This document shows, piece after piece, positions 1 to 64,000 of a DNA stretch of 64,000 nt. The number at the start of each line of letters is the position of its first letter. Position 1 is the first letter of the stretch. Where the stretch lies: assembly GCF_014526325.1 (NCBI RefSeq), contig NZ_JACNMJ010000001.1:1116001-1180000 (forward strand), read 5' to 3'. Under the pieces are notes generated by a model. It saw only the letters and a list, made by a program, of their open reading frames with translations, was not told where the DNA came from and made no database searches. Both the position numbers and the translations under genes were made by a program. The DNA comes from Psychroserpens algicola. Lineage in GTDB: Bacteria; Bacteroidota; Bacteroidia; Flavobacteriales; Flavobacteriaceae.

Positions 1-77
1 GGAAGGAAATTAAACTGGCCGATGGCAAAACAGGATGGGTTGTTAGCGACGATATCAAAATGATAAAAACGTTTTAA
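1..77 (+). CDS. C-terminal end of an SH3-like domain protein, probably BatE-like (partial)
   Basis: The window opens inside a reading frame that ends at TAA 75-77. The last codons read KEIKLADGKTGWVVSDD followed by IKMIKTF. The pattern 'LADGxxGWV' is typical of the last strands of a bacterial SH3 domain. In Flavobacteriaceae such a tail is found on TPR/SH3 proteins of the Bat aerotolerance cluster (BatE), and SulP transporters often lie downstream of it. Naming BatE is an inference; only 24 residues are visible. Confidence 0.45.
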   Translation, partial: KEIKLADGKTGWVVSDDIKMIKTF

Positions 78-111
78 AGTTTTTTTAACAAAAAAATTAA
101 TGTTCAAACCT

Positions 112-119
112 TATCTTTG
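112..119 (+). promoter_or_regulatory. Promoter -7 box TATCTTTG
   Basis: TATCTTTG matches the Bacteroidota primary-sigma -7 consensus TAnnTTTG exactly. The transcript would begin near 123-126, about 10 nt before ATG 136. This decides the start of the next gene, because the in-frame ATG at 100 lies upstream of the predicted transcription start. Confidence 0.6.
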
Positions 120-135
120 TACATTAAGCCCAACT

Positions 136-438
136 ATGAAATCAAAGCTTTCAGCGATTTTCTTTCTTTTGATATTTTCAGCGCTCATTACAGCGCCTTC
201 CATACTTGTGGCTATTGATGACTCGATTGATATCACTTGTTTTTACACTATAACTGAAGAAGAGGAAGAATCAGGGCACCAAATTTCTAAGGAAGGTAAA
301 GTGTTTTATCAGGAGTCAACAAATATGATAAACTACTTAAAAGGGTTTGAAAAAAATAGGCAACAAGCGTATTATTTTAAAAACTACCCCAAACCACATC
401 TCAATTTAATTTCTCCTCCTCCCGAATTCATTTTATAA
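136..438 (+). CDS. Small secreted protein of unknown function
   Basis: A 100-residue protein starting MKSKLSAIFFLLIFSALI, with a hydrophobic signal-like N-terminus over about residues 5-25. The mature part is acidic (a run of five Glu) and ends in PPPEFIL. I chose ATG 136 rather than ATG 100 because a TAnnTTTG box at 112-119 lies between them. Small exported proteins ending in a PPPE motif are common in flavobacteria, but I know of no assigned function. It stands alone ahead of the SulP cluster, separated from it by a near-100-nt gap containing an inverted repeat. Confidence 0.6.
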   Translation: MKSKLSAIFFLLIFSALITAPSILVAIDDSIDITCFYTITEEEEESGHQISKEGKVFYQESTNMINYLKGFEKNRQQAYYFKNYPKPHLNLISPPPEFIL

Positions 439-497
439 TTTTTAACGTAACGGAAGGGATGATTACTATATCCCCAAAAAATTATTAAAAAATTAAG

Positions 498-518
498 CTA
501 TAGAAAAGCATTCTATAG
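498..518. promoter_or_regulatory. Perfect 8-bp inverted repeat upstream of the SulP cluster
   Basis: CTATAGAA (498-505) and TTCTATAG (511-518) are exact reverse complements separated by 5 nt. The centre lies about 29 nt before the start of the first SulP gene at 537. There is no T-run, so it is not a terminator. It could be an operator or a leader hairpin for the bicarbonate cluster; no recognisable -7 box is visible beside it. The role is inferred from position only. Confidence 0.4.
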
Positions 519-536
519 TACAAATGAATTATATAT

Positions 537-2117
537 ATGTTTAAAACTATTAAAAGCGACTTGCCAGCGAGTTTAGTCGTGTTTTTTGTTGCATTACCAT
601 TATGCTTAGGTATTGCATTAGCCAGTGGAGCACCTCTTTTCTCTGGTTTAATTGCTGGAATTGTAGGAGGAATTGTTGTAGGATCATTAAGTGGTTCTAA
701 AATTGGTGTTAGTGGTCCTGCCGCAGGACTAGCTGCAATTGTATTGACTGCTATCGGAACTTTGGGTGGTTATCAAAACTTCTTGGTTGCCGTTGTTTTA
801 GGTGGAATTATCCAACTTATATTTGGTTTTCTTAAAGCAGGAGTTATTGGGTATTATTTCCCTTCTTCTGTAATTAAAGGGATGCTTACAGGTATCGGTA
901 TTATAATTATTTTAAAACAAATACCTCACTTTTTTGGGTATGATTCTGAACCAGAAGGTGCTGATAGCTTTTTTGAAGCTTCAGGAGAAAACACCTTTTC
1001 AGCGATTTTAAATATCGTTGATAATATCACTATAGGATCAATGGTTATTGGTATGATTGGCTTAGCAATTCTATTACTATGGGATAAAGTGCTATCAAAA
1101 AAAGGAAAGATTTTTCAACTTATTCAAGGTCCTTTAGTAGCTGTTGTTGTCGGAATTATTTTCTTTTCATTAACACAGTCTAGTGAGTCTTTAGCAATAA
1201 GTCAATCGCATTTAGTTAGCGTTCCTATACCAGAAGATGCTGCATCATTCTTAGGACAATTTAGTTTTCCTAATTTTTCAGCCATATCAAATCCAGATAT
1301 ATGGATTGTTGCATTTACTATCGCACTTGTAGCAAGTTTAGAAACCCTACTTTGTGTTGAAGCGACAGATAAACTTGATCCTGAAAAAAATGTAACTCCA
1401 ACAAATAGAGAATTATTAGCACAAGGAACAGGTAATATTGTTTCAGGACTAATAGGAGGTTTACCAATTACTCAGGTAATTGTTAGAAGTTCTGCCAATA
1501 TCCAATCAGGTGGTAAAAGTAAAGCTTCAGCCATCATTCATGGGTTTTTCTTATTAATATCAGTAATTCTAATTCCAAGGTTGCTTAATATGATTCCGTT
1601 ATCTGTTTTAGCTGCGATCTTATTTATTGTGGGATTCAAATTAGCAAAACCTAAACTGTTTAAGCAGATGTATCTGTTAGGATGGAAGCAATTTGTGCCT
1701 TTTATTGTAACTGTTTTAGGAATTGTTTTTATCGATTTACTTTGGGGAATTGGCTTAGGCTTAGCCGTTGGTATCGTTGTGATATTACTTAAAAGCTACC
1801 AAAACTCTCACTTTTTACATATGGTAGATGAAAGTAATGGGAAACATAAAATTAAAATGACTCTAGCAGAAGAAGTAACCTTTTTTAATAAAGGTGCCAT
1901 TTTAAAAGAGTTAGACAGCTTGCCAAGAGATACCTATTTAGAACTGGATGTTAGAAAGACCAGATATCTTGATAACGATATAATTGAAATTCTAGATGAC
2001 TTTGCCTTTAAAGCAAAAGAGCGAAATATTGATATTAAATTAGTATCTGAACGCGGTATCGTTGAGAATCCAGATAGTTTTATAGAATTTTTCAAACTAA
2101 GGCCCAAATCAGCTTAA
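537..2117 (+). CDS. SulP/SLC26-family anion transporter (probable bicarbonate transporter)
   Basis: A 526-residue inner-membrane protein with 10 or more hydrophobic segments up to about residue 420. The family signature region around residues 266-310 contains SLETLLCVEATDKL, RELLAQGTGNIVSGLIGG and RSSANIQSGG. The cytoplasmic tail (about 425-526) has a STAS-like layout but lacks the usual D-S/T-S-G loop, so it looks degenerate. SulP proteins carry sulfate, bicarbonate or other anions. The beta-carbonic anhydrase five genes down, and the second SulP, favour bicarbonate; that substrate is an inference. It begins a co-directional cluster, with the Usp gene starting 12 nt after its stop. Confidence 0.9.
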   Translation: MFKTIKSDLPASLVVFFVALPLCLGIALASGAPLFSGLIAGIVGGIVVGSLSGSKIGVSGPAAGLAAIVLTAIGTLGGYQNFLVAVVLGGIIQLIFGFLKAGVIGYYFPSSVIKGMLTGIGIIIILKQIPHFFGYDSEPEGADSFFEASGENTFSAILNIVDNITIGSMVIGMIGLAILLLWDKVLSKKGKIFQLIQGPLVAVVVGIIFFSLTQSSESLAISQSHLVSVPIPEDAASFLGQFSFPNFSAISNPDIWIVAFTIALVASLETLLCVEATDKLDPEKNVTPTNRELLAQGTGNIVSGLIGGLPITQVIVRSSANIQSGGKSKASAIIHGFFLLISVILIPRLLNMIPLSVLAAILFIVGFKLAKPKLFKQMYLLGWKQFVPFIVTVLGIVFIDLLWGIGLGLAVGIVVILLKSYQNSHFLHMVDESNGKHKIKMTLAEEVTFFNKGAILKELDSLPRDTYLELDVRKTRYLDNDIIEILDDFAFKAKERNIDIKLVSERGIVENPDSFIEFFKLRPKSA

Positions 2118-2129
2118 ATATAAAATGAT

Positions 2130-2933
2130 ATGACAAATAATAATAAATATAAGATATTGGTGCTTTCAGATTTAAAAGAAGGCACCAGTACTGCTTTAAA
2201 AAACACAATCAGCTTATCAAAGATGGTTGATGCCGATATTGAGTTGTTCCATGTGATAAAGCCAATTGATGTTGTAGAGACCGATAGTCAGTTGTCTGCT
2301 ATGCGAACCATTAGTAAAAAGCATATTAAAGTTGAGAAAAAAATAAGAAAACTTATTGATCCAATTTCAGAAGACTATGGTTCAATTATCCATTCGTCAT
2401 TTACAATTGGGAATGTGAAAAACGAAATAGAAGATAAAATCAAAAAAACTAAACCCGATATTATTGTTTTAGGGAAACGTAAACCTAAAAAATTGAGTTT
2501 TATCGGTGACAGTATTACAGAATTTGTTTTAAATACACACAAAGACATTGTAATGATAGCTTCTGGAACACAGAGTTTAGAACCTGAAAAGAAACTGTCA
2601 TTAGGTTTTTTTAATAATGAGAAACAGTCTTTTGAGTCTAATTTAATCGAAACATTAATTAGTCAAACAGATCAATCTTTAAAATCGTTTAATATTATTG
2701 ATAAATTAAATCAAACACCTAATGAATTGCCTAGTACGACTAATAAAAAGGTAGATTTTGTGTTCGAAAAAAACGATAATGTTTATCAAACACTATCTAG
2801 TTATTTGGTTAAAAATAAAGTCAATTTATTATGTGTAGGAAGAATTGATCAAGCCAAAACGCAAAAAGTCAATACAGTCAAATTACAAGATGTTATTGAT
2901 AAAGTTGATGTCTCGTTGCTATTGACAAGCTAA
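2130..2933 (+). CDS. Universal stress protein (UspA family), two-domain size
   Basis: 267 residues, about twice a single Usp domain. The first half is a clear Usp fold: YKILVLSDLKEGTSTALKN, then DADIELFHVIKP, then DIIVLGKRKP around residue 110. The Usp ATP-binding pattern (G-x2-G-x9-G-S/T) is not intact there, so nucleotide binding is doubtful. The second half is diverged and ends with a strand pattern VNLLCVGRID. It lies between two SulP transporters, an arrangement that suggests a regulatory or accessory role in anion uptake. Cytoplasmic. Confidence 0.85.
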   Translation: MTNNNKYKILVLSDLKEGTSTALKNTISLSKMVDADIELFHVIKPIDVVETDSQLSAMRTISKKHIKVEKKIRKLIDPISEDYGSIIHSSFTIGNVKNEIEDKIKKTKPDIIVLGKRKPKKLSFIGDSITEFVLNTHKDIVMIASGTQSLEPEKKLSLGFFNNEKQSFESNLIETLISQTDQSLKSFNIIDKLNQTPNELPSTTNKKVDFVFEKNDNVYQTLSSYLVKNKVNLLCVGRIDQAKTQKVNTVKLQDVIDKVDVSLLLTS

Positions 2934-2972
2934 AGACAAATTGTAATACGTTAATAAGTTTAAAGTTTATAT

Positions 2973-3647
2973 ATGAAATATCTGAAGCTCATTTCAATCG
3001 TCACACTTTTTCTCACATTAGTGTTTCCAAAAACAGCGCTTGCGCAAGAGAGTAATTTAGGTAATTGGCTCATTTATATTGGGAATAAAAAACTCAATGA
3101 AAAATGGAACATCCATAATGAAGTTCAATACAGAAATTATGACGCTATTGGAGATTTAGAACAATTATTGTTACGTACAGGATTGGGCTATAATTTAAGT
3201 GAAAACAACGATAATATTTTATTAGGATATGGTTATATTCTATCTGAAAATTATATCGATAATACCACTGATAAAATATCTGTAGAAGAGCATCGTATTT
3301 TTCAACAGTTTACCACCAAACAAAACGTAGGTAAAGTTGGGCTAAGTCATCGCTATCGATTTGAACAGCGATTCGTGGAAGATGATTTTAAAATGCGTTT
3401 CAGATACTTTTTAGGAATTAAGATTCCGCTTCAATATAAAGAAGACCATAAAAACCCATTGTATCTATCAGCATATAATGAGATATTTTTAAATACCGAA
3501 ACGTCTGTTTTTGATAGAAATAGAGTCTATGGAGGCTTAGGCTATGAGTTTTCTAAAGCATTGCGTTTAGAATTGGGTTATATGAATCAATTTTTTGAAA
3601 CTTCGGGTAGAGACCAAGTTAATATTATAGCATTTGTAAATTTCTAA
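2973..3647 (+). CDS. DUF2490-family outer-membrane protein
   Basis: 224 residues with a signal peptide (MKYLKLISIVTLFLTLVF, probable cleavage after ALAQ near residue 25). The mature part alternates aromatic and charged residues (NEVQYRNYD, LLRTGLGYNL, VYGGLGYEF, ALRLELGYMNQF), as expected for a beta barrel, and ends in an aromatic residue (VNF). This fits DUF2490, a putative outer-membrane family of unknown function. Within the SulP-carbonic anhydrase cluster it may provide outer-membrane passage for small anions; that is inference from context. Confidence 0.8.
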   Translation: MKYLKLISIVTLFLTLVFPKTALAQESNLGNWLIYIGNKKLNEKWNIHNEVQYRNYDAIGDLEQLLLRTGLGYNLSENNDNILLGYGYILSENYIDNTTDKISVEEHRIFQQFTTKQNVGKVGLSHRYRFEQRFVEDDFKMRFRYFLGIKIPLQYKEDHKNPLYLSAYNEIFLNTETSVFDRNRVYGGLGYEFSKALRLELGYMNQFFETSGRDQVNIIAFVNF

Positions 3648-3672
3648 ATAATGTTGAAGATAGAATTTTAAA

Positions 3673-3689
3673 AACCTAAAAATTAGGTT
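3673..3689. repeat. Short perfect inverted repeat between DUF2490 gene and second SulP
   Basis: AACCTAA and TTAGGTT are exact complements with a 3-nt centre. No T-run follows, so it is not a good terminator. It could be a regulatory or mRNA-processing hairpin within the cluster. Confidence 0.3.
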
Positions 3690-3718
3690 AACTTAGGGAA
3701 TCATGTAAAAACTAAATT

Positions 3719-5581
3719 ATGAAAAACTTATTTTCAAACATCAAAGGAGACGCTTTTGGTGGAATAACAGCAGGAATTGTTGCTTTACCACTAGCTTTAG
3801 CCTTTGGGGTTTCCTCCGGATTGGGTCCCAGTGCAGGACTTTATGGAGCTATTTTTATTAGCTTCTTTGCCGCACTATTTGGAGGAACAAACACGCAAAT
3901 ATCCGGTCCTACGGCTCCTATGACAGCTGTGAGTATGGTCGTTATTGCGGGTATTATTGCTGCCAATGACGGAAGTATAGAAAAAGCACTTCCTGCAATT
4001 TTAACGGTTTTTCTATTGGCAGGTTTGATGCAAATAGGTTTGGGAGCTATTGGTCTGGGGAAGTATATACGATACATTCCTTATCCTGTAGTATCTGGTT
4101 TTATGACTGCTATTGGTGTCATTATTTTGGTCACACAAATTCTACCTTCAATTGGTTATTATCCAAAAGAAGATATGGATTTTGTAAATCAATATAAGCC
4201 GCAGGCAGAAGAAGTGATTCTTGAAAACATTCTCAAGGATGAAGCAGGAGAAGGTATTTTAGTTCTTGAAAATTTTAAAGAAACAATATCCAGAGCTGAG
4301 AAAATTACCCAAGACGATATTTTAAAAGAATCTCAAACATTAGCTGCTAAAAATGCTTCAGGTGTTTTAGGAGCAATTAAAGTGTTGCCAAGAGCCGTTA
4401 AAAACATCAATTGGTTAGAATTACTATTAGCTTTAGGGACCATTTTTATCATCTACGGATTTAAACGAATTACAACTAAAATTCCGAGTACGCTAGTCGC
4501 CCTCATCGTTATGTCCGCAATAGCCATACTCTTTAACTTAGATTATCGTCCCATTCCTGAAATTCCTCAAGGACTTCCAGAACTAAAGACAGAAATCTTT
4601 ACCAATTTTAGCCTGGGAAGTATAACGCCCTATATTTTTACGGCGCTTACTTTATCCTTATTAGGAGCTATTGATTCATTATTAACGAGTGTTGTAGCCG
4701 ATAATATGACAAAAACCAAGCATCAACCAAATAAAGAACTGGTTGGACAAGGTATCGGAAATAGTATCGCAGCTTTGTTTGGAGGAATCCCAGGAGCAGG
4801 TGCAACAATTCGTACGGTAGTCAATATAAATTCTGGAGGGAAAACAAAGCTTTCAGGGATGATAGCAGGTATTTTGTTGTTTATTATCTTACTGGCATTA
4901 GCACCAGTAGCATCACAAATTCCAGCAGCGGTTTTAGCAGGAATATTAATAACTGTTGGTATTGGTGTAATGGATTATAAAGGCTTACGTGCTATACCAG
5001 CATTGCCTAAAGATATCAAACTGGGTCCACTAAAATTAAGTTCAGAAGTATTAATTATGCTAGTCGTTTTAGTACTCTCGTCGTTTTGGGACCTCGTTTA
5101 TGCAGTAGGTATCGGACTCATAATTGCCTCTTTAATGTTTATGAAGAAAATAGGAGACCTAACTGCCGAACGCTCTGATGTCAAACCGTTAAAAGAAGAA
5201 GCCTGGGCTGACGAATCTGAATTTCCAGCAAAATTAAAAGAAGAAGTGTTTATCAAACACTTAAAAGGACCTTTGTTTTTTGGTTCAACATCCGATTTCC
5301 AGCAGCTTACTTTGCAAATTCCAGAAACTGCATCTATAGTTATTTTACGATTAGGTAGAATGCAGTACATGGACCAGTCAGGATTGTACGCTATGGAAGA
5401 TATGCTTCAAGAACTTAAAGCAAAAGGCGTCGATGTGTTATTTGTAAACGTATTAAGACAGCCTCGATATATGATGGAACGCATCGACATCATACCAGAC
5501 TTCATTTCTGAAGATCACATATTTAAATCCTTTAAAGAATGCTTGACATGGATTAAAGAAAACGTAAAAGATGAATATTAA
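3719..5581 (+). CDS. SulP/SLC26-family transporter with C-terminal STAS domain
   Basis: 620 residues. The N-terminal membrane part contains GGITAGIVALPLALAFGVSSG and the signature GAIDSLLTSVVADNMT with GGIPGAGATIRTVVNINSGG. A STAS domain occupies about residues 515-615 and keeps the diagnostic MDQSGLYAME loop. Between the early membrane segments there is a hydrophilic stretch of about 85 residues (about 143-230) that the first SulP in this cluster lacks. The carbonic anhydrase gene begins 20 nt after the stop. SulP plus beta-carbonic anhydrase is a known linkage and points to bicarbonate transport. Confidence 0.9.
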   Translation: MKNLFSNIKGDAFGGITAGIVALPLALAFGVSSGLGPSAGLYGAIFISFFAALFGGTNTQISGPTAPMTAVSMVVIAGIIAANDGSIEKALPAILTVFLLAGLMQIGLGAIGLGKYIRYIPYPVVSGFMTAIGVIILVTQILPSIGYYPKEDMDFVNQYKPQAEEVILENILKDEAGEGILVLENFKETISRAEKITQDDILKESQTLAAKNASGVLGAIKVLPRAVKNINWLELLLALGTIFIIYGFKRITTKIPSTLVALIVMSAIAILFNLDYRPIPEIPQGLPELKTEIFTNFSLGSITPYIFTALTLSLLGAIDSLLTSVVADNMTKTKHQPNKELVGQGIGNSIAALFGGIPGAGATIRTVVNINSGGKTKLSGMIAGILLFIILLALAPVASQIPAAVLAGILITVGIGVMDYKGLRAIPALPKDIKLGPLKLSSEVLIMLVVLVLSSFWDLVYAVGIGLIIASLMFMKKIGDLTAERSDVKPLKEEAWADESEFPAKLKEEVFIKHLKGPLFFGSTSDFQQLTLQIPETASIVILRLGRMQYMDQSGLYAMEDMLQELKAKGVDVLFVNVLRQPRYMMERIDIIPDFISEDHIFKSFKECLTWIKENVKDEY

Positions 5582-5601
5582 AAAAATAAAATATTAATAA
5601 A

Positions 5602-6231
5602 ATGAAAAATATAGCAATTACAAAAGAAGTACAAAGTACATTAACACCTAGCAGTGTATTAAAAGATTTATTAGAAGGTAACAATCGTTTTGTTAGCGGA
5701 AATTCTCAAGCTACAGATAATTCTGCATTAGTAAATCAAACGATTGGAGGCCAGTTTCCAAAGGCTGTCGTATTATCTTGTATCGATTCTCGTGTTCCTG
5801 TTGAAACTGTTTTAGACCAGGCTATTGGTGATGTTTTCGTAGCCCGAGTTGCAGGAAACTTTGAAAACACAGATATCTTAGGAAGCTTAGAATATTCATG
5901 TAATGTTGCTGGAAGTAAACTAATTTTAGTACTAGGCCATGAAAGTTGTGGCGCAGTAAAAGCCGCTTGTGATGGAGTAGAACTCGGAAACATTACAGCA
6001 ATGTTAGATAATATTATGCCTGCTGTTAGAAAATCAGCTAATGAAGTTGATGGCGAAGCTAATTCTTCTAATAAAGAATTTGTTGCTAAAACAGTAGAGA
6101 ATAATGTAAAACTAACCATAGAGCGAATTCGTGAAAAAAGTCAGATCCTAACCGAAATGGAAGATAATGGCGATATCAAAATTGTTGGTGGTGTATACAG
6201 TTTACATACTGGAAAAGTAGAACTAATTTAA
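5602..6231 (+). CDS. Beta-class carbonic anhydrase
   Basis: 209 residues; catalyses the interconversion of CO2 and bicarbonate in the cytoplasm. Zinc ligands and the catalytic dyad are visible: C60, D62 and R64 in CIDSRVP, then H113 and C116 in GHESCGAVKAA. Length and motif spacing are normal for the family. It is the last gene of the SulP cluster and is followed by a good terminator, so it is probably co-transcribed with the transporters and hydrates or dehydrates their substrate. Confidence 0.95.
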   Translation: MKNIAITKEVQSTLTPSSVLKDLLEGNNRFVSGNSQATDNSALVNQTIGGQFPKAVVLSCIDSRVPVETVLDQAIGDVFVARVAGNFENTDILGSLEYSCNVAGSKLILVLGHESCGAVKAACDGVELGNITAMLDNIMPAVRKSANEVDGEANSSNKEFVAKTVENNVKLTIERIREKSQILTEMEDNGDIKIVGGVYSLHTGKVELI

Positions 6232-6257
6232 AAAGTAAATCACTTTATTTATAATCA

Positions 6258-6288
6258 AAACTGTCTATAGATTATAGGCAGTTTTTTT
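6258..6288 (+). terminator. Intrinsic terminator of the SulP-carbonic anhydrase cluster
   Basis: AAACTG and CAGTTT with inner CTAT/ATAG pairing form a stem around a short loop, followed by a T-run. It sits between convergent genes (carbonic anhydrase and cvpA). Confidence 0.75.
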
Positions 6289-6814
6289 ATGCTTCAGAAT
6301 TTGCTTCTGTTTCGTCATCAGCATCACTTTTTCCCTTGTTTAAAATACTCGGAAAAATCATAGGCGCTAACGACTTAACAGGCTTGTAAAGTATAGACGT
6401 TTCCAAATCCTCTTCATCTGCAAAAGGAATAGAATTATTCATCGTATCAAAAACAATAAGCAATACACTAAGAATCAAGCCAATTTTTAAAGCACCAAAA
6501 AGACCTCCCAGAAGTTTGTTTAAAATCCCAAGTGCAGCAAAATCTGCAAGTTTAGTCAATGCTTTTCCCGCAAGTGCAATAATCAAAACAATAACCACAA
6601 AGGTGATTGCAAAAGCAACGATATTGATATACTTTTCATCCCAATCGACTTTACTGTCCAGAAACTCCGCAGCAAAATTACTAAAGTGAATCGCGCCATA
6701 AACACCAGCAATTAAAGCTACTAGCGAAGCAATTTCCACAAAAAAACCTTTCATAAAACCTCTAATAAGTCCAAAAAGTAAAAGGGCTGCTAAAATAATA
6801 TCGATCAATGCCAT
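6287..6814 (-). CDS. cvpA: CvpA family membrane protein
   Basis: 175 residues with four hydrophobic segments. The N-terminus is MALIDIILAALLLFGLIRGFMKGFF, the classic CvpA start with a GxxRGFxKG turn, followed by ALIAGVYGAIHFS. The C-terminal tail is acidic and hydrophilic. The family was named for colicin V production and is linked to envelope maintenance, but its biochemical role is unclear. It is transcribed alone, from a promoter box on the minus strand just upstream. Confidence 0.85.
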   Translation of the reverse strand: MALIDIILAALLLFGLIRGFMKGFFVEIASLVALIAGVYGAIHFSNFAAEFLDSKVDWDEKYINIVAFAITFVVIVLIIALAGKALTKLADFAALGILNKLLGGLFGALKIGLILSVLLIVFDTMNNSIPFADEEDLETSILYKPVKSLAPMIFPSILNKGKSDADDETEANSEA

Positions 6815-6831
6815 AATGAAGTGCGTTTTAA

Positions 6832-6839
6832 CAAACCTA
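6832..6839 (-). promoter_or_regulatory. Promoter -7 box TAGGTTTG for cvpA
   Basis: The plus strand reads CAAACCTA, which is TAGGTTTG on the minus strand and an exact TAnnTTTG match. It is 18 nt from the cvpA ATG, giving a short leader. Confidence 0.55.
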
Positions 6840-6892
6840 CATAAATTTTCTCATTTTAAAATAATAACGCGTATCGTGCGATTATAGTTTAT

Positions 6893-6900
6893 TAACTTTG
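6893..6900 (+). promoter_or_regulatory. Promoter -7 box TAACTTTG
   Basis: Exact TAnnTTTG match 28 nt upstream of ATG 6929. It is divergent from the cvpA promoter, with about 50 nt between the two boxes. Confidence 0.55.
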
Positions 6901-6928
6901 CAATCTAATTTTCTTTGATAGAAAACTT

Positions 6929-7285
6929 ATGGCAAGAGACGAGCAGTTAAAACAACGTTGGGAACAAATAGTTAAAAAGCTTTCAGAACGATTTTCTGAT
7001 GGAGATCCGCTAGATTTAGATGCCATCATATATTTAATTGGTGTTCAAGAATTAGGACAATTGGATCGTAAATTTAAAAAAGATCACAAACTCGATTTAA
7101 TGCACATCGCCATTTGTAAATTATTGACGCCTTATGGGTATTATGAGTTCGATTTTGTAGATGACGAAGGCTGGCCACATTATAAAGTTAAAGAAGCATT
7201 ACCACCACTAAAAGCTGGTGAACAAAGTGTTTTAATGAAAGATGCTATCGTTAATTATTTTATAGAAACTCAATTTATAGACTAA
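6929..7285 (+). CDS. Conserved hypothetical cytoplasmic protein
   Basis: 118 residues beginning MARDEQLKQRWEQIVKKLSE, with no signal peptide and no membrane segment. It mixes helices (LDLDAIIYLIGVQELGQ, LDLMHIAICKLLTPYGYYEF) with a strand-rich C-terminal part (DDEGWPHYKVKEALPPL). I do not recognise a named domain. The full-length frame, its own promoter box and its place between cvpA and a lipoprotein gene near pheS make it a real gene. A repeat element begins 4 nt after its stop codon. Confidence 0.7.
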   Translation: MARDEQLKQRWEQIVKKLSERFSDGDPLDLDAIIYLIGVQELGQLDRKFKKDHKLDLMHIAICKLLTPYGYYEFDFVDDEGWPHYKVKEALPPLKAGEQSVLMKDAIVNYFIETQFID

Positions 7286-7288
7286 TTT

Positions 7289-7387
7289 GGGCGTTACGCT
7301 CTTACGTACACAACTCCAGAGCGCCAGGCTCTCGGTAGTCGCTCTCTTCGAGGAGCTCCAACAATACCTCCATCCTTAACGCAACCC
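7289..7387 (+). repeat. Dispersed GC-rich intergenic repeat, family A, copy 1
   Basis: A stretch clearly richer in G and C than its surroundings, starting GGGCGTTACGC and ending CCTTAACGCAACCCC. Inside are short hairpins such as GAGCGCCAGGCTC and CTCTTCGAG. A second, diverged copy with the same end blocks (GGGCGTT ... CTAACGCA-like) lies inverted at 30037-30116. Both begin a few nt after the stop codon of an upstream gene. This resembles non-coding repeats I recall from other Flavobacteriaceae genomes. Confidence 0.6.
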
Positions 7388-7445
7388 CTTGACACTTAAT
7401 GCAAAAAAATTAATGAACGAAATATCTTACTCTAAATTAATTTTT

Positions 7446-7453
7446 TAAGTTTG
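7446..7453 (+). promoter_or_regulatory. Promoter -7 box TAAGTTTG
   Basis: Exact TAnnTTTG match, 25 nt before ATG 7479 of the lipocalin-like lipoprotein. Confidence 0.55.
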
Positions 7454-7478
7454 CAGACTTAACCTTAAAATTTCAACA

Positions 7479-7883
7479 ATGAAAAAAATTATTTTAGCCC
7501 TAAGTGTATTTGCTCTTCTTTTTACATCATGTAGTAGTGATGACGATTCAGGATCACGAGATCCATTCATCGGAAACTGGATATTTTTCCAAAGTTTAGA
7601 AAATGGAACTGAAGTTGCATTAGAAGATTGTGAATATGAAACTACAATCGTAATTACGTCTAGTGGTACCTTTACAACATCACTTTATGACGATGATTTA
7701 GATGGAGGATGCGAATTAGAATTTACCGTTTCAGGAACATGGGAAAACTTAGGTAATGGTCAATATGCAACCACTACTGATGGTGATACTTTTGTTCAGG
7801 AAATAAATTTTGAAGGCAATACAATGTCCTTCGAAGATGTTGAGGATGGAGTTACCTATACCGATGTTTTCATAAGACAATAA
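7479..7883 (+). CDS. Lipocalin-like lipoprotein
   Basis: 134 residues. A lipoprotein signal peptide ends LLFTSC, with the lipidated Cys near residue 18 followed by the SSDDD linker typical of Bacteroidota surface lipoproteins. The mature part has the lipocalin-like layout FIGNWIFFQSL, TIVITSSGTFTT, VSGTWENLGNGQY, and strands ending in VFIRQ, as in the small families that measure W-strand barrels in this phylum. The ligand is unknown. Monocistronic: its own promoter box and a terminator directly downstream. Confidence 0.75.
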   Translation: MKKIILALSVFALLFTSCSSDDDSGSRDPFIGNWIFFQSLENGTEVALEDCEYETTIVITSSGTFTTSLYDDDLDGGCELEFTVSGTWENLGNGQYATTTDGDTFVQEINFEGNTMSFEDVEDGVTYTDVFIRQ

Positions 7884-7903
7884 TAGTCAATCACCTTATA
7901 AAC

Positions 7904-7932
7904 AAAAAACTCCTTGATTCAGGGAGTTTTTT
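7904..7932 (+). terminator. Intrinsic terminator after the lipocalin-like gene
   Basis: AAAAAACTCC pairs with the GGAGTTTTTT arm around a short loop; the run of T closes it. Confidence 0.8.
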
Positions 7933-7946
7933 GTGTTTAAAATCCC

Positions 7947-7954
7947 TAAATTTG
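7947..7954 (+). promoter_or_regulatory. Promoter -7 box TAAATTTG for pheS
   Basis: Exact TAnnTTTG match 20 nt before the pheS ATG. A TTG-containing -33 candidate lies inside the T-run of the preceding terminator. Confidence 0.6.
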
Positions 7955-7973
7955 CGTTTCATTTTTAGGTATC

Positions 7974-8993
7974 ATGATAGATAAGATAAAAGAACTCATA
8001 GAAGAAGCCGAAGCATTTACAACCCAGTCTAAAGAAGAGGTTGAAGCTTTTCGTATTAAATATTTAGGGTCTAAAGGACTTCTAAAAGCATATTTTGCTG
8101 AGTTTAAAAATGTGGCAAATGAACAAAAAAAGGAATTTGGCCAAACCATTAATCAGCTTAAAAAAACTGCCGAAGACAAGGTTAATGCTTTAAAAGAAGA
8201 GCTAGAAAGTAAAGAAGAAACCAAGAGTGTTTATGGTGACCTTTCGCGTCCAGGAGAACCTATAGAGATTGGTGCACGTCATCCAATTTCCATAGTAAAA
8301 AACCAAATCATAGATATCTTTTCTCGTATCGGTTTTAATGTGAGTGAAGGTCCAGAAATTGAAGATGACTGGCATAACTTTACTGCACTAAATTTACCCG
8401 AGTATCACCCAGCACGCGATATGCAGGACACGTTTTTTATTCAAACCGATCCTGATATTTTATTACGCACACATACCAGTTCGGTTCAGGTACGTTACAT
8501 GGAAAACAACAAACCTCCAATTCGTACCATCTCACCAGGCCGTGTGTTTCGTAACGAAGCAATTTCGGCACGTTCCCATTGTTTCTTTCATCAGGTAGAA
8601 GGTTTATATATTGATAAAGACGTAAGTTTTGCCGATTTAAAACAAACCCTTCAGTATTTCACCACCGAAATGTTTGGCAAATCTAAAATTAGATTGCGAC
8701 CATCGTATTTCCCGTTTACTGAGCCAAGTGCTGAGGTCGATGTGTATTGGGGACTAGAAACCGAAACCGATTATAAAATGACTAAAGGTACAGGTTGGTT
8801 AGAAATTATGGGTTGTGGTATGGTGGATCCAAACGTTTTAGAGAACTGTGGTATCGATTCTAAAACTTATTCAGGTTTTGCCTTCGGAATGGGAATCGAT
8901 CGTATCGCCTTGTTACTGCATCAAATTAGCGATATCCGCTTACTAAGTGAAAATGATGTGCGTTTTTTAGAGCAGTTTAAGAGTGCTTTGTAA
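7974..8993 (+). CDS. pheS: Phenylalanine-tRNA ligase alpha subunit
   Basis: 339 residues, normal for PheS. It charges tRNA-Phe as an alpha2-beta2 complex with PheT, which is not in this window. The N-terminal coiled coil spans about residues 1-85. Class II motif 2 is seen as GRVFRNEAISARSHCFFHQ and motif 3 as GFAFGMGIDRIALLLHQ. The phenylalanine-pocket region FTEPSAEVDVYW is intact. The gene has its own promoter and is followed by a long gap holding a gene remnant. Confidence 0.97.
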   Translation: MIDKIKELIEEAEAFTTQSKEEVEAFRIKYLGSKGLLKAYFAEFKNVANEQKKEFGQTINQLKKTAEDKVNALKEELESKEETKSVYGDLSRPGEPIEIGARHPISIVKNQIIDIFSRIGFNVSEGPEIEDDWHNFTALNLPEYHPARDMQDTFFIQTDPDILLRTHTSSVQVRYMENNKPPIRTISPGRVFRNEAISARSHCFFHQVEGLYIDKDVSFADLKQTLQYFTTEMFGKSKIRLRPSYFPFTEPSAEVDVYWGLETETDYKMTKGTGWLEIMGCGMVDPNVLENCGIDSKTYSGFAFGMGIDRIALLLHQISDIRLLSENDVRFLEQFKSAL

Positions 8994-9001
8994 TTAATAT
9001 A

Positions 9002-9331
9002 GTGTGTATTTACTCACTTGCGTTAATAAGCATTTAATGTATTCTTCTATATCATTTGCTGCATTTACAAATTTAAAATCTTCAGTTGTTACTATGAACT
9101 AAGTTTTTAGAGTTAATTGATTTGGTTTTTTCAAATTCCTCCACGTCAATAACATAAACCTCTGATGAATCTACCATAAGCATTTGAAACGGTACCTATA
9201 TCTCCCTTTTTGGCATAGATTGAAACGCGCTCTAAAGGAACATTGGTTTCGGCTAAAATTGTCCCTTGATCGTTTGCGTCATCAAAGTAGATGTTAATAG
9301 CAAGAACAATAAAACGAGTCTCATAGGACAT
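9002..9331 (-). pseudogene. Decayed carboxypeptidase-regulatory-like domain protein remnant
   Basis: The 418-nt gap after pheS contains broken coding sequence on the minus strand. From 9331 one frame reads a signal-like MSYETRFIVLAINI, then GTILAETNVPLERVSIYAKK and GTVSNAYGRF. The last two fit the carboxypeptidase-D regulatory (CarboxypepD_reg-like) domain of Bacteroidota surface proteins. It stops near 9146. Another frame downstream reads VTTEDFKFVNAANDIEEYIK to a stop near 9002. Loss of frame between the pieces and the small total size indicate a pseudogene. Confidence is moderate for the domain and low for the exact ends. Confidence 0.5.
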
Positions 9332-9400
9332 GGAATGTTTAGGCTGTAAGACGAAGTTCGATTATTTATGCGAGATTATCAAAATCTTAACTATATGTTT

Positions 9401-9408
9401 TAGTTTTG
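9401..9408 (+). promoter_or_regulatory. Promoter -7 box TAGTTTTG almost touching the start codon
   Basis: Exact TAnnTTTG match ending 5 nt before ATG 9413. Transcription would begin at or next to the start codon, predicting a leaderless mRNA. Confidence 0.5.
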
Positions 9409-9412
9409 TGAC

Positions 9413-9808
9413 ATGAAAAAAGACATTCAAATTCCTCAAGTAAAAGATGTACATGTTGCTGTTGTTCAAGAAGAGCATATCGAATACAAAACCAAAGACT
9501 GGAATGCCTACATCATTAATAATACAGATAAAGATTTAGAAACGGTTCTTATCGTGTCTCAAGGGTATACGGATACCAAAATGACACCACCAATGCGTCA
9601 TACCATTTCAAAATTGCCAGCCAGAAGTTATGCTAAAATTGAGTATTTACAAGAACAAGTTTTAGAGCTAAATAACACCTTTAAGGTGACCTTTTTTGAA
9701 GGAAATCAAATGTTTGATAAATCGTATCTATTTAGAAAAAATACCATTAATACAAAAGCATTACAAACCATTCCTTTAATGCAGTTGAAGGGTGTTTTGG
9801 TGAAATAA
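9413..9808 (+). CDS. Conserved hypothetical protein
   Basis: 131 residues, MKKDIQIPQVKDVHVAVVQE, no signal peptide and no membrane segment. The strand-rich middle (DWNAYIINNTDKDLETVLIV) and the region NTFKVTFFEGNQMFDKSYLFRK suggest a compact beta protein. I do not recognise a named domain. The gene is full length with a good promoter box directly before the ATG, and no nearby alternative start exists. It is convergent with gpsA; a palindromic repeat lies between them. Confidence 0.7.
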   Translation: MKKDIQIPQVKDVHVAVVQEEHIEYKTKDWNAYIINNTDKDLETVLIVSQGYTDTKMTPPMRHTISKLPARSYAKIEYLQEQVLELNNTFKVTFFEGNQMFDKSYLFRKNTINTKALQTIPLMQLKGVLVK

Positions 9809-9821
9809 TTTCGCAATTGAT

Positions 9822-9865
9822 GTGGAATCTGCTAGGATGAGATCCTGAAACGAGTTCAGGATGGC
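9822..9865. repeat. Dispersed palindromic repeat, family B, copy 1
   Basis: ATCCTGAA (9842-9849) and TTCAGGAT (9855-9862) form a perfect 8-bp stem around ACGAG, with flanks TGAG and GGC. Related copies are at 14251-14333 and 29599-29623. It separates two convergent genes and may act as a bidirectional transcript end, although there is no clean T-run. Confidence 0.6.
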
Positions 9866-9872
9866 AAAAAAA

Positions 9873-10874
9873 TTAATCCAGCTTATCGGTTAATTTTTTA
9901 AAGACTTTTTTAGGATCTTTATTTTCATAAAGCACATCGTAAACTGCATTAATAATAGGTAAGCGTGTTTTCTTTTTATTCTTTTGGTTCAGCAAATGCG
10001 CACTTTTGGTAGCGTAATAGCCTTCGGCAACCATATTCATTTCCATTTGTGCCGATTTTACCGTATAACCTTTCCCTATCATGTTTCCAAACATCCTGTT
10101 TCTAGAAAATGTTGAATAACCTGTAACCAGTAAATCACCCAAATACGCCGAGTTATTGATGTTGCGTTTCATCTTGTGCATTTTTTTGATAAAACGTTTC
10201 ATTTCCCGAATCGCATTACTCATCAATACACTTTGAAAATTATCACCATAACCCAAACCGTGAGCAATTCCGGCAGCAATCGCATAAATGTTTTTAAGCA
10301 TCACAGCATATTCTGTCCCAATGATATCATCACTAATTTTGGTTTTGATATAATCGCTAGATAAGGCATTGGCTATGGTTTGCGCTTTTTCGGCATCGGC
10401 ACAAGAAATAGTCAAATACGATAAGCGTTCGAGCGCGACTTCTTCGGCATGACAAGGTCCTGCAATCACTGCAATATTTTCAAACGGAATGTGATAAATA
10501 TCGTGGAAATGCTCGCCTACCAATAAACCAGATTCGGGCATAATTCCTTTGACTGCCGAAACAATCGTTTTTTCAGAAATATCAACAGTCAGCTTTTCTA
10601 ATTCTGAATGAATAAAAGCCGACGGAATCACAAAAATCAATATATCGGCCCATTCAGCAATGTCATTGATATCATTACTCAGTTTAAGTTGCTCTGTTTT
10701 AAATTCTACAGAACTTAGATAACTAGGGTTGTGTTGCTCTTTTAATAAATGCTCTTTGGTATATACGCTACGCATGTACCAACCAACTTCGTCTAAATTT
10801 TCACAAAGCATCTTTACGATGGCTGTTGCCCAGCTTCCTGCGCCAAAAACTGCATATTTTAATGGTTGACTCAT
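9873..10874 (-). CDS. gpsA: NAD(P)-dependent glycerol-3-phosphate dehydrogenase
   Basis: 333 residues, normal for GpsA. It reduces dihydroxyacetone phosphate to sn-glycerol-3-phosphate for phospholipid synthesis in the cytoplasm. The Rossmann loop is at residues 11-17 (GAGSWAT). The stretch AVMLKNIYAIAAGIAHGLGYGDN carries the catalytic Lys near residue 194, and NAIREMKRF follows, as in the family. It is monocistronic with its own promoter box. Confidence 0.95.
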   Translation of the reverse strand: MSQPLKYAVFGAGSWATAIVKMLCENLDEVGWYMRSVYTKEHLLKEQHNPSYLSSVEFKTEQLKLSNDINDIAEWADILIFVIPSAFIHSELEKLTVDISEKTIVSAVKGIMPESGLLVGEHFHDIYHIPFENIAVIAGPCHAEEVALERLSYLTISCADAEKAQTIANALSSDYIKTKISDDIIGTEYAVMLKNIYAIAAGIAHGLGYGDNFQSVLMSNAIREMKRFIKKMHKMKRNINNSAYLGDLLVTGYSTFSRNRMFGNMIGKGYTVKSAQMEMNMVAEGYYATKSAHLLNQKNKKKTRLPIINAVYDVLYENKDPKKVFKKLTDKLD

Positions 10875-10899
10875 AAATGGATTATCAATTTCGGTTACC

Positions 10900-10907
10900 C
10901 AAAAATA
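10900..10907 (-). promoter_or_regulatory. Promoter -7 box TATTTTTG for gpsA
   Basis: The plus strand reads CAAAAATA, which is TATTTTTG on the minus strand, an exact TAnnTTTG match 26 nt upstream of the gpsA ATG. Confidence 0.5.
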
Positions 10908-11004
10908 AGCATTTTATAGGCTTTTTACGAAGAGAAATCCATAGACTTTCGTTTTTGGCACGTGTTTTGAAATCTAATACATAGAAATCAAAAAACGGAA
11001 GATT

Positions 11005-11955
11005 ATGAAAACGATAAAACTACTCTTAGGCTTTGCTTTAACAGCAACACTATTTACTTCATGTTATACAGATGAGGTTATTATCAATGATTTTGACAAT
11101 CAGCCAGGTATTACCATAAATCAGTTATTGAATTCGTATGAATTATGGTATGTAGATGTCAATCAGACTTTAGGTCCGGGTGAAACACCGTTTTTACAAA
11201 TTGCATTTACAATTTCATTTAGAAACGGCGTACTTTACGCTAATAATAATTTAGTTGGTATTGGAAGCCAAGGTAATGGCTACGGAATCGACGTCGGAAG
11301 CTACGATGCCTATAATATGATTTTAGATATCAATCATGATATTGACGGTTTTGAAACCTTTGATGTCTATCAAATCGATAATAATACCATCGAATTATAT
11401 AACCCATTTAATGATACCTCTTATTTTTTAAACGGATATCAAAGAAGTACGTTTGATTATGATTTTGTATTCTATGATAATATTCACTATTTCTTACAAG
11501 AGTACGAAGCATGGGAAAAAACATATACCAGTGAGTTTGGAGCGATAAATGAGTTTGACGAAGAAAACTATTTACAGTTTTTAGCAGGCGGAAATGATTC
11601 AGAATTTAGAAGCTCTCAAGATGTAAACATTGGAAATCCAGATAATATTTACTGGGATTATACAGGTGTTTACGGTGTTGGAAATGTTAGTGGAAATATG
11701 TATCTGAAAACATTAACACTAGATTATGATTTCTTCGACAATGAATACTTCGAGTTGAGCGTTATTAATGATCAAAGGATAGAATTATTCCATCCGTCGT
11801 CTGAAACGATATATGAATTTACCGGACGAGGATATATTCAATTCTTAAGAGAAACAGATGCCTTAGGAAGAAAGGTTGAAGGATCAAAACAATTAAAAAA
11901 ACGTAAGCAGAAAACTGCTAAAAAAGAGAACCCTAGGGTCAATACAAGGAGCTAG
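11005..11955 (+). CDS. Lipoprotein of unknown function with duplicated beta-rich halves
   Basis: 316 residues. The lipoprotein signal MKTIKLLLGFALTATLFTSC puts the lipid on Cys 20. The mature part holds two similar segments, each starting 'LLxSYELWYVD' or 'FLQEYEAWEKTY', followed by 'QIAFTISFRNGVLYANN' or 'EENYLQFLAGGND' and ending in an 'IELYNPF' or 'IELFHPS' strand. An internal duplication is likely. The tail (about residues 290-316) is very basic, KKRKQKTAKKENPR. I know no function; envelope location is inferred from the lipobox. Confidence 0.7.
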   Translation: MKTIKLLLGFALTATLFTSCYTDEVIINDFDNQPGITINQLLNSYELWYVDVNQTLGPGETPFLQIAFTISFRNGVLYANNNLVGIGSQGNGYGIDVGSYDAYNMILDINHDIDGFETFDVYQIDNNTIELYNPFNDTSYFLNGYQRSTFDYDFVFYDNIHYFLQEYEAWEKTYTSEFGAINEFDEENYLQFLAGGNDSEFRSSQDVNIGNPDNIYWDYTGVYGVGNVSGNMYLKTLTLDYDFFDNEYFELSVINDQRIELFHPSSETIYEFTGRGYIQFLRETDALGRKVEGSKQLKKRKQKTAKKENPRVNTRS

Positions 11956-11981
11956 ATTTTGGTTGGTTATTTAGACTCCAG

Positions 11982-12021
11982 AAACGTCCACCTCATTTAT
12001 TTGAGTTGGGCGTTTTCTTTT
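11982..12021 (+). terminator. Intrinsic terminator after the duplicated lipoprotein gene
   Basis: AAACG/CGTTT, CCA/TGG and CTCA/TGAG pair in register around an AT-rich loop with two mismatches, and a T-rich run follows. Confidence 0.7.
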
Positions 12022-12164
12022 ATATTCGGTTTGTGGTTTAAAAATAGTGACTTCTACAGTTATAACTGTGTCGAATAATGTAGTTGGTCATATAATTGGA
12101 ATTCACAAAGAATTTCGCCAACTTTACAAATACAGATTTATAACCTTAAAAACAACAAACAATT

Positions 12165-12674
12165 ATGGGACTATTTTCATTTATTAAAAATACAGGTGCT
12201 AAAGTTTTCGGTATTGGAAAAACAACCGAAGAAGAAGCTGCCGAAGCAAGAGCTAAAGCAAAAAGAGAGGCAGATGCAGCTGAGTTACGATTAGAAGAAG
12301 CTGCTGCAAGAAATTTAGAAGAAACGATTACTGACTTACAATTACAAGTAGAAGATTTAAACATATTTGTAGATGACGATATGGCTAGAATATCAGGAAA
12401 GGCATATGATCAAGCCACTAGAGAAAAAGTTATTTTAGTCGTTGGTAATACTGCTGGAATTGCTACTGTAGATGATAACATGACTGTAGAACACGTAGAG
12501 CCAGAAGCACAATTTCATACGGTTGTAAGTGGCGATACTTTAGGTAAAATTGCAAAGCACTATTATGGTAATGCCATGAAATACCCTGAAATTTTTGAAG
12601 CCAATAAACCAATGCTTACCGATCCTGATAAAATTTATCCAGGTCAGGTATTACGTATTCCTAGCTTAGACTAA
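12165..12674 (+). CDS. kbp: BON-LysM protein, Kbp/YgaU-like potassium-binding protein
   Basis: 169 residues, no signal peptide. An Ala/Glu-rich helix (about 20-55) leads to a BON domain (about 55-110, DDDMARISGKAYDQATREKV) and a C-terminal LysM domain (about 118-167, HTVVSGDTLGKIAKHYYGNA, ending YPGQVLRIP). This order matches E. coli Kbp (YgaU), a cytoplasmic K+ sensor protein. The N-terminal helix is longer than in Kbp. The exact ligand is inferred from the family. Confidence 0.85.
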   Translation: MGLFSFIKNTGAKVFGIGKTTEEEAAEARAKAKREADAAELRLEEAAARNLEETITDLQLQVEDLNIFVDDDMARISGKAYDQATREKVILVVGNTAGIATVDDNMTVEHVEPEAQFHTVVSGDTLGKIAKHYYGNAMKYPEIFEANKPMLTDPDKIYPGQVLRIPSLD

Positions 12675-12691
12675 GTTTAAAGTTTAGATAT

Positions 12692-12727
12692 AAAAAAAAG
12701 CACAACATTTAGTTGTGCTTTTTTTGT
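12692..12727 (+). terminator. Strong intrinsic terminator after the BON-LysM gene
   Basis: AAAAAAGCACAAC pairs with GTTGTGCTTTTTT around a 5-nt loop, with T-rich sequence after it. Confidence 0.9.
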
Positions 12728-12907
12728 GTTAAGTTTTCTGTAAATACATTATACCTAATAGACCTACCATGTAGTAAACTATTAATTTTTTAGGAAATTC
12801 TGATATAGGTTATCACCTATAAAATCATAATTAAATGCTTTTAAATAATTAGTTAACAGCACTTAACGTCTGTATGCTTAGCCTATTTAAAAGTGTAGTA
12901 AAAGCTT

Positions 12908-14218
12908 TTATTTCAAAGCCTTTTCCAAAGCTTCTAAATCATAAGGTTTAGCAATGATATGTTTGTCTTTATCTAATATAAAATACGAAGGTGTCGATTC
13001 TATACCATAAGCATTTGCTGTAGGGTTATCCCATTTGCCTAAACCTAAAACATGTATAAAATCGGGATAGTCTGTGATTTTTGTCTGCCAGCTGTCTGGT
13101 TCGTCTTCTAGTCCGAAGGCAATGACTTTGATATCCTTTTTATCGGCTAGCATAGTTTTAACTTTTGGCAGTTCATCTAAACAATGTCCGCAACCACTAC
13201 TCCAAAAAATCAACAGATATTGATTGGCACTATCTAAATCATGAAGCGTTGTTGTTACAGTGGTTCCATCTTTTGTAACAGCTAAGTCAAAATTGGTAGC
13301 CTTATTACCTATGGTATTTGTTTTGTAGGTAATTAATTGTTCGGTCAACGCATCATAACTTGTTTTTTTAGATAACTCAAGCAAGTAATTATCAGTGACA
13401 TAATTAGCTAATTCAGGATTATTCATGCTTTTAAACCGTCTCCATATCATTTCAAATAAAATCGTTTTAATTTCAATCTGACCTTCGCCTATGGTCTCCA
13501 TTAAATCATCGACATCTTTTTTATAAGTATCATTGGTGGTGTTTGCGGTCATTCCGAAGATGTAAGCCAGCACGCGATCTACTAAGAAGTCTGAGCTTTG
13601 TAATAGTGGATTACTAAAATCTACATGCTCTAAATAAGTGCGTTTTAAGTTTTTTGAATAGGTCGATAAGTCTTCAAAACCCTGAGGAATATAAGGTGAG
13701 TTAGCTTTAATAAATACAGAAGCTAAGGTGCCTTCAGCAGATGTTTCATAAGCCGATTGCGTATCTTCTAAGGTTTTAATGATGTCGGCGTAAGCTTTTT
13801 TATCAGTGCTTTCTTGTGTGTAAAAATTACTAATGGTTCTGTTTACCATGTCCATACTTTTTGTGTAGGATGCCCATAGTTTATTGTCTTGACCGTCGGT
13901 AAACTCTAATCCGGTGTCTAGACTAAAGGTAAATGCAACTGACTCTTTTCCGTTGTAAATAAAATCAAAATTATTCTCTTCAGGAGGTAAGGCATAAACA
14001 ATTTTATAAATGCCTGGAGTTGCTGTTGAATCAAGAGGAATACTAAAACTTCCGTCGACACCTAATTGTGCTCTATTGACATAATCTGAATTTGTTGGTG
14101 TTGCATGGTATAAAAAGGCATACGTAAATTCTTCAGCAGGAGAAAATATACCACTAATGGTATTTTGAGCACAAATAAATGTAGGAATAAGTGCCAGTGC
14201 TAATAAGAGTTTTTTCAT
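12908..14218 (-). CDS. TlpA-type thioredoxin-like protein, exported
   Basis: 436 residues with a signal peptide (cleavage near CAQ, residue 18). The first 120 residues are a beta-sandwich like DUF4369 domains (ISGIFSPAEEF, YKIVYALPP); a helical middle follows. A thioredoxin-fold domain occupies about 305-436. Its redox motif is FWSSGCGHCLDELP, with the two Cys near 341 and 344, and the cis-Pro region is IESTPSYFILD. It likely acts as a periplasmic thiol-disulfide reductase. The substrate is unknown. No neighbour shares its direction closely. Confidence 0.85.
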   Translation of the reverse strand: MKKLLLALALIPTFICAQNTISGIFSPAEEFTYAFLYHATPTNSDYVNRAQLGVDGSFSIPLDSTATPGIYKIVYALPPEENNFDFIYNGKESVAFTFSLDTGLEFTDGQDNKLWASYTKSMDMVNRTISNFYTQESTDKKAYADIIKTLEDTQSAYETSAEGTLASVFIKANSPYIPQGFEDLSTYSKNLKRTYLEHVDFSNPLLQSSDFLVDRVLAYIFGMTANTTNDTYKKDVDDLMETIGEGQIEIKTILFEMIWRRFKSMNNPELANYVTDNYLLELSKKTSYDALTEQLITYKTNTIGNKATNFDLAVTKDGTTVTTTLHDLDSANQYLLIFWSSGCGHCLDELPKVKTMLADKKDIKVIAFGLEDEPDSWQTKITDYPDFIHVLGLGKWDNPTANAYGIESTPSYFILDKDKHIIAKPYDLEALEKALK

Positions 14219-14250
14219 GAGTATTAATTTTTATTTACTATTATAATATT

Positions 14251-14333
14251 CGTCATTCTGAACTTGTTTCAGAATCACATAAAAACTTATGTCTATCTAC
14301 TGAATGAGACCCTGAAATAAATTCAGGGAGACG
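14251..14333. repeat. Dispersed palindromic repeat, family B, copy 2 (double hairpin)
   Basis: Two related hairpins lie head to head: ATTCTGAA/TTCAGAAT at 14255-14275 and CCCTGAA/TTCAGGG at 14310-14328. The whole element is bounded by CGTC at the left and GACG at the right. It fills the gap between the DMT transporter stop and the thioredoxin-like gene's upstream region. Confidence 0.65.
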
Positions 14334-14418
14334 TAACAGTGTCATGAGAAAAGCAGATAAATATAATTTTTAAACACGTGTTCAATTTCAAATATCAAGC
14401 CAAATATCAGAATTTTTT

Positions 14419-15273
14419 TTATTTCGAGCGTATACTTTCAATAACGACTGTTGAAATGATTAATGCACCACCAATAAATGTATTCCAGGTTGGGACTTCT
14501 TTTAAAAATAAAAAGGCGATGATGATACCAAAAATAGGCTGTGTACTCGATATGATACTTGCGGTACTTACTTTAAAATATCTTAAACTGTTTACAAATA
14601 GTGTATGACCAATAGCTGTAGTTACAAGCGCAAGAGTAATAACATAAGGATATTGTGTTTTGATGTCAGAAGTCCCATTAATCAATAATGCAGGTGCTAA
14701 AACAAATGTTAGAGCCAAAACCTGATAAAACATTAACATGCTTCCATTATAAGCTGAAATATGCTGTTTTAGTAGTAGTGTTCTTATGGCATAAGAAATG
14801 GCAGAAATCATTCCCCAAAGTACACCCTGTAATTGCGAATTTTCTAAGTCAAAATCTGGCGCTAAGAAGTAAATACCAAGTAAAATCAATATTCCAAGCA
14901 GTATGTGAATCGGGTCAAATTTTACTTTAGTAAACAAGGGTTCTAAAATAGCGGTAAACACCGGAAATGTAAAAAGCGAGAGCATCCCTATAGCTACATT
15001 AGATACTTTTAAGGCATGAAAATATGTAATCCAATGCACTCCCAAAAAAAGAGCAGAGACAATAATTGTCATTCTATCCTGATTCGAATTAAATTTAAGC
15101 GTTACATTTTTGAATTTACAATAGAAGAGTAAAAAAAAGGCAGCTAAGGCACTTCGCCACCAGATAACGACACTAATAGGCATATCTATAAATTTACCTA
15201 AGGCTCCAGAAGTACTAATACATATAGTAGCGAAAGTGAGCCAAAAGATGTGTTTTAAGTGCGTGTCTTTCAT
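14419..15273 (-). CDS. DMT-superfamily EamA transporter
   Basis: 284 residues, about ten hydrophobic segments in two repeated EamA halves. The N-terminal half reads IFWLTFATICISTSGALGKF and the second half starts near GVLWGMISAISYAIRT. It is probably a small-metabolite exporter of the inner membrane; the substrate is unknown. Its start codon overlaps the mfd stop region by 4 nt, so the two genes are probably co-transcribed. Confidence 0.88.
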   Translation of the reverse strand: MKDTHLKHIFWLTFATICISTSGALGKFIDMPISVVIWWRSALAAFFLLFYCKFKNVTLKFNSNQDRMTIIVSALFLGVHWITYFHALKVSNVAIGMLSLFTFPVFTAILEPLFTKVKFDPIHILLGILILLGIYFLAPDFDLENSQLQGVLWGMISAISYAIRTLLLKQHISAYNGSMLMFYQVLALTFVLAPALLINGTSDIKTQYPYVITLALVTTAIGHTLFVNSLRYFKVSTASIISSTQPIFGIIIAFLFLKEVPTWNTFIGGALIISTVVIESIRSK

Positions 15274-18200
15274 ATGTCCTGAAGTCTCGTAAGTGCCTGT
15301 TGAACAGATTTAATATGCTCAAAAGTAAGTAGTAGACGTAAACCATTTCTGGTTTGTTTTTCTTTCATTTTACAGTCTTTCGGACGCGTTTGTATGTATT
15401 GCAATACTTTAGTAAAGTTGTCACTTTGATAAAACGGACTCTGTTGATCGTTTATAAAATAACCTACAAAACGCCCTTTTTTCATGATGATTTTTTCGAG
15501 TCCGATTTTGGTTGCAATCCACTTGATACGAACACTGTTTAATAAATCGACAACCTGAATTGGTAATTCGCCAAAACGATCGACGATTTCAGTTTCAAAA
15601 GTTTGTAATTCGTCTTCTGTTTTAAGGGTATTAAGTTTGGTATAAAGGTTTAAGCGTTCGGTAATATTATTGACGTAATCATCTGGAAATAATAATTCGA
15701 AATCAGTATCAATAGTGATGTCTTTAACGTAATCTTTCTCTTTACCAGTATCTTGATATAGATCTTTAAACTCATTTTCTTTGAGTTCTTCAATAGCTTC
15801 GTTTAATATTTTCTGATAGGTATCAAAACCAATATCGTTGATAAATCCGCTTTGTTCACCACCTAATAAATCTCCTGCACCTCGAATTTCTAAATCCTTC
15901 ATTGCAATATTAAAACCACTTCCCAGTTCGGTAAATTGTTCTAAAGCTGTGATACGTTTTCTGGCATCATTTGTCATTGCCGAATATTCTGGTGTAATAA
16001 AGTAGCAGAAGGCTTTTTTGTTACTTCGTCCAACACGACCACGCATTTGATGTAAATCACTGAGACCAAAATTATTGGCATTATTAATAAAAATAGTATT
16101 AGCATTAGGAACATCTAATCCACTTTCAACAATAGTAGTACTTACCAATACATCAAAATCACCATTCATAAACGCCAGCATGAGTTGTTCAAGTTTTTTG
16201 CCATCCAATTGGCCATGACCAATGCCAATTTTAGCATCAGGCACTAAACGCTGAATCATACCAGCGACTTCCTTAATATTCTCAATTCGATTGTGAATAA
16301 AAAAGATTTGTCCGCCACGCTGAATCTCATAAGTAACCGCATCTCTAATGGTTTCTTCATTAAATCGTATCACATGACTTTCTATCGGATAACGGTTTGG
16401 AGGTGCTGTAGTAATGACCGACAAATCTCGGGCGGCCATCAAGCTAAACTGTAATGTTCTTGGGATAGGTGTTGCAGTAAGCGTTAGCACGTCTACATTA
16501 TCTTTTAAGGTTTTAAGTTTTTCTTTCACGGCAACTCCAAATTTTTGTTCTTCATCGACAATAAGTAAGCCTAAATCTTTAAATTTTACGTTTTTATTGA
16601 CCAGTTGATGTGTTCCAATTATGATATCGACATGTCCTTTTTCAAGCTTTTCTAGAGTGATTCGTTTTTCTTTAGCTGTTCTAAAGCGATTGAGGTAATC
16701 GACAGTAACTGGAAAATCTTTAAGGCGTTCGGTAAATGTTTTATGATGTTGGTAGGCGAGAATAGTTGTTGGAACCAAAACAGCAACTTGCTTTCCGTTG
16801 TCAACAGCTTTAAAAGCAGCTCGAATAGCGACTTCAGTTTTACCAAAACCAACATCACCACAAACGAGGCGATCCATAGGACGCTCACTTTCCATATCAG
16901 CTTTAATATCTGCGGTTGATGAGATTTGATCAGGCGTGTCCTCATAGATAAACGAGGCTTCTAATTCATGCTGAAGGTAGCTGTCAGGTTTATATTGGTA
17001 GCCTTTTTCTAGTTTACGTTTAGCATATACCTGAATTAAGTTAAATGCTATTTCCTTAACGCGTGACTTTGTTTTTTGCTTGAGCGTTTTCCAGGCTTTA
17101 CTACCAAGTTTGTAGACTTTTGGTGGCTTCCCATCTTTACCATTAAACTTTGTGATTTTATGCAAGGAATGAATGCTCAAATAGAGCACATCACGTTCAC
17201 CATAAACCAGTTTAATGGCCTCTTGTTTTTTGCCTTCCACATCAATTTTTTGGAGTCCGCCAAACTTCCCAATACCATGATCAATATGAGTGACATAATC
17301 TCCAATATCTAAATTGGTAAGTTCTTTAAGCGTAATGGCTTGCTTTTTCGCATACCCGTTTTTTAAATGAAATTTATGATAGCGTTCAAAGATTTGATGA
17401 TCGGTATAACAGGTGATTTTTTGATCGTGATCAATAAAACCTTGATATAAAGACAGTACAATCGTTTTATAATGAACATCTTCTTCTACGTCTTCAAAAA
17501 TATCATGAAATCGTTTAGCTTGCTGGTCACTTACGCAAGCAATATAATTGGTGTAGCCTTTATCGTGATTGGAGTTTAAATCTTCAATAAGTAAGTTAAA
17601 CTGTTTATTAAATGACGGCTGAGGCGAGGTGTTATATTCAATGTTTTCTTTAGAAAATAAACTTGCTGTACCAAATTCAACTAAGCTAAACTCAAGTAAT
17701 TGACGTTTTAATAACTCCGAATTGCAGAATAACTCTTCGGGTTTAGAATGTTTTAATTCTGAAGATAGCGTTTTAAAAGTCTCTTCAGCCTTTGTGAAAA
17801 ACTCATCAATTCTAGAAAACAGAACATCTGTATTTTTAGAAAACACCACAGTTTTTTGAGCAATATATTTTAAGAAACTCTGCCTGCTTTCTTCTAAAAA
17901 CTTATTGGCAACATTTGGAATAACACCAATTTTTTTAATCTGTTCTGTTGAAAGTTGTGTCTCTACATCAAAAGTTCTGATGCTATCTACTTCGTCACCA
18001 AAAAACTCAATACGATAGGGTTCATCGTGTGAAAAAGAAAAGACATCAACAATACCACCACGTACAGAAAACTCTCCAGGCTCAGTTACAAAATCGACAC
18101 GCTTAAATTTATATTCAAATAAAACTTCATTAACAAAATCGAGTGATAATTCATCACCAACTGCAATTTTAAGTGTGTTTTTTTCGAGTTCACGACGGGT

Positions 18201-18599
18201 TACAACTTTTTCAAAAAGCGCATCAGGATACGTGACAATAATTGCAGGTTTTTTCCGAGAATTGATTCGGTTTAAAACTTCAGCTCTTAATAATACATTG
18301 GCATTGTCGGTTTCTTCTATTTGATACGGTCTTCGGTAACTTCCAGGATAGAACAAAACATCTTTGTCGTTAAGCAAAACTTCTAAGTCGTTGAGGTAGA
18401 AAGCTGCTTCTTCTTTATCGTTAAAAACAAGTAAAAACGGGAGTTCAGAAGCTTTAAATGCTTCACTAATAACGAGAGAAAGTGATGAGCCAACGAGACC
18501 TTTAAGATGTAGTTTTGCCTTATTTTGGGCAATAGTAGTTTGCAGATTTTGCATTTGCAAAGTCTGTGCATACGTTTGCGAGAGAATGGTTTTACTCAA
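15270..18599 (-). CDS. mfd: Transcription-repair coupling factor
   Basis: 1109 residues, normal for Mfd. It removes RNA polymerase stalled at DNA lesions and recruits UvrA. Visible in order: a UvrB-like N-terminal part with RPYQIEET; the RNA polymerase-interacting (CarD-like) domain near LDIGDYVTHIDHGIGKF; helicase motif I GDVGFGKTEVA; the DEEQ box LLIVDEEQKFGV; TATPIPRTLQ; RGRVGRSNKKAFCYF; and the TRCF C-terminal domain. It starts its own operon with the EamA gene behind it. Confidence 0.97.
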   Translation of the reverse strand: MSKTILSQTYAQTLQMQNLQTTIAQNKAKLHLKGLVGSSLSLVISEAFKASELPFLLVFNDKEEAAFYLNDLEVLLNDKDVLFYPGSYRRPYQIEETDNANVLLRAEVLNRINSRKKPAIIVTYPDALFEKVVTRRELEKNTLKIAVGDELSLDFVNEVLFEYKFKRVDFVTEPGEFSVRGGIVDVFSFSHDEPYRIEFFGDEVDSIRTFDVETQLSTEQIKKIGVIPNVANKFLEESRQSFLKYIAQKTVVFSKNTDVLFSRIDEFFTKAEETFKTLSSELKHSKPEELFCNSELLKRQLLEFSLVEFGTASLFSKENIEYNTSPQPSFNKQFNLLIEDLNSNHDKGYTNYIACVSDQQAKRFHDIFEDVEEDVHYKTIVLSLYQGFIDHDQKITCYTDHQIFERYHKFHLKNGYAKKQAITLKELTNLDIGDYVTHIDHGIGKFGGLQKIDVEGKKQEAIKLVYGERDVLYLSIHSLHKITKFNGKDGKPPKVYKLGSKAWKTLKQKTKSRVKEIAFNLIQVYAKRKLEKGYQYKPDSYLQHELEASFIYEDTPDQISSTADIKADMESERPMDRLVCGDVGFGKTEVAIRAAFKAVDNGKQVAVLVPTTILAYQHHKTFTERLKDFPVTVDYLNRFRTAKEKRITLEKLEKGHVDIIIGTHQLVNKNVKFKDLGLLIVDEEQKFGVAVKEKLKTLKDNVDVLTLTATPIPRTLQFSLMAARDLSVITTAPPNRYPIESHVIRFNEETIRDAVTYEIQRGGQIFFIHNRIENIKEVAGMIQRLVPDAKIGIGHGQLDGKKLEQLMLAFMNGDFDVLVSTTIVESGLDVPNANTIFINNANNFGLSDLHQMRGRVGRSNKKAFCYFITPEYSAMTNDARKRITALEQFTELGSGFNIAMKDLEIRGAGDLLGGEQSGFINDIGFDTYQKILNEAIEELKENEFKDLYQDTGKEKDYVKDITIDTDFELLFPDDYVNNITERLNLYTKLNTLKTEDELQTFETEIVDRFGELPIQVVDLLNSVRIKWIATKIGLEKIIMKKGRFVGYFINDQQSPFYQSDNFTKVLQYIQTRPKDCKMKEKQTRNGLRLLLTFEHIKSVQQALTRLQDI

Positions 18600-18615
18600 G
18601 GCATTTTATTTTGTG

Positions 18616-18623
18616 CAAATATA
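18616..18623 (-). promoter_or_regulatory. Promoter -7 box TATATTTG for mfd
   Basis: The plus strand reads CAAATATA, which is TATATTTG on the minus strand, an exact TAnnTTTG match 17 nt from the mfd ATG. Confidence 0.55.
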
Positions 18624-18644
18624 AAATTTTTGTGTCATTGGTTA

Positions 18645-18675
18645 TTGTTAAAATGTATTAATAAAACTATCTTTG
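18645..18675 (+). promoter_or_regulatory. Promoter (TTG -33 and TATCTTTG -7) for the TerB-like gene
   Basis: TATCTTTG at 18668-18675 is an exact -7 match, with TTG at 18645-18647 about 20 nt upstream as -33 candidate. ATG 18698 follows after a leader of about 18 nt. Confidence 0.65.
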
Positions 18676-18697
18676 TGCTACTTAAACAACAAATAAT

Positions 18698-19129
18698 ATG
18701 TCATTTTCAGAATTATTCGAAAGCGGATTTAAAAAGCGTAATGAGGATCACTTTGCAGCTATTGTTAGAGTTGCAATGAGTGATGGGATTATTAATGAAG
18801 CTGAAAAAACCTTTTTAGACCGTTTGGCAACGCGTTTAGATATAACAGAAGCCGATTATAAAGAGATATTAAAAGATTATCAAAGTCATCCTATTAATCC
18901 GCCTACATCTTATGATAGTCGTTTAGAGCGTCTTTATGATTTAGCACGTATGGTATGGGCAGATCATATTGAAGGAGAAGATCAAATACGCTTATTAGAA
19001 AAGCTGTGTATTGGTTTAGGTTTTAATCAGGAAAATGTAAAATATATTACAGATAAGGCATTAAACTTGGTACATCTTGAAGTAGATTTAGATGAGTTTA
19101 CTGAAAAAATGAAACTCATGAATCAATAA
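18698..19129 (+). CDS. TerB-like (tellurite-resistance-type) cytoplasmic protein
   Basis: 143 residues, entirely helical and acidic. The TerB/DjlA-type pattern is seen in AAIVRVAMSDGIINEAEKTF and in the second helix pair DLARMVWADHIEGEDQI. TerB-like domains bind metal ions or act as scaffold modules. No other ter genes lie nearby, so a role in tellurite resistance is not supported. Divergent from mfd and convergent with fbp. Confidence 0.75.
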   Translation: MSFSELFESGFKKRNEDHFAAIVRVAMSDGIINEAEKTFLDRLATRLDITEADYKEILKDYQSHPINPPTSYDSRLERLYDLARMVWADHIEGEDQIRLLEKLCIGLGFNQENVKYITDKALNLVHLEVDLDEFTEKMKLMNQ

Positions 19130-19152
19130 TTAAGATTCAAAAGATAAAAATG

Positions 19153-19178
19153 AAGCAGCCTTAGGGTTGCTTTTTTTA
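19153..19178. terminator. Terminator between convergent TerB-like gene and fbp
   Basis: AAGCAGCC and GGTTGCTT pair (one G-T) around TTAG and are followed by seven T. Confidence 0.75.
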
Positions 19179-20180
19179 TGCATTACGCATAAATTCTTCA
19201 GCTTTTTCGACCATGTTGCTACTACCACAAATAAAAGGGACACGTTGGTGTAATTCTGTTGGTTGGATATCCATAATGCGTGTAAATCCGTCACTGGCTC
19301 TACCATTAGCTTGCTCAGCAATAAATGCCATTGGATTACATTCGTAAAGTAAACGCAATTTACCTTCAGCGTTTTGTGAACTTTTAGGATACATGTAAAT
19401 ACCACCTTTAATCATATTTCTGTGGAAATCGGAAACTAACGAACCAATATATCGACTTGTGTAAGGTCGGTCACCTTCTTCCATTTGGCAGTATTTGATA
19501 TAGTTTTTAATCCCTTGCGGAAAGTGAATATAATTACCTTCATTTACCGAATAGATTTTTCCATCTTTAGGGAATTGCATATCTGGATGTGATAAATAAA
19601 ACGTTCCAATAGCAGGATTTAAAGTAAAGCCATTAACACCATCTCCTGTAGTATATACAATCATGGTTGATGTACCATACACAACATATCCAGCGGCAAC
19701 TTGCTTATTTCCTTGTTGAAGAAAATCTTCAATTGTTACAGGAGTTCCAACAGGAGTTACACGCCTATAGATTGAAAAAATAGTTCCAACAGATACATTG
19801 ACGTCAATATTTGAAGATCCATCCAAAGGGTCAATTAACACCACATACTTATTTTGATGATTTTCATCCTGACTATTAATCGAAATAAAATCGTCTTCTT
19901 CTTCACTTGCAATTCCACAAACAATATTTCGCTTAGTCATTGTTTGTATGAACTTATTGTTGGCATAAACATCCAGTTTTTGCTGGTCTTCACCTTGAAT
20001 GTTTGTCTCGCCTGCAGCTCCAATGATATCAACCAAGCCAGCTTTATTTACTTCATGGTTAACGACTTTTGCGGCTAAACGAATAGAGTTTATAAGACGT
20101 GATAATTCACCAGATGTGTATTTAAAAGAAGATTGATTTTCAATTATAAATTCACCTAGTGTTTGATTTTTTCTAGACAT
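19176..20180 (-). CDS. fbp: Class 1 fructose-1,6-bisphosphatase
   Basis: 334 residues, normal size. It hydrolyses fructose-1,6-bisphosphate to fructose-6-phosphate in gluconeogenesis. The metal-binding motif [15 protein letters not shown] is intact, and the sugar-phosphate region has [19 protein letters not shown] and [20 protein letters not shown]. Monocistronic; the strand upstream has only a near-match promoter box. Confidence 0.96.
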
Positions 20181-20273
20181 GTAGTGTGGATGTTTTTACA
20201 AATATCTCATTTTTTTAATCAACTACAACGTTATAGCAGAATTATTATATGACTAGATTGTTAAGTTTTAGAT

Positions 20274-20281
20274 TATATTTG
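20274..20281 (+). promoter_or_regulatory. Promoter -7 box TATATTTG for the GNAT-aspartate kinase pair
   Basis: Exact TAnnTTTG match, 11 nt before ATG 20293. Confidence 0.5.
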
Positions 20282-20292
20282 GGCTAAAAACT

Positions 20293-20772
20293 ATGGTAAC
20301 CTTAATAAGAAAGGCAACTAAAACCGACATGACAAGAGTTCTGGAGCTCATAACAGAACTTGCTGTTTTTGAGAGAGAACCTGAAGCAGTTGAAATTACT
20401 GTTGAAACACTTATAAAAAATGGTTTTGAAGATCCAAAACAGTTTGTGTGTTTTGTTGCGGAAATCGACGGTGTTGTTGAAGGTATCGCTTTGGTTTATA
20501 ACCGCTTTTCTACCTGGAAAGGACCAATTATTCATCTTGAAGATTTAGTTGTTAGCCAGAATAAAAGAGGAACAGGTTTAGGAACTGCGCTTTTAGACGA
20601 AGTTGTAAAATACGGATACAGTTTAGGTGTTAAGCGTATAAGCTGGGAAGTGTTAGATTGGAATGAGCCAGCCATTAGCTTTTATGAAAAAAAGGGAGCA
20701 GATGTTAAACGAGATTGGGATGTTGTTCATCTCAATGAAGAAGGAATAAAAAATTATATAGCACATATTTAA
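20293..20772 (+). CDS. GNAT-family N-acetyltransferase, SSAT-like
   Basis: 159 residues with one GNAT domain. The acetyl-CoA loop is seen in LVVSQNKRGTGLGTALL, preceded by the conserved strand GPIIHLEDL and followed by VLDWNEPAISFYEKKGA. The overall pattern resembles diamine/polyamine acetyltransferases (SSAT type); the true substrate is unknown. The aspartate kinase gene starts 1 nt after its stop, so the two are co-transcribed. Confidence 0.88.
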   Translation: MVTLIRKATKTDMTRVLELITELAVFEREPEAVEITVETLIKNGFEDPKQFVCFVAEIDGVVEGIALVYNRFSTWKGPIIHLEDLVVSQNKRGTGLGTALLDEVVKYGYSLGVKRISWEVLDWNEPAISFYEKKGADVKRDWDVVHLNEEGIKNYIAHI

Positions 20773-20773
20773 A

Positions 20774-22024
20774 ATGCAAGTATTTAAGTTTGGAGGAGCA
20801 TCGGTTAAAAATGCCGAAGGTGTAAAAAATTTAGCTTCTGTATTGCAAGAAGTAGGTTATGACGAAACATTAGTAGTAGTCTCTGCTATGGGAAAAACGA
20901 CCAATGCTTTAGAGTTGGTGATTAAAAACTACTTTGATAACAAACCAGAATTACAAAACGCTATTCAAGAGGTTAAAACCTATCATGAAGACATCATGAA
21001 GGGGCTTTTTGAAAATACCCATCATCATATATTTAAAAAAGTGGCTACAATTTTTGATGACTTAGATGCTTTTTTACGACGTAATAAATCACCAGATTAT
21101 AATTTTGTTTATGATCAGGTTATTGGTTTTGGAGAATTAACTTCAACCACTATTATTTCTGGTTATCTCAATGATATCGGATTAAAAAATAATTGGTTAG
21201 ATGTAAGAGAGTTTATAAAAACGGATGATTATTATAGAACGGCAAATGTCGATTGGGAACAAACACAATCTAATATTAAGGCAAATTTTGATACTAAGGT
21301 TCTTAATATTACGCAAGGGTTTTTGGGAAGTGACGCCAATAATTTCACAACCACACTTGGGCGAGAGGGAAGTGATTATACCGCTGCAATTTTTGCTTAC
21401 TGTTTAAACGCCGAAGCCGTCTCTATCTGGAAAGATGTTCCAGGTGTGTTAAATGCAGACCCTCGTTATTTTGAAAATGCTCAGCTGTTAAACAGTATTT
21501 CTTACAGAGAAGCAATTGAATTGGCTTTTTATGGTGCATCTGTGATTCATCCAAAGACATTACAGCCGTTACAACAAAAAGAGATTCCGTTGTTTGTAAA
21601 ATCATTTTTAAACCCTAAAAATGCTGGTACTCGAGTTGGTAAAGGTTTTGGAATAGAACCTAACATCCCTTGTTATATCGTTAAGAAAAACCAGGTATTG
21701 ATATCGTTATCATCTCTAGATTTTAGTTATATCGTTGAAGAAAACATTAGTGAAATATTTAAATTACTGCATCTATATAAGATGAAAGTTGATGTGATTC
21801 AGAACTCTGCTATTAGTTTTTCGGTATGTTTTGATAACACCTATAATAATCTAGAGCGATTGCTTCAACATTTAAAAGCAAAATTTAAAGTAACAGTTTA
21901 TGATAATGTGAGTCTATATACTGTGAGGCATTATAATGAGCAGGCCATATCATCAATAGAAAAAGATAAAGAATTGTTATTAAAACAGTTAACTCAAGAA
22001 ACCATACAAATCGTAACTAAATAA
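20774..22024 (+). CDS. Aspartate kinase (monofunctional)
   Basis: 416 residues. Phosphorylates aspartate, the first step of the lysine/threonine/methionine family. The N-terminal KFGGASVKNAEG is the amino-acid kinase signature. SAMGKTTNALE, TTTLGREGSDYTAAI and SIWKDVPGVLNADPR follow, and SYREAIELAFYGASVIHPKT closes the kinase domain. The C-terminal 110 residues form diverged ACT-like regulatory segments. The partner-free form suggests allosteric control, but I cannot tell by which amino acid. Confidence 0.92.
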   Translation: MQVFKFGGASVKNAEGVKNLASVLQEVGYDETLVVVSAMGKTTNALELVIKNYFDNKPELQNAIQEVKTYHEDIMKGLFENTHHHIFKKVATIFDDLDAFLRRNKSPDYNFVYDQVIGFGELTSTTIISGYLNDIGLKNNWLDVREFIKTDDYYRTANVDWEQTQSNIKANFDTKVLNITQGFLGSDANNFTTTLGREGSDYTAAIFAYCLNAEAVSIWKDVPGVLNADPRYFENAQLLNSISYREAIELAFYGASVIHPKTLQPLQQKEIPLFVKSFLNPKNAGTRVGKGFGIEPNIPCYIVKKNQVLISLSSLDFSYIVEENISEIFKLLHLYKMKVDVIQNSAISFSVCFDNTYNNLERLLQHLKAKFKVTVYDNVSLYTVRHYNEQAISSIEKDKELLLKQLTQETIQIVTK

Positions 22025-22046
22025 ACAATTTAGTACTTTTACAGTC

Positions 22047-23885
22047 ATGACCAAGCAACAAGAAATAGGACTAGTTACCGCAAAAGAAGTCGCCAAGGCA
22101 ATCCATGCAGATAAGTATGGTTTTCTCGGAACCTTTTTTGGCTGGTTGTTGATGAAGGTCTTAAAAATTTCGACACTCAATAAGATTTATAAACGTAATA
22201 AACACCTTAGTGATGGTGAGTTTTTGAATGCTATTTTAGATGATTTTCAGATTAAATTTGAAATTCCTGAAGAAGATTTAAAACGTCTTCCTAAAGATGG
22301 CGCTTTTATTACAGTCTCTAACCATCCACTTGGTGGTATTGATGGCATCTTACTACTTAAATTAATGATTGAACAACGCAAGGATTTTAAAATCATTGCC
22401 AATTTCCTATTACACCGAATAGAACCTTTGAAGCCTTATATCATGCCTGTAAATCCATTTGAGGACCGAAAGGATGTGAAATCAAGTATCGCAGGTTTTA
22501 AAAATGCAATTTTACATTTACGAGAAGGTCATCCATTAGGAGTGTTTCCTGCTGGTGAGGTTTCGACTTATAAAGACGGAAAATTGGTAGTCGATAAACC
22601 CTGGGAAGAAGCTGCGATGAAGCTGATAAAAAAGGCTGAAGTTCCTGTTGTTCCTATATATTTTCATGCTAAAAACAGCAAGTTATTTTATAAGCTTTCA
22701 AAAATAAGTGACACTTTTAGAACAGCAAAATTACCTTCAGAATTATTAACTCAAAAAAACCGAATCATAAAGGTTAGAATTGGGAAAGCGATTTCAGTTA
22801 ATGATCAAAAAGAACATGAAACCCTATCTGATTTTTCAGAATTTATTAGACGAAAAACCTATATGCTCTCTAATGCTTTTGAGGATAAACCTAAGATTTT
22901 AGATAATATATCCAACACCTTAAAGCCACCAGCAAAGCCACCTAAACGTATTGTGGGTTCTGTAAGCACAGAGAAAATGGCTGCTGAAGTTGAAGCATTA
23001 CGGGAAGGGGATTTCAGATTATTGGTGAGTAAAAATTACGAGGTGTATTTAACACCTGCTGATCAAATTCCAAACATTCTTCATGAAATAGGCCGTTTGC
23101 GAGAAATAACATTTAGGGCTATTGGCGAGGGAACTAATGAAGCTATAGATTTAGACAGTTTTGATACGTACTATCATCATATGTTTTTATGGGATACTGA
23201 AACCAAGCAACTGGCTGGTGCCTACAGAATGGGATTGGGATCTAAGATATATGCGCGTTATGGTATTGATGGATTTTATCTACAAGACCTTTTCAGGTTT
23301 GAGCCTGAATTGTATAAAATGATGAGTGAATCTATTGAAATGGGTAGAGCATTCATCATTAAAGAATACCAACAAAAGCCCATGCCGCTTTTTTTACTCT
23401 GGAAAGGTATTGTGCATACCACCTTGCGATATCCAGAGCATAAGTTTTTAATTGGAGGTGTAAGTATTAGTAATCAGTTTTCTAACTTTTCAAAATCCTT
23501 GATGATAGAGTTTATGAAATCACATTACTACGATCCATATGTAGCTCAGTATGTTCATCCTAAAAAAGAATTCAAAGTCAAATTAAAAGATGCTGACAAA
23601 GATTTTGTATTTGATGAGGCTGAAGCCGATTTAAATAAATTTGATAAAATCATTGATGAAGTAGAACCAGGAGCTTTACGACTCCCGGTTTTACTCAAAA
23701 AGTATATCAAGCAAAATGCTAAATTGGTGGCATTTAATGTTGACCCATTGTTTAACAATTCTGTCGACGGGTTGATGTATATTAAAATAGCCGATTTACC
23801 TGAAAGTACTGTGAAACCTGTAATGGAAGAGTTTCAAGCTGAATTAGAACGCAAATTTTCTAACGGTAATGCCGAAGACCATTAG
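22047..23885 (+). CDS. olsF: Bifunctional aminolipid acyltransferase, OlsF-like
   Basis: 612 residues, two fused parts. The first (about 1-290) is a PlsC-like O-acyltransferase with VSNHPLGGIDG and VFPAGEVSTYK. The second (about 310-600) is an OlsB/hemolysin-type N-acyltransferase with REITFRAIGEGTNEAID, DTYYHHMFLWD and SIEMGRAFIIKEYQ. This arrangement is the OlsF type, which in Flavobacterium johnsoniae and Serratia makes ornithine lipids in one enzyme. Whether the acceptor here is ornithine or glycine is not decided by sequence. Its last 4 nt overlap the convergent arsC. Confidence 0.85.
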   Translation: MTKQQEIGLVTAKEVAKAIHADKYGFLGTFFGWLLMKVLKISTLNKIYKRNKHLSDGEFLNAILDDFQIKFEIPEEDLKRLPKDGAFITVSNHPLGGIDGILLLKLMIEQRKDFKIIANFLLHRIEPLKPYIMPVNPFEDRKDVKSSIAGFKNAILHLREGHPLGVFPAGEVSTYKDGKLVVDKPWEEAAMKLIKKAEVPVVPIYFHAKNSKLFYKLSKISDTFRTAKLPSELLTQKNRIIKVRIGKAISVNDQKEHETLSDFSEFIRRKTYMLSNAFEDKPKILDNISNTLKPPAKPPKRIVGSVSTEKMAAEVEALREGDFRLLVSKNYEVYLTPADQIPNILHEIGRLREITFRAIGEGTNEAIDLDSFDTYYHHMFLWDTETKQLAGAYRMGLGSKIYARYGIDGFYLQDLFRFEPELYKMMSESIEMGRAFIIKEYQQKPMPLFLLWKGIVHTTLRYPEHKFLIGGVSISNQFSNFSKSLMIEFMKSHYYDPYVAQYVHPKKEFKVKLKDADKDFVFDEAEADLNKFDKIIDEVEPGALRLPVLLKKYIKQNAKLVAFNVDPLFNNSVDGLMYIKIADLPESTVKPVMEEFQAELERKFSNGNAEDH

Positions 23886-24298
23886 AGGTATGTATTTGCA
23901 AAATTTTCGCAATACGCTTTAATTTCATTCCTCGCTTTAAAAAAGGCCGCATGTTTTTCTTCATCTGTTCCAATGACTTTAGACGGATCATAAAAATTAT
24001 GATGGAGTCTTAAAGCATTTTTACTAGGAATAAAAGGACAATTTTCATTAGCATGATCACAAACTGTAATGATGTAATCAAAATCGATAGCAGTATATTC
24101 ATCAACATGATTTGACGTATGATTTGAAATGTCAATGCCATCTTCTTTCATGATAGCTACAGCACCAGGATTTAGACCGTGAGTTTCAATTCCTGCGCTA
24201 TAAACAGAGGCTTTACCATTAGTAATTAGGTTTAAATAACCATGAGCCATTTGGCTTCTACAAGAATTTCCGGTACAGAGAACGAGTATATTTTTCAT
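23882..24298 (-). CDS. arsC: Thioredoxin-coupled arsenate reductase (low-Mr phosphatase fold)
   Basis: 138 residues. The P-loop is LCTGNSCRSQMAHG, that is CX5R with C8 and R14. The loop with two further Cys, TVCDHANENCP, matches the redox triad of ArsC of the S. aureus type. The DP motif FYDPSKVIG is present. It reduces arsenate to arsenite. I chose ATG 24298; an in-frame TTG at 24355 would add 19 non-homologous basic residues overlapping the upstream gene. Last gene of the ars operon. Confidence 0.85.
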   Translation of the reverse strand: MKNILVLCTGNSCRSQMAHGYLNLITNGKASVYSAGIETHGLNPGAVAIMKEDGIDISNHTSNHVDEYTAIDFDYIITVCDHANENCPFIPSKNALRLHHNFYDPSKVIGTDEEKHAAFFKARNEIKAYCENFANTYL

Positions 24299-24314
24299 TT
24301 GATTTTTTTCTTTT

Positions 24315-24824
24315 TTAACAACAACCACTTTTTGGAGAACAGCATGTCTCAACATTTGTTTTAACAGTTTCTAATGTATTTATTACGGTTTCAGGAATAC
24401 CACAAAGTTCTTTTGCTTTACAATTGGTTTTTTGTATTCCTAAATTAAGAATGAGTTTTGTATTATCTAATGTAAAATCATTGACAAAGAGTTGTGCGGT
24501 ATGAAATGCTGAATTACTATATTCAAATTTAACTTCAGCACTCAAATCATAAGGTTTAATTTCCCCCACTTTTTTTAGAATCTCTAAGGCTTTTAAAACA
24601 GACATGTGTTTTATTTTGTTGGTTTCTAACGGACTTTCCCAAAGCTGTATAATGGTTTCATTCCAGGCATCGGTTTGAGATCCACAATCTACAGAATCTA
24701 CGGCAATGTGTTTCACTTCAGTAATGTGATAATTTGCACCTACAAAGGCATTTGGAGCATATTCAAAGCGTAAAGTTTTATCTTTATGTTGCTCTAATAA
24801 TGAAAATAATTCTTTTGTATTCAT
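24315..24824 (-). CDS. DUF6428-family protein, Cys-rich tail
   Basis: 169 residues, soluble, N-terminus MNTKELFSLLEQHKDKTLRFEY. It ends in a cysteine-rich tail, TKCKAKELCGIPE-like and CCSPKSGCC, with four Cys in the last nine residues. It sits between arsR and arsC, the usual place for DUF6428 in flavobacterial arsenic operons. The thiol tail suggests arsenite or metal binding, which is inference; no activity is known to me. Confidence 0.8.
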   Translation of the reverse strand: MNTKELFSLLEQHKDKTLRFEYAPNAFVGANYHITEVKHIAVDSVDCGSQTDAWNETIIQLWESPLETNKIKHMSVLKALEILKKVGEIKPYDLSAEVKFEYSNSAFHTAQLFVNDFTLDNTKLILNLGIQKTNCKAKELCGIPETVINTLETVKTNVETCCSPKSGCC

Positions 24825-24843
24825 GTTTTCTAGTTTTAATCTG

Positions 24844-25167
24844 CTAACAGCAATTAGACGTTGTTTTTATAAAGAAAACGTTCATTAAAATTTGAAATTC
24901 TTTAAAGCGATCACTATTGAGGCAGTAACATTTTCTTTTACCTACAAACCTGCCTTGTAGTAGTCCAGCATCACCAATAACACTAAGATGTTGCGAAATA
25001 GTGGCCTGAGATAAGCCAATGTCTTCAACTAAGTCGTTGCAAATACAACCTTCCTGCTCGCTGATATATTTTAGAATTGCCACTCGAGCAGGATGAGCAA
25101 ATACTTTAGCAATATTGGCTATTTCATTGCAGCTATCGGTATACATAAAATGCTTTGTAGCTCCCAT
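24844..25167 (-). CDS. arsR: ArsR-family metalloregulator
   Basis: 107 residues, a winged-helix ArsR/SmtB repressor. The HTH is LSQATISQHLSVIGDAGLLQ, and the wing is GRFVGKRKCYCLN. Metal-sensing candidates are the GCICNDLV pair, Cys near residue 13 and the C-terminal SNCC. It probably represses its own operon (arsR, DUF6428, arsC) and is released by arsenite. A near-perfect 34-bp palindrome lies just upstream of its promoter box. Confidence 0.92.
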   Translation of the reverse strand: MGATKHFMYTDSCNEIANIAKVFAHPARVAILKYISEQEGCICNDLVEDIGLSQATISQHLSVIGDAGLLQGRFVGKRKCYCLNSDRFKEFQILMNVFFIKTTSNCC

Positions 25168-25184
25168 TAATTATAATTGTAATA

Positions 25185-25192
25185 CAAAGGTA
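25185..25192 (-). promoter_or_regulatory. Promoter -7 box TACCTTTG for arsR
   Basis: The plus strand reads CAAAGGTA, which is TACCTTTG on the minus strand, an exact TAnnTTTG match 17 nt from the arsR ATG. It abuts the operator palindrome at 25197-25230. Confidence 0.65.
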
Positions 25193-25196
25193 AACA

Positions 25197-25230
25197 TTAT
25201 CATCGTAATATCGCAATATTACGATGATAA
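25197..25230. promoter_or_regulatory. Probable ArsR operator, 34-bp palindrome
   Basis: Two exact 15-bp arms, TTATCATCGTAATAT and ATATTACGATGATAA, flank a 4-nt centre CGCA. The palindrome starts 4 nt beyond the arsR -7 box and covers the -33 region, so bound repressor would block polymerase. No T-run supports a terminator reading. Confidence 0.8.
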
Positions 25231-25235
25231 GTTTT

Positions 25236-25262
25236 TAAAAAAAGCCAGAAACTATGTCTGGC
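25236..25262 (-). terminator. Terminator of the DUF4870-like gene
   Basis: On the minus strand GCCAGA and TCTGGC form a stem around a 7-nt loop, followed by a T-run (A-run 25236-25243 on the plus strand). It lies just before the ars operator. Confidence 0.8.
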
Positions 25263-25269
25263 CTATGTT

Positions 25270-25761
25270 TTATAGTGATTTGAACCAGTCTTGAAATTGG
25301 TCACCAACTACAGGTAGCGATTTTTTTTCACCACTCAGTGCTCCAATTAAACTTATGATCCATAAGATAAAAACGATTATTCCAATAATACCACCTAGTA
25401 ATGGTGAAATAAAATACATCCCGTAATTAATGATTGAAAGCACTAACAATCCTAATGTTTGTTTGATGTAAAATGAACCTAATTCGGTTTTATTTCCATT
25501 ATTCATAACAATAGCAATAATCCATCCTATCCACCATAAGTGGGCAATAATGGCTACGTTTTTTCCGTCACTTAATACTTCTTTAGCATCATTAGCAAAC
25601 TCTTTAGCAGAGGCTTTGGCCTCTTCGGCAAATTCGGATGCCTTTTCTTTGGCATCATCGGCAAACTCACTTGCTTTATCAGCAGCTTTTTTCGCACCTT
25701 CTTTAGCGTCACCTAACATATCATTAAGGTCATCGCTTAAATTTTTACTATCATCAGACAT
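25270..25761 (-). CDS. LEA-like repeat plus DUF4870/Tic20-like membrane protein
   Basis: 163 residues. The first 65 residues are a hydrophilic amphipathic-helix segment with repeats of the type AxEFAxDAKExASEFAEEAK, like LEA group 3 or apolipoprotein-type proteins. The rest has three or four membrane segments (VAIIAHLWWIGWIIAIVMN and following) as in DUF4870/Tic20-like proteins. No enzymatic motif. Neighbouring 25816-26355 has the same helical repeat, so the two probably work or arose together. Confidence 0.75.
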   Translation of the reverse strand: MSDDSKNLSDDLNDMLGDAKEGAKKAADKASEFADDAKEKASEFAEEAKASAKEFANDAKEVLSDGKNVAIIAHLWWIGWIIAIVMNNGNKTELGSFYIKQTLGLLVLSIINYGMYFISPLLGGIIGIIVFILWIISLIGALSGEKKSLPVVGDQFQDWFKSL

Positions 25762-25815
25762 TATTTATAGTTTATGGTTATGCCTATAAAGTTACTAAAA
25801 ATAGACAAACAGAGT

Positions 25816-26355
25816 TTATTTTTTACCAAATAGCTTTTGAAAAAAGCCTTTCGTTTTTTCTTTAGCTTCGATGTAGGTTTCTTTAGCGTCTTCAGCCAAA
25901 TCTTCAAGTTTGTCTTCAGCTTTGTCAGCAAATTCTCCTAGTTTATCTCCTGCTTCAATTGCTAATTCAGAAGCCTTTTCTTTAGCTTCATTGTAAGTTT
26001 CTTTAAAGTCTTCTGAGAGTTCTGCTGTTTTTTCTTTTGCATCAGCAGTAAATTCATTTAGCTTTTCACCAGCTTCACTAGCTAATTCGGAGGCTTTGTC
26101 TTTAGCAGTATTAAACATTTCTTTTCCGTCACCTTCGATAAATTCGGTTGCTTTGTCTTTTACATTTCCTAAAATTTCTTTGGCTTCATTTGCTAATTCA
26201 TTAGCTTTTTCCTTTGCTGAGTTTAATGCTTCAGTAGCATTTTCTTTTATATCATTTGATGAGCCGTTAACGCTATTAGTGCTTTCAGTAAAAGAGTCTT
26301 GCTTAGGTAAAGATGTGTTGTTTAAATCATCATTTTGTGTATTGTCTTCAGTCAT
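25816..26355 (-). CDS. LEA-like (11-mer repeat) hydrophilic protein
   Basis: 179 residues, no signal and no membrane segment. After a Ser/Asn-rich N-terminus it is one long amphipathic helix region with about ten imperfect 11-residue units such as KEKANELANEAKE, KDKASELASEAGEK and KEKASELAIEAGDKL, ending in a basic-aromatic tail FFQKLFGKK. This resembles group 3 LEA proteins, which protect against desiccation and freezing by coating membranes or proteins. That role is family-based inference. Paralogous in its repeat to the next gene downstream. Confidence 0.7.
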   Translation of the reverse strand: MTEDNTQNDDLNNTSLPKQDSFTESTNSVNGSSNDIKENATEALNSAKEKANELANEAKEILGNVKDKATEFIEGDGKEMFNTAKDKASELASEAGEKLNEFTADAKEKTAELSEDFKETYNEAKEKASELAIEAGDKLGEFADKAEDKLEDLAEDAKETYIEAKEKTKGFFQKLFGKK

Positions 26356-26403
26356 TGTATGTGTTTATTTATGAGTAGTTTAAACAAGACATTTGTTACA
26401 CGA

Positions 26404-26790
26404 CTAAAGAAAAGCTTGGTCAACAGGTTCCCAGAGTTCAATTTTATTGCCTTCGTTATCTAGTATCCAGCCAAATTTCCCGTAGTCGTATTCTTCCATG
26501 TCTCCTACTATTGTGACCCCTTCTTCTTTTAAAGTCACTAATAATTCTTTTAAATTTTCAACACGATAGTTAAACATAAACTCTTTTTTTGAAGGCTTAA
26601 AGTATGTGGTATCATCTTTAAATGGGCTCCATTGTGTCGAACAATCTTTACCATCTTTGTCTTTCCACCAGAATGTGCAACCATAATCATCGGTATTAAA
26701 TCCTAGATGTTTATTGTACCAATCTTTTGACGCTTTTGGGTTTTTAGATTTAAAAAACAATCCGCCTATTCCTGTAACTCTTTTTTTCAT
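26404..26790 (-). CDS. VOC-superfamily protein (glyoxalase/bleomycin-resistance fold)
   Basis: 128 residues, MKKRVTGIGGLFFKSKNPKA, then WYNKHLGFN as in VOC proteins. The two betaalphabetabetabeta modules are visible, ending GNKIELWEP. Substrate and metal are not evident. Last of a four-gene run on the minus strand; its start is 1 nt after the stop of the DUF1801 gene. Confidence 0.85.
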   Translation of the reverse strand: MKKRVTGIGGLFFKSKNPKASKDWYNKHLGFNTDDYGCTFWWKDKDGKDCSTQWSPFKDDTTYFKPSKKEFMFNYRVENLKELLVTLKEEGVTIVGDMEEYDYGKFGWILDNEGNKIELWEPVDQAFL

Positions 26791-26791
26791 T

Positions 26792-27250
26792 TTATTTTTT
26801 CTTTAATGCTGTTTCGTAAATATCTATCCATTCTTCGCATGTCATTTTTCGCGTAAGTTCACCAATCAATTCATAAGGAATATCTTCTACCTTTTTAAAC
26901 CTGATACAACTTTTTCCCATATCTAATTTACGAGCACAGTGTTTTGGGTATTCAGAGACAAACCAGTCGTGTAGTTCTTTTTTGGCATATATTCCACTAT
27001 GGTAAAGATTAATAGAGTTTTTTTGTGAGGCAAAACTCATAAAAGGCAGAGGCGTTTTAGGGTCACAATGATAACCATCTGGATATACAGAATGAGGTAC
27101 ATAGTAGCCTATCATTTTGTAAATCATACCTTCTTCAAACCCTTTAGGTAAGTTATCTTTTATAATATGCCTTAGTTTTTTTAGTGCATCATGACGCGCT
27201 TCGGGCGTTTGATTTATGTAATCTTCTGGAGATGTTGCTTCGTATGTCAT
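26792..27250 (-). CDS. DUF1801 / YdhG-like protein
   Basis: 152 residues, cytoplasmic. TPEARHDALKKLRHIIKDNLP and EEGMIYKMIGYYVP match the start of DUF1801 (YdhG, frataxin-like fold) proteins; SFASQKNSINLYHSGIY and GKSCIRFKKVEDIP follow. The family is sometimes linked to iron delivery, but this is not established. Second-to-last gene of the run. Confidence 0.85.
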   Translation of the reverse strand: MTYEATSPEDYINQTPEARHDALKKLRHIIKDNLPKGFEEGMIYKMIGYYVPHSVYPDGYHCDPKTPLPFMSFASQKNSINLYHSGIYAKKELHDWFVSEYPKHCARKLDMGKSCIRFKKVEDIPYELIGELTRKMTCEEWIDIYETALKKK

Positions 27251-27260
27251 ACTTGATGTT

Positions 27261-27722
27261 TTATTTACGTTGAAGAATTAATGCTGAAATTAAAGATATA
27301 ATAAATCCAATAATAGTTACAAGTACAAGCATAAATAATGCTGCAGTTGTACTTGTCATTTCTAAGATTTCATCGGCTTTTCCTTGTTCTATTAGTGCTT
27401 TTTGATAATCGCTAAAAAAAGAAGGATTGATAAATTTTGTATATATAAAATCGGCAATTGCTATTCCTAAGCCAGCTAATATAGAAATTAGGACACCAAT
27501 TAAAATTGCTTTTCCTAAAGAAATTACACCACTATTGACATGGTCTCTGTAATGCTTTATCCCAAAATAAATAAATGAAAGCGATAAGAAGATGGATACA
27601 TAGCCAAGGACTTCGTTTGTTGCATAGTCAAATGTGTTTATACCTACAATTAGATGAATTGTAAATATTATAAATCCGGTTATGAGTCCGTAAAGACCGT
27701 ATTTGAGAACTGTTTGTTTCAT
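27261..27722 (-). CDS. DUF4199 membrane protein
   Basis: 153 residues with four membrane segments. A conserved region reads YKTKFINPSFFSDYQKA-like after the third helix (IYTKFINPSFFSDY), and LISALILQRK closes the protein. DUF4199 is frequent in Bacteroidota and has no known function. It starts 28 nt after the VOC gene and is 10 nt from the DUF1801 gene, consistent with an operon. Confidence 0.85.
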   Translation of the reverse strand: MKQTVLKYGLYGLITGFIIFTIHLIVGINTFDYATNEVLGYVSIFLSLSFIYFGIKHYRDHVNSGVISLGKAILIGVLISILAGLGIAIADFIYTKFINPSFFSDYQKALIEQGKADEILEMTSTTAALFMLVLVTIIGFIISLISALILQRK

Positions 27723-27750
27723 GATTTGATGTTTTGTATTGCGTTAAAAA

Positions 27751-28122
27751 TTACACATGTTGATCAATTAGAATGGTGTTCCCATCAGGATCGTATAAGA
27801 CAATACTTGCAGGACCAGAGCTGCTGCCATCGGTTTCACGCTCTAAGCTTATATTATGAGCTTTGAGATGTTTTTGAATGGTTCTCACATCGTCGTAATT
27901 ATCAAGCGTTTTTGCCTCTTGATCCCAACCTGGATTAAAGGTTAAAATATTCTGTTCAAACATCCCTTGAAAAAGTCCGATAAGCGTGTCTTCGTTTTTC
28001 ATGATGAGATAATTACGTTCAATATCTCCTGCAAAAACTGAGAAGCCCAGAGTTTCATAAAATGCTTTAGAAGCATGAATGTCTTTGACATTCAAACTCA
28101 TTGAAAATGCACCTAATTTCAT
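27751..28122 (-). CDS. VOC-superfamily protein, first gene of a four-gene run
   Basis: 123 residues with [20 protein letters not shown] and [13 protein letters not shown], then [20 protein letters not shown]. This is a typical single-domain VOC protein. The longer frame back to 28152 uses TTG and adds 10 residues; ATG 28122 follows the promoter box by a normal distance and is preferred. Function beyond the fold is unknown. Confidence 0.85.
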
Positions 28123-28149
28123 AATGATTGGTTTTAGATTAATCGTTAA

Positions 28150-28157
28150 CAAAACTA
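28150..28157 (-). promoter_or_regulatory. Promoter -7 box TAGTTTTG for the VOC-DUF4199-DUF1801-VOC run
   Basis: The plus strand reads CAAAACTA, which is TAGTTTTG on the minus strand, an exact TAnnTTTG match 28 nt from ATG 28122. Confidence 0.55.
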
Positions 28158-28183
28158 TGAGAAGTACTTAAAAAATGGATCAT

Positions 28184-28213
28184 ACTAAAGTACCAAATCA
28201 CTCATACTTTAGT
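28184..28213. repeat. 9-bp inverted repeat between LuxR-type gene and VOC run
   Basis: ACTAAAGTA and TACTTTAGT are exact complements around a 12-nt spacer. On the minus strand a T-run follows about 9 nt later. It may be a weak terminator of the LuxR-type gene, or an operator near the VOC promoter. Confidence 0.4.
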
Positions 28214-28228
28214 TTAAAAGTATATAAT

Positions 28229-28639
28229 TTATATGATATTGGAGTCTTTTGCAATTTGTAGAGCCTGAGTGCGACGCTTCGCATTTAATTTTGAAAGTAA
28301 GTTAGAAACATGTGTTTTTACAGTACTTTCTGAAACAAAAAGTTTTTCACCAATTTCTTTATTAGATAAGCCTTCAGAAATTCCTAAAAGCACTTCGTAT
28401 TCTCGTTTACTAATGTCTAAATCTTTAATTTTTTGATGATTGATATCTTCGGAAACAGGCGTTGGTTTGTGTAAACTTTTTTTGTTAATGAAGATGCCGA
28501 CACAAAAGAAAACAAGCGCAATTATAGCGATGATAATTTCAATTTTTAGATGACTTGAAATTAAGGCATACTTACTAAACTGAAATAATAAAAGCAAAGC
28601 AAGAATGAGCAATCCAAAAACAAAAATGATTTTTTTCAT
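28229..28639 (-). CDS. Membrane-tethered LuxR-type HTH protein
   Basis: 136 residues. Two membrane segments fill about residues 4-50 (IIFVFGLLILALLLLF and IEIIIAIIALVFFCVGIFI). The C-terminal half is a complete GerE/LuxR HTH: LDISKREYEVLLGISEGLSNKEIGEKLFVSESTVKTHVSN. There is no receiver or sensor domain. Membrane-bound LuxR HTH proteins occur in Bacteroidota, but their signals are unknown. It follows the hydroxyacid dehydrogenase gene by 9 nt. Confidence 0.88.
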   Translation of the reverse strand: MKKIIFVFGLLILALLLLFQFSKYALISSHLKIEIIIAIIALVFFCVGIFINKKSLHKPTPVSEDINHQKIKDLDISKREYEVLLGISEGLSNKEIGEKLFVSESTVKTHVSNLLSKLNAKRRTQALQIAKDSNII

Positions 28640-28648
28640 GGATTAAAT

Positions 28649-29584
28649 TTAGCAAAATTCTGTTTTAATTTTATCCACTATGGTTTGTGCTAATTTTATT
28701 TTGCTTTCAACGGTCCAACCCGCAACATGAGGTGTGAGTAAAACATTTTCTAAGGACATAAGCTGTTTAAAAGCCTCTGGCATTTCTGAAGTAAACAGAT
28801 GTTCAAACGATGATTTTTCGTATTCTAAAACATCAAGACCAGCACCGAGAATTTGACCAGATTCTAAAGCAGAAATCAAATCTTGAGTGACGACACTTTT
28901 GCCTCTTGCTGTGTTGATGAGCCAAAATGGGTTTTTAAAACCGTTGATAAACTCAGAATTTACCATAGCTATGGTTAGAGGTGTTTCAGGAGTATGTAAA
29001 CTTAGGACATCTGCTTTTTCCTGAAGTTCTTGTAATGATACTTGAACAGCGTTAGCATCTCCAACATTAGCTTTAATGTCGTAACATAATACGTCAACAT
29101 CAAAACCTCTAAGCTTTTTAGCAAAGGCTTTTCCCATATTGCCATAACCAATGAGTCCTACAGTTTTCCCGTCGAGTTCTAGTCCGCGATTGTCTTCGCG
29201 TTTCCAGTGACCTTGTTTAACCTCTCTATCGGCTTTGTTGAGTTTATTAAAAAGAGACAGGAGCATGGCTAAACTATGTTCGCCAACGGCATTGCGATTG
29301 CCTTCAGGAGCAGCAATAAGTTTAATGCCTTTTTGAGCGGCATAATCTGTATCAATATTTTCTAATCCTGCCCCAACTCGTCCAATAAATTTTAAATCTT
29401 GCGTAGCATCTAAGAAGGCTTTATCAATTTTAAACCGGCTACGAATGATGAAGCCATCATAGCGATGTATGTGTTGCTCTATAGTTGCTTTTGAAGAGGT
29501 GTAATCTTCGTCGTTTGTAAAACCTAAAGCATTGAGTTGCTCAATGAGTAGAGGATGGTTGTTATCTAAGTGAAGTATTTTCAT
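28649..29584 (-). CDS. D-2-hydroxyacid dehydrogenase (phosphoglycerate dehydrogenase-like)
   Basis: 311 residues. NAD-binding loop in GLIGYGNMGKAFAKKLRGF. Catalytic region: INTARGKSVV (Arg), then the Glu-containing stretch LDVLEYEKSSFE and LTPHVAGWT (His). There is no C-terminal ACT domain, so it resembles short phosphoglycerate dehydrogenase-like members; substrate is not decided. Downstream of a cupin gene, with a family-B repeat in the 49-nt gap between them, and upstream of the LuxR-type gene. Confidence 0.88.
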   Translation of the reverse strand: MKILHLDNNHPLLIEQLNALGFTNDEDYTSSKATIEQHIHRYDGFIIRSRFKIDKAFLDATQDLKFIGRVGAGLENIDTDYAAQKGIKLIAAPEGNRNAVGEHSLAMLLSLFNKLNKADREVKQGHWKREDNRGLELDGKTVGLIGYGNMGKAFAKKLRGFDVDVLCYDIKANVGDANAVQVSLQELQEKADVLSLHTPETPLTIAMVNSEFINGFKNPFWLINTARGKSVVTQDLISALESGQILGAGLDVLEYEKSSFEHLFTSEMPEAFKQLMSLENVLLTPHVAGWTVESKIKLAQTIVDKIKTEFC

Positions 29585-29598
29585 GATAAAATAATGCG

Positions 29599-29623
29599 AT
29601 ACTGAAACAAGTTTAGTATGACG
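29599..29623. repeat. Dispersed palindromic repeat, family B, copy 3 (short)
   Basis: ATACTGAA and TTTAGTAT pair (one G-T) around ACAAG, followed by GACG. It is a diverged form of the elements at 9822-9865 and 14251-14333. Confidence 0.5.
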
Positions 29624-29633
29624 TTAATGGTAT

Positions 29634-29999
29634 TTATAGTTCTGGATATTGGGTTTGAGTGCGTTCGTGCTCAACGTTTCCTGTATGGGCTGTGTCGAGT
29701 TTTTCGAATAGTAATAGATGCACTTCTTCGCCATTTTTGGTTGACGGATTATGTTCAACACCTTTAGGAACGACAATAAGCTCACCTTCTTTAACCACTT
29801 CTGTTCGGTCTCTAAACTGCATGTGTAACGTGCCTTTTATCACTTGAAATAATTCGTCTTCATTATCGTGACTATGCCAAACGAATTCTCCTTGTATTTT
29901 AGCTAAGATGACTTGCATATTATCGACAGTAGCAATACGATGCGGATGCCATTGTTTAGAAAATAAGGTATGTTTTTCTTTAATATTAATAGGTTTCAT
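29634..29999 (-). CDS. Cupin-domain protein
   Basis: 121 residues, single cupin. Motif 1 is seen as WHSHDNEDELFQVIKG and motif 2 as GELIVVPKGVEHNPS, giving the usual His/Glu/His metal ligands. Likely a small metal-dependent enzyme or binding protein; substrate unknown. It leads the cupin-dehydrogenase-LuxR string and sits downstream of the family-A repeat. Confidence 0.88.
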   Translation of the reverse strand: MKPINIKEKHTLFSKQWHPHRIATVDNMQVILAKIQGEFVWHSHDNEDELFQVIKGTLHMQFRDRTEVVKEGELIVVPKGVEHNPSTKNGEEVHLLLFEKLDTAHTGNVEHERTQTQYPEL

Positions 30000-30036
30000 A
30001 CGTTAGTAACTTTTGTGTGTTTAAAGTTACAAAGTT

Positions 30037-30116
30037 TTGCGTTAGTGATTGTAGAGAAAATCCTTTTACGACAGTAAAAGATTGTAACGGAAAGCGCGAC
30101 CTGAAAGGGAACGCCC
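30037..30116 (-). repeat. Dispersed GC-rich intergenic repeat, family A, copy 2
   Basis: Read on the minus strand it starts GGGCGTTCCC and continues GGTCGCGCTTTCCGTTACAA. An internal hairpin CTTTTAC/GTAAAAG follows, and the end is CTAACGCAAAA. It begins 7 nt after the mgtE stop, in the same direction. Copy 1 at 7289-7387 shares both end blocks. Confidence 0.6.
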
Positions 30117-30122
30117 AAAGCA

Positions 30123-31496
30123 TTAAATTCCTAAAATCAATCTGGCAATCCAGAAGTAGATAAGAATTCCGAAAATATCGTTACTGGTAGTGATAAAAGG
30201 TCCTGTGGCGATAGCGGGATCGATGCCTCTTTTGTCTAAAAATAAAGGGACAAATGTACCAATTAGTCCTGCAACGATTATAACGGCAATTAAGGATGTG
30301 GATATGGCAAGTGCTGTTGTAAAATCACCTTTGGTAGCCCAAACAAACAGAAACAAGAATAAGGCTAAAATGGTTCCGTTTAGAGCGGCTAAAAGCATTT
30401 CTTTTATAAGTCGGCTATTGATACTTCCTTTAACATCATCGTTAGCTAAACCCTGTACGATAATTGCACTGGATTGTACACCAACATTTCCGGCCATAGC
30501 GGCTATTAATGGCGTAAAAAAGAATAAAACGAAAGCTTTTCCTTTAAAAGCTTCTTCAAAACCTTCCATAATTAAAAAGGCACCAACACCACCAACAAGG
30601 CCCAGAAACAGCCATGGTAATCGAGCTCGTGTGAGTTCTAAAATACTATCATCGGCTTCGACATCTTGTGTAATACCTGCAGCTAACTGGTAATCTTTAT
30701 CGGCTTCTTCTTTTAAGACATCTACAATATCATCAATGGTGATTCTACCGAGTAAGGTTTGTTCGTCATCGACAACAGGAATGGCTTCTAAATCGTATTT
30801 AGCCATGACTTTTGCTACATCTTCAACATCATCAATTACATTAACAAAGTCGACATTATCTTTAGCGATGTCTGAGATTTTTTGTTCGCTTTTGGCAACG
30901 ATTAAATCTTTAAGTGACAATCGGCCAATCAATTTTTCTTCTTTATTGACGACGTAAATAGAGTGTACTCTTGTGACATCTTTTGCCTGTCCTCTAATAC
31001 GACGCAGGCATCCTGCAACTGTCCATGTTTCATAGACTTTAACCAGTTCTTTTGCCATTAAACTACCAGCAGTATCTTCGTCATACGCCAAAAGTTCGGT
31101 AATTTCTTCTCTATGTTCGTTGTCTTCAATTTTAGAGATGACTTCAGCTTGTCTTTCTTCTGGAAGTTCGGCAATCATATCTGCCGCGTCATCGGTATCT
31201 AACTCTTCAATTTCTTCAGCAATTTCTTTTGCCGAGAGATGTTTAAGTACTTTTTCTCTAATGTCTTCATCGAGTTCCATTAGAATATCTGAAGTGGTTT
31301 CAGAATCCAGCAATTTGATGACATAGACCGAATCTTCAAGGTCTAGTTCATCTAAAATTTCGGCAACATCGGCATGATGGTAGTCATTAAGTAGTCGTTT
31401 GAGCTCTTTGTCGTTTTGGGTTTCGACATAAAGTTCAACCTGCTCTATGAGTTCATCGGTAAGCTCAAATTGGATATTTTCTTTCTCTTCAATCAA
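30123..31496 (-). CDS. mgtE: Magnesium transporter MgtE
   Basis: 457 residues, normal for MgtE. The N-terminal helical domain is rich in acidic residues (LNDYHHADVAEILDELDLED). A CBS pair occupies about 140-270 (LIGRLSLKDLIVAK; LLGRITIDDIVDVL). The membrane domain follows with AAMAGNVGVQSSAIIVQG and GPFITTSNDIFGILIYF, the Mg-selectivity region. It is the last gene of a string headed by the TPR gene at 34977. Confidence 0.95.
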   Translation of the reverse strand: MIEEKENIQFELTDELIEQVELYVETQNDKELKRLLNDYHHADVAEILDELDLEDSVYVIKLLDSETTSDILMELDEDIREKVLKHLSAKEIAEEIEELDTDDAADMIAELPEERQAEVISKIEDNEHREEITELLAYDEDTAGSLMAKELVKVYETWTVAGCLRRIRGQAKDVTRVHSIYVVNKEEKLIGRLSLKDLIVAKSEQKISDIAKDNVDFVNVIDDVEDVAKVMAKYDLEAIPVVDDEQTLLGRITIDDIVDVLKEEADKDYQLAAGITQDVEADDSILELTRARLPWLFLGLVGGVGAFLIMEGFEEAFKGKAFVLFFFTPLIAAMAGNVGVQSSAIIVQGLANDDVKGSINSRLIKEMLLAALNGTILALFLFLFVWATKGDFTTALAISTSLIAVIIVAGLIGTFVPLFLDKRGIDPAIATGPFITTSNDIFGILIYFWIARLILGI

Positions 31497-31510
31497 ACGT
31501 AATGGCTTTG

Positions 31511-32302
31511 CTAGTTTTGCTCGTCGTTTTCAATGTGTTGCGTAAGTTCTAAAAACGAATCTACGCTTAGTTGTTCTGGACGTTTGCCAAATATAACATT
31601 TGCTTTTAAATTATCTGAAAGATTAAACGTTTTTAAACTGTTACGTAAAGTTTTTCTACGTTGCTGGAATGCAGTTTTGACAACTCTAAAAAAAAGGTTT
31701 TCGTCTACAGGAAGAGTATAGTTTTCTTTTCGTTTTAATCGTAAAACACCAGAATCTACTTTTGGAGGCGGATTAAACACATTTGGTGGAACCGTAAATA
31801 AATATTCGGCATCATAAAAGGCCTGAGTTAATACTGAAAGGATACCATAGACTTTACTGCCTTCTTTAGAACAAATACGAGCAGCAACTTCCTTTTGAAA
31901 CATGCCTGAAAACTCTGGAATCTGATCACGCATTTCAAGTGTTTTAAAAACAATTTGTGTTGAAATATTATACGGAAAGTTACCGATGATAGCGAATGGT
32001 TCTTGGTTGAAAATTTCAGTTAAATCATATTTCAAAAAGTCTTTGTCATACACGCGATCTGCTAAGTTGAGGTAATTGGCTTTAAGATATTCTACCGATT
32101 CATCATCGATTTCTATAACGTGAGTTTTTATAGGTTTTTCCAGTAAATATTTAGTTAAAACACCCATTCCAGGACCAATTTCAAGAACGTGTTTATAGCC
32201 TTCTAATGATAAGGTGTTTGCAATATTTTGAGCAACAGACTCATCGGTTAGGAAGTGCTGACCTAGATGTTTTTTTGCTTTAACTTGATGGTTGTTTGAC
32301 AC
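31511..32302 (-). CDS. rsmA: 16S rRNA dimethyladenosine transferase
   Basis: 263 residues. It dimethylates the two adjacent adenines near the 3' end of 16S rRNA. Motif [16 protein letters not shown] and motif [15 protein letters not shown] are intact; KKHLGQHFL opens the protein as usual. mgtE starts 14 nt after its stop. Confidence 0.97.
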
Positions 32303-32303
32303 G

Positions 32304-32630
32304 TTATTTAAATTTTACAGAGTATTCATCTACAATATGGAGTTCGGTTCTAAAGGCTAACATTTTATCTGAAAATTTCTTTAAACCTTCAGTTCGCAAC
32401 ACATCTGCATCTTCTCTGTAATAAGCATCGAGTGCTTCTCTAGAGTATGAACGGTATTGAATGGAATAGGTTTGCCCTCCCATTTCTTCTTCAACCAGTA
32501 CTTTTGAAAGTGTTGCTTTTTCAAACTTCCCGGTTCCTAAGACTTTAGGGATATGTTCCGTTTTCATCCATTGTAACCATTGGTCATGAACGGTATCGTC
32601 AATATTGACTGTGACATTGTATATAATCAT
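32304..32630 (-). CDS. DUF4286 family protein
   Basis: 108 residues, no signal. [20 protein letters not shown] and [16 protein letters not shown] match DUF4286, a small Bacteroidota family of ferredoxin-like fold with no assigned role. The rsmA gene starts 1 nt after its stop, and this pairing is common in flavobacteria. Confidence 0.88.
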
Positions 32631-32675
32631 TCTATTGTTTTTATGGGTTTCACATCGTTTATGATATGAAAATCA

Positions 32676-33188
32676 CTATAAATCTTTTGCAAATAACAGA
32701 AGTTCTTCGTCGTTGTCAAAAGGTTTTACGCTTTTTTGGTAAGATAAGCCTAATTTTTCCAAAAGATGAATAGAAGCTTTGTTTTCTGGAAGTGTAATAG
32801 CGCACAGTTTTTTTATATCGAATTTAGTTTTGGCGAGGTTCATAACGGCAGTAGCACCTTCAAGACCATAACCCTGACCTTCGTATTCAGGTAGTAATGA
32901 AAAGCCAATATCAACAGCATCGAGCGTATCACGTTTTAATAGGCCAAATGAGCCAATGGGCTTTAAGTTGTCATTTTTAAGCTGAGCTTTATAATAGCCA
33001 AAGTCAAAGTTATCGTATGCTTTTAGTTGATTATTCTGAAGGTAATTTGCAGCATCTTCGACCGTTTTTACGTGTCGGTCACCAATAAATCTCAGCCATT
33101 TAGGTGTATTCATTAGTTCTAAAATAAAAGGTGCATCTTCTACTGTAAATTTAGAAAGGACAAGTCGGTTAGTTTCAGCGATTATCAT
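32676..33188 (-). CDS. GNAT-family N-acetyltransferase, RimJ/RimL-like
   Basis: 170 residues. ETNRLVLSKFTVEDAPFILELM opens it as in RimJ/RimL-type acetyltransferases; the acetyl-CoA loop is seen in FSLLPEYEGQGYGLEGATAV, and ALTLPENKASIHLLEKLG-like (AITLPENKASIHLLEKLGL) closes it. Acceptor unknown. It lies 13 nt after the TPR gene. Confidence 0.85.
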   Translation of the reverse strand: MIIAETNRLVLSKFTVEDAPFILELMNTPKWLRFIGDRHVKTVEDAANYLQNNQLKAYDNFDFGYYKAQLKNDNLKPIGSFGLLKRDTLDAVDIGFSLLPEYEGQGYGLEGATAVMNLAKTKFDIKKLCAITLPENKASIHLLEKLGLSYQKSVKPFDNDEELLLFAKDL

Positions 33189-33201
33189 TAGTCTTAACTA
33201 T

Positions 33202-34977
33202 CTAATTTATGGCATCACCTCGTAACATTCTGAAACGTTTTCTTGCTTCAATAAAGTAAATACTGTCTTGATGATTAAAGATAATATTATCGTAAAGTTC
33301 TTTAGCTTTTTCGGGAAGACCTAATTCATTTTGGTAGAGTTCGGCTAAGTAGTACAAGGCGTCATCTGCCAGAATTTCGTCTCTGTAATTATCAATAATA
33401 TATTGGTAACTGGCCACAGCTTTATCGATTTGTTTTGTCTTTTCAAATAACTTGGCTTGCAAAAACAAAGCCTGATCTTCAATGGTTTCGCCTTTATGCT
33501 CGGTTAGAATTTTATCTATAAGTGCTATGGCTTCATTATTTTTGTTTTGAAACGCCATTAAATCAGCTTTTGAATAGAGTTTTAATGCTGTTTGAAGTGA
33601 ATCTTCATCTTTGTTATCAGAAATTAGCAGTTTTAATTCTAAAGCATCATTTGCAATAAGTTGTGATGTTGAAGATTTTAAGATTTTTAATTGCGATTCT
33701 GCCCACTCAAAATCCCCTTTATAGTAACTGGTTTTAGCAACTTTAAAACGTGCTTCTTGTGAAATGGTGCTGTTTTTTAAATTGGCTTGAATTTGTGTGT
33801 AATAAATTAAAGCTTCATTAAAACGCTCTTGAAATACGAGGATATCTCCTAATTTAAGTTTTACAGTTGCTTCCTGAAATGTTGATAAAGGAAGATCAAG
33901 GCTCTTTTTTAAAAATTCACTTCCTAATTTGGGTTGATGTTTGTGAAAGGCTAGGAAATTTCCGTAGGCAATTTGTAGTGCTATGGTTTGTTCATATAAT
34001 CCATATCGATCAAATAGCGCTTGAAATTGTTTGTCTATAGCATCGAATTGTGATGTGTCGGCATCAGCAATTTCTATATCAAGCATATATTGATGAGCTG
34101 TTAATCTTGTATCGATATCCTGAGAGTTATCTAGAACAAATTCGAAAATTGAATTTGAAATCTCTTTTTCGTTTTCATTAACCGTTGTGAGTGCCAGATC
34201 TAAAATACGACTCAAACTCTCACGGGTTCTACGATATAAAGCTTTTTCTTGTGTAAATGCTTTGTTGTATTCTTTTTGCTGAATATATAACCAGCTTAGT
34301 AAATCATACCAATAAGGTTCAGGGTTTGATTGTAATTTTTTAAGGAGTAATGTTCTTAAAATAAGGTTGTTTTCATTCTCTTTATTTTCAGAAACGAAAT
34401 CACTAAAAACGCGTTTGGCATTACTTTGAAAAGTAGGTTTTGCTTCAATATAATCGAGATAATTTGAAAAGAGTAATTCGATATTACCTTGTTCGCCATA
34501 GATGCGAGCCATTTGCATGTTAAAGTTAAGCTCAGGGTTGACTTCCATGCCTTTTTTATAAGCTTCCAGAGCTTGTTCTAAAAGGGAGTGATCTTCAAAT
34601 TTTTTGGCAATTCCGTAGGTGTATGATGGTTTTTCTTCAACTTTTAAAATGGCCTCTTGATAGTACTTCTGCGCTTCATCCATATTCCCTTTTAACTGAT
34701 AATTATAGCCTAGCTCTACCAGAAGTCCGGGATAATTGATTTCTTTCATGCGTTGTGTAATTACATCTTGTGCTTCATCATAACGTTCTAATTGTTGAAG
34801 TGTTTCTATAATTTTATAGATGTATTTCGAACTTTTTTTCTTCTCGTTAAGTTTTTGATAGGAAAGTAATGCTTTTTCAAATTCACCACGATTAAAATAA
34901 TCTTCGGCCAATTGCTCGCTTTGCGAAAATATAAGTCCGCAACTAAAAAGTGTTATAATGATAACGAGGTGACGCAT
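33202..34977 (-). CDS. TPR-repeat protein, exported
   Basis: 591 residues with a short signal peptide (MRHLVIIITLFSCGLIFSQS). About a dozen tetratricopeptide-like helix pairs follow, for example AEDYFNRGEFEKALLSYQKL, GYNYQLKGNMDEAQKYYQEA and AKTSYYKGDFEWAESQLKIL. It is a scaffold-type protein of the periplasm or outer-membrane face; partners are unknown. First gene of the string with GNAT, DUF4286, rsmA and mgtE. Confidence 0.88.
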   Translation of the reverse strand: MRHLVIIITLFSCGLIFSQSEQLAEDYFNRGEFEKALLSYQKLNEKKKSSKYIYKIIETLQQLERYDEAQDVITQRMKEINYPGLLVELGYNYQLKGNMDEAQKYYQEAILKVEEKPSYTYGIAKKFEDHSLLEQALEAYKKGMEVNPELNFNMQMARIYGEQGNIELLFSNYLDYIEAKPTFQSNAKRVFSDFVSENKENENNLILRTLLLKKLQSNPEPYWYDLLSWLYIQQKEYNKAFTQEKALYRRTRESLSRILDLALTTVNENEKEISNSIFEFVLDNSQDIDTRLTAHQYMLDIEIADADTSQFDAIDKQFQALFDRYGLYEQTIALQIAYGNFLAFHKHQPKLGSEFLKKSLDLPLSTFQEATVKLKLGDILVFQERFNEALIYYTQIQANLKNSTISQEARFKVAKTSYYKGDFEWAESQLKILKSSTSQLIANDALELKLLISDNKDEDSLQTALKLYSKADLMAFQNKNNEAIALIDKILTEHKGETIEDQALFLQAKLFEKTKQIDKAVASYQYIIDNYRDEILADDALYYLAELYQNELGLPEKAKELYDNIIFNHQDSIYFIEARKRFRMLRGDAIN

Positions 34978-35057
34978 ATCTGTTTTAGTTTATGTAAATA
35001 TAACAAATGCAATTACGAGATATTGTGAATGTTTTTATAATTGTTTTGATAAACGGT

Positions 35058-35089
35058 AAAAAAAAATGCCTAAACGCAAGTTCAGGCAT
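35058..35089 (-). terminator. Terminator downstream of a possible small transcript
   Basis: On the minus strand ATGCCTGAAC pairs with GTTTAGGCAT (one G-T) around a 4-nt loop, and eight or nine T follow. No annotated gene ends close to it; the nearest candidate is the 22-codon frame ending at 35187. Confidence 0.8.
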
Positions 35090-35186
35090 TACCAACAAAA
35101 TAAATGTGCTATTAATCTATTCTTTTCAAAATGATTCAGTTATCCTGCTATGGCTTTTTTAAGGTCGTTTTAAATGTCTTCAAGGC

Positions 35187-35255
35187 TTAAAGGAAGACTT
35201 TGCTAGCTAGGACGATTAAGGTCACTAGTAATACTATACGTTTGATGTTTTTCAT
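35187..35255 (-). CDS. Possible tiny membrane/secreted peptide, or part of a small RNA
   Basis: In the 414-nt gap between the TPR gene and serS the minus strand holds a 22-codon frame, MKNIKRIVLLVTLIVLASKV ending FL. It looks like a signal-anchor peptide. It lies between two terminators (35319-35360 and 35058-35089), so a separate short transcript of about 200 nt is plausible. No good promoter box is seen. It could equally be a remnant of a longer gene or a non-coding RNA. Confidence 0.3.
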   Translation of the reverse strand: MKNIKRIVLLVTLIVLASKVFL

Positions 35256-35318
35256 AATAAGTAGGTTGGTTCTTATTTGGAATACTAACATCACAAATAA
35301 TAACTAAAAAACAAAAGA

Positions 35319-35360
35319 AAATGCTAAAAAATCGTTGAACAACGTTAAATTTTAGCATTT
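35319..35360 (-). terminator. Terminator of serS
   Basis: AAATGCTAAAA and TTTTAGCATTT form an 11-bp stem with inner CGTTG/CAACG pairing, and on the minus strand a T-rich run follows. It lies 30 nt beyond the serS stop. Confidence 0.8.
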
Positions 35361-35391
35361 AAACGATTAAATATAGTATAATTCTTACAAT

Positions 35392-36666
35392 TTAAATTTT
35401 ATCAAATCCTGTATATGGAATAAGAACTTCAGGAATTTGTATACCATCTTCGGTTTGATAGTTTTCAATAATTCCAGCTAAAACTCTAGGTAAGGCCAGA
35501 GCGCTTCCGTTAAGTGTATGGCATAATTGAGTTTTACCATCTTCATTTTTGAAGCGTAGTTTCAAACGATTAGACTGAAAAGTTTCAAAATTAGAGACAC
35601 TCGAAATTTCTAACCATCGATCTTGTGCCGTAGAGAAGACTTCAAAATCGTATGTTAATGCAGAAGTAAACCCTAAATCGCCACCACATAATCTTAAGAT
35701 TCTATACGGTAATTTTAATTCTTGCAGAATGCCTTTGATATGGTTTACCATTTCGTCTAAAGCGTCATATGAACGATTAGGATGTTCGACGCGTAAAATC
35801 TCAACCTTATCAAATTGATGCAAACGGTTTAATCCTCTAACATGAGCACCATAGCTTCCAGCTTCTACACGAAAACAAGGTGTATACGTTGTGAGTGATT
35901 GCGGCAATTGAGAGAGGTTTAGTAACTCATCACGATAGATGTTAGTTGCAGGTACTTCTCCAGTAGGAATGAGATATAAGCTAGGTTCTACGTTTGTAGC
36001 ATGATACATTTGTCCGTCTTTGTCGGGCAACTGACCAGTACCAAATCCAGAAGCTTCATTCACTAAATGCGGCACTTGCACTTCAGTATAACCTGCAGTA
36101 GTATTTTTATCTAAAAAATAAGCAATAAGGGCACGTTGTAACCTTGCACCTTTTCCTTTATATACAGGAAAACCTGCTCCTGTAATTTTATTACCTAATT
36201 CAAAATCGATAATATCGAGTTCTTTAACCAAATCCCAATGTGGTTTAGCATTTGCATGAAGCGTTGGAATGTCACCTGCTCTAAAGACCTCTTCATTATC
36301 TTCATCTGTATTTCCTGCTGGAACAGAAGGATGAGGTACATTAGGAATTTTATAGAGTACAGTATTTAAGGTGTCAACTTTTAAATTAAGTTGCTCCTCT
36401 AAAGCTTTAGAATCTTCTTTAAGCTGAGCCCCTTTATCTTTTAGAGAAGTTGCTTCAGCAGCTTTACCAGACTTGTAGAGTATGCCTATTTCTTTTGAAA
36501 TGGAGTTAGACTCAGCAAGTGTATTATCAAGTTGTGTTTGGAGTTGTCTACGCTCTTCATCTAAAGTGATGACATCATCAATCATTTGAGATGCATCAAT
36601 GTTTCGTTTTGCTAAGCGATTGATAACATCTTCTTTGTTTTCTCTAATAAATGCAACTTGTAACAT
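35392..36666 (-). CDS. serS: Serine-tRNA ligase
   Basis: 424 residues, normal. It charges tRNA-Ser. The N-terminal coiled coil spans about residues 30-105 (EERRQLQTQLDNTLAESNSI). Class II motif 2 is in TPCFRVEAGSYGAHVRGLNR and motif 3 in LNGSALALPRVLAGIIENYQ. It is downstream of the HTTM gene, 74 nt away. Confidence 0.97.
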   Translation of the reverse strand: MLQVAFIRENKEDVINRLAKRNIDASQMIDDVITLDEERRQLQTQLDNTLAESNSISKEIGILYKSGKAAEATSLKDKGAQLKEDSKALEEQLNLKVDTLNTVLYKIPNVPHPSVPAGNTDEDNEEVFRAGDIPTLHANAKPHWDLVKELDIIDFELGNKITGAGFPVYKGKGARLQRALIAYFLDKNTTAGYTEVQVPHLVNEASGFGTGQLPDKDGQMYHATNVEPSLYLIPTGEVPATNIYRDELLNLSQLPQSLTTYTPCFRVEAGSYGAHVRGLNRLHQFDKVEILRVEHPNRSYDALDEMVNHIKGILQELKLPYRILRLCGGDLGFTSALTYDFEVFSTAQDRWLEISSVSNFETFQSNRLKLRFKNEDGKTQLCHTLNGSALALPRVLAGIIENYQTEDGIQIPEVLIPYTGFDKI

Positions 36667-36740
36667 GGTATTATTTAAATTTTTACATCAGACTTATGGT
36701 GCTGATGAGTATTTTTTGAAAGGCCAAATTTAAGGAATTG

Positions 36741-38063
36741 TCAGTTATTCTCGTCTCGATTTGAAGGTAAAATCCAATCGTGATGTTTAAAGTGATTCCA
36801 TTCTTCATTGGCCAGGTCGACTTCCGGGTCAATAAGTTGCTTGCTGGGCTTTCCGTTTACACTGATATAAGCAGAAACATATACTTTGATATCTATTCCT
36901 TTTTCGGCATAAATTTGCTTTAAACGTTTTGCAAATTGCCACATAAAATCGGGTTTAGCACTTACAGCTCTTATTTGTTTTCTTGTAAGGTATTCGCTAA
37001 GTCGTATGTCTGTTACGTTATTAGTTGCTTTGTCAACCACTTTGAAACTGGTTTTTCCTCGTTTGGATCGCAACATCATTCGCCAGGACATGCGATGACC
37101 TTCTTCAGTCCATAAGACATCGTCTGCAATGACATGGTGACGTAAAGGCAATGCTATTTGAATAATAAAGTAGAGTACAAATACAACTTTAAACACTGAA
37201 GCGTAGCCAGGAACATTGATTTTATTATCAGTATATAGGGGTTTTTGTTTTAAAAATAGGCCTTTAATGACTTTTGGTTCAAAAAAGAAGACTGCAAATG
37301 CTAATGATAAATACGGAAATATGCCAACTTGAAAAACAATGGAGTTAAATAGATGGAAAAATATAGAAGCGAAAAAGGCAATTTTACGCGTACGTTTCCA
37401 TAATAATAAAGGAATGATAAGACCGTCAAATAAAATACCGCCATAGGCAATAAGGTAATGCATAAATTTATGCTGAAGCAGATTTCCGATGAGCGCATAA
37501 TGCTTTTTGGCTTTCATCAATAATTCAGGAACACTCAGGTCTAACCAGTCTGGGTACATTTTGGCTATAGAGGCATAACTGTATAAAATGAATAACTGGA
37601 TAATAAATATCCAGCGACACCAATTAGGCATGGAAATGCTTTTTATTTTCGGGTTGAATTTTGCATCAAGAGAGGCATATCTATGAGCAGGTAAAATACA
37701 CATGATTGCATTTAAAATCATTAAAAAATAATAATGATTATTGTATGAGGATTTTTGCATAAAATACGTGCCTGCCCACAACAATGTAAATCCGAGCATG
37801 CTCATTTTATACTTATATCCTAGCATAACGCCAATTCCAAATAATCCCATAATAACATAATAGACATACATCCATTGACCAGGAAGAGGCTGTAACCAAT
37901 CAAAACCAATAAAGTTAAATGTAAATTGAGGTTCGATTAATGTTCGCCTGAGCCATCCAGTAAAGATTGCACCAACACTTTCTAGAAAAATTAAAGCACC
38001 AAAGAGGATTCTAAATACAATGAGAGCACTATTGTCGATATGTTTAAATAAGAATTTATTCAT
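36741..38063 (-). CDS. HTTM-domain membrane protein (vitamin K-dependent gamma-carboxylase-like)
   Basis: 440 residues with many membrane segments. The signature regions are DNSALIVFRILFGALIFLES, YNNHYYFLMILNAIMCILPAH and RWIFIIQLFILYSYASIAKM, as in HTTM proteins related to gamma-glutamyl carboxylase. The C-terminal 130 residues are soluble (KTSFKVVDKATNNVTD). Bacterial members have no known substrate. The start overlaps the ribF stop by 8 nt, so they are co-transcribed. Confidence 0.85.
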   Translation of the reverse strand: MNKFLFKHIDNSALIVFRILFGALIFLESVGAIFTGWLRRTLIEPQFTFNFIGFDWLQPLPGQWMYVYYVIMGLFGIGVMLGYKYKMSMLGFTLLWAGTYFMQKSSYNNHYYFLMILNAIMCILPAHRYASLDAKFNPKIKSISMPNWCRWIFIIQLFILYSYASIAKMYPDWLDLSVPELLMKAKKHYALIGNLLQHKFMHYLIAYGGILFDGLIIPLLLWKRTRKIAFFASIFFHLFNSIVFQVGIFPYLSLAFAVFFFEPKVIKGLFLKQKPLYTDNKINVPGYASVFKVVFVLYFIIQIALPLRHHVIADDVLWTEEGHRMSWRMMLRSKRGKTSFKVVDKATNNVTDIRLSEYLTRKQIRAVSAKPDFMWQFAKRLKQIYAEKGIDIKVYVSAYISVNGKPSKQLIDPEVDLANEEWNHFKHHDWILPSNRDENN

Positions 38064-38985
38064 GGTGCGTTTTTATGTATGTTAGAGCATTAATTTTGTC
38101 GTTTTCAAGTTGTGACTGAAGTTGCTTTACAGATTCAAATTTTTGTTCATCACGTAAACGATGTAGGATTTCAATTTTTAATACAGCATTATAAAGATCT
38201 TTGTCAAAGTTGAAAAAATGAACTTCAATAGATCGTTTGGTTTCGTTAAATGTTGGATTAGTTCCAATATTCATCATACCAAAAACAGTGCGCTTATCGA
38301 TGGTTGACTTGACAACATAAACACCGTGTTTAGGAATAAGTTTATAAGATTTTTCGATAGCGATGTTAGCCGTTGGAAACATGATGGTTTTTCCAAGTCC
38401 TTTACCTTTAATGACTTTACCTGTTAAAAAATAAGGGTATCCTAAATAGGTGTTTGTGGTTTTTATATCACCATGTTGAAGGGCTTGTCTGATTTTGGTA
38501 GAACTCACAGCAACATCAGCAATATCCTGAGCAGAAATTTCTTCGACAGTAAAGTTAAATACTTTGCCAAAAGATTTGAGGTCATCTATATTTGCGGTTC
38601 TGTCTTTTCCAAAGTGATGGTCATATCCAATGATTATATGTTTGGCATTGAGTTCATCAACAAGCACTTTTTTCACATAATCGTAGGCAGACAAATTAGC
38701 AAAGTCTTTAGTGAATTCTTTGATAACTAAATCATCTAAACCAAATTGAGATAAAATATCTTGCCGCTCTTCAATAGTGTGGAGTAATTGTAACTTAAAG
38801 TCGGGTTGTAAAACCATTCTGGGATGTGGGAAAAAAGTTAAAACCACAGATTTTAGGTGTTTTTCTAATCCGGTTTTGACTAATCGCTTAATAATTTTTT
38901 GGTGTCCGATATGAACACCATCAAAAGTTCCAATGGTTATAACAGAGCCATTTTTATATTTAGTATTGGGAGCGTTTAAATTCAA
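38056..38985 (-). CDS. ribF: Bifunctional riboflavin kinase/FAD synthetase
   Basis: 309 residues from the chosen start. The FMN adenylyltransferase part has ITIGTFDGVHIGHQK and LTFFPHPRMVLQ; the kinase part has GKGLGKTIMFPTANI and VYVVKSTI, ending near SFNFD-like NFDKDLYNAVLKIEILHRLR. It makes FMN and FAD. I chose TTG 38985 because it gives the usual size and N-terminus. The in-frame ATG 39054 (and a TTG at 39075) would add a strongly hydrophobic 20-residue segment unlike any RibF. The start remains uncertain. Confidence 0.9.
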   Translation of the reverse strand: MNLNAPNTKYKNGSVITIGTFDGVHIGHQKIIKRLVKTGLEKHLKSVVLTFFPHPRMVLQPDFKLQLLHTIEERQDILSQFGLDDLVIKEFTKDFANLSAYDYVKKVLVDELNAKHIIIGYDHHFGKDRTANIDDLKSFGKVFNFTVEEISAQDIADVAVSSTKIRQALQHGDIKTTNTYLGYPYFLTGKVIKGKGLGKTIMFPTANIAIEKSYKLIPKHGVYVVKSTIDKRTVFGMMNIGTNPTFNETKRSIEVHFFNFDKDLYNAVLKIEILHRLRDEQKFESVKQLQSQLENDKINALTYIKTHHE

Positions 38986-39163
38986 TCCTTGTTTTTTTGG
39001 TAAAAATAACGATAAACCTATAATCCATAAAAAAAAGGTCAGTTTTAAGGTCATAATAAATTTTAAAGAAAACAATGCCCAATAAGTCTCAGTTTGAGGT
39101 GCTTATTTATTGTTAATGTTCTGTTTTTGTTAAAGAAAACCTAATAAAATCTCTAATTTTCAT

Positions 39164-39171
39164 TAGATTTG
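39164..39171 (+). promoter_or_regulatory. Promoter -7 box TAGATTTG for the M43 protease
   Basis: Exact TAnnTTTG match 44 nt before ATG 39216. Confidence 0.5.
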
Positions 39172-39215
39172 GAAAAATTTTATACCTATTACAGTTTAAT
39201 TTATTCGTTTATAAT

Positions 39216-41270
39216 ATGAAAAAGAACTTTACTTTTAAATCAATTTTCGCTGTGATTATGCTTGTTTGCGCTATGAGTAGCTATTCTCAAAATAGAACTT
39301 GTGGAATGGATGAGTATATGGAAGAGATGCTGAAAGATCCAGTATTAGCGAAGGAATACAAAGAAAATCAAAAGAAGTTTAAAGCAGAACTTACTAGACG
39401 TCAAAATGGCGATTTAAGTAAAAGAGGTGTAGGCACTATTGTAATTCCTGTTGCAGTACACTTTCCTTCTGGAAACGAAGCCGACAGAGCTTGTTTAGTT
39501 GCTCTTGCTCAAAGCCAGGTAGATGTTTTAAACGCTGATTATTCAGCAACTAATGCTGATATCTCTCAATGGGCTTCAGCGAGTGCATTTTATCCAGGGT
39601 TACAACCAGGATCTGCAAATATTCAATTTTGTTTGGCTGTATCTAACCATCCAGTTGATGGAAGCACAGGTATGATTGTTGACCCAGAGTTGCTTGAAGG
39701 CGAGCCTGCAGTTACAATAGGTTATAATTTTGCAAATGGATCTGGTTTCCCTGAGCAAGATTCAAACTGGATTGGATATATGAATTTTGTAGTAAAAAAT
39801 ATCGGCGGCCTTTTAGGATATTCTCCAGGAGGAGGTAGCCTTGCTAATGGTGGCGCAGTTGTTATGAATTTAGGTGCTTTTGGTACAGGTTCTGGATGTT
39901 TTGGGTCTGGTATTGTACCACAAGCTCCATTTAACTTAGGACGTACTGTAACGCATGAATTAGGACATTTTTATAGTTTAAATCATCCTTGGGGACCTGG
40001 AGGGCCTTCTTGTGCAGCAGATGATGGTTTTACTGATACACCTAACACAGGTCAGGAAACATATAACTGTCCATCTGCAGGATCTTTAACTGCATGCGTC
40101 CCTACGGAAAATATTTTATCGATGAATTATATGGATTATGTAAACGACGCCTGTATGTATATGTTTACGCCTCAGCAAATGGTAGCTGTAGATGCTTATG
40201 TAGCTAGTGTTATTGCCCCAGCAATCAAACCAGGTGTATGTGATCCAGTAGAGCCAACATTTATTATTGCTGCCAATGATAGTGAAGTGTATAGTTGTCC
40301 TGCGACAGATACTGAAGCGGTGTTTAATTTTTCTTATACCACTATACAAGATTTTGCAGAGAATACGACATTTTCAGCAACAGGTGAACCTGCAGGAACT
40401 ACTGTGACATTTAATCCAACGTCACGAAGTGATGATGGTGATTTCACAATGACCATTAATAATTTATCTGGAAGTGCTTTAGGGGATTACGTTATTACAG
40501 TTACAGGAACTTCAAATACAGTAACAAAATCAATAGATGTATTACTATCTAATAACTGTGTTGAATGTAACACATATACAGCGACTGATACGCCTATAGC
40601 AATTTCAGCCTCTGGAACACCTACGATTACTTCGACAATTACTGTTGTGCCTGATGCACCAATATTAGATGTAAATGTAACGATTGATATTACGCATACT
40701 TGGGTCAACGATTTAGATATAACTTTAACTAGTCCAAACGGAACAGTTGTAGAATTAACCTCTGATAATGGTGCTGCTGGTGCTGACGACTATACCAATA
40801 CGGTTTTTGATCAGGAAGCTGCAACTCCAATCACAAGTGGGACAGCTCCTTTTACAGGTTCATTTATTCCTGAAGGAGACTTATCACTGATTTATGGTGA
40901 AATGTCTGCAGGTGATTGGGTTTTAACTGTTTTTGATGATGCTAATCAGGATGGTGGTTCATTGATGAATTTTGAGTTGGAAATATGTACGGAACAAGAG
41001 TTAAGTGTTTCTGATTTTTCAAGCGATGAGTTCTCAATATTCCCTAATCCAAATAAGGGAGAATTTACAATTTTACTAAACTCGTCTTCTACCGAAGATA
41101 TTAATATTGATGTATTTGATATTAGAGGACGACAAATTTTTTCTAATAGCTATGTAAACACTTCTGAATTTAGAGAAGTAGTGAATTTAAATAGCGTACA
41201 ATCTGGAATGTATCTAGTTACTGTTAGTGATGGATTAAAGAAAACTACCAGAAAAATTATTGTCGAATAG
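39216..41270 (+). CDS. Secreted M43-type zinc metalloprotease with P-domain and T9SS sorting signal
   Basis: 684 residues. Signal peptide about 1-24 (cleavage near SYSQ). A propeptide-like Lys-rich stretch follows. The catalytic domain holds VTHELGHFYSLNHPWG near residue 245, that is HExxHxxxxxH, with the Met-turn in SMNYMDY. A proprotein-convertase P-like domain spans about 450-600 (TWVNDLDITLTSPNGT; MSAGDWVLTVFDD). The C-terminus (about 612-684) is a type A T9SS sorting domain: SIFPNPNKGEF to KTTRKIIVE. It is probably exported and cell-surface or secreted. Confidence 0.93.
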   Translation: MKKNFTFKSIFAVIMLVCAMSSYSQNRTCGMDEYMEEMLKDPVLAKEYKENQKKFKAELTRRQNGDLSKRGVGTIVIPVAVHFPSGNEADRACLVALAQSQVDVLNADYSATNADISQWASASAFYPGLQPGSANIQFCLAVSNHPVDGSTGMIVDPELLEGEPAVTIGYNFANGSGFPEQDSNWIGYMNFVVKNIGGLLGYSPGGGSLANGGAVVMNLGAFGTGSGCFGSGIVPQAPFNLGRTVTHELGHFYSLNHPWGPGGPSCAADDGFTDTPNTGQETYNCPSAGSLTACVPTENILSMNYMDYVNDACMYMFTPQQMVAVDAYVASVIAPAIKPGVCDPVEPTFIIAANDSEVYSCPATDTEAVFNFSYTTIQDFAENTTFSATGEPAGTTVTFNPTSRSDDGDFTMTINNLSGSALGDYVITVTGTSNTVTKSIDVLLSNNCVECNTYTATDTPIAISASGTPTITSTITVVPDAPILDVNVTIDITHTWVNDLDITLTSPNGTVVELTSDNGAAGADDYTNTVFDQEAATPITSGTAPFTGSFIPEGDLSLIYGEMSAGDWVLTVFDDANQDGGSLMNFELEICTEQELSVSDFSSDEFSIFPNPNKGEFTILLNSSSTEDINIDVFDIRGRQIFSNSYVNTSEFREVVNLNSVQSGMYLVTVSDGLKKTTRKIIVE

Positions 41271-41292
41271 TGTTATGACTTAATTCGAAGAT

Positions 41293-41323
41293 AAAAAAAG
41301 AGAGGCAATTGCCTCTCTTTTTT
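41293..41323. terminator. Bidirectional terminator between protease and pth
   Basis: AAAAAGAGAGGC and GCCTCTCTTTTT form a 12-bp perfect stem around AATT, with A/T runs on both sides. It separates two convergent genes. Confidence 0.9.
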
Positions 41324-41888
41324 ATTTTCCATTAAATGAGTTCATGGTATTGTTTACACCTGCTGTGCCAAATGATTTTATAAGCTCAATAGATTTATCC
41401 AATCGTTCGGGTAATTTTTCTGACTCAAGCTCTGTCCATTCACCCAAAACGTAGTCTACTTGTCTGCCTTTACTAAATTGGTCGCTAATACCAAATCTAA
41501 ATCGGTTATACTTAGTAGTTTGTAGTTTGTCTTGAATATCCTTTAAGCCATTATGACCACCATCGCTACCTTTGCTTTTTAATCTGATATTTCCGAAGGG
41601 AAGATTGAGATCATCTGTAATGATGAGTAAGTTTTCTAAAGGGATTTTTTCTTTTGTTAACCAGTAGAGTACAGCTTTGCCACTCAAATTCATATAGGTG
41701 CTCGGTTTTAAAAGTATAAAAGTTCGTCCTTTAAATCTATAGGTGGAAACATCTCCAAGTTTAAGTGTTTCAAATTTTAAATCTTCTTTTTCAGCTAAAG
41801 CATCTAAAACTTTAAAGCCAATATTATGTCTGGTATTGGCATATTTTTCACCAATATTCCCAAGTCCGACGATAAGAAATTTTTTCAT
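41322..41888 (-). CDS. pth: Peptidyl-tRNA hydrolase
   Basis: 188 residues. It releases tRNA from peptidyl-tRNA dropped by the ribosome. GLGNIGEKYANTRHNIGF carries the conserved Asn and catalytic His; TYMNLSGKAV, IITDDLNLPFG and GGHNGLKDI follow. Monocistronic in this view, lying just after rplY with a terminator between them. Confidence 0.96.
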   Translation of the reverse strand: MKKFLIVGLGNIGEKYANTRHNIGFKVLDALAEKEDLKFETLKLGDVSTYRFKGRTFILLKPSTYMNLSGKAVLYWLTKEKIPLENLLIITDDLNLPFGNIRLKSKGSDGGHNGLKDIQDKLQTTKYNRFRFGISDQFSKGRQVDYVLGEWTELESEKLPERLDKSIELIKSFGTAGVNNTMNSFNGK

Positions 41889-41992
41889 AGGATTTTCATG
41901 CGCAATAGGATGAGGTGTTGCGTTCCAATTAAACAGGTTACATATAAACGTCCAGATAGCAGAATGTATTAATAATTTATGTATTCAAAAAT

Positions 41993-42026
41993 AAAAAAGC
42001 ATTCTAAATAAATAGAATGCTTTTGT
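41993..42026 (-). terminator. Terminator of the prs-rplY operon
   Basis: AAAAGCATTCTA and TAGAATGCTTTT pair around a short AT loop, with T-rich sequence after it on the minus strand. Confidence 0.8.
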
Positions 42027-42047
42027 ATTTAAAAGAATGTAAGTGAT

Positions 42048-42707
42048 TTATTCCTGAGTTTCAGACCCTTCTGCCGCAGGAGCATCTCCTCCATCAGTTG
42101 CAGTAGTTTCTGCTCCTTCTTCTAATTCATCTTCATCTTCATCTTCATCATCAACAATAGCAGTTCTAGCAGTTTTAATTTGTACTACAACTGTATTATC
42201 TGTATGAAGTAATTTATAGCCTTCACCTTCTAAGGCTGTTACATAAAGTTTTCCACCGATTTTAAGAGGCGTAATATCTGCTTCTAAGAAATCTGGTAAG
42301 TTTTTAGGTAAAGCTTTAACTCTTAATTTACGTCTGTTTCTACGAAGAACACCACCATTAAGAACACCTCTAGAAGTACCAATGATATGTACAGGAATGT
42401 CCATAGCAATTTCTTTGTCTTCAAATAAACGGTAGAAATCTATGTGTAAGATTCTATCGGTTACAGGGTGAAACTGGATGTCTTGTAAAACAGCATCGTA
42501 AGTGTCTCCATTGTCTAAGGCAATCACAACTGTATGCGCATTAGGCGTGTATACAAGTTTTGAGAAAGCCAATTCTGGTGCAGAGAAATGCACGTTTTGG
42601 TCTCCTCCGTATAATACGCAAGGAACCTGACCAGCATTACGTAAGGCCTTTGTTGACTTTTTGCCCACGCTTTCTCTTTGAGATCCATTGATTGTAATTG
42701 ATTTCAT
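42048..42707 (-). CDS. rplY: 50S ribosomal protein L25/general stress protein Ctc
   Basis: 219 residues, the long Ctc-type L25. The N-terminal 5S rRNA-binding domain reads [20 protein letters not shown] and [13 protein letters not shown]. The C-terminal beta domain (about 95-185) is followed by an acidic tail of about 35 residues rich in Asp/Glu and Ala/Thr, not found in short L25. Downstream of prs by 25 nt. Confidence 0.95.
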
Positions 42708-42732
42708 TGTTTGTGTTTATATTAATATTAAA

Positions 42733-43674
42733 TTACATTAAAAATTTAGAACTAATTGACTTGTTGTAATGCACATTATGCATGACTTCGGCAAATAAAT
42801 TAGCACAACTTAAAACTCTTATCTTTTCACTTTTTTGTTTAAGAGGAATAGAATCAGTCACTATTAATTCCTGAAGTTTAGAGTTCTCAAGTTTCTTATA
42901 AGCATCTCCAGATAAGATAGGATGCGTACAAATAGCTCTCACACTAAGTGCTCCTTTTTCTATCATTAAATCTGCAGCTTTCGTTAAAGTTCCCGCTGTG
43001 TCAACCATATCATCAACAAGCACCACATTTTTCCCCGTAACATCACCAATTAATTCCATATGAGAAATTACATTAGCTTTTGCACGTTGTTTGTAACAAA
43101 TAACAACATCGCTTTCTAATGCCTTAGAATAGGCATAAGCTCTTTTTGATCCACCCATATCAGGTGATGCAATCGTTAAGTTGTCTAGTGCTAAAGATTT
43201 TAAATAAGGTAAAAAGATGGTTGATGCAAATAAGTGATCTACAGGTTTTTCAAAGAACCCTTGAATCTGATCGGCATGCAAATCCATTGTAATGATACGT
43301 GTAGCACCTGCAGCTTCTAGCATTTTAGCTACTAATTTTGCAGCAATGGGCACTCTGGGCTTGTCTTTACGATCTTGTCTTGCCCAACCAAAATATGGAA
43401 GTACAGCTGTAATATGTCTTGCCGATGCACGTTTTGCAGCATCAATCATTAACAACATTTCCATTAAATTTTCTGGACCAGGATGCGTTGAGCCAATAAT
43501 AAAAATTCGTGTACCTCTTATAGATTCTTCATAAGACGGTTGGAATTCTCCATCACTATAAGTTGAGGTAATTACATTACCTAACGGCGCACCAAAAGTC
43601 ACTGCTATTTTCTCAGCAAGTTCTTTACTTTGTCCGCATGCAAAAATTTTTGCTTCTGTAGCTCCGCTTGGCAT
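42733..43674 (-). CDS. prs: Ribose-phosphate pyrophosphokinase
   Basis: 313 residues, normal. It makes PRPP from ribose-5-phosphate and ATP. Visible: FACGQSKELAEKIA, YSDGEFQPSYEESIRG, YFGWARQDRKDKPRVPIAAK, MDLHADQIQGFF and the PRPP loop VLVDDMVDTAGTLTKA. First gene of the prs-rplY operon. Confidence 0.97.
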   Translation of the reverse strand: MPSGATEAKIFACGQSKELAEKIAVTFGAPLGNVITSTYSDGEFQPSYEESIRGTRIFIIGSTHPGPENLMEMLLMIDAAKRASARHITAVLPYFGWARQDRKDKPRVPIAAKLVAKMLEAAGATRIITMDLHADQIQGFFEKPVDHLFASTIFLPYLKSLALDNLTIASPDMGGSKRAYAYSKALESDVVICYKQRAKANVISHMELIGDVTGKNVVLVDDMVDTAGTLTKAADLMIEKGALSVRAICTHPILSGDAYKKLENSKLQELIVTDSIPLKQKSEKIRVLSCANLFAEVMHNVHYNKSISSKFLM

Positions 43675-43724
43675 TGGTAATAAATTATTTGTGTTTACTA
43701 AACACGCTTTATTTTAACGAGGTG

Positions 43725-43732
43725 CAAATTTA
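43725..43732 (-). promoter_or_regulatory. Promoter -7 box TAAATTTG for prs-rplY
   Basis: The plus strand reads CAAATTTA, that is TAAATTTG on the minus strand, an exact match about 50 nt from the prs ATG. A small palindrome GTGTTTactAAACAC lies in the leader at 43691-43704. Confidence 0.5.
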
Positions 43733-43798
43733 GGAATTTATTTGGACTGAAAAAGCATAAAACCTACTATTTTTAATTGATTCTAATAAATTATTTTA

Positions 43799-43806
43799 TA
43801 ATTTTG
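43799..43806 (+). promoter_or_regulatory. Promoter -7 box TAATTTTG for tRNA-Leu
   Basis: Exact TAnnTTTG match 12 nt before the tRNA 5' end. Confidence 0.6.
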
Positions 43807-43818
43807 CAGTCCGAAATT

Positions 43819-43900
43819 GCTCAAGTGGCGGAATTGGTAGACGCGCTGGATTCAAAATCCAGTTTCTTCGGAAGTGTGGGTTCGATTCCCACCTTGAGTA
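43819..43900 (+). tRNA. tRNA-Leu (anticodon CAA)
   Basis: 82 nt. Acceptor stem GCTCAAG with CTTGAGT, D-arm GGAATTGGTAGACGC, anticodon stem CTGGA/TCCAG with loop TTCAAAA (anticodon CAA), a long variable arm TTTCTTCGGAAG, and T-arm GTGGGTTCGATTCCCAC. The 3' CCA is not encoded. The antisense strand is read by the serine recombinase frame that ends inside it, indicating use of this gene as an integration site. Confidence 0.95.
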
Positions 43901-45407
43901 CTTCATGGGACAAATCAGATTTATTTGATTTGTCCCTTTTTTTATTCCCTTTCAAACCTTTGTTAATAATAGAAATCTTTAAAAGTATAGGATTGACATC
44001 TTCGGTTCGAACCTCATGATTCACAAATTGGAATTTTTCGGGGAAGATTGAACCCAAGAGTTTTCTTTTGAGATCTATATCGCTATTAATGAATTGATTA
44101 TCAAAATTTTCAAGTTTCTCTAAGCCATTTTTATAAATAGATAAAACCTTATTTGACTTATTCAAATTTTCCTGCTTTTCTTTGAGTTGGTTGAGTTTCT
44201 TTGAATAACGCTCTTTAGCATTTCGGTATTCTGTATTATCAAATTCACCATCTAAATAAAGATCTTGTAACTTAATTAACTTTTGCTCTAATGAATCTAC
44301 TTCCTGATAATGCTTAGGACTAAGCCTACTCGATTTAGTTTGTTCCTTAAATCGTTTTTCTATCATTTTAAATAATAATTTTCGAGCATTAGTATTCAAT
44401 GAAATACCTCCAAGAAAATTATTGAACCAATTTTCAACATCTTCGGCTTTATATCTTGTATTGCATGGTTTTGCACAGTGATAATAAGAATAGTATTGAT
44501 TGCGACCTTTTGAACTACTTGCTTTCAGTGGCTTATGGCAACTCGGACATAAAACGAAATCTTTTAAAGGGAATTTTTCGTTCACTTTTTTATGAGCGAC
44601 TTTATATTGTTTTTTACCACCATCAATATGATATTGAACCATATTAAATATGGTTTTTGAAATCAAAGGTTCGTGAATACCTTTAATAACCTGTTCAGGC
44701 TCATCTTTAAAAGCTTTTAAGTGAATATCGCCATGATATATAGGATTTCTGATAATTCTTCCAAATGCGGATTTACTAGTATTGAACCCTTTGTCTTTCA
44801 ATCTTTGAAGTACTTCTCTCTGGGAATATATGCCCTTGCTTAGTAGCTCAAAACCTTCTTTAATAAAGATAGCATCATTGTTAGGAATTAATATAGGCTT
44901 GCTTTGGTCATCTCGACCCATATCGTAGCCTTTAGGAGGGGAAACCACATAGCGACCTTCTTTGAAGGCACGTCGCATACCAGCTATCACATTTAAAGAA
45001 CGTCTATGATTTTCAACCTCTGGCATAGATAGATATACGGCTAACATCAAACCTTGCTCTGGGATCGATAGGTCCAATGGTTGTTCAATGGCGTTTACAA
45101 TAATCCCTAGTTCGTTAAATTCCTTAATCTTATTATAAGATTCAGTAGTGTTTCTTGAAAAACGATCCCATTTGGTGAATAGAATTTGGTCAGCTTTGAG
45201 CTTGTTAGCTTTTAAATATTGAATGAGTTTTTTAATCTCAGGTCTATTGAATGTTTTGGCTGAATGGTCTTCTCTAAAAATTGAAAGTACATTCAGGTTA
45301 TTGGTATTGCAATAGTTCAATAGTTTCTGTTCTTGATCTCTCAAAGAAAACCCTTTATCAGCTTGTTCATCTGTTGAGACTCTTACATAAAGAATTGCGT
45401 TTTTCAT
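43821..45407 (-). CDS. Large serine recombinase (site-specific, integrase-type)
   Basis: 528 residues. Resolvase domain: AILYVRVSTDEQADKGFSL, with the catalytic Ser in YVRVST near residue 11, and LFTKWDRFSRNT. The recombinase domain has RRAFKEGRYVVSPPKGYD and ILRNPIYHG-like (IIRNPIYHGDI), and a Zn-ribbon CPSCHKPL with a paired CAKPCN. A coiled coil follows. The last about 24 residues (VGIEPTLPKKLDFESSAS onward) are the antisense translation of tRNA-Leu, and the stop lies within the tRNA. Hence the native C-terminus is uncertain. It probably integrated the island at this tRNA. Confidence 0.9.
   Translation of the reverse strand: MKNAILYVRVSTDEQADKGFSLRDQEQKLLNYCNTNNLNVLSIFREDHSAKTFNRPEIKKLIQYLKANKLKADQILFTKWDRFSRNTTESYNKIKEFNELGIIVNAIEQPLDLSIPEQGLMLAVYLSMPEVENHRRSLNVIAGMRRAFKEGRYVVSPPKGYDMGRDDQSKPILIPNNDAIFIKEGFELLSKGIYSQREVLQRLKDKGFNTSKSAFGRIIRNPIYHGDIHLKAFKDEPEQVIKGIHEPLISKTIFNMVQYHIDGGKKQYKVAHKKVNEKFPLKDFVLCPSCHKPLKASSSKGRNQYYSYYHCAKPCNTRYKAEDVENWFNNFLGGISLNTNARKLLFKMIEKRFKEQTKSSRLSPKHYQEVDSLEQKLIKLQDLYLDGEFDNTEYRNAKERYSKKLNQLKEKQENLNKSNKVLSIYKNGLEKLENFDNQFINSDIDLKRKLLGSIFPEKFQFVNHEVRTEDVNPILLKISIINKGLKGNKKRDKSNKSDLSHEVLKVGIEPTLPKKLDFESSASTNSAT
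43907..43943 (+). terminator. Terminator of tRNA-Leu, lying inside the recombinase frame
   Basis: GGGACAAATCA and TGATTTGTCCC form a perfect 11-bp stem, with seven T after it. On the other strand it is read as part of the recombinase tail. Whether it is chromosomal or island DNA is not clear. Confidence 0.85.
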
Positions 45408-45411
45408 AAGA

Positions 45412-45564
45412 CTATCTATTTTGTGTCATATTATGATAAATGATATCAGTAAACACCTCTAATACTTCTAAAACTTGAATGACTTCGAGGTCTGTATATG
45501 GTTCTGGATTATTATCGTTTAGTATTTGTTTTGCTTCTAAATGAAAACTTGATTTCTGGTCCAT
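45412..45564 (-). CDS. Tiny protein directly upstream of the recombinase, possible frameshift
   Basis: A 50-residue frame, MDQKSSFHLEAKQILNDNNP to YHNMTQNR, ends 4 nt before the recombinase ATG, so it is coupled to it. It is acidic and helical (LEVIQVLEVLEVFTD). Just upstream a second frame begins at 45628 with MNINVALNQSLKTQ and is 1 nt out of register. Dropping one A from the AAAA run after CTG joins them into one 71-residue frame. So the gene may be longer and frameshifted, or carry a sequence error. Function unknown. Confidence 0.5.
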   Translation of the reverse strand: MDQKSSFHLEAKQILNDNNPEPYTDLEVIQVLEVLEVFTDIIYHNMTQNR

Positions 45565-45632
45565 CTCTGTTCGGGATAAAACCAGGCTGTGTTTTCAGGG
45601 ACTGATTGAGTGCTACATTTATATTCATTTCT

Positions 45633-46487
45633 TTATTTGGTAATTAAAGTTAATTTGTAATTGTCTTGGGATCTGACATCTATTAATAGTTTTGTACCCT
45701 TTGGTATTTTATTTTTCAAGAAAAAGTCTGCTATTTCGTCCTGCTTAATATGCTTTTCGGTAATAACTCTTGGCTTGATATGATTGTCATCAAAAGCAAT
45801 CTCTACAATTTTTGGGCGTTTAAAAATGACAATATCTCTTATCTGATTTTCAATATCTGAGAGATACTTAAGATTTTTTTCTGGAGAGTTTAAATCAAAA
45901 CTAACAACTTTAGATAGTTTACCTAAAATGGGAATACAAATAATTGAATCGTTTGAATATAAGCTGTTTAGCTTTACTAAGATCTCATTATTATTTTGTA
46001 AAAAATGATGTTCACCAGTATTTGGGATATAGATTATAGAGTGTGGCTCTTTACTATTCATGAGGCAAGACTTTAGCATATCTGTAAAAGGGTTTAATTC
46101 TTTTCTCAAAGTATCCATTAAGATATCATCTGAAAGCTGACTTTCTAAAACCGCTTTAGCAGAAGTTGATAATCCACTTCTTTTTGATTTTAAGTTTTTC
46201 TTTATAACATCATCAGCATATTTATCTTCTTTTGGCTGAAACCAAACATCTTTTGATAATATAGCTAACCTTTTAGAGTCTATTCCTATATCTGATAATT
46301 CTTTGATAATAGCCATCCAAATAGCTTGAGGGATATTCATTTTACCATGTTTTTGATCATCAAAGTAAGGTAGTATATGTTTGCTTTTCCAATACGTTAC
46401 TTGTCTTGAAGCGATGTTTAAATGCTTAGGGAGTATATATTTTTTATAGAGTAGTTCCCCAAATCGAACATAGGATTCGTCATTCAT
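45633..46487 (-). CDS. MerR-like DNA-binding regulator (accessory island)
   Basis: 284 residues. The N-terminal 75 residues fit a MerR-type winged HTH: VRFGELLYKKYILPKHLNIA, RQVTYWKSKHILPYF and NIPQAIWMAIIKELSDIGI. The remaining 200 residues (LSTSAKAVLESQLSDDILMD; PKIVEIAFDDNHIKPR) are strand-rich with no domain I recognise. I chose ATG 46487: the longer frame starts with TTG at 46526, upstream of the promoter box. Divergent from the small gene at 46583, and likely autoregulatory through repeats in the shared region. Confidence 0.7.
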   Translation of the reverse strand: MNDESYVRFGELLYKKYILPKHLNIASRQVTYWKSKHILPYFDDQKHGKMNIPQAIWMAIIKELSDIGIDSKRLAILSKDVWFQPKEDKYADDVIKKNLKSKRSGLSTSAKAVLESQLSDDILMDTLRKELNPFTDMLKSCLMNSKEPHSIIYIPNTGEHHFLQNNNEILVKLNSLYSNDSIICIPILGKLSKVVSFDLNSPEKNLKYLSDIENQIRDIVIFKRPKIVEIAFDDNHIKPRVITEKHIKQDEIADFFLKNKIPKGTKLLIDVRSQDNYKLTLITK

Positions 46488-46491
46488 AAAT

Positions 46492-46564
46492 TGTAAATTT
46501 ACACAAATGTAAATATTATATATCAAAAATGACTGTATTGTAAATATAAATTTTTAATTTTACA
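46492..46564. promoter_or_regulatory. Divergent control region with repeated TGTAAAT boxes
   Basis: Between the divergent MerR-like gene and 46583 there is a perfect palindrome TGTAAATTTACA (46492-46503), then TGTAAATATT (46508-46517), TGTAAATATA (46539-46548) and a reverse TTTACA (46559-46564). The minus-strand promoter box TACATTTG (plus-strand CAAATGTA, 46504-46511) sits inside the array. This looks like an operator for the MerR-like protein or a related factor. Confidence 0.6.
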
Positions 46565-46582
46565 TTAATTATTTAAAGTCAG

Positions 46583-46954
46583 ATGAAAACAGATATTGAA
46601 AAACGGATATGTCCATATAGCGGCGTTGAGTTTGCTCCCAAGCGAACGAATCAAGTTTTTGCTAATGATAGATATAGAATTGCTTATCACAATCAAAAAA
46701 ACAATTCAAAACGAAAACGTTTAGCATCCATAAATAAACCCTTATTAAAGAACTATGATATTCTTAATCAAATTCTTGGTGATGAACAAGAAAAGATAGT
46801 TCACAAAGAATATTTGAGAGGAGCAGGTTTTTCATTTTCTGTTTTTACTCATTTACATAACGACCCAAATAAAGATAAATACTATTATGCGATTTATGAC
46901 TTTTATTATATCAATTTGGACGAGAACTACTATAAAATTATAAAAAATGGTTGA
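46583..46954 (+). CDS. Small protein with an N-terminal CPY-like motif, unknown function
   Basis: 123 residues, no signal. Begins MKTDIEKRICPYSGVEFAPK, then a basic stretch (NNSKRKRLASINKPLLKN). The end is aromatic-rich (KDKYYYAIYDFYYINLDENYY). One Cys only, so the apparent zinc-ribbon remnant is incomplete. Proteins of this kind occur beside recombinases in flavobacterial islands; function unknown. The next gene overlaps it by 8 nt. Confidence 0.6.
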   Translation: MKTDIEKRICPYSGVEFAPKRTNQVFANDRYRIAYHNQKNNSKRKRLASINKPLLKNYDILNQILGDEQEKIVHKEYLRGAGFSFSVFTHLHNDPNKDKYYYAIYDFYYINLDENYYKIIKNG

Positions 46955-47150
46955 TATAGATTTACATAATATTCAAATTTTGACTTCTCAAGATATTGAT
47001 TTGGTACAAGTGTCTCATGTTAAAGAGATAGAATCACAGAATGTGTATTTGAAATATGGATTGATTGCTAGCGGTGTTTTTGTTTGTGGAATTTTATTGT
47101 ACTTATATTATCATAAAATCACTGATAAATCAACAGAAACTAAAAACTAA
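46947..47150 (+). CDS. Small single-pass membrane protein
   Basis: 67 residues. A hydrophilic N-terminus (MVDIDLHNIQILTSQDIDLV) leads to one membrane segment, LIASGVFVCGILLYLYYH, then a short charged tail. It overlaps the upstream gene by 8 nt, so the two are translationally coupled. No function known. Confidence 0.55.
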   Translation: MVDIDLHNIQILTSQDIDLVQVSHVKEIESQNVYLKYGLIASGVFVCGILLYLYYHKITDKSTETKN

Positions 47151-47216
47151 AGTGAGCTAATAACATAACTCGCTTTTGTTTTTTGAGTAGAGAGTTTTCT
47201 TTTGATTAAAGGTCTT

Positions 47217-47224
47217 TATATTTG
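47217..47224 (+). promoter_or_regulatory. Promoter -7 box TATATTTG, start-site deciding
   Basis: Exact TAnnTTTG match, with the last base only 5 nt before ATG 47229. It excludes the upstream in-frame TTG at 47202 and predicts an essentially leaderless mRNA. Confidence 0.6.
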
Positions 47225-47228
47225 TCTA

Positions 47229-49916
47229 ATGAAACGAGATAATAGAGAGATACAAAAAGATGCAGATGATCTTCTAAAAGGGCAATTAAGAAAGCTTTTC
47301 AAAGAGAATAATTTAAAACTAGGTGAGAATCCGTCAACTGAAGGAGAAGAGAAAGGTATTGACTTTTTCTTTGAGGTATTTAGTAGAACAACTGATTCAC
47401 ATGAATTTCTACTTTTAAATCAAAATAAGGGAACTGACACAGAAGTATCACCAATCACAAAAAAAGGACATCCCGAAATTAATAAAATTTCGTTTCAACT
47501 TGAAGTTCGACACGCTAAATACTTTTATTTTGAACTTAATGAGCCTCTTATCTTTACTCTTTGTGATATAAATAAAGGCTTGGTTTATTGGTATTCAATA
47601 CAGCTTGATAACCTAATTCCTGAAAGAATTGAAAAACAAGTCAAAGAAGAAAAAGAGACACTTCAGATATACATATCGCCAGAAAACATTTTAAATTCTA
47701 AAAACTTCTCTTTATTTCTGAAAGACATTAGTTACTCTAAAGGAAGTCAAATTAGAAAACATAAGGAAAAGTTCAACTTTAAAGCAGATTACAATTGGAT
47801 AAAAACTAAAACAGAAGGCCTACACATTATTGATAGTGTATACGAAACTCTTCAGCTTTTTCAATTACCTGTTATTCCTACTAGTATTATAAGAAGAATT
47901 CCAACAATTAGTGGTTCTTATTACAAAAGTTATATTAATGATTCTACTTTTAAAACAGATAATGAAGATTTTTTTAATTTAATTTATGAAATAAAATTAG
48001 TCAAAGATGAACTAAGATTTAGTGAAGGAAGTCTTGTAGAGAATCAAGAAGAAAAACTAAAAGCTATAATAGACTTTTTTAAATTAAATACTATTTATCA
48101 TTTAGAATGGAACGGGAAAAAACGTAAGGAAAGAATATGCGTTCATTACCTTTTTACATATGGTGATTGTAATTGTGAACGTTGTAATTATGATAGATTA
48201 AATTTCGCTGAAGCAAAATCTATACTTGAAAATACTATAGAAGATAGAGATAATTTAGAAAGACTAAGGGAGGGTTATACTTATTATCTTCTTGGAGATC
48301 TTAAAAAATCTATAAACATCTTTAAGAAATTAAATAATGATTCTCATAAAGAGAATAACCCAATTATTTACACTGTTACTAAATACAACTTAATCCATTT
48401 AAAGAGGTTCTTGAAATATAATTATTCTGGTAGTGATAGTGATGATATCGAAAAAGAGCTTGATGGAGTGAATTTTGAACTTGATGAGTTATTTGTATCT
48501 AATTATGCACCTCATTTCTTAGAGTTTTTTAATCAATTTAAGAATGATGCATATTTCGATAATTCATTTAGAAAAGTTGACAACCTTTTAACCGAAATTC
48601 AAAAAATCTCTTTTCAAGATAAACTGGGAGGTCGTTTTTCCAATTCTAAAGTTTCAGAATTAAAAGTAGGTTTTTTAAGGGCCTTGTGTTTTTTAGAATT
48701 TAATTATGTTATATTTAATAGCTTTCATGAGTATAAGATTTTAGCTAATAAGGTGTTAGAAGGCTTTATTGCCTTGTACACATTAAAAAATCCTGCATCT
48801 TCAAATTACAAAGAATTCGACATAATAATTATGATTATGTGGCTATTCCATGCAGATTTTAAGCAAACAAATCACTTACTACATAAATACCAACTCAAAA
48901 GTCTCAATGTTGTTAAAGAAGACAATTTCTATATTAAATTTAGTAAATATACTAACAACATAGTTCAATCAAGCGAACATATAAAAAACGCAATAACTGA
49001 AAAGAATTACTTGTTTACAGATAAGGTAGAACTTATAACATCTAACATGATTCTAATACTATCCAGAGTAGAATTAAATTCAAAAAACATAAATAGTTTA
49101 ATTGAAACTTTACTAGATTTTATTGAAACAATGGATAGCAGAAGTTTCTTAAATGATGATGCTATTTATCAATTAGTGAATTTTCAGAGAGATATAAATA
49201 AGGAAAATGTGAGTAGAATAATATCACTACTTAAAACACACGATTACATTTATTCATCAGCATTTTCTTCGAGCATTAGATTATTCTCAGAAATAGGCAC
49301 TGAAGAAGAGGTTGGAAACCTATTGATAGAGTTTGTAGGGACATCAGATTTTAGCAAGGATGAATTATTGAAAGATGATGATACTGCCCAAGCAATAGGA
49401 TTAATAATTGACAATTTAGATAGTGGTACTCAAAAAAACATTAGAAAAATTATTAAAGAGGAACTAAAATTAATTTTTAACCCAGATTTCTTCTATTTAT
49501 ATACAATTTATGAAGTTATAGATTTTGATAGTGAATTATTTAATAAGTTTATAGAGAATGTTCCTGACGACACTAAAAAGGACGAAAGAATAAAATCATT
49601 TATTGGGGACTCATGGTATTATAATTACAGACTTGATCAAGTCATAAACTTAATGTATCATTTTGACATGCCCTTTGATAAAAAGTTAAGAAAGCTCTCA
49701 AAAAAAACTAATTCTAAAAATTATTATGATTGGCTAATGAACTTAGAGGGATATGATTACACAAACTTTGATGTTTACTGGATCTTAAAACATAAAACGG
49801 ATTCCTATTTTAAGGCTTTTAATAAATCAAAAAAAATGAAAAAAATTATTCAAAAATCTTTAAAAGAAAACTACATTGAAGGTGTGGCAAAAATTTATTT
49901 TAATATGCTAGCATAA
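47229..49916 (+). CDS. Large DUF4365-type putative nuclease/defence protein
   Basis: 895 residues, soluble, from the chosen ATG. The N-terminal 150 residues fit a DUF4365 (PD-D/EXK-like) domain: IQKDADDLLKGQLRKLF, then GIDFFFEVF, the possible catalytic LLLNQNKGT and the strands FYFELNEPLIFTLCDIN and GLVYWYSIQL. A Cys cluster, CVHYLFTYGDCNCERCNYDR (about residues 305-325), could bind zinc. The remaining 550 residues are helical repeats, including YYLLGDLKKSINIFKKL of TPR type. The size and island location suggest anti-phage defence; the mechanism is unknown. Confidence 0.65.
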   Translation: MKRDNREIQKDADDLLKGQLRKLFKENNLKLGENPSTEGEEKGIDFFFEVFSRTTDSHEFLLLNQNKGTDTEVSPITKKGHPEINKISFQLEVRHAKYFYFELNEPLIFTLCDINKGLVYWYSIQLDNLIPERIEKQVKEEKETLQIYISPENILNSKNFSLFLKDISYSKGSQIRKHKEKFNFKADYNWIKTKTEGLHIIDSVYETLQLFQLPVIPTSIIRRIPTISGSYYKSYINDSTFKTDNEDFFNLIYEIKLVKDELRFSEGSLVENQEEKLKAIIDFFKLNTIYHLEWNGKKRKERICVHYLFTYGDCNCERCNYDRLNFAEAKSILENTIEDRDNLERLREGYTYYLLGDLKKSINIFKKLNNDSHKENNPIIYTVTKYNLIHLKRFLKYNYSGSDSDDIEKELDGVNFELDELFVSNYAPHFLEFFNQFKNDAYFDNSFRKVDNLLTEIQKISFQDKLGGRFSNSKVSELKVGFLRALCFLEFNYVIFNSFHEYKILANKVLEGFIALYTLKNPASSNYKEFDIIIMIMWLFHADFKQTNHLLHKYQLKSLNVVKEDNFYIKFSKYTNNIVQSSEHIKNAITEKNYLFTDKVELITSNMILILSRVELNSKNINSLIETLLDFIETMDSRSFLNDDAIYQLVNFQRDINKENVSRIISLLKTHDYIYSSAFSSSIRLFSEIGTEEEVGNLLIEFVGTSDFSKDELLKDDDTAQAIGLIIDNLDSGTQKNIRKIIKEELKLIFNPDFFYLYTIYEVIDFDSELFNKFIENVPDDTKKDERIKSFIGDSWYYNYRLDQVINLMYHFDMPFDKKLRKLSKKTNSKNYYDWLMNLEGYDYTNFDVYWILKHKTDSYFKAFNKSKKMKKIIQKSLKENYIEGVAKIYFNMLA

Positions 49917-50114
49917 GCAATTCTATATTTAACAAATTTATCTCAATCATTCTATTCTTAATTAGATTACTAGTTTTCAATACACTTTAATTCAAGTTAA
50001 TGCATTTAGAAAACGTTTTAAAATGTTTTGAATTAGTATTAAAATAGTAAAAGCGCCTATTACTATTCATTTGATTGTTAGTTTTATTAGTAGTTTGTTG
50101 TAAATTAGACTTAT

Positions 50115-50357
50115 ATGTTTGAAAATCAACAAAAAGGGCAATACAATATAGACTTTGGAAAGGAAAGAATTAAACCACTTGAAAATTGGCCAAAACAAGA
50201 ACATTTTCCACTTAATTTAAAAGAGTATAGCAGGAATGTCCAAAAGGTTATTCAAGAAGATATTGTTGCTCACGTTGCAAGTAGGCACTACAAAAGCCAA
50301 CCTTTTCCTTTAACGTGGCGAGTTTTAATGAAACAAGAAGTCTCAACAAAAGAATAG
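50115..50357 (+). CDS. 80-residue protein paired with DUF4238 gene
   Basis: 80 residues, no signal, MFENQQKGQYNIDFGKERIK. It contains RPLENWPKQEHFPLNL-like (KPLENWPKQEHFPLNL) and a helix RNVQKVIQEDIVAHVAS. I do not recognise it. The DUF4238 gene starts 4 nt after its stop, so the pair is translated from one mRNA. Such a small partner could be an antidote or a co-factor, but this is not shown by sequence. Confidence 0.55.
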   Translation: MFENQQKGQYNIDFGKERIKPLENWPKQEHFPLNLKEYSRNVQKVIQEDIVAHVASRHYKSQPFPLTWRVLMKQEVSTKE

Positions 50358-50361
50358 AATA

Positions 50362-51465
50362 ATGTCAAATCCAATAAAGCAACATTATATACCACGTTCA
50401 TATTTAAAGAACTTTGCAGTTGAAGGAAGAAAAAGAAATCATTTTGTCGATGTTTATAAAATGGACAATGATATGCTTTTAGAGCAAATAAGCACAAAAG
50501 ATATTTGTTTTGAAAAAAACATTTATACAATTCCTGCTGAATCAGATGAAGTAAAATACGCCTTAGAAAAACATTATGCTGAAAATGTTGATAGCGAGTT
50601 TCCAAAAATATATAAATTACTTGTTGATGAAAAGGTATTGACAGTTAGTCAAGAGCAAAAAATTCAAATACTATATGTATGTCTATCATTATATTTTCGT
50701 ACACCAAGAATTTTAAATCTTCAAAAAGGTATGAATAAACAAATCTTTGATAGGGCAGTTCATACAGCAAATGAACATGGTTTGATAAAAATGAATTTAT
50801 TTGGAGAGAAAATGAAATTTCATATTGATGAAATAGAGGAGGTTAAAAAACAGTACGATGAACGTTCAAGAACTGCCTTCTTAGTTAACCACCTTGAACA
50901 ATGGGGAAACTTTGTTAAATACAAATACGATTGTACAATAAATGTAATTAAAATAGAAGATTCAAATGCGCCAATAATTACTTGCGATAATCCAGTTTCA
51001 ATTAGGCATTTTGAAACTAATAAATTTCAAGGTTTATATGATCCCAAAGCAGTTATTACTTTACCCTTGGATCGTACACATTATTTAGAGATTCATCCTA
51101 ATGATTACGCAGATGGACAAACGAGAATTAATAGACTTACTCAAGACAGAGACTATGTATTTACAACAAATGGCGTTACACAACAGAATGCTGAAAACTT
51201 ATTAGTAGCATACAAAGGAGATATTGATAAACATTTTGATATTCAAAACCATTATGAAAACCCAGACAATGGAGAAGAGTTTTTGAAAAAAGCTAAATAC
51301 AGGGCAGAGCAAGCCCTCGTTTTATTTGATGTTTTAAAGAAAAAAGGGTTTGTTTCAAAAGAGTTTATAGGTAAACTTAAAGAACTTTTAGAACATCCAT
51401 ATTGTAAAGACGATATCCAAATGTTGAAGTACAAAAAGGTGCTATCAAAAATGGGTAAGTGGTAA
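50362..51465 (+). CDS. DUF4238 family protein
   Basis: 367 residues. The start PIKQHYIPRSYLKNFAVEGR is the signature of DUF4238. FEKNIYTIP and LSLYFRTPRIL follow, and later APIITCDNPVSIRH and ITLPLDRTHYLEI. DUF4238 is widespread and often found near mobile or defence genes, but its activity is unknown to me. The preceding 80-residue gene is coupled to it. Confidence 0.8.
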   Translation: MSNPIKQHYIPRSYLKNFAVEGRKRNHFVDVYKMDNDMLLEQISTKDICFEKNIYTIPAESDEVKYALEKHYAENVDSEFPKIYKLLVDEKVLTVSQEQKIQILYVCLSLYFRTPRILNLQKGMNKQIFDRAVHTANEHGLIKMNLFGEKMKFHIDEIEEVKKQYDERSRTAFLVNHLEQWGNFVKYKYDCTINVIKIEDSNAPIITCDNPVSIRHFETNKFQGLYDPKAVITLPLDRTHYLEIHPNDYADGQTRINRLTQDRDYVFTTNGVTQQNAENLLVAYKGDIDKHFDIQNHYENPDNGEEFLKKAKYRAEQALVLFDVLKKKGFVSKEFIGKLKELLEHPYCKDDIQMLKYKKVLSKMGKW

Positions 51466-51538
51466 ATTGGTTATTTGTTTTTTGCAGTTTTATATCTAAA
51501 CTTCTGTTAAACAAAATTTAGGAGTTGTTAAAATTTTA

Positions 51539-51546
51539 TACCTTTG
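51539..51546 (+). promoter_or_regulatory. Promoter -7 box TACCTTTG for the copper operon
   Basis: Exact TAnnTTTG match 9 nt before ATG 51555; an upstream in-frame TTG at 51525 lies before the predicted transcription start. Confidence 0.6.
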
Positions 51547-51554
51547 TACTCAAT

Positions 51555-51968
51555 ATGAAACAAGTATTCCATAAAGCAATGTCTTTGGCAATGGCTTTTG
51601 TAGTGTTACTCTCTACAATGTCATTTACGCTCAATATGCATTATTGTGGAGATACTTTGGTAGAAACTGCTATGTTCCATAAAGCTGAAGGATGCGGAAT
51701 GGAAATGGATAATCCTTCAACTGAAGGTTGTTCTATTACAAAAAAGAATTGTTGTAATGATGAACAATTGGTAGTTGATGGTCAAGACGAACTACAATTA
51801 CAAGTTGACAAAATTTCTTTTGAACAACAAGTATTCATCGCTTCATTTGTTTATACCTATATTAACCTTTTTGAAGGTTTAGATAACAATGTATCTTCTT
51901 TTGAAGAATACGAACCACCACTCGTCATAAAGGAAATCTTCAAGATTGACGAGACTTATTTAATTTGA
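51555..51968 (+). CDS. HYC_CC_PP family protein
   Basis: 137 residues. Signal peptide about 1-25 (MAFVVLLSTMSFTLNM). The name motifs are all present: MHYCGD, KKNCCND and EYEPP. The Cys pairs suggest metal binding in the periplasm. The family is typically the first gene of flavobacterial heavy-metal (Cus-type) operons. I use ATG 51555 because the frame back to 51525 begins with TTG. Confidence 0.85.
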   Translation: MKQVFHKAMSLAMAFVVLLSTMSFTLNMHYCGDTLVETAMFHKAEGCGMEMDNPSTEGCSITKKNCCNDEQLVVDGQDELQLQVDKISFEQQVFIASFVYTYINLFEGLDNNVSSFEEYEPPLVIKEIFKIDETYLI

Positions 51969-51988
51969 TTTTTAAACAATAGATTGTT

Positions 51989-52021
51989 TTATCCTATGAT
52001 TTTATAATATCATAAGGATAA
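51989..52021 (+). promoter_or_regulatory. Inverted repeat in the leader of cusA
   Basis: TTATCCTATGAT pairs with ATCATAAGGATAA (one extra A) around an 8-nt AT loop, in the 111-nt gap between the HYC_CC_PP gene and cusA. There is no T-run. It may be an operator, an attenuator or an mRNA stability hairpin. Confidence 0.4.
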
Positions 52022-52079
52022 TTTGCTGTATTCGGTGTTTTCCTAACGCCAATGTCTAACTGTTTAATAATCAAAGCTA

Positions 52080-55000
52080 ATGCTAAATAAAAGCATCAAA
52101 TTTTTAATAGAAAACAAACTCGTAGCAGTTCTGCTACTCGTCCTTTTTGTTGGATGGGGAACTGTAAACGCACCATTTAATTGGGATACAGGATTTTTGC
52201 CAAGCAACCCTGTAGCGGTTGACGCCATTCCAGATATTGGAGAAAACCAACAAATTGTATTCACAAAGTGGGATGGTCGTTCGCCACAAGATATAGAAGA
52301 CCAAATCACTTATCCATTAACGACTTCTTTACTCGGTATTCCAGGAGTAAAAACCATTCGTAGTTCTTCTATGTTTGGGTTTTCAAGTATCTATATCATT
52401 TTTGAAGAAGATATAGAATTCTATTGGAGTCGCAGTCGTATTCTAGAAAAACTCAATTCATTACCAAGTGGATTATTACCAGAAGGTGTTAATCCTGCAT
52501 TGGGACCAGATGCGACAGGTTTGGGACAAATATTTTGGTACACTCTTGAAGGTAGAGATGAAAATGGAAATGTTACTGGTGGTTGGGATTTACACGAACT
52601 GCGTAGCATTCAAGATTACTATGTGAAATATGCTTTAACTACTGCAAGCGGTGTTTCTGAAGTCGCTTCCATTGGTGGTTATGTACAGGAGTATCAGGTG
52701 GATGTCAATCCAGAGCTGATGCGTCAATATAACATTAGTTTAAACCAGATTGTAAAAGCGGTTAAAAGTAGTAATCAAGATATTGGTGCGCAGACTATAG
52801 AAATTAATCAAGCTGAATATTTAGTACGTGGTTTGGGTTATGTGAAATCTGTTGAAGATATTGAAAATGCTGTAGTTACTTCAGAGAATTTTACTTCAAT
52901 TAAGATTAAAGACATTGGTAAAGTATCATTAGGTCCAGCAACACGAAGAGGTTTATTGGATAAAGAAGGTGCGGAAGTCGTTGGTGGTGTTGTAGTGGCA
53001 CGATATGGTGCAAATCCAATGGAAGTCATTAATAATGTAAAGGCGCAAATTGAGGAGCTGAAAGGCGGATTACCTTCAAAGGTATTGGCAGATGGACGAA
53101 CATCTCAATTAACTGTTGTTCCTTTCTATGATCGTACCGAGCTTATTGAAGAAACATTAGACACGCTTAATGAAGCGTTGACACTAGAAATATTAATTAC
53201 CATTTTGGTTATTATTGTTATGGTTTTCAATTTAAGAGCTTCTATTTTAATTTCTGGATTGTTGCCTGTTGCAGTATTAATGGTATTTGTTACCATGAAA
53301 CTGTTTAACGTAGATGCCAATATTGTAGCACTTTCTGGTATTGCTATTGCAATTGGAACTATGGTAGATGTAGGCGTCATTCTCGCAGAAAATATGATTC
53401 GCCATCTCGATGATGACAAATTACGATTACGAGAAGATGGCACAGAGTTAACTACGAATGAAGTAGTTTATAATGCGACTGCCGAAGTTTCTGGAGCAAT
53501 TTTAACTGCGGTATTAACTACAATTATAAGCTTTGTTCCTGTATTTACAATGATTGGTGCAGAAGGAAAATTGTTTAGACCATTAGCATTTACCAAAACG
53601 ATGGCGTTATCAGCATCTTTGGTTATTGCCTTATTCCTAATCCCACCATTAGCAGCTTATTTATTCAGAAAAACATCATTTAAAAAGTCATTTAAATACA
53701 TCATAAATGGTGCTTTAATAATTGCTGGAATAGCAATTATGGTTACTGGATATTGGTTAGGGATTATTTTAATTGCTTTTGGTATTACAGGTTTACTTGG
53801 AGTTTTGGGTAAACTAAATAAGAAAAACAGCAATCTTGTAAATATTATTATTTCGTGTACTGCCATTATTTTTTTACTTGCCGAATATTGGAGACCACTA
53901 GGCTTTGACAGAAGTATTTTAGTCAATCTTATTTTTGTAGCTATTATTTGCTTCGGAATTTTAGGAATATTTTCAATTTTTAGAAGTTATTATGGACAGA
54001 TTTTAAACTGGGCTTTAGCAAACAAACTTTTGTTTTTAATTATTCCAGCAACTGTGCTTGTTTCTGGAGGATGGATTATGAACAATACAGGAAAAGAATT
54101 TATGCCATCTTTAAACGAAGGCTCTTTTCTATTAATGCCAACCTCATTACCACATTCAGGTGTTGAGGAAAATAAACGTGTGCTTCAGCAATTAGATATG
54201 GCTGTAGCCACCATTCCAGAAATTGAAACCGTAGTAGGAAAGTCTGGTAGAACAGAATCTGCATTAGATCCTGCACCTTTATCTATGTACGAAAACATGA
54301 TTCAGTATAAGTCTGAATACATGCGTAACTCAAAAGGAAAAAGACAACGTTACAAAGTAAATGACGATGGTGCTTTTGAGTTGAAAGATGGAACATTTAT
54401 CGCCAATCCTAATAATTCCGAAAATGTTGTTTTTACAAAAGTTAGACATGCTCAACTTATCGAAGATAATGATGGCGAATTCTATCGTAATTGGCGACCA
54501 GAAATTAATAGTCCTGATGATATTTGGAATGAAATAGTTAGAGTTACCAAATTACCAGGAGTTACTTCTGCACCTAAATTACAACCGATAGAAACCAGAT
54601 TGGTAATGCTTCAAACAGGAATGCGTGCACCAATGGGAATAAAAGTAAAAGGACAAGATTTAAAACAAATTGAAGCGTTTGGATTGCAGCTAGAAACCAT
54701 TCTTAAACAAGCAGAAGGTGTAAAAGAGCAAGCTGTTTTTGCAGATAGAATTGTAGGGAAACCTTATTTACTTATTGATATTGATAGAGAAAAAATAGCA
54801 CGTTATGGTGTATCTATAGAAGATGTACAAAGTGTGCTGAAAGTAGCAATTGGCGGTATGGCTATTACTCAAACTGTAGAAGGAAGAGAACGCTATGCTG
54901 TTAGAGTGCGATACCCTAGAGAGCTACGAGGTAATCCAGAAGATATAAAAGGCATCTATATTCCTGTTGAAAAAGGAAGTCCTATTCCATTAAGTGAATT

Positions 55001-55808
55001 AGCGACGATTCGGTATGAGCAAGGTCCACAAGTCATAAAAAGTGAAGACACCTTTTTAGTTGGCTATGTGTTGTTTGATAAATTAGATGGGTTTGCAGAA
55101 GTTGATGTTGTTGAAAATGCGCAAGCTTTATTTCAACAGAAAATAGATTCAGGAGAATTATCTGTTCCAAAGGGCATCAGCTATAAATTTACAGGCACTT
55201 ATGAAAATCAGTTACGAGCAGAAAAAACGCTTTCTGTTGTCGTTCCATTAGCACTTGCTATTATTTTCTTGATTCTATATTTCCAATTCAAATCTGTTAC
55301 TACGTCACTCATGGTTTTTACAGGAATAACAGTTGCTTTTGCAGGTGGTTTTATAATGATATGGTTATACGGTCAAGATTGGTTTTTCAATTTTAGTTTG
55401 TTTGGAGAGAATATGCGAGACCTTTTCAATATGAAAACCATCAATTTAAGTGTGGCGGTTTGGGTAGGTTTCATAGCCCTATTCGGTATTGCAACAGATG
55501 ATGGTGTCGTTATGGCAACATACCTCACGCAAACTTTTGAGCGTGAAAAACCTTTGGATAAAAAGAGCATAAGAACTTCCGCTTTACAAGCAGCCGAAAA
55601 ACGTATTCGTCCGTGTTTAATGACTACTGTAACTACCATTTTGGCGCTGTTACCAGTATTGACATCCACAGGAAAAGGAAGTGATATTATGATCCCTATG
55701 GCAATTCCAATATTTGGAGGCATGGTTATAGACATTACCTCTTATTTTATTGTACCAGTATTATATAGCTGGAGAGAAGAGTTTAAATTGAAAAGAGCAA
55801 ACAAATGA
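52080..55808 (+). CDS. cusA: CusA/CzcA-type heavy-metal efflux RND pump
   Basis: 1242 residues, longer than the usual about 1050. Conserved: AVDAIPDIGENQ, FTKWDGRSPQDIEDQITYPL, TM4 motif GIAIAIGTMVDVGVILAEN (acidic residues near 428), VEGRERYAVRVRYPREL and GTYENQLRAE. It exports copper or silver through the cell envelope with an adaptor and an outer-membrane channel. The extra length is an added membrane stretch near residues 530-640 and a charged insert near 745-800. The TolC-like gene overlaps its stop by 4 nt. Confidence 0.94.
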   Translation: MLNKSIKFLIENKLVAVLLLVLFVGWGTVNAPFNWDTGFLPSNPVAVDAIPDIGENQQIVFTKWDGRSPQDIEDQITYPLTTSLLGIPGVKTIRSSSMFGFSSIYIIFEEDIEFYWSRSRILEKLNSLPSGLLPEGVNPALGPDATGLGQIFWYTLEGRDENGNVTGGWDLHELRSIQDYYVKYALTTASGVSEVASIGGYVQEYQVDVNPELMRQYNISLNQIVKAVKSSNQDIGAQTIEINQAEYLVRGLGYVKSVEDIENAVVTSENFTSIKIKDIGKVSLGPATRRGLLDKEGAEVVGGVVVARYGANPMEVINNVKAQIEELKGGLPSKVLADGRTSQLTVVPFYDRTELIEETLDTLNEALTLEILITILVIIVMVFNLRASILISGLLPVAVLMVFVTMKLFNVDANIVALSGIAIAIGTMVDVGVILAENMIRHLDDDKLRLREDGTELTTNEVVYNATAEVSGAILTAVLTTIISFVPVFTMIGAEGKLFRPLAFTKTMALSASLVIALFLIPPLAAYLFRKTSFKKSFKYIINGALIIAGIAIMVTGYWLGIILIAFGITGLLGVLGKLNKKNSNLVNIIISCTAIIFLLAEYWRPLGFDRSILVNLIFVAIICFGILGIFSIFRSYYGQILNWALANKLLFLIIPATVLVSGGWIMNNTGKEFMPSLNEGSFLLMPTSLPHSGVEENKRVLQQLDMAVATIPEIETVVGKSGRTESALDPAPLSMYENMIQYKSEYMRNSKGKRQRYKVNDDGAFELKDGTFIANPNNSENVVFTKVRHAQLIEDNDGEFYRNWRPEINSPDDIWNEIVRVTKLPGVTSAPKLQPIETRLVMLQTGMRAPMGIKVKGQDLKQIEAFGLQLETILKQAEGVKEQAVFADRIVGKPYLLIDIDREKIARYGVSIEDVQSVLKVAIGGMAITQTVEGRERYAVRVRYPRELRGNPEDIKGIYIPVEKGSPIPLSELATIRYEQGPQVIKSEDTFLVGYVLFDKLDGFAEVDVVENAQALFQQKIDSGELSVPKGISYKFTGTYENQLRAEKTLSVVVPLALAIIFLILYFQFKSVTTSLMVFTGITVAFAGGFIMIWLYGQDWFFNFSLFGENMRDLFNMKTINLSVAVWVGFIALFGIATDDGVVMATYLTQTFEREKPLDKKSIRTSALQAAEKRIRPCLMTTVTTILALLPVLTSTGKGSDIMIPMAIPIFGGMVIDITSYFIVPVLYSWREEFKLKRANK

Positions 55809-57022
55809 AAAGAATAATTTATATACTCATAGGTTTATTAACTTTTAGTGTCTCTAATGCACAGCAATTAGAAACACTTATTAATGAAGCTCTAACTAAT
55901 AATCCTGAAATTCAAAAATTTGAATTGCAATACAAAAGAGCTTCTGAAAAAGTAAATGAAGTCAATACCATTCCTAATACCGAATTTGGCGTGGGTTACT
56001 TCGTAAGCGAACCAGAAACCCGAACAGGAGCACAACGCTTTAAAGTATCGGCTAAACAAATGTTACCGTGGTTTGGTACAATTGCTTCACGAGAAAATTA
56101 TGTGAGTTCATTGGCTGATGCAAAATATGAAGACATTGTTATTGCAAAGCGAAAATTGATGGCTTCTGTATCACAATCCTATTATAATCTTTACGCTAAT
56201 AAAGCAAAACAAGAGGTTTTAAGCGAGAATATTAAACTATTGGAAACCTACGAAACGTTAGCATTAACCTCGGTTGAAGTTGGCAAAGCTTCAGCTGTAG
56301 ATGTATTGCGATTGCAAATGCGTCAAAATGAAATGCAACAACTAAAAGATGTTTTAAGTCAACAGTTTTTAGCGGAACAAACGAATTTGAATAATCTTTT
56401 GAACAGGAAAAATGATACTGCTGTTACTGTGGTAGATAGTTTAATGATGCCTTCAGAAGACTTTGAAATTAATTCTGAAAATTTAGCATTACATCCTGAA
56501 TTACTAAAATTCGATAAACTTTATCAGTCGGTAGAGCAATCCGAATTATTAAACCAAAAAGAAAGCAGTCCTATGATTGGTTTTGGCTTAGACTATATCA
56601 ATGTTTCCGAAAGACCTGATATGAATTTCTCGGATAACGGTAAAGATATTGTAATGCCAATGGTTTCGGTGTCAATCCCAATTTTTAATAAAAAATATAA
56701 ATCTCAAACCAAGCAAAATGAGTTGCAACAGCAAGAAATAACAGCTCAAAAACAAGAACGATTAAACACTTTGGAAACGCTTTTAAGCAAGGCGATTAAT
56801 GAACGTATTTCTGCAAGAATAAGTTATAAGACTCAAACCAAGAACCTAAAACAAGCTAAAGATGCAGAGGACATTTTAATCAAAAGCTACGAAACAGGAA
56901 CGATTGATTTTAATGATGTTTTGGATATTCAAGAACTACAATTAAAGTTTCAAATGAACCAGATTGAATCTGTGAGGACCTACTATGTTCAGAGTACTAT
57001 AATTAATTATTTAATACAATAA
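55805..57022 (+). CDS. TolC-type outer-membrane efflux channel
   Basis: 405 residues. Signal peptide ends near SNAQ. Two OEP repeats are visible: LINEALTNNPEIQKFELQYK and the second half near ALHPELLKFDKLYQSVEQSE. Conserved LEVGKASAVDVLRLQ-type helix (SVEVGKASAVDVLRLQMRQ). It is the channel partner of the RND pump. The start overlaps the cusA stop (ATGA). Confidence 0.92.
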   Translation: MKRIIYILIGLLTFSVSNAQQLETLINEALTNNPEIQKFELQYKRASEKVNEVNTIPNTEFGVGYFVSEPETRTGAQRFKVSAKQMLPWFGTIASRENYVSSLADAKYEDIVIAKRKLMASVSQSYYNLYANKAKQEVLSENIKLLETYETLALTSVEVGKASAVDVLRLQMRQNEMQQLKDVLSQQFLAEQTNLNNLLNRKNDTAVTVVDSLMMPSEDFEINSENLALHPELLKFDKLYQSVEQSELLNQKESSPMIGFGLDYINVSERPDMNFSDNGKDIVMPMVSVSIPIFNKKYKSQTKQNELQQQEITAQKQERLNTLETLLSKAINERISARISYKTQTKNLKQAKDAEDILIKSYETGTIDFNDVLDIQELQLKFQMNQIESVRTYYVQSTIINYLIQ

Positions 57023-57025
57023 GCA

Positions 57026-57751
57026 ATGAAAAGATTAACATATATAATCGTATTAGTGTTTTTTACAATTGCCTTTTTGTCTTGTCGAGATAAAGAAAGT
57101 AAAACTCTTTCAACAGAAGTAAAACATTCAGGTGCTTTACGAACAATAATGTCTGGTAATATTCAATCTGTAATCAGTTTAGACACACTTTCAAAAATGA
57201 AAAACCTTTACGCTCTTGGTGCTGTGGATAACCTCAAGGGCGAAATTCAAATATTTGATAGTCAACCAAGTAACAGTTTTGTGGTTGATAGTAGTTTACA
57301 GATTAAAGATTCTTACAACCTAAAAGCATCTCTATTAGTATATGCAGAAATTGAAGCGTGGGATTCTTTTCAAATTGAGAATAGTAAAACAAAAAGTGAT
57401 TTAGAAAAGCAAATTTTTGAAATAGCTACAGCTAATGGAACAGACACAGAAAAATCATTTCCTTTCCTTTTAGAAGGTACTATCGCTTCTATAGATTGGC
57501 ACGTTATAAATTGGAAAGATGACGATAGTATACATAATCATAAAAAGCATAAAGAGTCTGGTTTAAATGGAACTTTACAAAATCAAGGAGTTCAAATTAT
57601 TGGGTTCTATTCTACAAAACATAAAGCAATTTTTACTCATCATACTACTAATATGCATATGCATTTTAAAACCAATGATGGTGCTGTTGCAGGCCATATT
57701 GATGACTTATTATTAGATAATTCAATAACACTAAGATTACCAAAGCGATGA
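57026..57751 (+). CDS. Acetolactate-decarboxylase-like lipoprotein
   Basis: 241 residues. Lipobox FLSC puts the lipid on Cys 20. The rest resembles acetolactate decarboxylase: LYALGAVDNLKGEIQIFDSQ, LEGTIASIDWHVINWK and the metal triad region TNMHMHFKTNDGAVAGHIDD, that is HxH then H 11 residues on, as in the zinc site of the enzyme. The catalytic Arg region (KTRTVPKQ in ALDC) is replaced. It ends 4 nt into the multicopper oxidase frame. In this operon a metal-binding role is more likely than acetoin synthesis. Confidence 0.65.
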   Translation: MKRLTYIIVLVFFTIAFLSCRDKESKTLSTEVKHSGALRTIMSGNIQSVISLDTLSKMKNLYALGAVDNLKGEIQIFDSQPSNSFVVDSSLQIKDSYNLKASLLVYAEIEAWDSFQIENSKTKSDLEKQIFEIATANGTDTEKSFPFLLEGTIASIDWHVINWKDDDSIHNHKKHKESGLNGTLQNQGVQIIGFYSTKHKAIFTHHTTNMHMHFKTNDGAVAGHIDDLLLDNSITLRLPKR

Positions 57752-60081
57752 AAACATTAAACACAATACTTCTTTTATTCCTAACGTCAATCGTATTTGC
57801 CCAAGTAGGAACAAATGGCGAGGACAGAAACGAAGAAGGAAGGAATATAAAAGAATATAACCTCACTATAGAGGAAAATGAAATGACACTTGCTGATGTA
57901 ACTGCAAAAGGTATGACTATCAATGGTAGTATTCCTGGGCCAGTTTTAGAATTTAATGAAGGAGACCTTGCTATTATTAATGTTACCAACAAAATGGATG
58001 AAGAAACTTCTGTGCATTGGCACGGATTAATACTTCCTAATTTTTATGATGGTGTGCCTTATTTAACAACGCCGCCTATAAAACCAGGTACAACATTTCA
58101 ATATAGAATCCCTATCAACCAATCTGGTACGTATTGGTATCATTCCCATACAATGTTACAAGAGCAGAAAGGTGTGTATGGCTCAATTGTTATTCATCCT
58201 AAAGAAAAAACCTTGGACTACGACACAGATTTAGTTGTGGTGCTGTCAGATTGGACAAATGAAAAGCCAATGAATGTGCTTCGTAATCTTAAACGAGGTA
58301 ACGAATGGTATCAAATTAAAAAAGGAACAGCTGTACCATTAAGTAGAGTTGTAAAAGAAGGTGCATTGGGCGCGCAATTTAAGTTTTGGCGCGATAGAAT
58401 GGAAGGCGCAGATATTGCTGATATTTATTACCCAGCTTTTCTGTCTAATGGTAAAAAGCTTGCTGAATATCCAGAGTTTAAATCTGGAGAAAAAGTAAGA
58501 ATTCGCTTTATTAATGCTTCTGCCTCATCTTATTATTGGATGGATTTTGGAGCAGGCAATCCTACAATCGTTTCAAGCGATGGTGTTGATGTAACACCAG
58601 TTAATAAAAGCAGGTTTCTCTTTGGTATAGCGGAAACCTATGACGTAATAGTTACTATTCCAGATGGTGCACTGGAAGTTACAGCAACAGCACAAGATGG
58701 CTCTGGTAACACATCAATTCGTTTAGGAAGTGGCAAACTTTTTCCTGCAACTGTAATAGACAGACCAGACAAAGTTGACATGATGAAGCAAATGGCTAAA
58801 ATGGACATGAAAATGGGAGCGCCTGCAATGGCAGGTAGTCAAAAGAAAAACACGCCTGAAGCTTTAATGAAAAGGTATGGTATGCAGATGGATATGAAAG
58901 ATGGCAAGATGAATATGGATATGAATAATAAGATGTCAATGAATGGTGGTAAGATGGATAACCAAACGAGTATGAAGATGAAAATGAATGATACGATGAA
59001 AATGGATGACCATATGAAACATAATATGTTTATAATGCCCAAAGACAGTACATTGTTTAATTACAATACACGTAAAACATATTTCAACTATGATTTTTTA
59101 AAGGCAAAAGAAAGTACAGAGTTTAAAAAAGACGTTTCTGTAAACGAACTATTGCTTAATCTAACAGGCAATATGCAACGTTATGTGTGGAGTATTAATG
59201 GTGTACCATTATCAGAAACCGATAAGATTAAAATTAAAGGTGGTGAGGTTACCAGAATAACCTTAAATAACTTAACAATGATGCACCATCCAATGCATCT
59301 TCATGGTCATTATTTTAGGGTTATTAATGAAAATGGAGAACGTTCGCCTTTAAAACATACGGTCAATGTGCCACCTATGCAAAAAGTGGTTATTGAATTT
59401 TATAACGAAGAATATGGTGATTGGTTTTTTCATTGTCACGTATTATATCATATGATGGGTGGAATGGCAAGAGTATTTAGTTATGATACACCAAGGGATG
59501 AAAGAATGGAAGCCTATCCAGTTCAAAAATTAATTGATGAAACAGACCATTATTATTCTTGGGGAATGGCACGCGCAGGTTCAAATTTCACAGAATTAAA
59601 CCTTATGTCTAGTAACATTAGAAATGAATTTGGCTTGCGTGCCGAATTTGACTATGACCAAAATGCTGAAGTAGAAGTAAATTACAACCGATACTTAAAT
59701 GATTGGGTGCGCGTGTATGCAGGTGTAAACACCGAAACATCAACACCAAATTCTTTTGATACATTTAATACCGTAGGATTAGTTGGTGTTAAATATTTTA
59801 CACCCTATAGATTTAATGTAGATGTGAGTATGGACCATCAATTGCGTCCAAGAATCCGTTTAGATAGAGAACTTTTGCTTTTTCCAAGACTTTTTATAGA
59901 AGGCGAATATGAATACAGAGCAGACTTTGGTTGGGTTAATGATTTAGAAAATAATAATTCATACGAAGGTGAAACACAATGGTTGGTTGGAGCCTCCTAT
60001 ATTCTGTCACGAAATATTTCAATCCAAGGCAACTACAATAACCGATATGGTTGGGGTGGCGGACTTTTGGTAAGATTTTAA
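57748..60081 (+). CDS. Multicopper oxidase fused to a CopB-like outer-membrane barrel
   Basis: 777 residues. Signal peptide ends near VFAQ. Three cupredoxin domains span about 35-610 with copper ligands SVHWHGLILP, TYWYHSHTM, MHHPMHLHGHYF and WFFHCHVLYHMMGG. A Met-rich insert (about 350-430) resembles the Cu-binding stretch of CopA. After residue 610 the last about 165 residues are alternating strands (FGLRAEFDYDQNAEVEVNYN, TPYRFNVDVSMDHQLRPRIR and SIQGNYNNRYGWGGG) that resemble CopB. The enzyme oxidises Cu(I) in the periplasm. Confidence 0.88.
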   Translation: MKTLNTILLLFLTSIVFAQVGTNGEDRNEEGRNIKEYNLTIEENEMTLADVTAKGMTINGSIPGPVLEFNEGDLAIINVTNKMDEETSVHWHGLILPNFYDGVPYLTTPPIKPGTTFQYRIPINQSGTYWYHSHTMLQEQKGVYGSIVIHPKEKTLDYDTDLVVVLSDWTNEKPMNVLRNLKRGNEWYQIKKGTAVPLSRVVKEGALGAQFKFWRDRMEGADIADIYYPAFLSNGKKLAEYPEFKSGEKVRIRFINASASSYYWMDFGAGNPTIVSSDGVDVTPVNKSRFLFGIAETYDVIVTIPDGALEVTATAQDGSGNTSIRLGSGKLFPATVIDRPDKVDMMKQMAKMDMKMGAPAMAGSQKKNTPEALMKRYGMQMDMKDGKMNMDMNNKMSMNGGKMDNQTSMKMKMNDTMKMDDHMKHNMFIMPKDSTLFNYNTRKTYFNYDFLKAKESTEFKKDVSVNELLLNLTGNMQRYVWSINGVPLSETDKIKIKGGEVTRITLNNLTMMHHPMHLHGHYFRVINENGERSPLKHTVNVPPMQKVVIEFYNEEYGDWFFHCHVLYHMMGGMARVFSYDTPRDERMEAYPVQKLIDETDHYYSWGMARAGSNFTELNLMSSNIRNEFGLRAEFDYDQNAEVEVNYNRYLNDWVRVYAGVNTETSTPNSFDTFNTVGLVGVKYFTPYRFNVDVSMDHQLRPRIRLDRELLLFPRLFIEGEYEYRADFGWVNDLENNNSYEGETQWLVGASYILSRNISIQGNYNNRYGWGGGLLVRF

Positions 60082-60113
60082 ACAATAAACATTAATAAAT
60101 AAATAACAAAACA

Positions 60114-60722
60114 ATGAAAAATTTAAAAGTAATAACAGGAATTTTAGCAATGACATTTTTAACATTAACGGCAATGTCGTGTAAAGACGCAAAAAAAGAA
60201 CAAAACAACGATGAAGGTCATAATACAGAAATGAATCACGACAATAGTGATGGTCATCACGATAGTGACAAAAAAGAAATGGCAATGAATAGCAATCAAG
60301 ACGGAAATGCAGAAATGATACTTAAAGATTATTTTAATCTAAAAGATGCTTTAGTTTCTGATGATGAAGCAAAAGCAAAAGAATTTGGCGCAGTATTGAA
60401 AAAAAGTTTAGAAAATTTAGATGTTTCTAAATATACAGAGGAGCAACAAACAGAATTAAAAGAAATTGTTGAAGATGCAATAGAACACGCAGAACATATT
60501 TCAGAAAGTCCAATGGCACATCAAAGAGAACATTTTAAAGTTTTAAGTAAAGATGTTACAGATATGGTTGCTATTACAGGAACAGCAAATACTTTATACG
60601 AGCAATTTTGCCCGATGTACGATAAAGGTAGTGCTTGGTTAAGTAAAAGTGAAGAAGTACGTAACCCTTACTACGGAAGTAAAATGCTAAAATGTGGTAA
60701 AGTACAGAAAGAGATTAACTAA
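60114..60722 (+). CDS. DUF3347 lipoprotein, His/Met-rich
   Basis: 202 residues. Lipobox TLTAMSC. A His- and Met-rich linker (HDNSDGHHDS, MAMNSNQDGNAEM) leads to a DUF3347 domain (about 70-165) with AEMILKDYFNLKDALVSDD. The end QFCPMYDKGSAWLS has CPM, a possible metal ligand. The domain is seen beside Cus-type pumps in Bacteroidota; likely a periplasmic copper-binding protein. Confidence 0.82.
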   Translation: MKNLKVITGILAMTFLTLTAMSCKDAKKEQNNDEGHNTEMNHDNSDGHHDSDKKEMAMNSNQDGNAEMILKDYFNLKDALVSDDEAKAKEFGAVLKKSLENLDVSKYTEEQQTELKEIVEDAIEHAEHISESPMAHQREHFKVLSKDVTDMVAITGTANTLYEQFCPMYDKGSAWLSKSEEVRNPYYGSKMLKCGKVQKEIN

Positions 60723-61178
60723 ATGAAAATTGTTAAAAATATAATGTTGGTTTTATTAGTTGTTTTTGTGGGCATACAATTTATTCCCACAGAAGGCAAC
60801 CAAAGCGATATAGTCCCAAAAACCGATTTTATGTTAGTTAACAACGTTCCAAATGACATTAAAAATAAGTTACAAGTATCTTGTTATGATTGCCATAGTA
60901 ACAACACAAACTACCCTTGGTATAATAAGATACAACCAGTTGCTTGGTTTTTAGAAGACCATATTAAAGAAGGTAAAGCCGAATTGAATTTTAGTGAATG
61001 GGACTCTTTATCAAACCGAAGAAAGGCAAGCAAGCTACGGTCAATTATTAAACAAATTGAAAGTGATAAAATGCCATTGGATAGTTATACATTAATTCAT
61101 AGTGATGCTATTTTAACAGATTCTGAAAAGCAAGAAATAATACAATTTCTAACACAGATAAATGAAAATTTAAATTAA
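60723..61178 (+). CDS. Haem-binding domain protein (CxxCH), exported
   Basis: 151 residues. N-terminal membrane/signal segment (IMLVLLVVFVGIQF). The cytochrome-like site is SCYDCHSNNTNYPWY (CxxCH), followed by VAWFLEDHIKEGKAELNFSEW, as in PF14376 haem-binding proteins. It starts directly after the DUF3347 stop. It could pass electrons or sense redox state near the copper oxidase; this is inferred. Confidence 0.85.
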   Translation: MKIVKNIMLVLLVVFVGIQFIPTEGNQSDIVPKTDFMLVNNVPNDIKNKLQVSCYDCHSNNTNYPWYNKIQPVAWFLEDHIKEGKAELNFSEWDSLSNRRKASKLRSIIKQIESDKMPLDSYTLIHSDAILTDSEKQEIIQFLTQINENLN

Positions 61179-61179
61179 A

Positions 61180-61737
61180 ATGACACACACTTTGTTTATT
61201 AAAAATATGGTCTGTAATCGATGTAAAATGTCAATTCTTAGACTTTTAAATGATGAAGGCATCGAAGTAGAAGCTATTCAACTTGGAAAAATAACAGTTA
61301 AAGAAAATCCAGATAATGATTATTTAAAATTTGAAAAGAATTTAAATGAATTAGGTTTTGAATTGATTAAAGATCCTACAAAGGCATTGGTAGAAAAGAT
61401 TAAGGTGAATCTTATTGAATACATAGAAAAGAATGATACAAATGTTATTCTCGCTAAACTTGAAAGTGAGATGGGTAAGAGCTATTCCATATTGAGTAAA
61501 ACCTTCAGTAAGTCAGAAGGAATAACAATAGAAAAATACTTTATAAACCTAAAAATTGAAAAGGTTAAGGAATATATCCAGTTACAAGAGCTGAATTTTT
61601 CAGAAATAGCTTATAGTCTCAATTATAAAAATAGTAGTCACTTAGCAAAACAGTTTAAGCAGGTCACAGGAATGTCTATGACTGATTTTAAAAACCTACA
61701 AATTGATAACAGAAAACCATTAGACCAAATTGTATAA
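61180..61737 (+). CDS. AraC-type regulator with N-terminal HMA-like domain
   Basis: 185 residues. The first 65 residues look like a heavy-metal-associated domain: LFIKNMVCNRCKMSILRLL carries MVCNRC, a CxxC metal site. The C-terminal 90 residues are an AraC HTH: LKIEKVKEYIQLQELNFSEI and NYKNSSHLAKQFKQVTGMSM. This fusion suggests a copper-responsive activator of the operon. It starts 1 nt after the previous stop. Next gene has its own promoter box. Confidence 0.8.
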   Translation: MTHTLFIKNMVCNRCKMSILRLLNDEGIEVEAIQLGKITVKENPDNDYLKFEKNLNELGFELIKDPTKALVEKIKVNLIEYIEKNDTNVILAKLESEMGKSYSILSKTFSKSEGITIEKYFINLKIEKVKEYIQLQELNFSEIAYSLNYKNSSHLAKQFKQVTGMSMTDFKNLQIDNRKPLDQIV

Positions 61738-61779
61738 ATATTATCCAATATTAGGAAAACTATACTGGCAAGTGAAAGG

Positions 61780-61787
61780 TAGTTTTG
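61780..61787 (+). promoter_or_regulatory. Promoter -7 box TAGTTTTG for the copper ATPase
   Basis: Exact TAnnTTTG match, 26 nt before ATG 61814. The ATPase may thus be expressed from its own promoter. Confidence 0.6.
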
Positions 61788-61813
61788 TGGGTTAACTTTA
61801 AAATATAAAAATA

Positions 61814-64000
61814 ATGAAACACAAATATCAAATTCAGGGAATGACCTGTAAAGGTTGTATGAGAACTGTTAATAATGCTTTATCAGAAGTTGAGGGTGTA
61901 AAAAATGTAGAGATTGATTTTGAAGCATCAACAGCAATCATAGAAATGCAAGAGCACATATCAATAGATAATTTTGAAAATGCGTTGCAAGAAAAAAATG
62001 CAAAATATCATATACATCCAGATAACGGAGATGGTTTAATCACAAGAACTTTTCCTGTTAAAGGAATGACCTGTAGTGGCTGTAAAGCTCACGTAGAAAA
62101 AACACTTTCTTCAGTTGATGGAGTTCAAAGAGTTTCTGTTGATTTGAAAAAAGCAGAAGCAACCATTGAAATGAAATTTGATATATCGATTGAAAAATTT
62201 CAAGAAGTTTTAGAAAATGATGGTGGTACATACAGTATTCACAAAGCAGGTCAGCGTCCAGAATCGAACCAAGTTGAAAAACAGAAACCAAAAGGCAAAG
62301 GTACAGGCACTTTTTATTGCCCAATGCATTGCGAGGGCGATAAAACTTATGAAAAACCAGGCGATTGTCCTGTTTGCGGAATGGATTTGGTTGAAGAACA
62401 AAATCTATCATCGGCTACAACAGAACAATGGACGTGTCCAATGCACCCACAAGTTATAAAGGATGAGGCAGGTTCGTGTCCTATTTGCGGTATGGATTTA
62501 GTACCAATGAAACCTGACCTTTCAGCTGAAGAAAAGACCTATAAAAAATTATTGAAGAAGTTTTGGATAGCAACTGCATTCACATTACCAATATTCTTAA
62601 TGGCAATGAGCGAAATGCTCAACAACAACCCATTATACGATATAATGGAACAGAAATATTGGAATTGGATTCAGTTTGCATTATCTATTCCAGTTGTATT
62701 TTATGCCACTTGGATGTTCTTTGAACGTGCTTATAGAAGTATAAAAACGTGGAATCTCAATATGTTCACACTCATTGGGATTGGTGCAGGTGTGGCTTGG
62801 TTATTTAGTGTTGTAGGTATGTTGTTTCCAGATGTGTTTCCGGCACAGTTTAAAACTGAATCAGGTGCTGTACACGTTTATTTTGAAGCAGCAACGGTAA
62901 TTCTAACTTTGGTGCTTTTAGGTCAGTTGTTAGAAGCGCGTGCACATAGCAAAACCAATTCAGCAGTTAAAGAATTATTAAAGTTAGCACCTAATAAAGC
63001 TATAAAAATAATAGATGGTGAAGAAGTTGAAGTTAGTATAGATAATATCGAATTAAATGATATTCTAAAAGTAAAACCAGGCGATAAAATTCCTGTAGAT
63101 GGAATGATAACTGAAGGCGAAACAACCATTGACGAATCTATGATTACAGGAGAACCTATTCCTGTAAACAAATCACAAGACGATAAAGTAAGTAGTGGAA
63201 CAATTAATGGGAATCAATCCTTTTTAATGAAAGCCGAAAAAGTAGGAAGTGATACGTTACTTTCACAAATCATTCACATGGTTAATGATGCGAGTAGAAG
63301 TCGCGCACCTATTCAAAATTTAGCAGATAAGGTATCAGGATATTTTGTGCCTGTCGTAGTTATTATATCGATAATCACATTTATTGTTTGGACAATTTGG
63401 GGACCAGAACCTGCTTATGTCTATGCATTAGTCAATGCAATTGCAGTTCTAATTATTGCGTGTCCTTGTGCTTTAGGTTTAGCAACACCGATGTCTGTAA
63501 TGGTTGGTGTGGGCAAAGGTGCTCAAAATGGTGTATTGATAAAAAATGCCGAAGCTCTTGAAAAAATGGATAAAGTAAATACACTTATAGTTGACAAAAC
63601 TGGAACTATTACAGAAGGAAAACCAACGGTAGAAACAGTAGGTGTTTTTAGTGATATTTTAAATGAAAGAGAGCTACTACAATATATCGTTTCATTAAAT
63701 ACCAATAGCGAACACCCATTAGCAGAAGCAACTGTTAAATATGGAAAGGAACATAACGCTGAAATAATAAAATCTGAAAACTTTAGTGCTGTCACAGGAA
63801 AAGGTGTTGAAGCTATAATAAATGATAAAAAAGTAGCATTAGGGAATCCTAAAATGATGGAATATGCCAAAGCAGATATTACTTCTACAATGAAAGACGA
63901 AGCTAAATCTTACCAAAAACAGGGTAAAACAGTTTCTTATTTATCATTAAATGAAACCGTTGTTGGGTATGTAGTTATAGGCGATAAAATAAAAGAAACA
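61814..64000 (+). CDS. copA: P1B-type copper-translocating ATPase, C-terminus beyond the window
   Basis: Partial: 729 codons seen with no stop. Two N-terminal HMA domains (GMTCKGC at residues 9-15 and GMTCSGC near 85) are followed by two heavy-metal-binding Cys/His modules: FYCPMHCEGDKTYEKPGDCP with CGMDL and WTCPMHPQV with CPICGMDLVP. The membrane and catalytic parts show IACPCALGLATP, VDKTGTITEG and SEHPLAEA. It exports Cu(I) from cytoplasm to periplasm. The phosphorylation Asp is at DKTGT near residue 594. Confidence 0.95.
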   Translation, partial: MKHKYQIQGMTCKGCMRTVNNALSEVEGVKNVEIDFEASTAIIEMQEHISIDNFENALQEKNAKYHIHPDNGDGLITRTFPVKGMTCSGCKAHVEKTLSSVDGVQRVSVDLKKAEATIEMKFDISIEKFQEVLENDGGTYSIHKAGQRPESNQVEKQKPKGKGTGTFYCPMHCEGDKTYEKPGDCPVCGMDLVEEQNLSSATTEQWTCPMHPQVIKDEAGSCPICGMDLVPMKPDLSAEEKTYKKLLKKFWIATAFTLPIFLMAMSEMLNNNPLYDIMEQKYWNWIQFALSIPVVFYATWMFFERAYRSIKTWNLNMFTLIGIGAGVAWLFSVVGMLFPDVFPAQFKTESGAVHVYFEAATVILTLVLLGQLLEARAHSKTNSAVKELLKLAPNKAIKIIDGEEVEVSIDNIELNDILKVKPGDKIPVDGMITEGETTIDESMITGEPIPVNKSQDDKVSSGTINGNQSFLMKAEKVGSDTLLSQIIHMVNDASRSRAPIQNLADKVSGYFVPVVVIISIITFIVWTIWGPEPAYVYALVNAIAVLIIACPCALGLATPMSVMVGVGKGAQNGVLIKNAEALEKMDKVNTLIVDKTGTITEGKPTVETVGVFSDILNERELLQYIVSLNTNSEHPLAEATVKYGKEHNAEIIKSENFSAVTGKGVEAIINDKKVALGNPKMMEYAKADITSTMKDEAKSYQKQGKTVSYLSLNETVVGYVVIGDKIKET

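Follow-up and report, generated by a model that had tools for sequence, protein, structure and literature searches.

A large serine recombinase gene that appears to span its own attP and to exchange its native tail for antisense tRNA on integration

Introduction

Integration of SSV splits its integrase gene. In the Myxococcus phage Mx8, attP lies within int and integration gives the gene a new 3' end; the resulting enzyme is still active, with modified specificity (PMC6070905, in the extract available). Mx8 and SSV are both named as having integrase genes which extend across attP in the accessible text of the Islander paper, where 'integrase' denotes the tyrosine family only (PMC4383910). According to the same extract, tyrosine-integrase islands at tRNA genes carry sequence which restores the split tRNA gene. 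According to a database paper of 2014, tRNA genes were not among the known targets of serine integrases, and the available part of a 2017 review names tyrosine enzymes for tRNA-sited elements (PMC5704250). The word 'tRNA' is absent from the main text of a survey of large serine recombinases (PMC10083194), and the accessible portions of the TIGER/Islander papers PMC12884075 and PMC12424338 hold no breakdown of serine integrases by tRNA.

The locus described here lies in a window of 64,000 nucleotides from Psychroserpens algicola (GCF_014526325.1, contig NZ_JACNMJ010000001.1, positions 1,116,001 to 1,180,000). As in Mx8, attP falls within coding sequence and integration changes the 3' end of the gene, here judged from sequence alone; as with the SSV-type archaeal integrases, the gene extends across attP (PMC4383910, available text). 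Mx8, however, is a phage with a tyrosine recombinase; the present enzyme is a large serine recombinase on a copper-resistance and probable defence island, takes its host segment from the antisense strand of a tRNA and belongs to a family in which many different tRNAs are used. From SSV, also a tyrosine recombinase, it differs in that the exchange is limited to the last 21 codons. Integrase genes spanning attP are known for tyrosine integrases (Mx8, SSV). Our search, mainly of openly available literature, found no printed serine case, and priority is not proven. It is very probable, in our judgement, that the island has its attP within the final part of its own recombinase gene and that integration swaps a native tail for antisense tRNA; the swap probably also helps to set direction, as proposed below.

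The recombinase gene and its overlap with tRNA-Leu(CAA)

The integrated isoform of the recombinase is a 528-residue protein encoded at 43821..45407 on the minus strand, in which a PF00239 Resolvase domain (91.5 bits) is followed by a PF07508 Recombinase domain (41.6 bits). R9, S11, D81, R82, R85, C287, C290 and C311 are invariant in 24 aligned family members, and C315 is conserved in at least 90% of these. We take Ser11 to be the catalytic serine, R9, D81, R82 and R85 the active-site Arg and Asp residues, and Cys287, 290, 311 and 315 the zinc-ribbon. Domain order, catalytic residues and zinc-ribbon cysteines are those of a large serine recombinase. The attachment sites have the short core (4 bp) of serine recombinases and, for the likely zinc-domain motif, their shift of about 5 bp, the shift being visible on the tRNA-side half only.

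By profile, the protein matches the A118/LI large serine integrase (PDB 4kis, 6dnw) across the DNA-binding domains. This match stops at profile position 456, so that the tail is an addition beyond the A118 fold; unlike the phage integrase, the recombinase runs a further ~40 residues plus the swapped tail past the aligned part. In the AlphaFold model of the integrated isoform (pTM 0.42), mean pLDDT is 74 at residues 461–470 and then falls to 66, 48 and 33–36, with residues 486–528 below 50. The nearest NCBIfam models are XisF (128 bits) and CcrB (110 bits), well under their cut-offs of 375 and 900. Assignment to the SCC Ccr recombinases was rejected, CcrB and CcrC scoring 110 and 76 bits against cut-offs of 900; unlike CcrB/CcrC and XisF, the target here is the 3' end of a tRNA. 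No relatives of the recombinase were found on viral contigs by tblastn, and its best matches in plasmid and phage records all fall below 60% identity.

A sequence-only reading of the window had proposed that the recombinase frame ends as the antisense of the adjacent tRNA-Leu(CAA), and the coordinates bear this out. The tRNA, located by ARAGORN at 43819..43901 on the plus strand and identified by junction alignment as the integration target and attB half, overlaps the recombinase by 81 nt, comprising codons 503–528 and the stop. The stop codon itself (43821-43823, minus strand) lies inside the tRNA. The same reading had placed the tRNA terminator within the recombinase frame, and both a tRNA-strand hairpin (43907-43936) and the T-run which follows it (43937-43943) are indeed found there.

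Island ends and empty sites

Thirteen relative loci (L020-L032) were found by the tRNA alone. In all thirteen tRNA-Leu(CAA) is preceded by a gene we take to be prs, its upstream neighbour in the window (42733..43674, minus strand), while downstream of the tRNA none of the thirteen matches the window. The reading had called for an empty tRNA-Leu site to be compared with both junctions. Such a site exists in relative G004, where the tRNA is followed by a hairpin and T-run and then by a presumably HupE-like gene; in the window genome, G000, this flank is displaced by 42.8 kb. The empty site reads CTTGAGTAC|AAAAGG, attL CTTGAGTAC|TTCATGG and attR TGTAGTGTAC|TAAAGG. The one string common to all three is GTAC, at the 3' end of the tRNA, and the crossover is placed there; attL and attR additionally share the next T. 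Core to core, the island spans about 42,803 bp. Its part in the window is 43898..64000, and its right end, attR, lies beyond, with the GTAC core at contig C8:1202701-1202704 (equivalent to window positions 86701-86704), where the native recombinase tail adjoins.

The attL core (43898..43901) comprises the V503 codon and the first base of codon 504. Since the crossover falls inside codons 503-504, residues 504–528 and the stop of the integrated isoform (43821..43897, minus strand) are host tRNA read antisense. The element half of attL and attP lies within recombinase codons, at approximately 43902..43927 on the minus strand, an extent set by the half-site length of serine integrases in the available text of PMC3783163. 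The hairpin and T-run (43907..43943, plus strand) are supplied by the element in place of the tRNA's original terminator. The reading had also named outcomes that would tell against it, namely a stop well before the tRNA, or relatives with an uninterrupted tRNA and the same tail encoded elsewhere; in the loci examined no stop was found ahead of the tRNA, and the tRNA-derived tail was found at tRNAs.

The position at a tRNA 3' end is shared with the tyrosine-integrase elements NBU1 and Tn6031 (PMC5704250, available part). Unlike tyrosine-integrase tRNA islands, however, the core here is only 4 bp and the tRNA body is left untouched: the island carries no copy of it, and instead brings a hairpin and T-run within the recombinase codons. 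Classification as such an island was rejected, the recombinase being serine-type and no displaced tRNA 3' copy lying near the distal end. The far end was located through the empty site. Repeats in the window yielded nothing useful as a tRNA 3' repeat marking it; nor did a search of the same genome with the tRNA and its flank, which gave two weaker matches, both on contigs other than that of the island, and no match close to its distal end.

Agreement between attB, attL and attR was also obtained for tRNA-Leu(TAG) in G002, tRNA-Asn in G009 and tRNA-Phe in G022. In these empty-site comparisons the tRNA was found in 4/6 loci for tRNA-Leu(TAG), 3/4 for tRNA-Phe and 3/4 for tRNA-Asn, with a matching flank in two of the last three and none in G007. 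A contiguous attP junction was met in 0/397 family genomes and nowhere in IMG/VR, with patterns built from the close subgroup. The sole joined example, in G057 (L080 1462-1566), has a relic recombinase 3' end in frame with the native tail of another island, reading KRDKSKKSNLPHDV-HYIDLFSNQVLKLFKQLIDLD; here a tandem insertion rebuilds the native junction.

The native tail of the predicted circular form

Starting at the core and continuing into the element's part of attR in G000, the recombinase frame reads V-HYIDLFSNQLLNLFKNLISCD-stop, giving 21 residues after V503 and a total of 524 residues. These last 21 codons should rejoin the recombinase gene only in the excised circle. The suggestion of a C-terminus that differs in the circular form is thereby upheld at the level of the predicted frames, with 21 residues after V503 rather than 25. 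The accompanying idea that recombinase length depends on the integration state stands in a weaker form: the lengths do differ, but only slightly (524 versus 528 residues), and it is the identity of the tail which changes wholly.

The tail recurs widely. A 28-nt attP-arm pattern, allowing up to three mismatches, matched 14 of 21 genomes (G019 and G067 look like one genome), against 0/21 for a reversed control pattern. After L083 and L095 had been left out, as coming from the same genomes as L082 and L094, all 19 distal (attR) copies had an open in-frame tail of 21–29 residues from V503, and in 18 the length was 21–25. Sixteen non-redundant tails remained on setting aside L093 and L096 (near copies) and L099 (core lost).

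It might be supposed that the tail is conserved merely as DNA, as the arms of attP, its reading frame being incidental. The first nine or so tail codons do overlap a shared motif, GGTTCGAGAATAGGTCAAT, and codons 2–10 coincide with the DNA motif used for the site search. Codons 11–20, however, extend beyond the 28-nt pattern and past the usual half-site, and there the 16 tails contain no stops, whereas the two other forward frames hold 23 and 19 and the three reverse-strand frames 33, 1 and 21. Their mean pairwise BLOSUM62 score over these codons is 1.27, compared with -0.55 for column shuffles (sd 0.50, maximum 0.80), of which 0/1000 reached the observed value; the reverse-strand frame with a single stop scores 0.25. 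Entropies at codon positions 1, 2 and 3 are 1.28, 0.85 and 1.50. The pN/pS ratio, near saturation and uncorrected, is only 0.68 (0.79 in the frame shifted by one and 1.59 in the other), which would suit conservation as DNA; the claim of selection therefore rests jointly on frame, stops, conservative change and helix. As to the last, 22 native tails (the 16 and six from distant elements, without the two short G465 tails of 13 and 16 residues) have a mean helical moment of 0.53 in 12-residue windows, against 0.29 for shuffles (sd 0.03). In 15 tRNA-derived tails the value is 0.19 against 0.25 (sd 0.03), with no sign of a helix; this set omits L011-L013, L017, L041, L046, L058 and every tail shorter than 20 residues. 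Given the frame-specific conservative change, the helical periodicity and the narrow range of lengths, conservation as DNA only is very improbable. The preferred reading is that the native tail is under protein-level selection, as indicated by its preserved frame, by a stop that hardly shifts in position and by the amphipathic helix which the tails show on average. That the conserved tail is the tail of the circular form goes beyond the sequence-only reading.

The distal tail in G000 contains no in-frame ATG or GTG and one TTG, and the host-side frame ahead of it is open over the 18 codons shown, so separate translation of the tail is possible there. Among more distant elements, 6 of the 19 examined yielded an acceptable distal tail in a scan which imposed a 17-nt offset and in which three regions were short (13-22 kb; G071, G466, G461); for the Pedobacter and Mucilaginibacter elements the figure was 0/9. 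Examples are VHRSVLFSNHFLTDLERLTSILV from Chitinophaga and VESTGQKSNYFDEDLNSLNKN from a tRNA-Phe element. A candidate distal end in G062, VYYFSRHSNVVNVFLNTSLI, was rejected for want of a good terminator and a complete core.

Proposed recognition of the tRNA

The T-loop sequence is common to nearly all tRNAs. In the tRNA its string GGTTCGA is separated from the core by 12 nt, and in attP by 17 nt. A displacement of this size is described for A118-family sites in the available text of PMC3783163, the zinc-domain motif sitting 5 bp nearer the centre of attB than of attP. By this analogy the zinc domain of the present enzyme probably reads GGTTCGA, and the near-universality of the T-loop would then explain hops between tRNA types. 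Because the scan of distant elements imposed the 17-nt offset, its presence in G009, G022, G073, G074 and G465 is not independent evidence; the distal end of G462, with the same offset, was found without imposing it.

Recurrence in a Bacteroidota recombinase family

Of the 47 recombinase loci examined, 39 carry a tRNA close to where the gene ends (L045 and L046, near copies, are both counted). In 37 of the 39 the first in-frame stop lies beyond the tRNA-end crossover, six of them having it inside the matched stretch but still past the crossover, and in 33 the T-loop is read in the same frame, although the loci are related by descent and the counts are not independent events. The four read-through loci using another frame are L011, L012, L013 and L017; in L041 and L058, which lack read-through, the frames end 176 and ~470 nt earlier. 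A hairpin and T-run follow the tRNA in 38/39 loci, compared with 11/39 after shuffling of those bases. The elements occupy tRNA-Leu, Arg, Asn, Met, Phe, Val and Ser genes, and tRNA-Cys is found beside a truncated gene. On the best tree of 36 recombinases (without L041, L046 and L058, and with L017, L060 and L009 flagged as long branches) the tRNA family must switch 13 times, where shuffling of the labels gives 16.9 on average; the strongly supported branches by themselves require only 4 switches for Leu, 5 for Arg, 2 for Asn and 2 for Met.

This recurrence bears on the simplest account of the overlap, in which a recombinase gene has lost its stop and reads by chance into a neighbouring tRNA, or the frame is an artefact of ORF calling. 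Antisense frames of tRNAs are often open, which lends this account some plausibility. That seven kinds of tRNA are read through past the crossover, mostly in one frame, makes it scarcely credible. The arrangement is instead a trait of the family, a point not made in the sequence-only reading.

Eight loci lack a tRNA. Of these, L057 and L014 have stops of their own, L063 and L064 have truncated frames, and at L005/L042 (one locus) and L037 the 3' fragment of a tRNA stands next to other DNA that follows it. In the last group the fragment resembles that of tRNA-Leu(TAA) loci, severed from its tRNA and lying beside the recombinase, and in L005 a frame starting MATINFLLRST follows it; these are probably tandem islands at one tRNA. 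In G058 (contig C49), two distal att sites 105 nt apart carry different tails (L097, L098), an arrangement which suggests stacked islands. In the eighth locus without a tRNA, L053, an apparent non-tRNA tail was not used, its contig ending in what is presumably adapter sequence.

Neighbouring genes and island cargo

Directly upstream of the recombinase is a 50-residue ORF (45412..45564, minus strand), homologues of which, at ~45-54% identity, were present at 11 of the 62 other loci searched, a count in which one locus appears twice. Its protein is a candidate directionality factor or helper. A 297-residue protein without assigned function (45633..46526, minus strand) has matches in 12 of the 62 (one locus again appearing twice, and L040 weak), mostly just upstream of the recombinase.

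The remaining cargo includes metal-resistance genes (window 52080-64000 and L069), with AcrB/CusA-type pumps for efflux of the copper/silver type, outer-membrane factors, a multicopper oxidase and P-type ATPases. Near the distal end are a QatA-like fragment (L070 49-741; 84 bits, cut-off 600) and a QatD (L070 2921-3655; 267 bits, above the cut-off of 230), which are likely, from these matches, to represent anti-phage defence cargo. A low-GC part of the island encodes a 904-residue DUF4365 protein (47202-49916) and a DUF4238 protein (50362-51465), for which PADLOC gave no match. No relaxase, coupling protein or type IV secretion gene turned up when 19 other proteins of the island were compared with Pfam. 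Elsewhere, in G019 (contig C5, L071 161-6318), a 6.1-kb segment with no recombinase lies between an attR-like tail and tRNA-Leu(CAA); it carries genes we take to encode an exonuclease, a ligase, a helicase and a phosphoesterase-like protein, and may possibly be an island moved in trans.

The tail swap and the direction of recombination

Taken as sequence evidence, the comparisons establish the site, the crossover, the two reading frames, selection on the native tail and recurrence of the arrangement. In the circle, the recombinase gene would read through attP into a native amphipathic C-terminal helix, with its stop 21 codons after V503. Recombination of attP with attB at the tRNA 3' end would then cut the gene at GTAC, the same recombinase 3' end supplying a terminator to replace the one lost by the tRNA. 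Both isoforms would be made. In a cell with the integrated copy alone, the tRNA-tailed enzyme is the only one present and must therefore be able to excise, probably with a helper, while the native tail would serve integration or the circular state. If so, the swap probably helps to set the direction of recombination.

It is attractive to consider recombination itself as a switch, in which the circle isoform favours integration and the tRNA-tailed isoform only excises with a helper, possibly the 50-residue protein. The host tRNA would then serve the selfish enzyme as an exchangeable final exon. We advance this stronger form tentatively, at somewhat less than an even chance. The same architecture could also be non-regulatory, with the native tail required for folding, stability or activity and the integrated isoform a tolerated by-product, and this too we hold at somewhat less than an even chance. 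It accords with the variability of the integrated tails, which range from three residues (VHL or VHS before the stop, at four Pedobacter loci) to ~50 codons (L048) and have no helix on average, and with the fact that all the selection detected concerns the circular form. Yet one base substitution ahead of the core could suffice for a stop independent of state, and the arrangement has nonetheless persisted through the 13 target changes of the best tree and in distant members.

Significance

Direction control is a central question for large serine integrases, enzymes widely used in genome engineering. In the family described here, the enzyme's own sequence appears to record whether the DNA is integrated or circular. 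The tail of an integrated recombinase ORF differs from that of the native protein, which is a caution for annotators; since this tail is not native, the annotated isoform may not be the one that should be tested as a tool. Finally, the family targets tRNA genes, contrary to the 2014 statement for serine integrases, and recognition of the T-loop offers a simple possible reason for its use of so many tRNAs.
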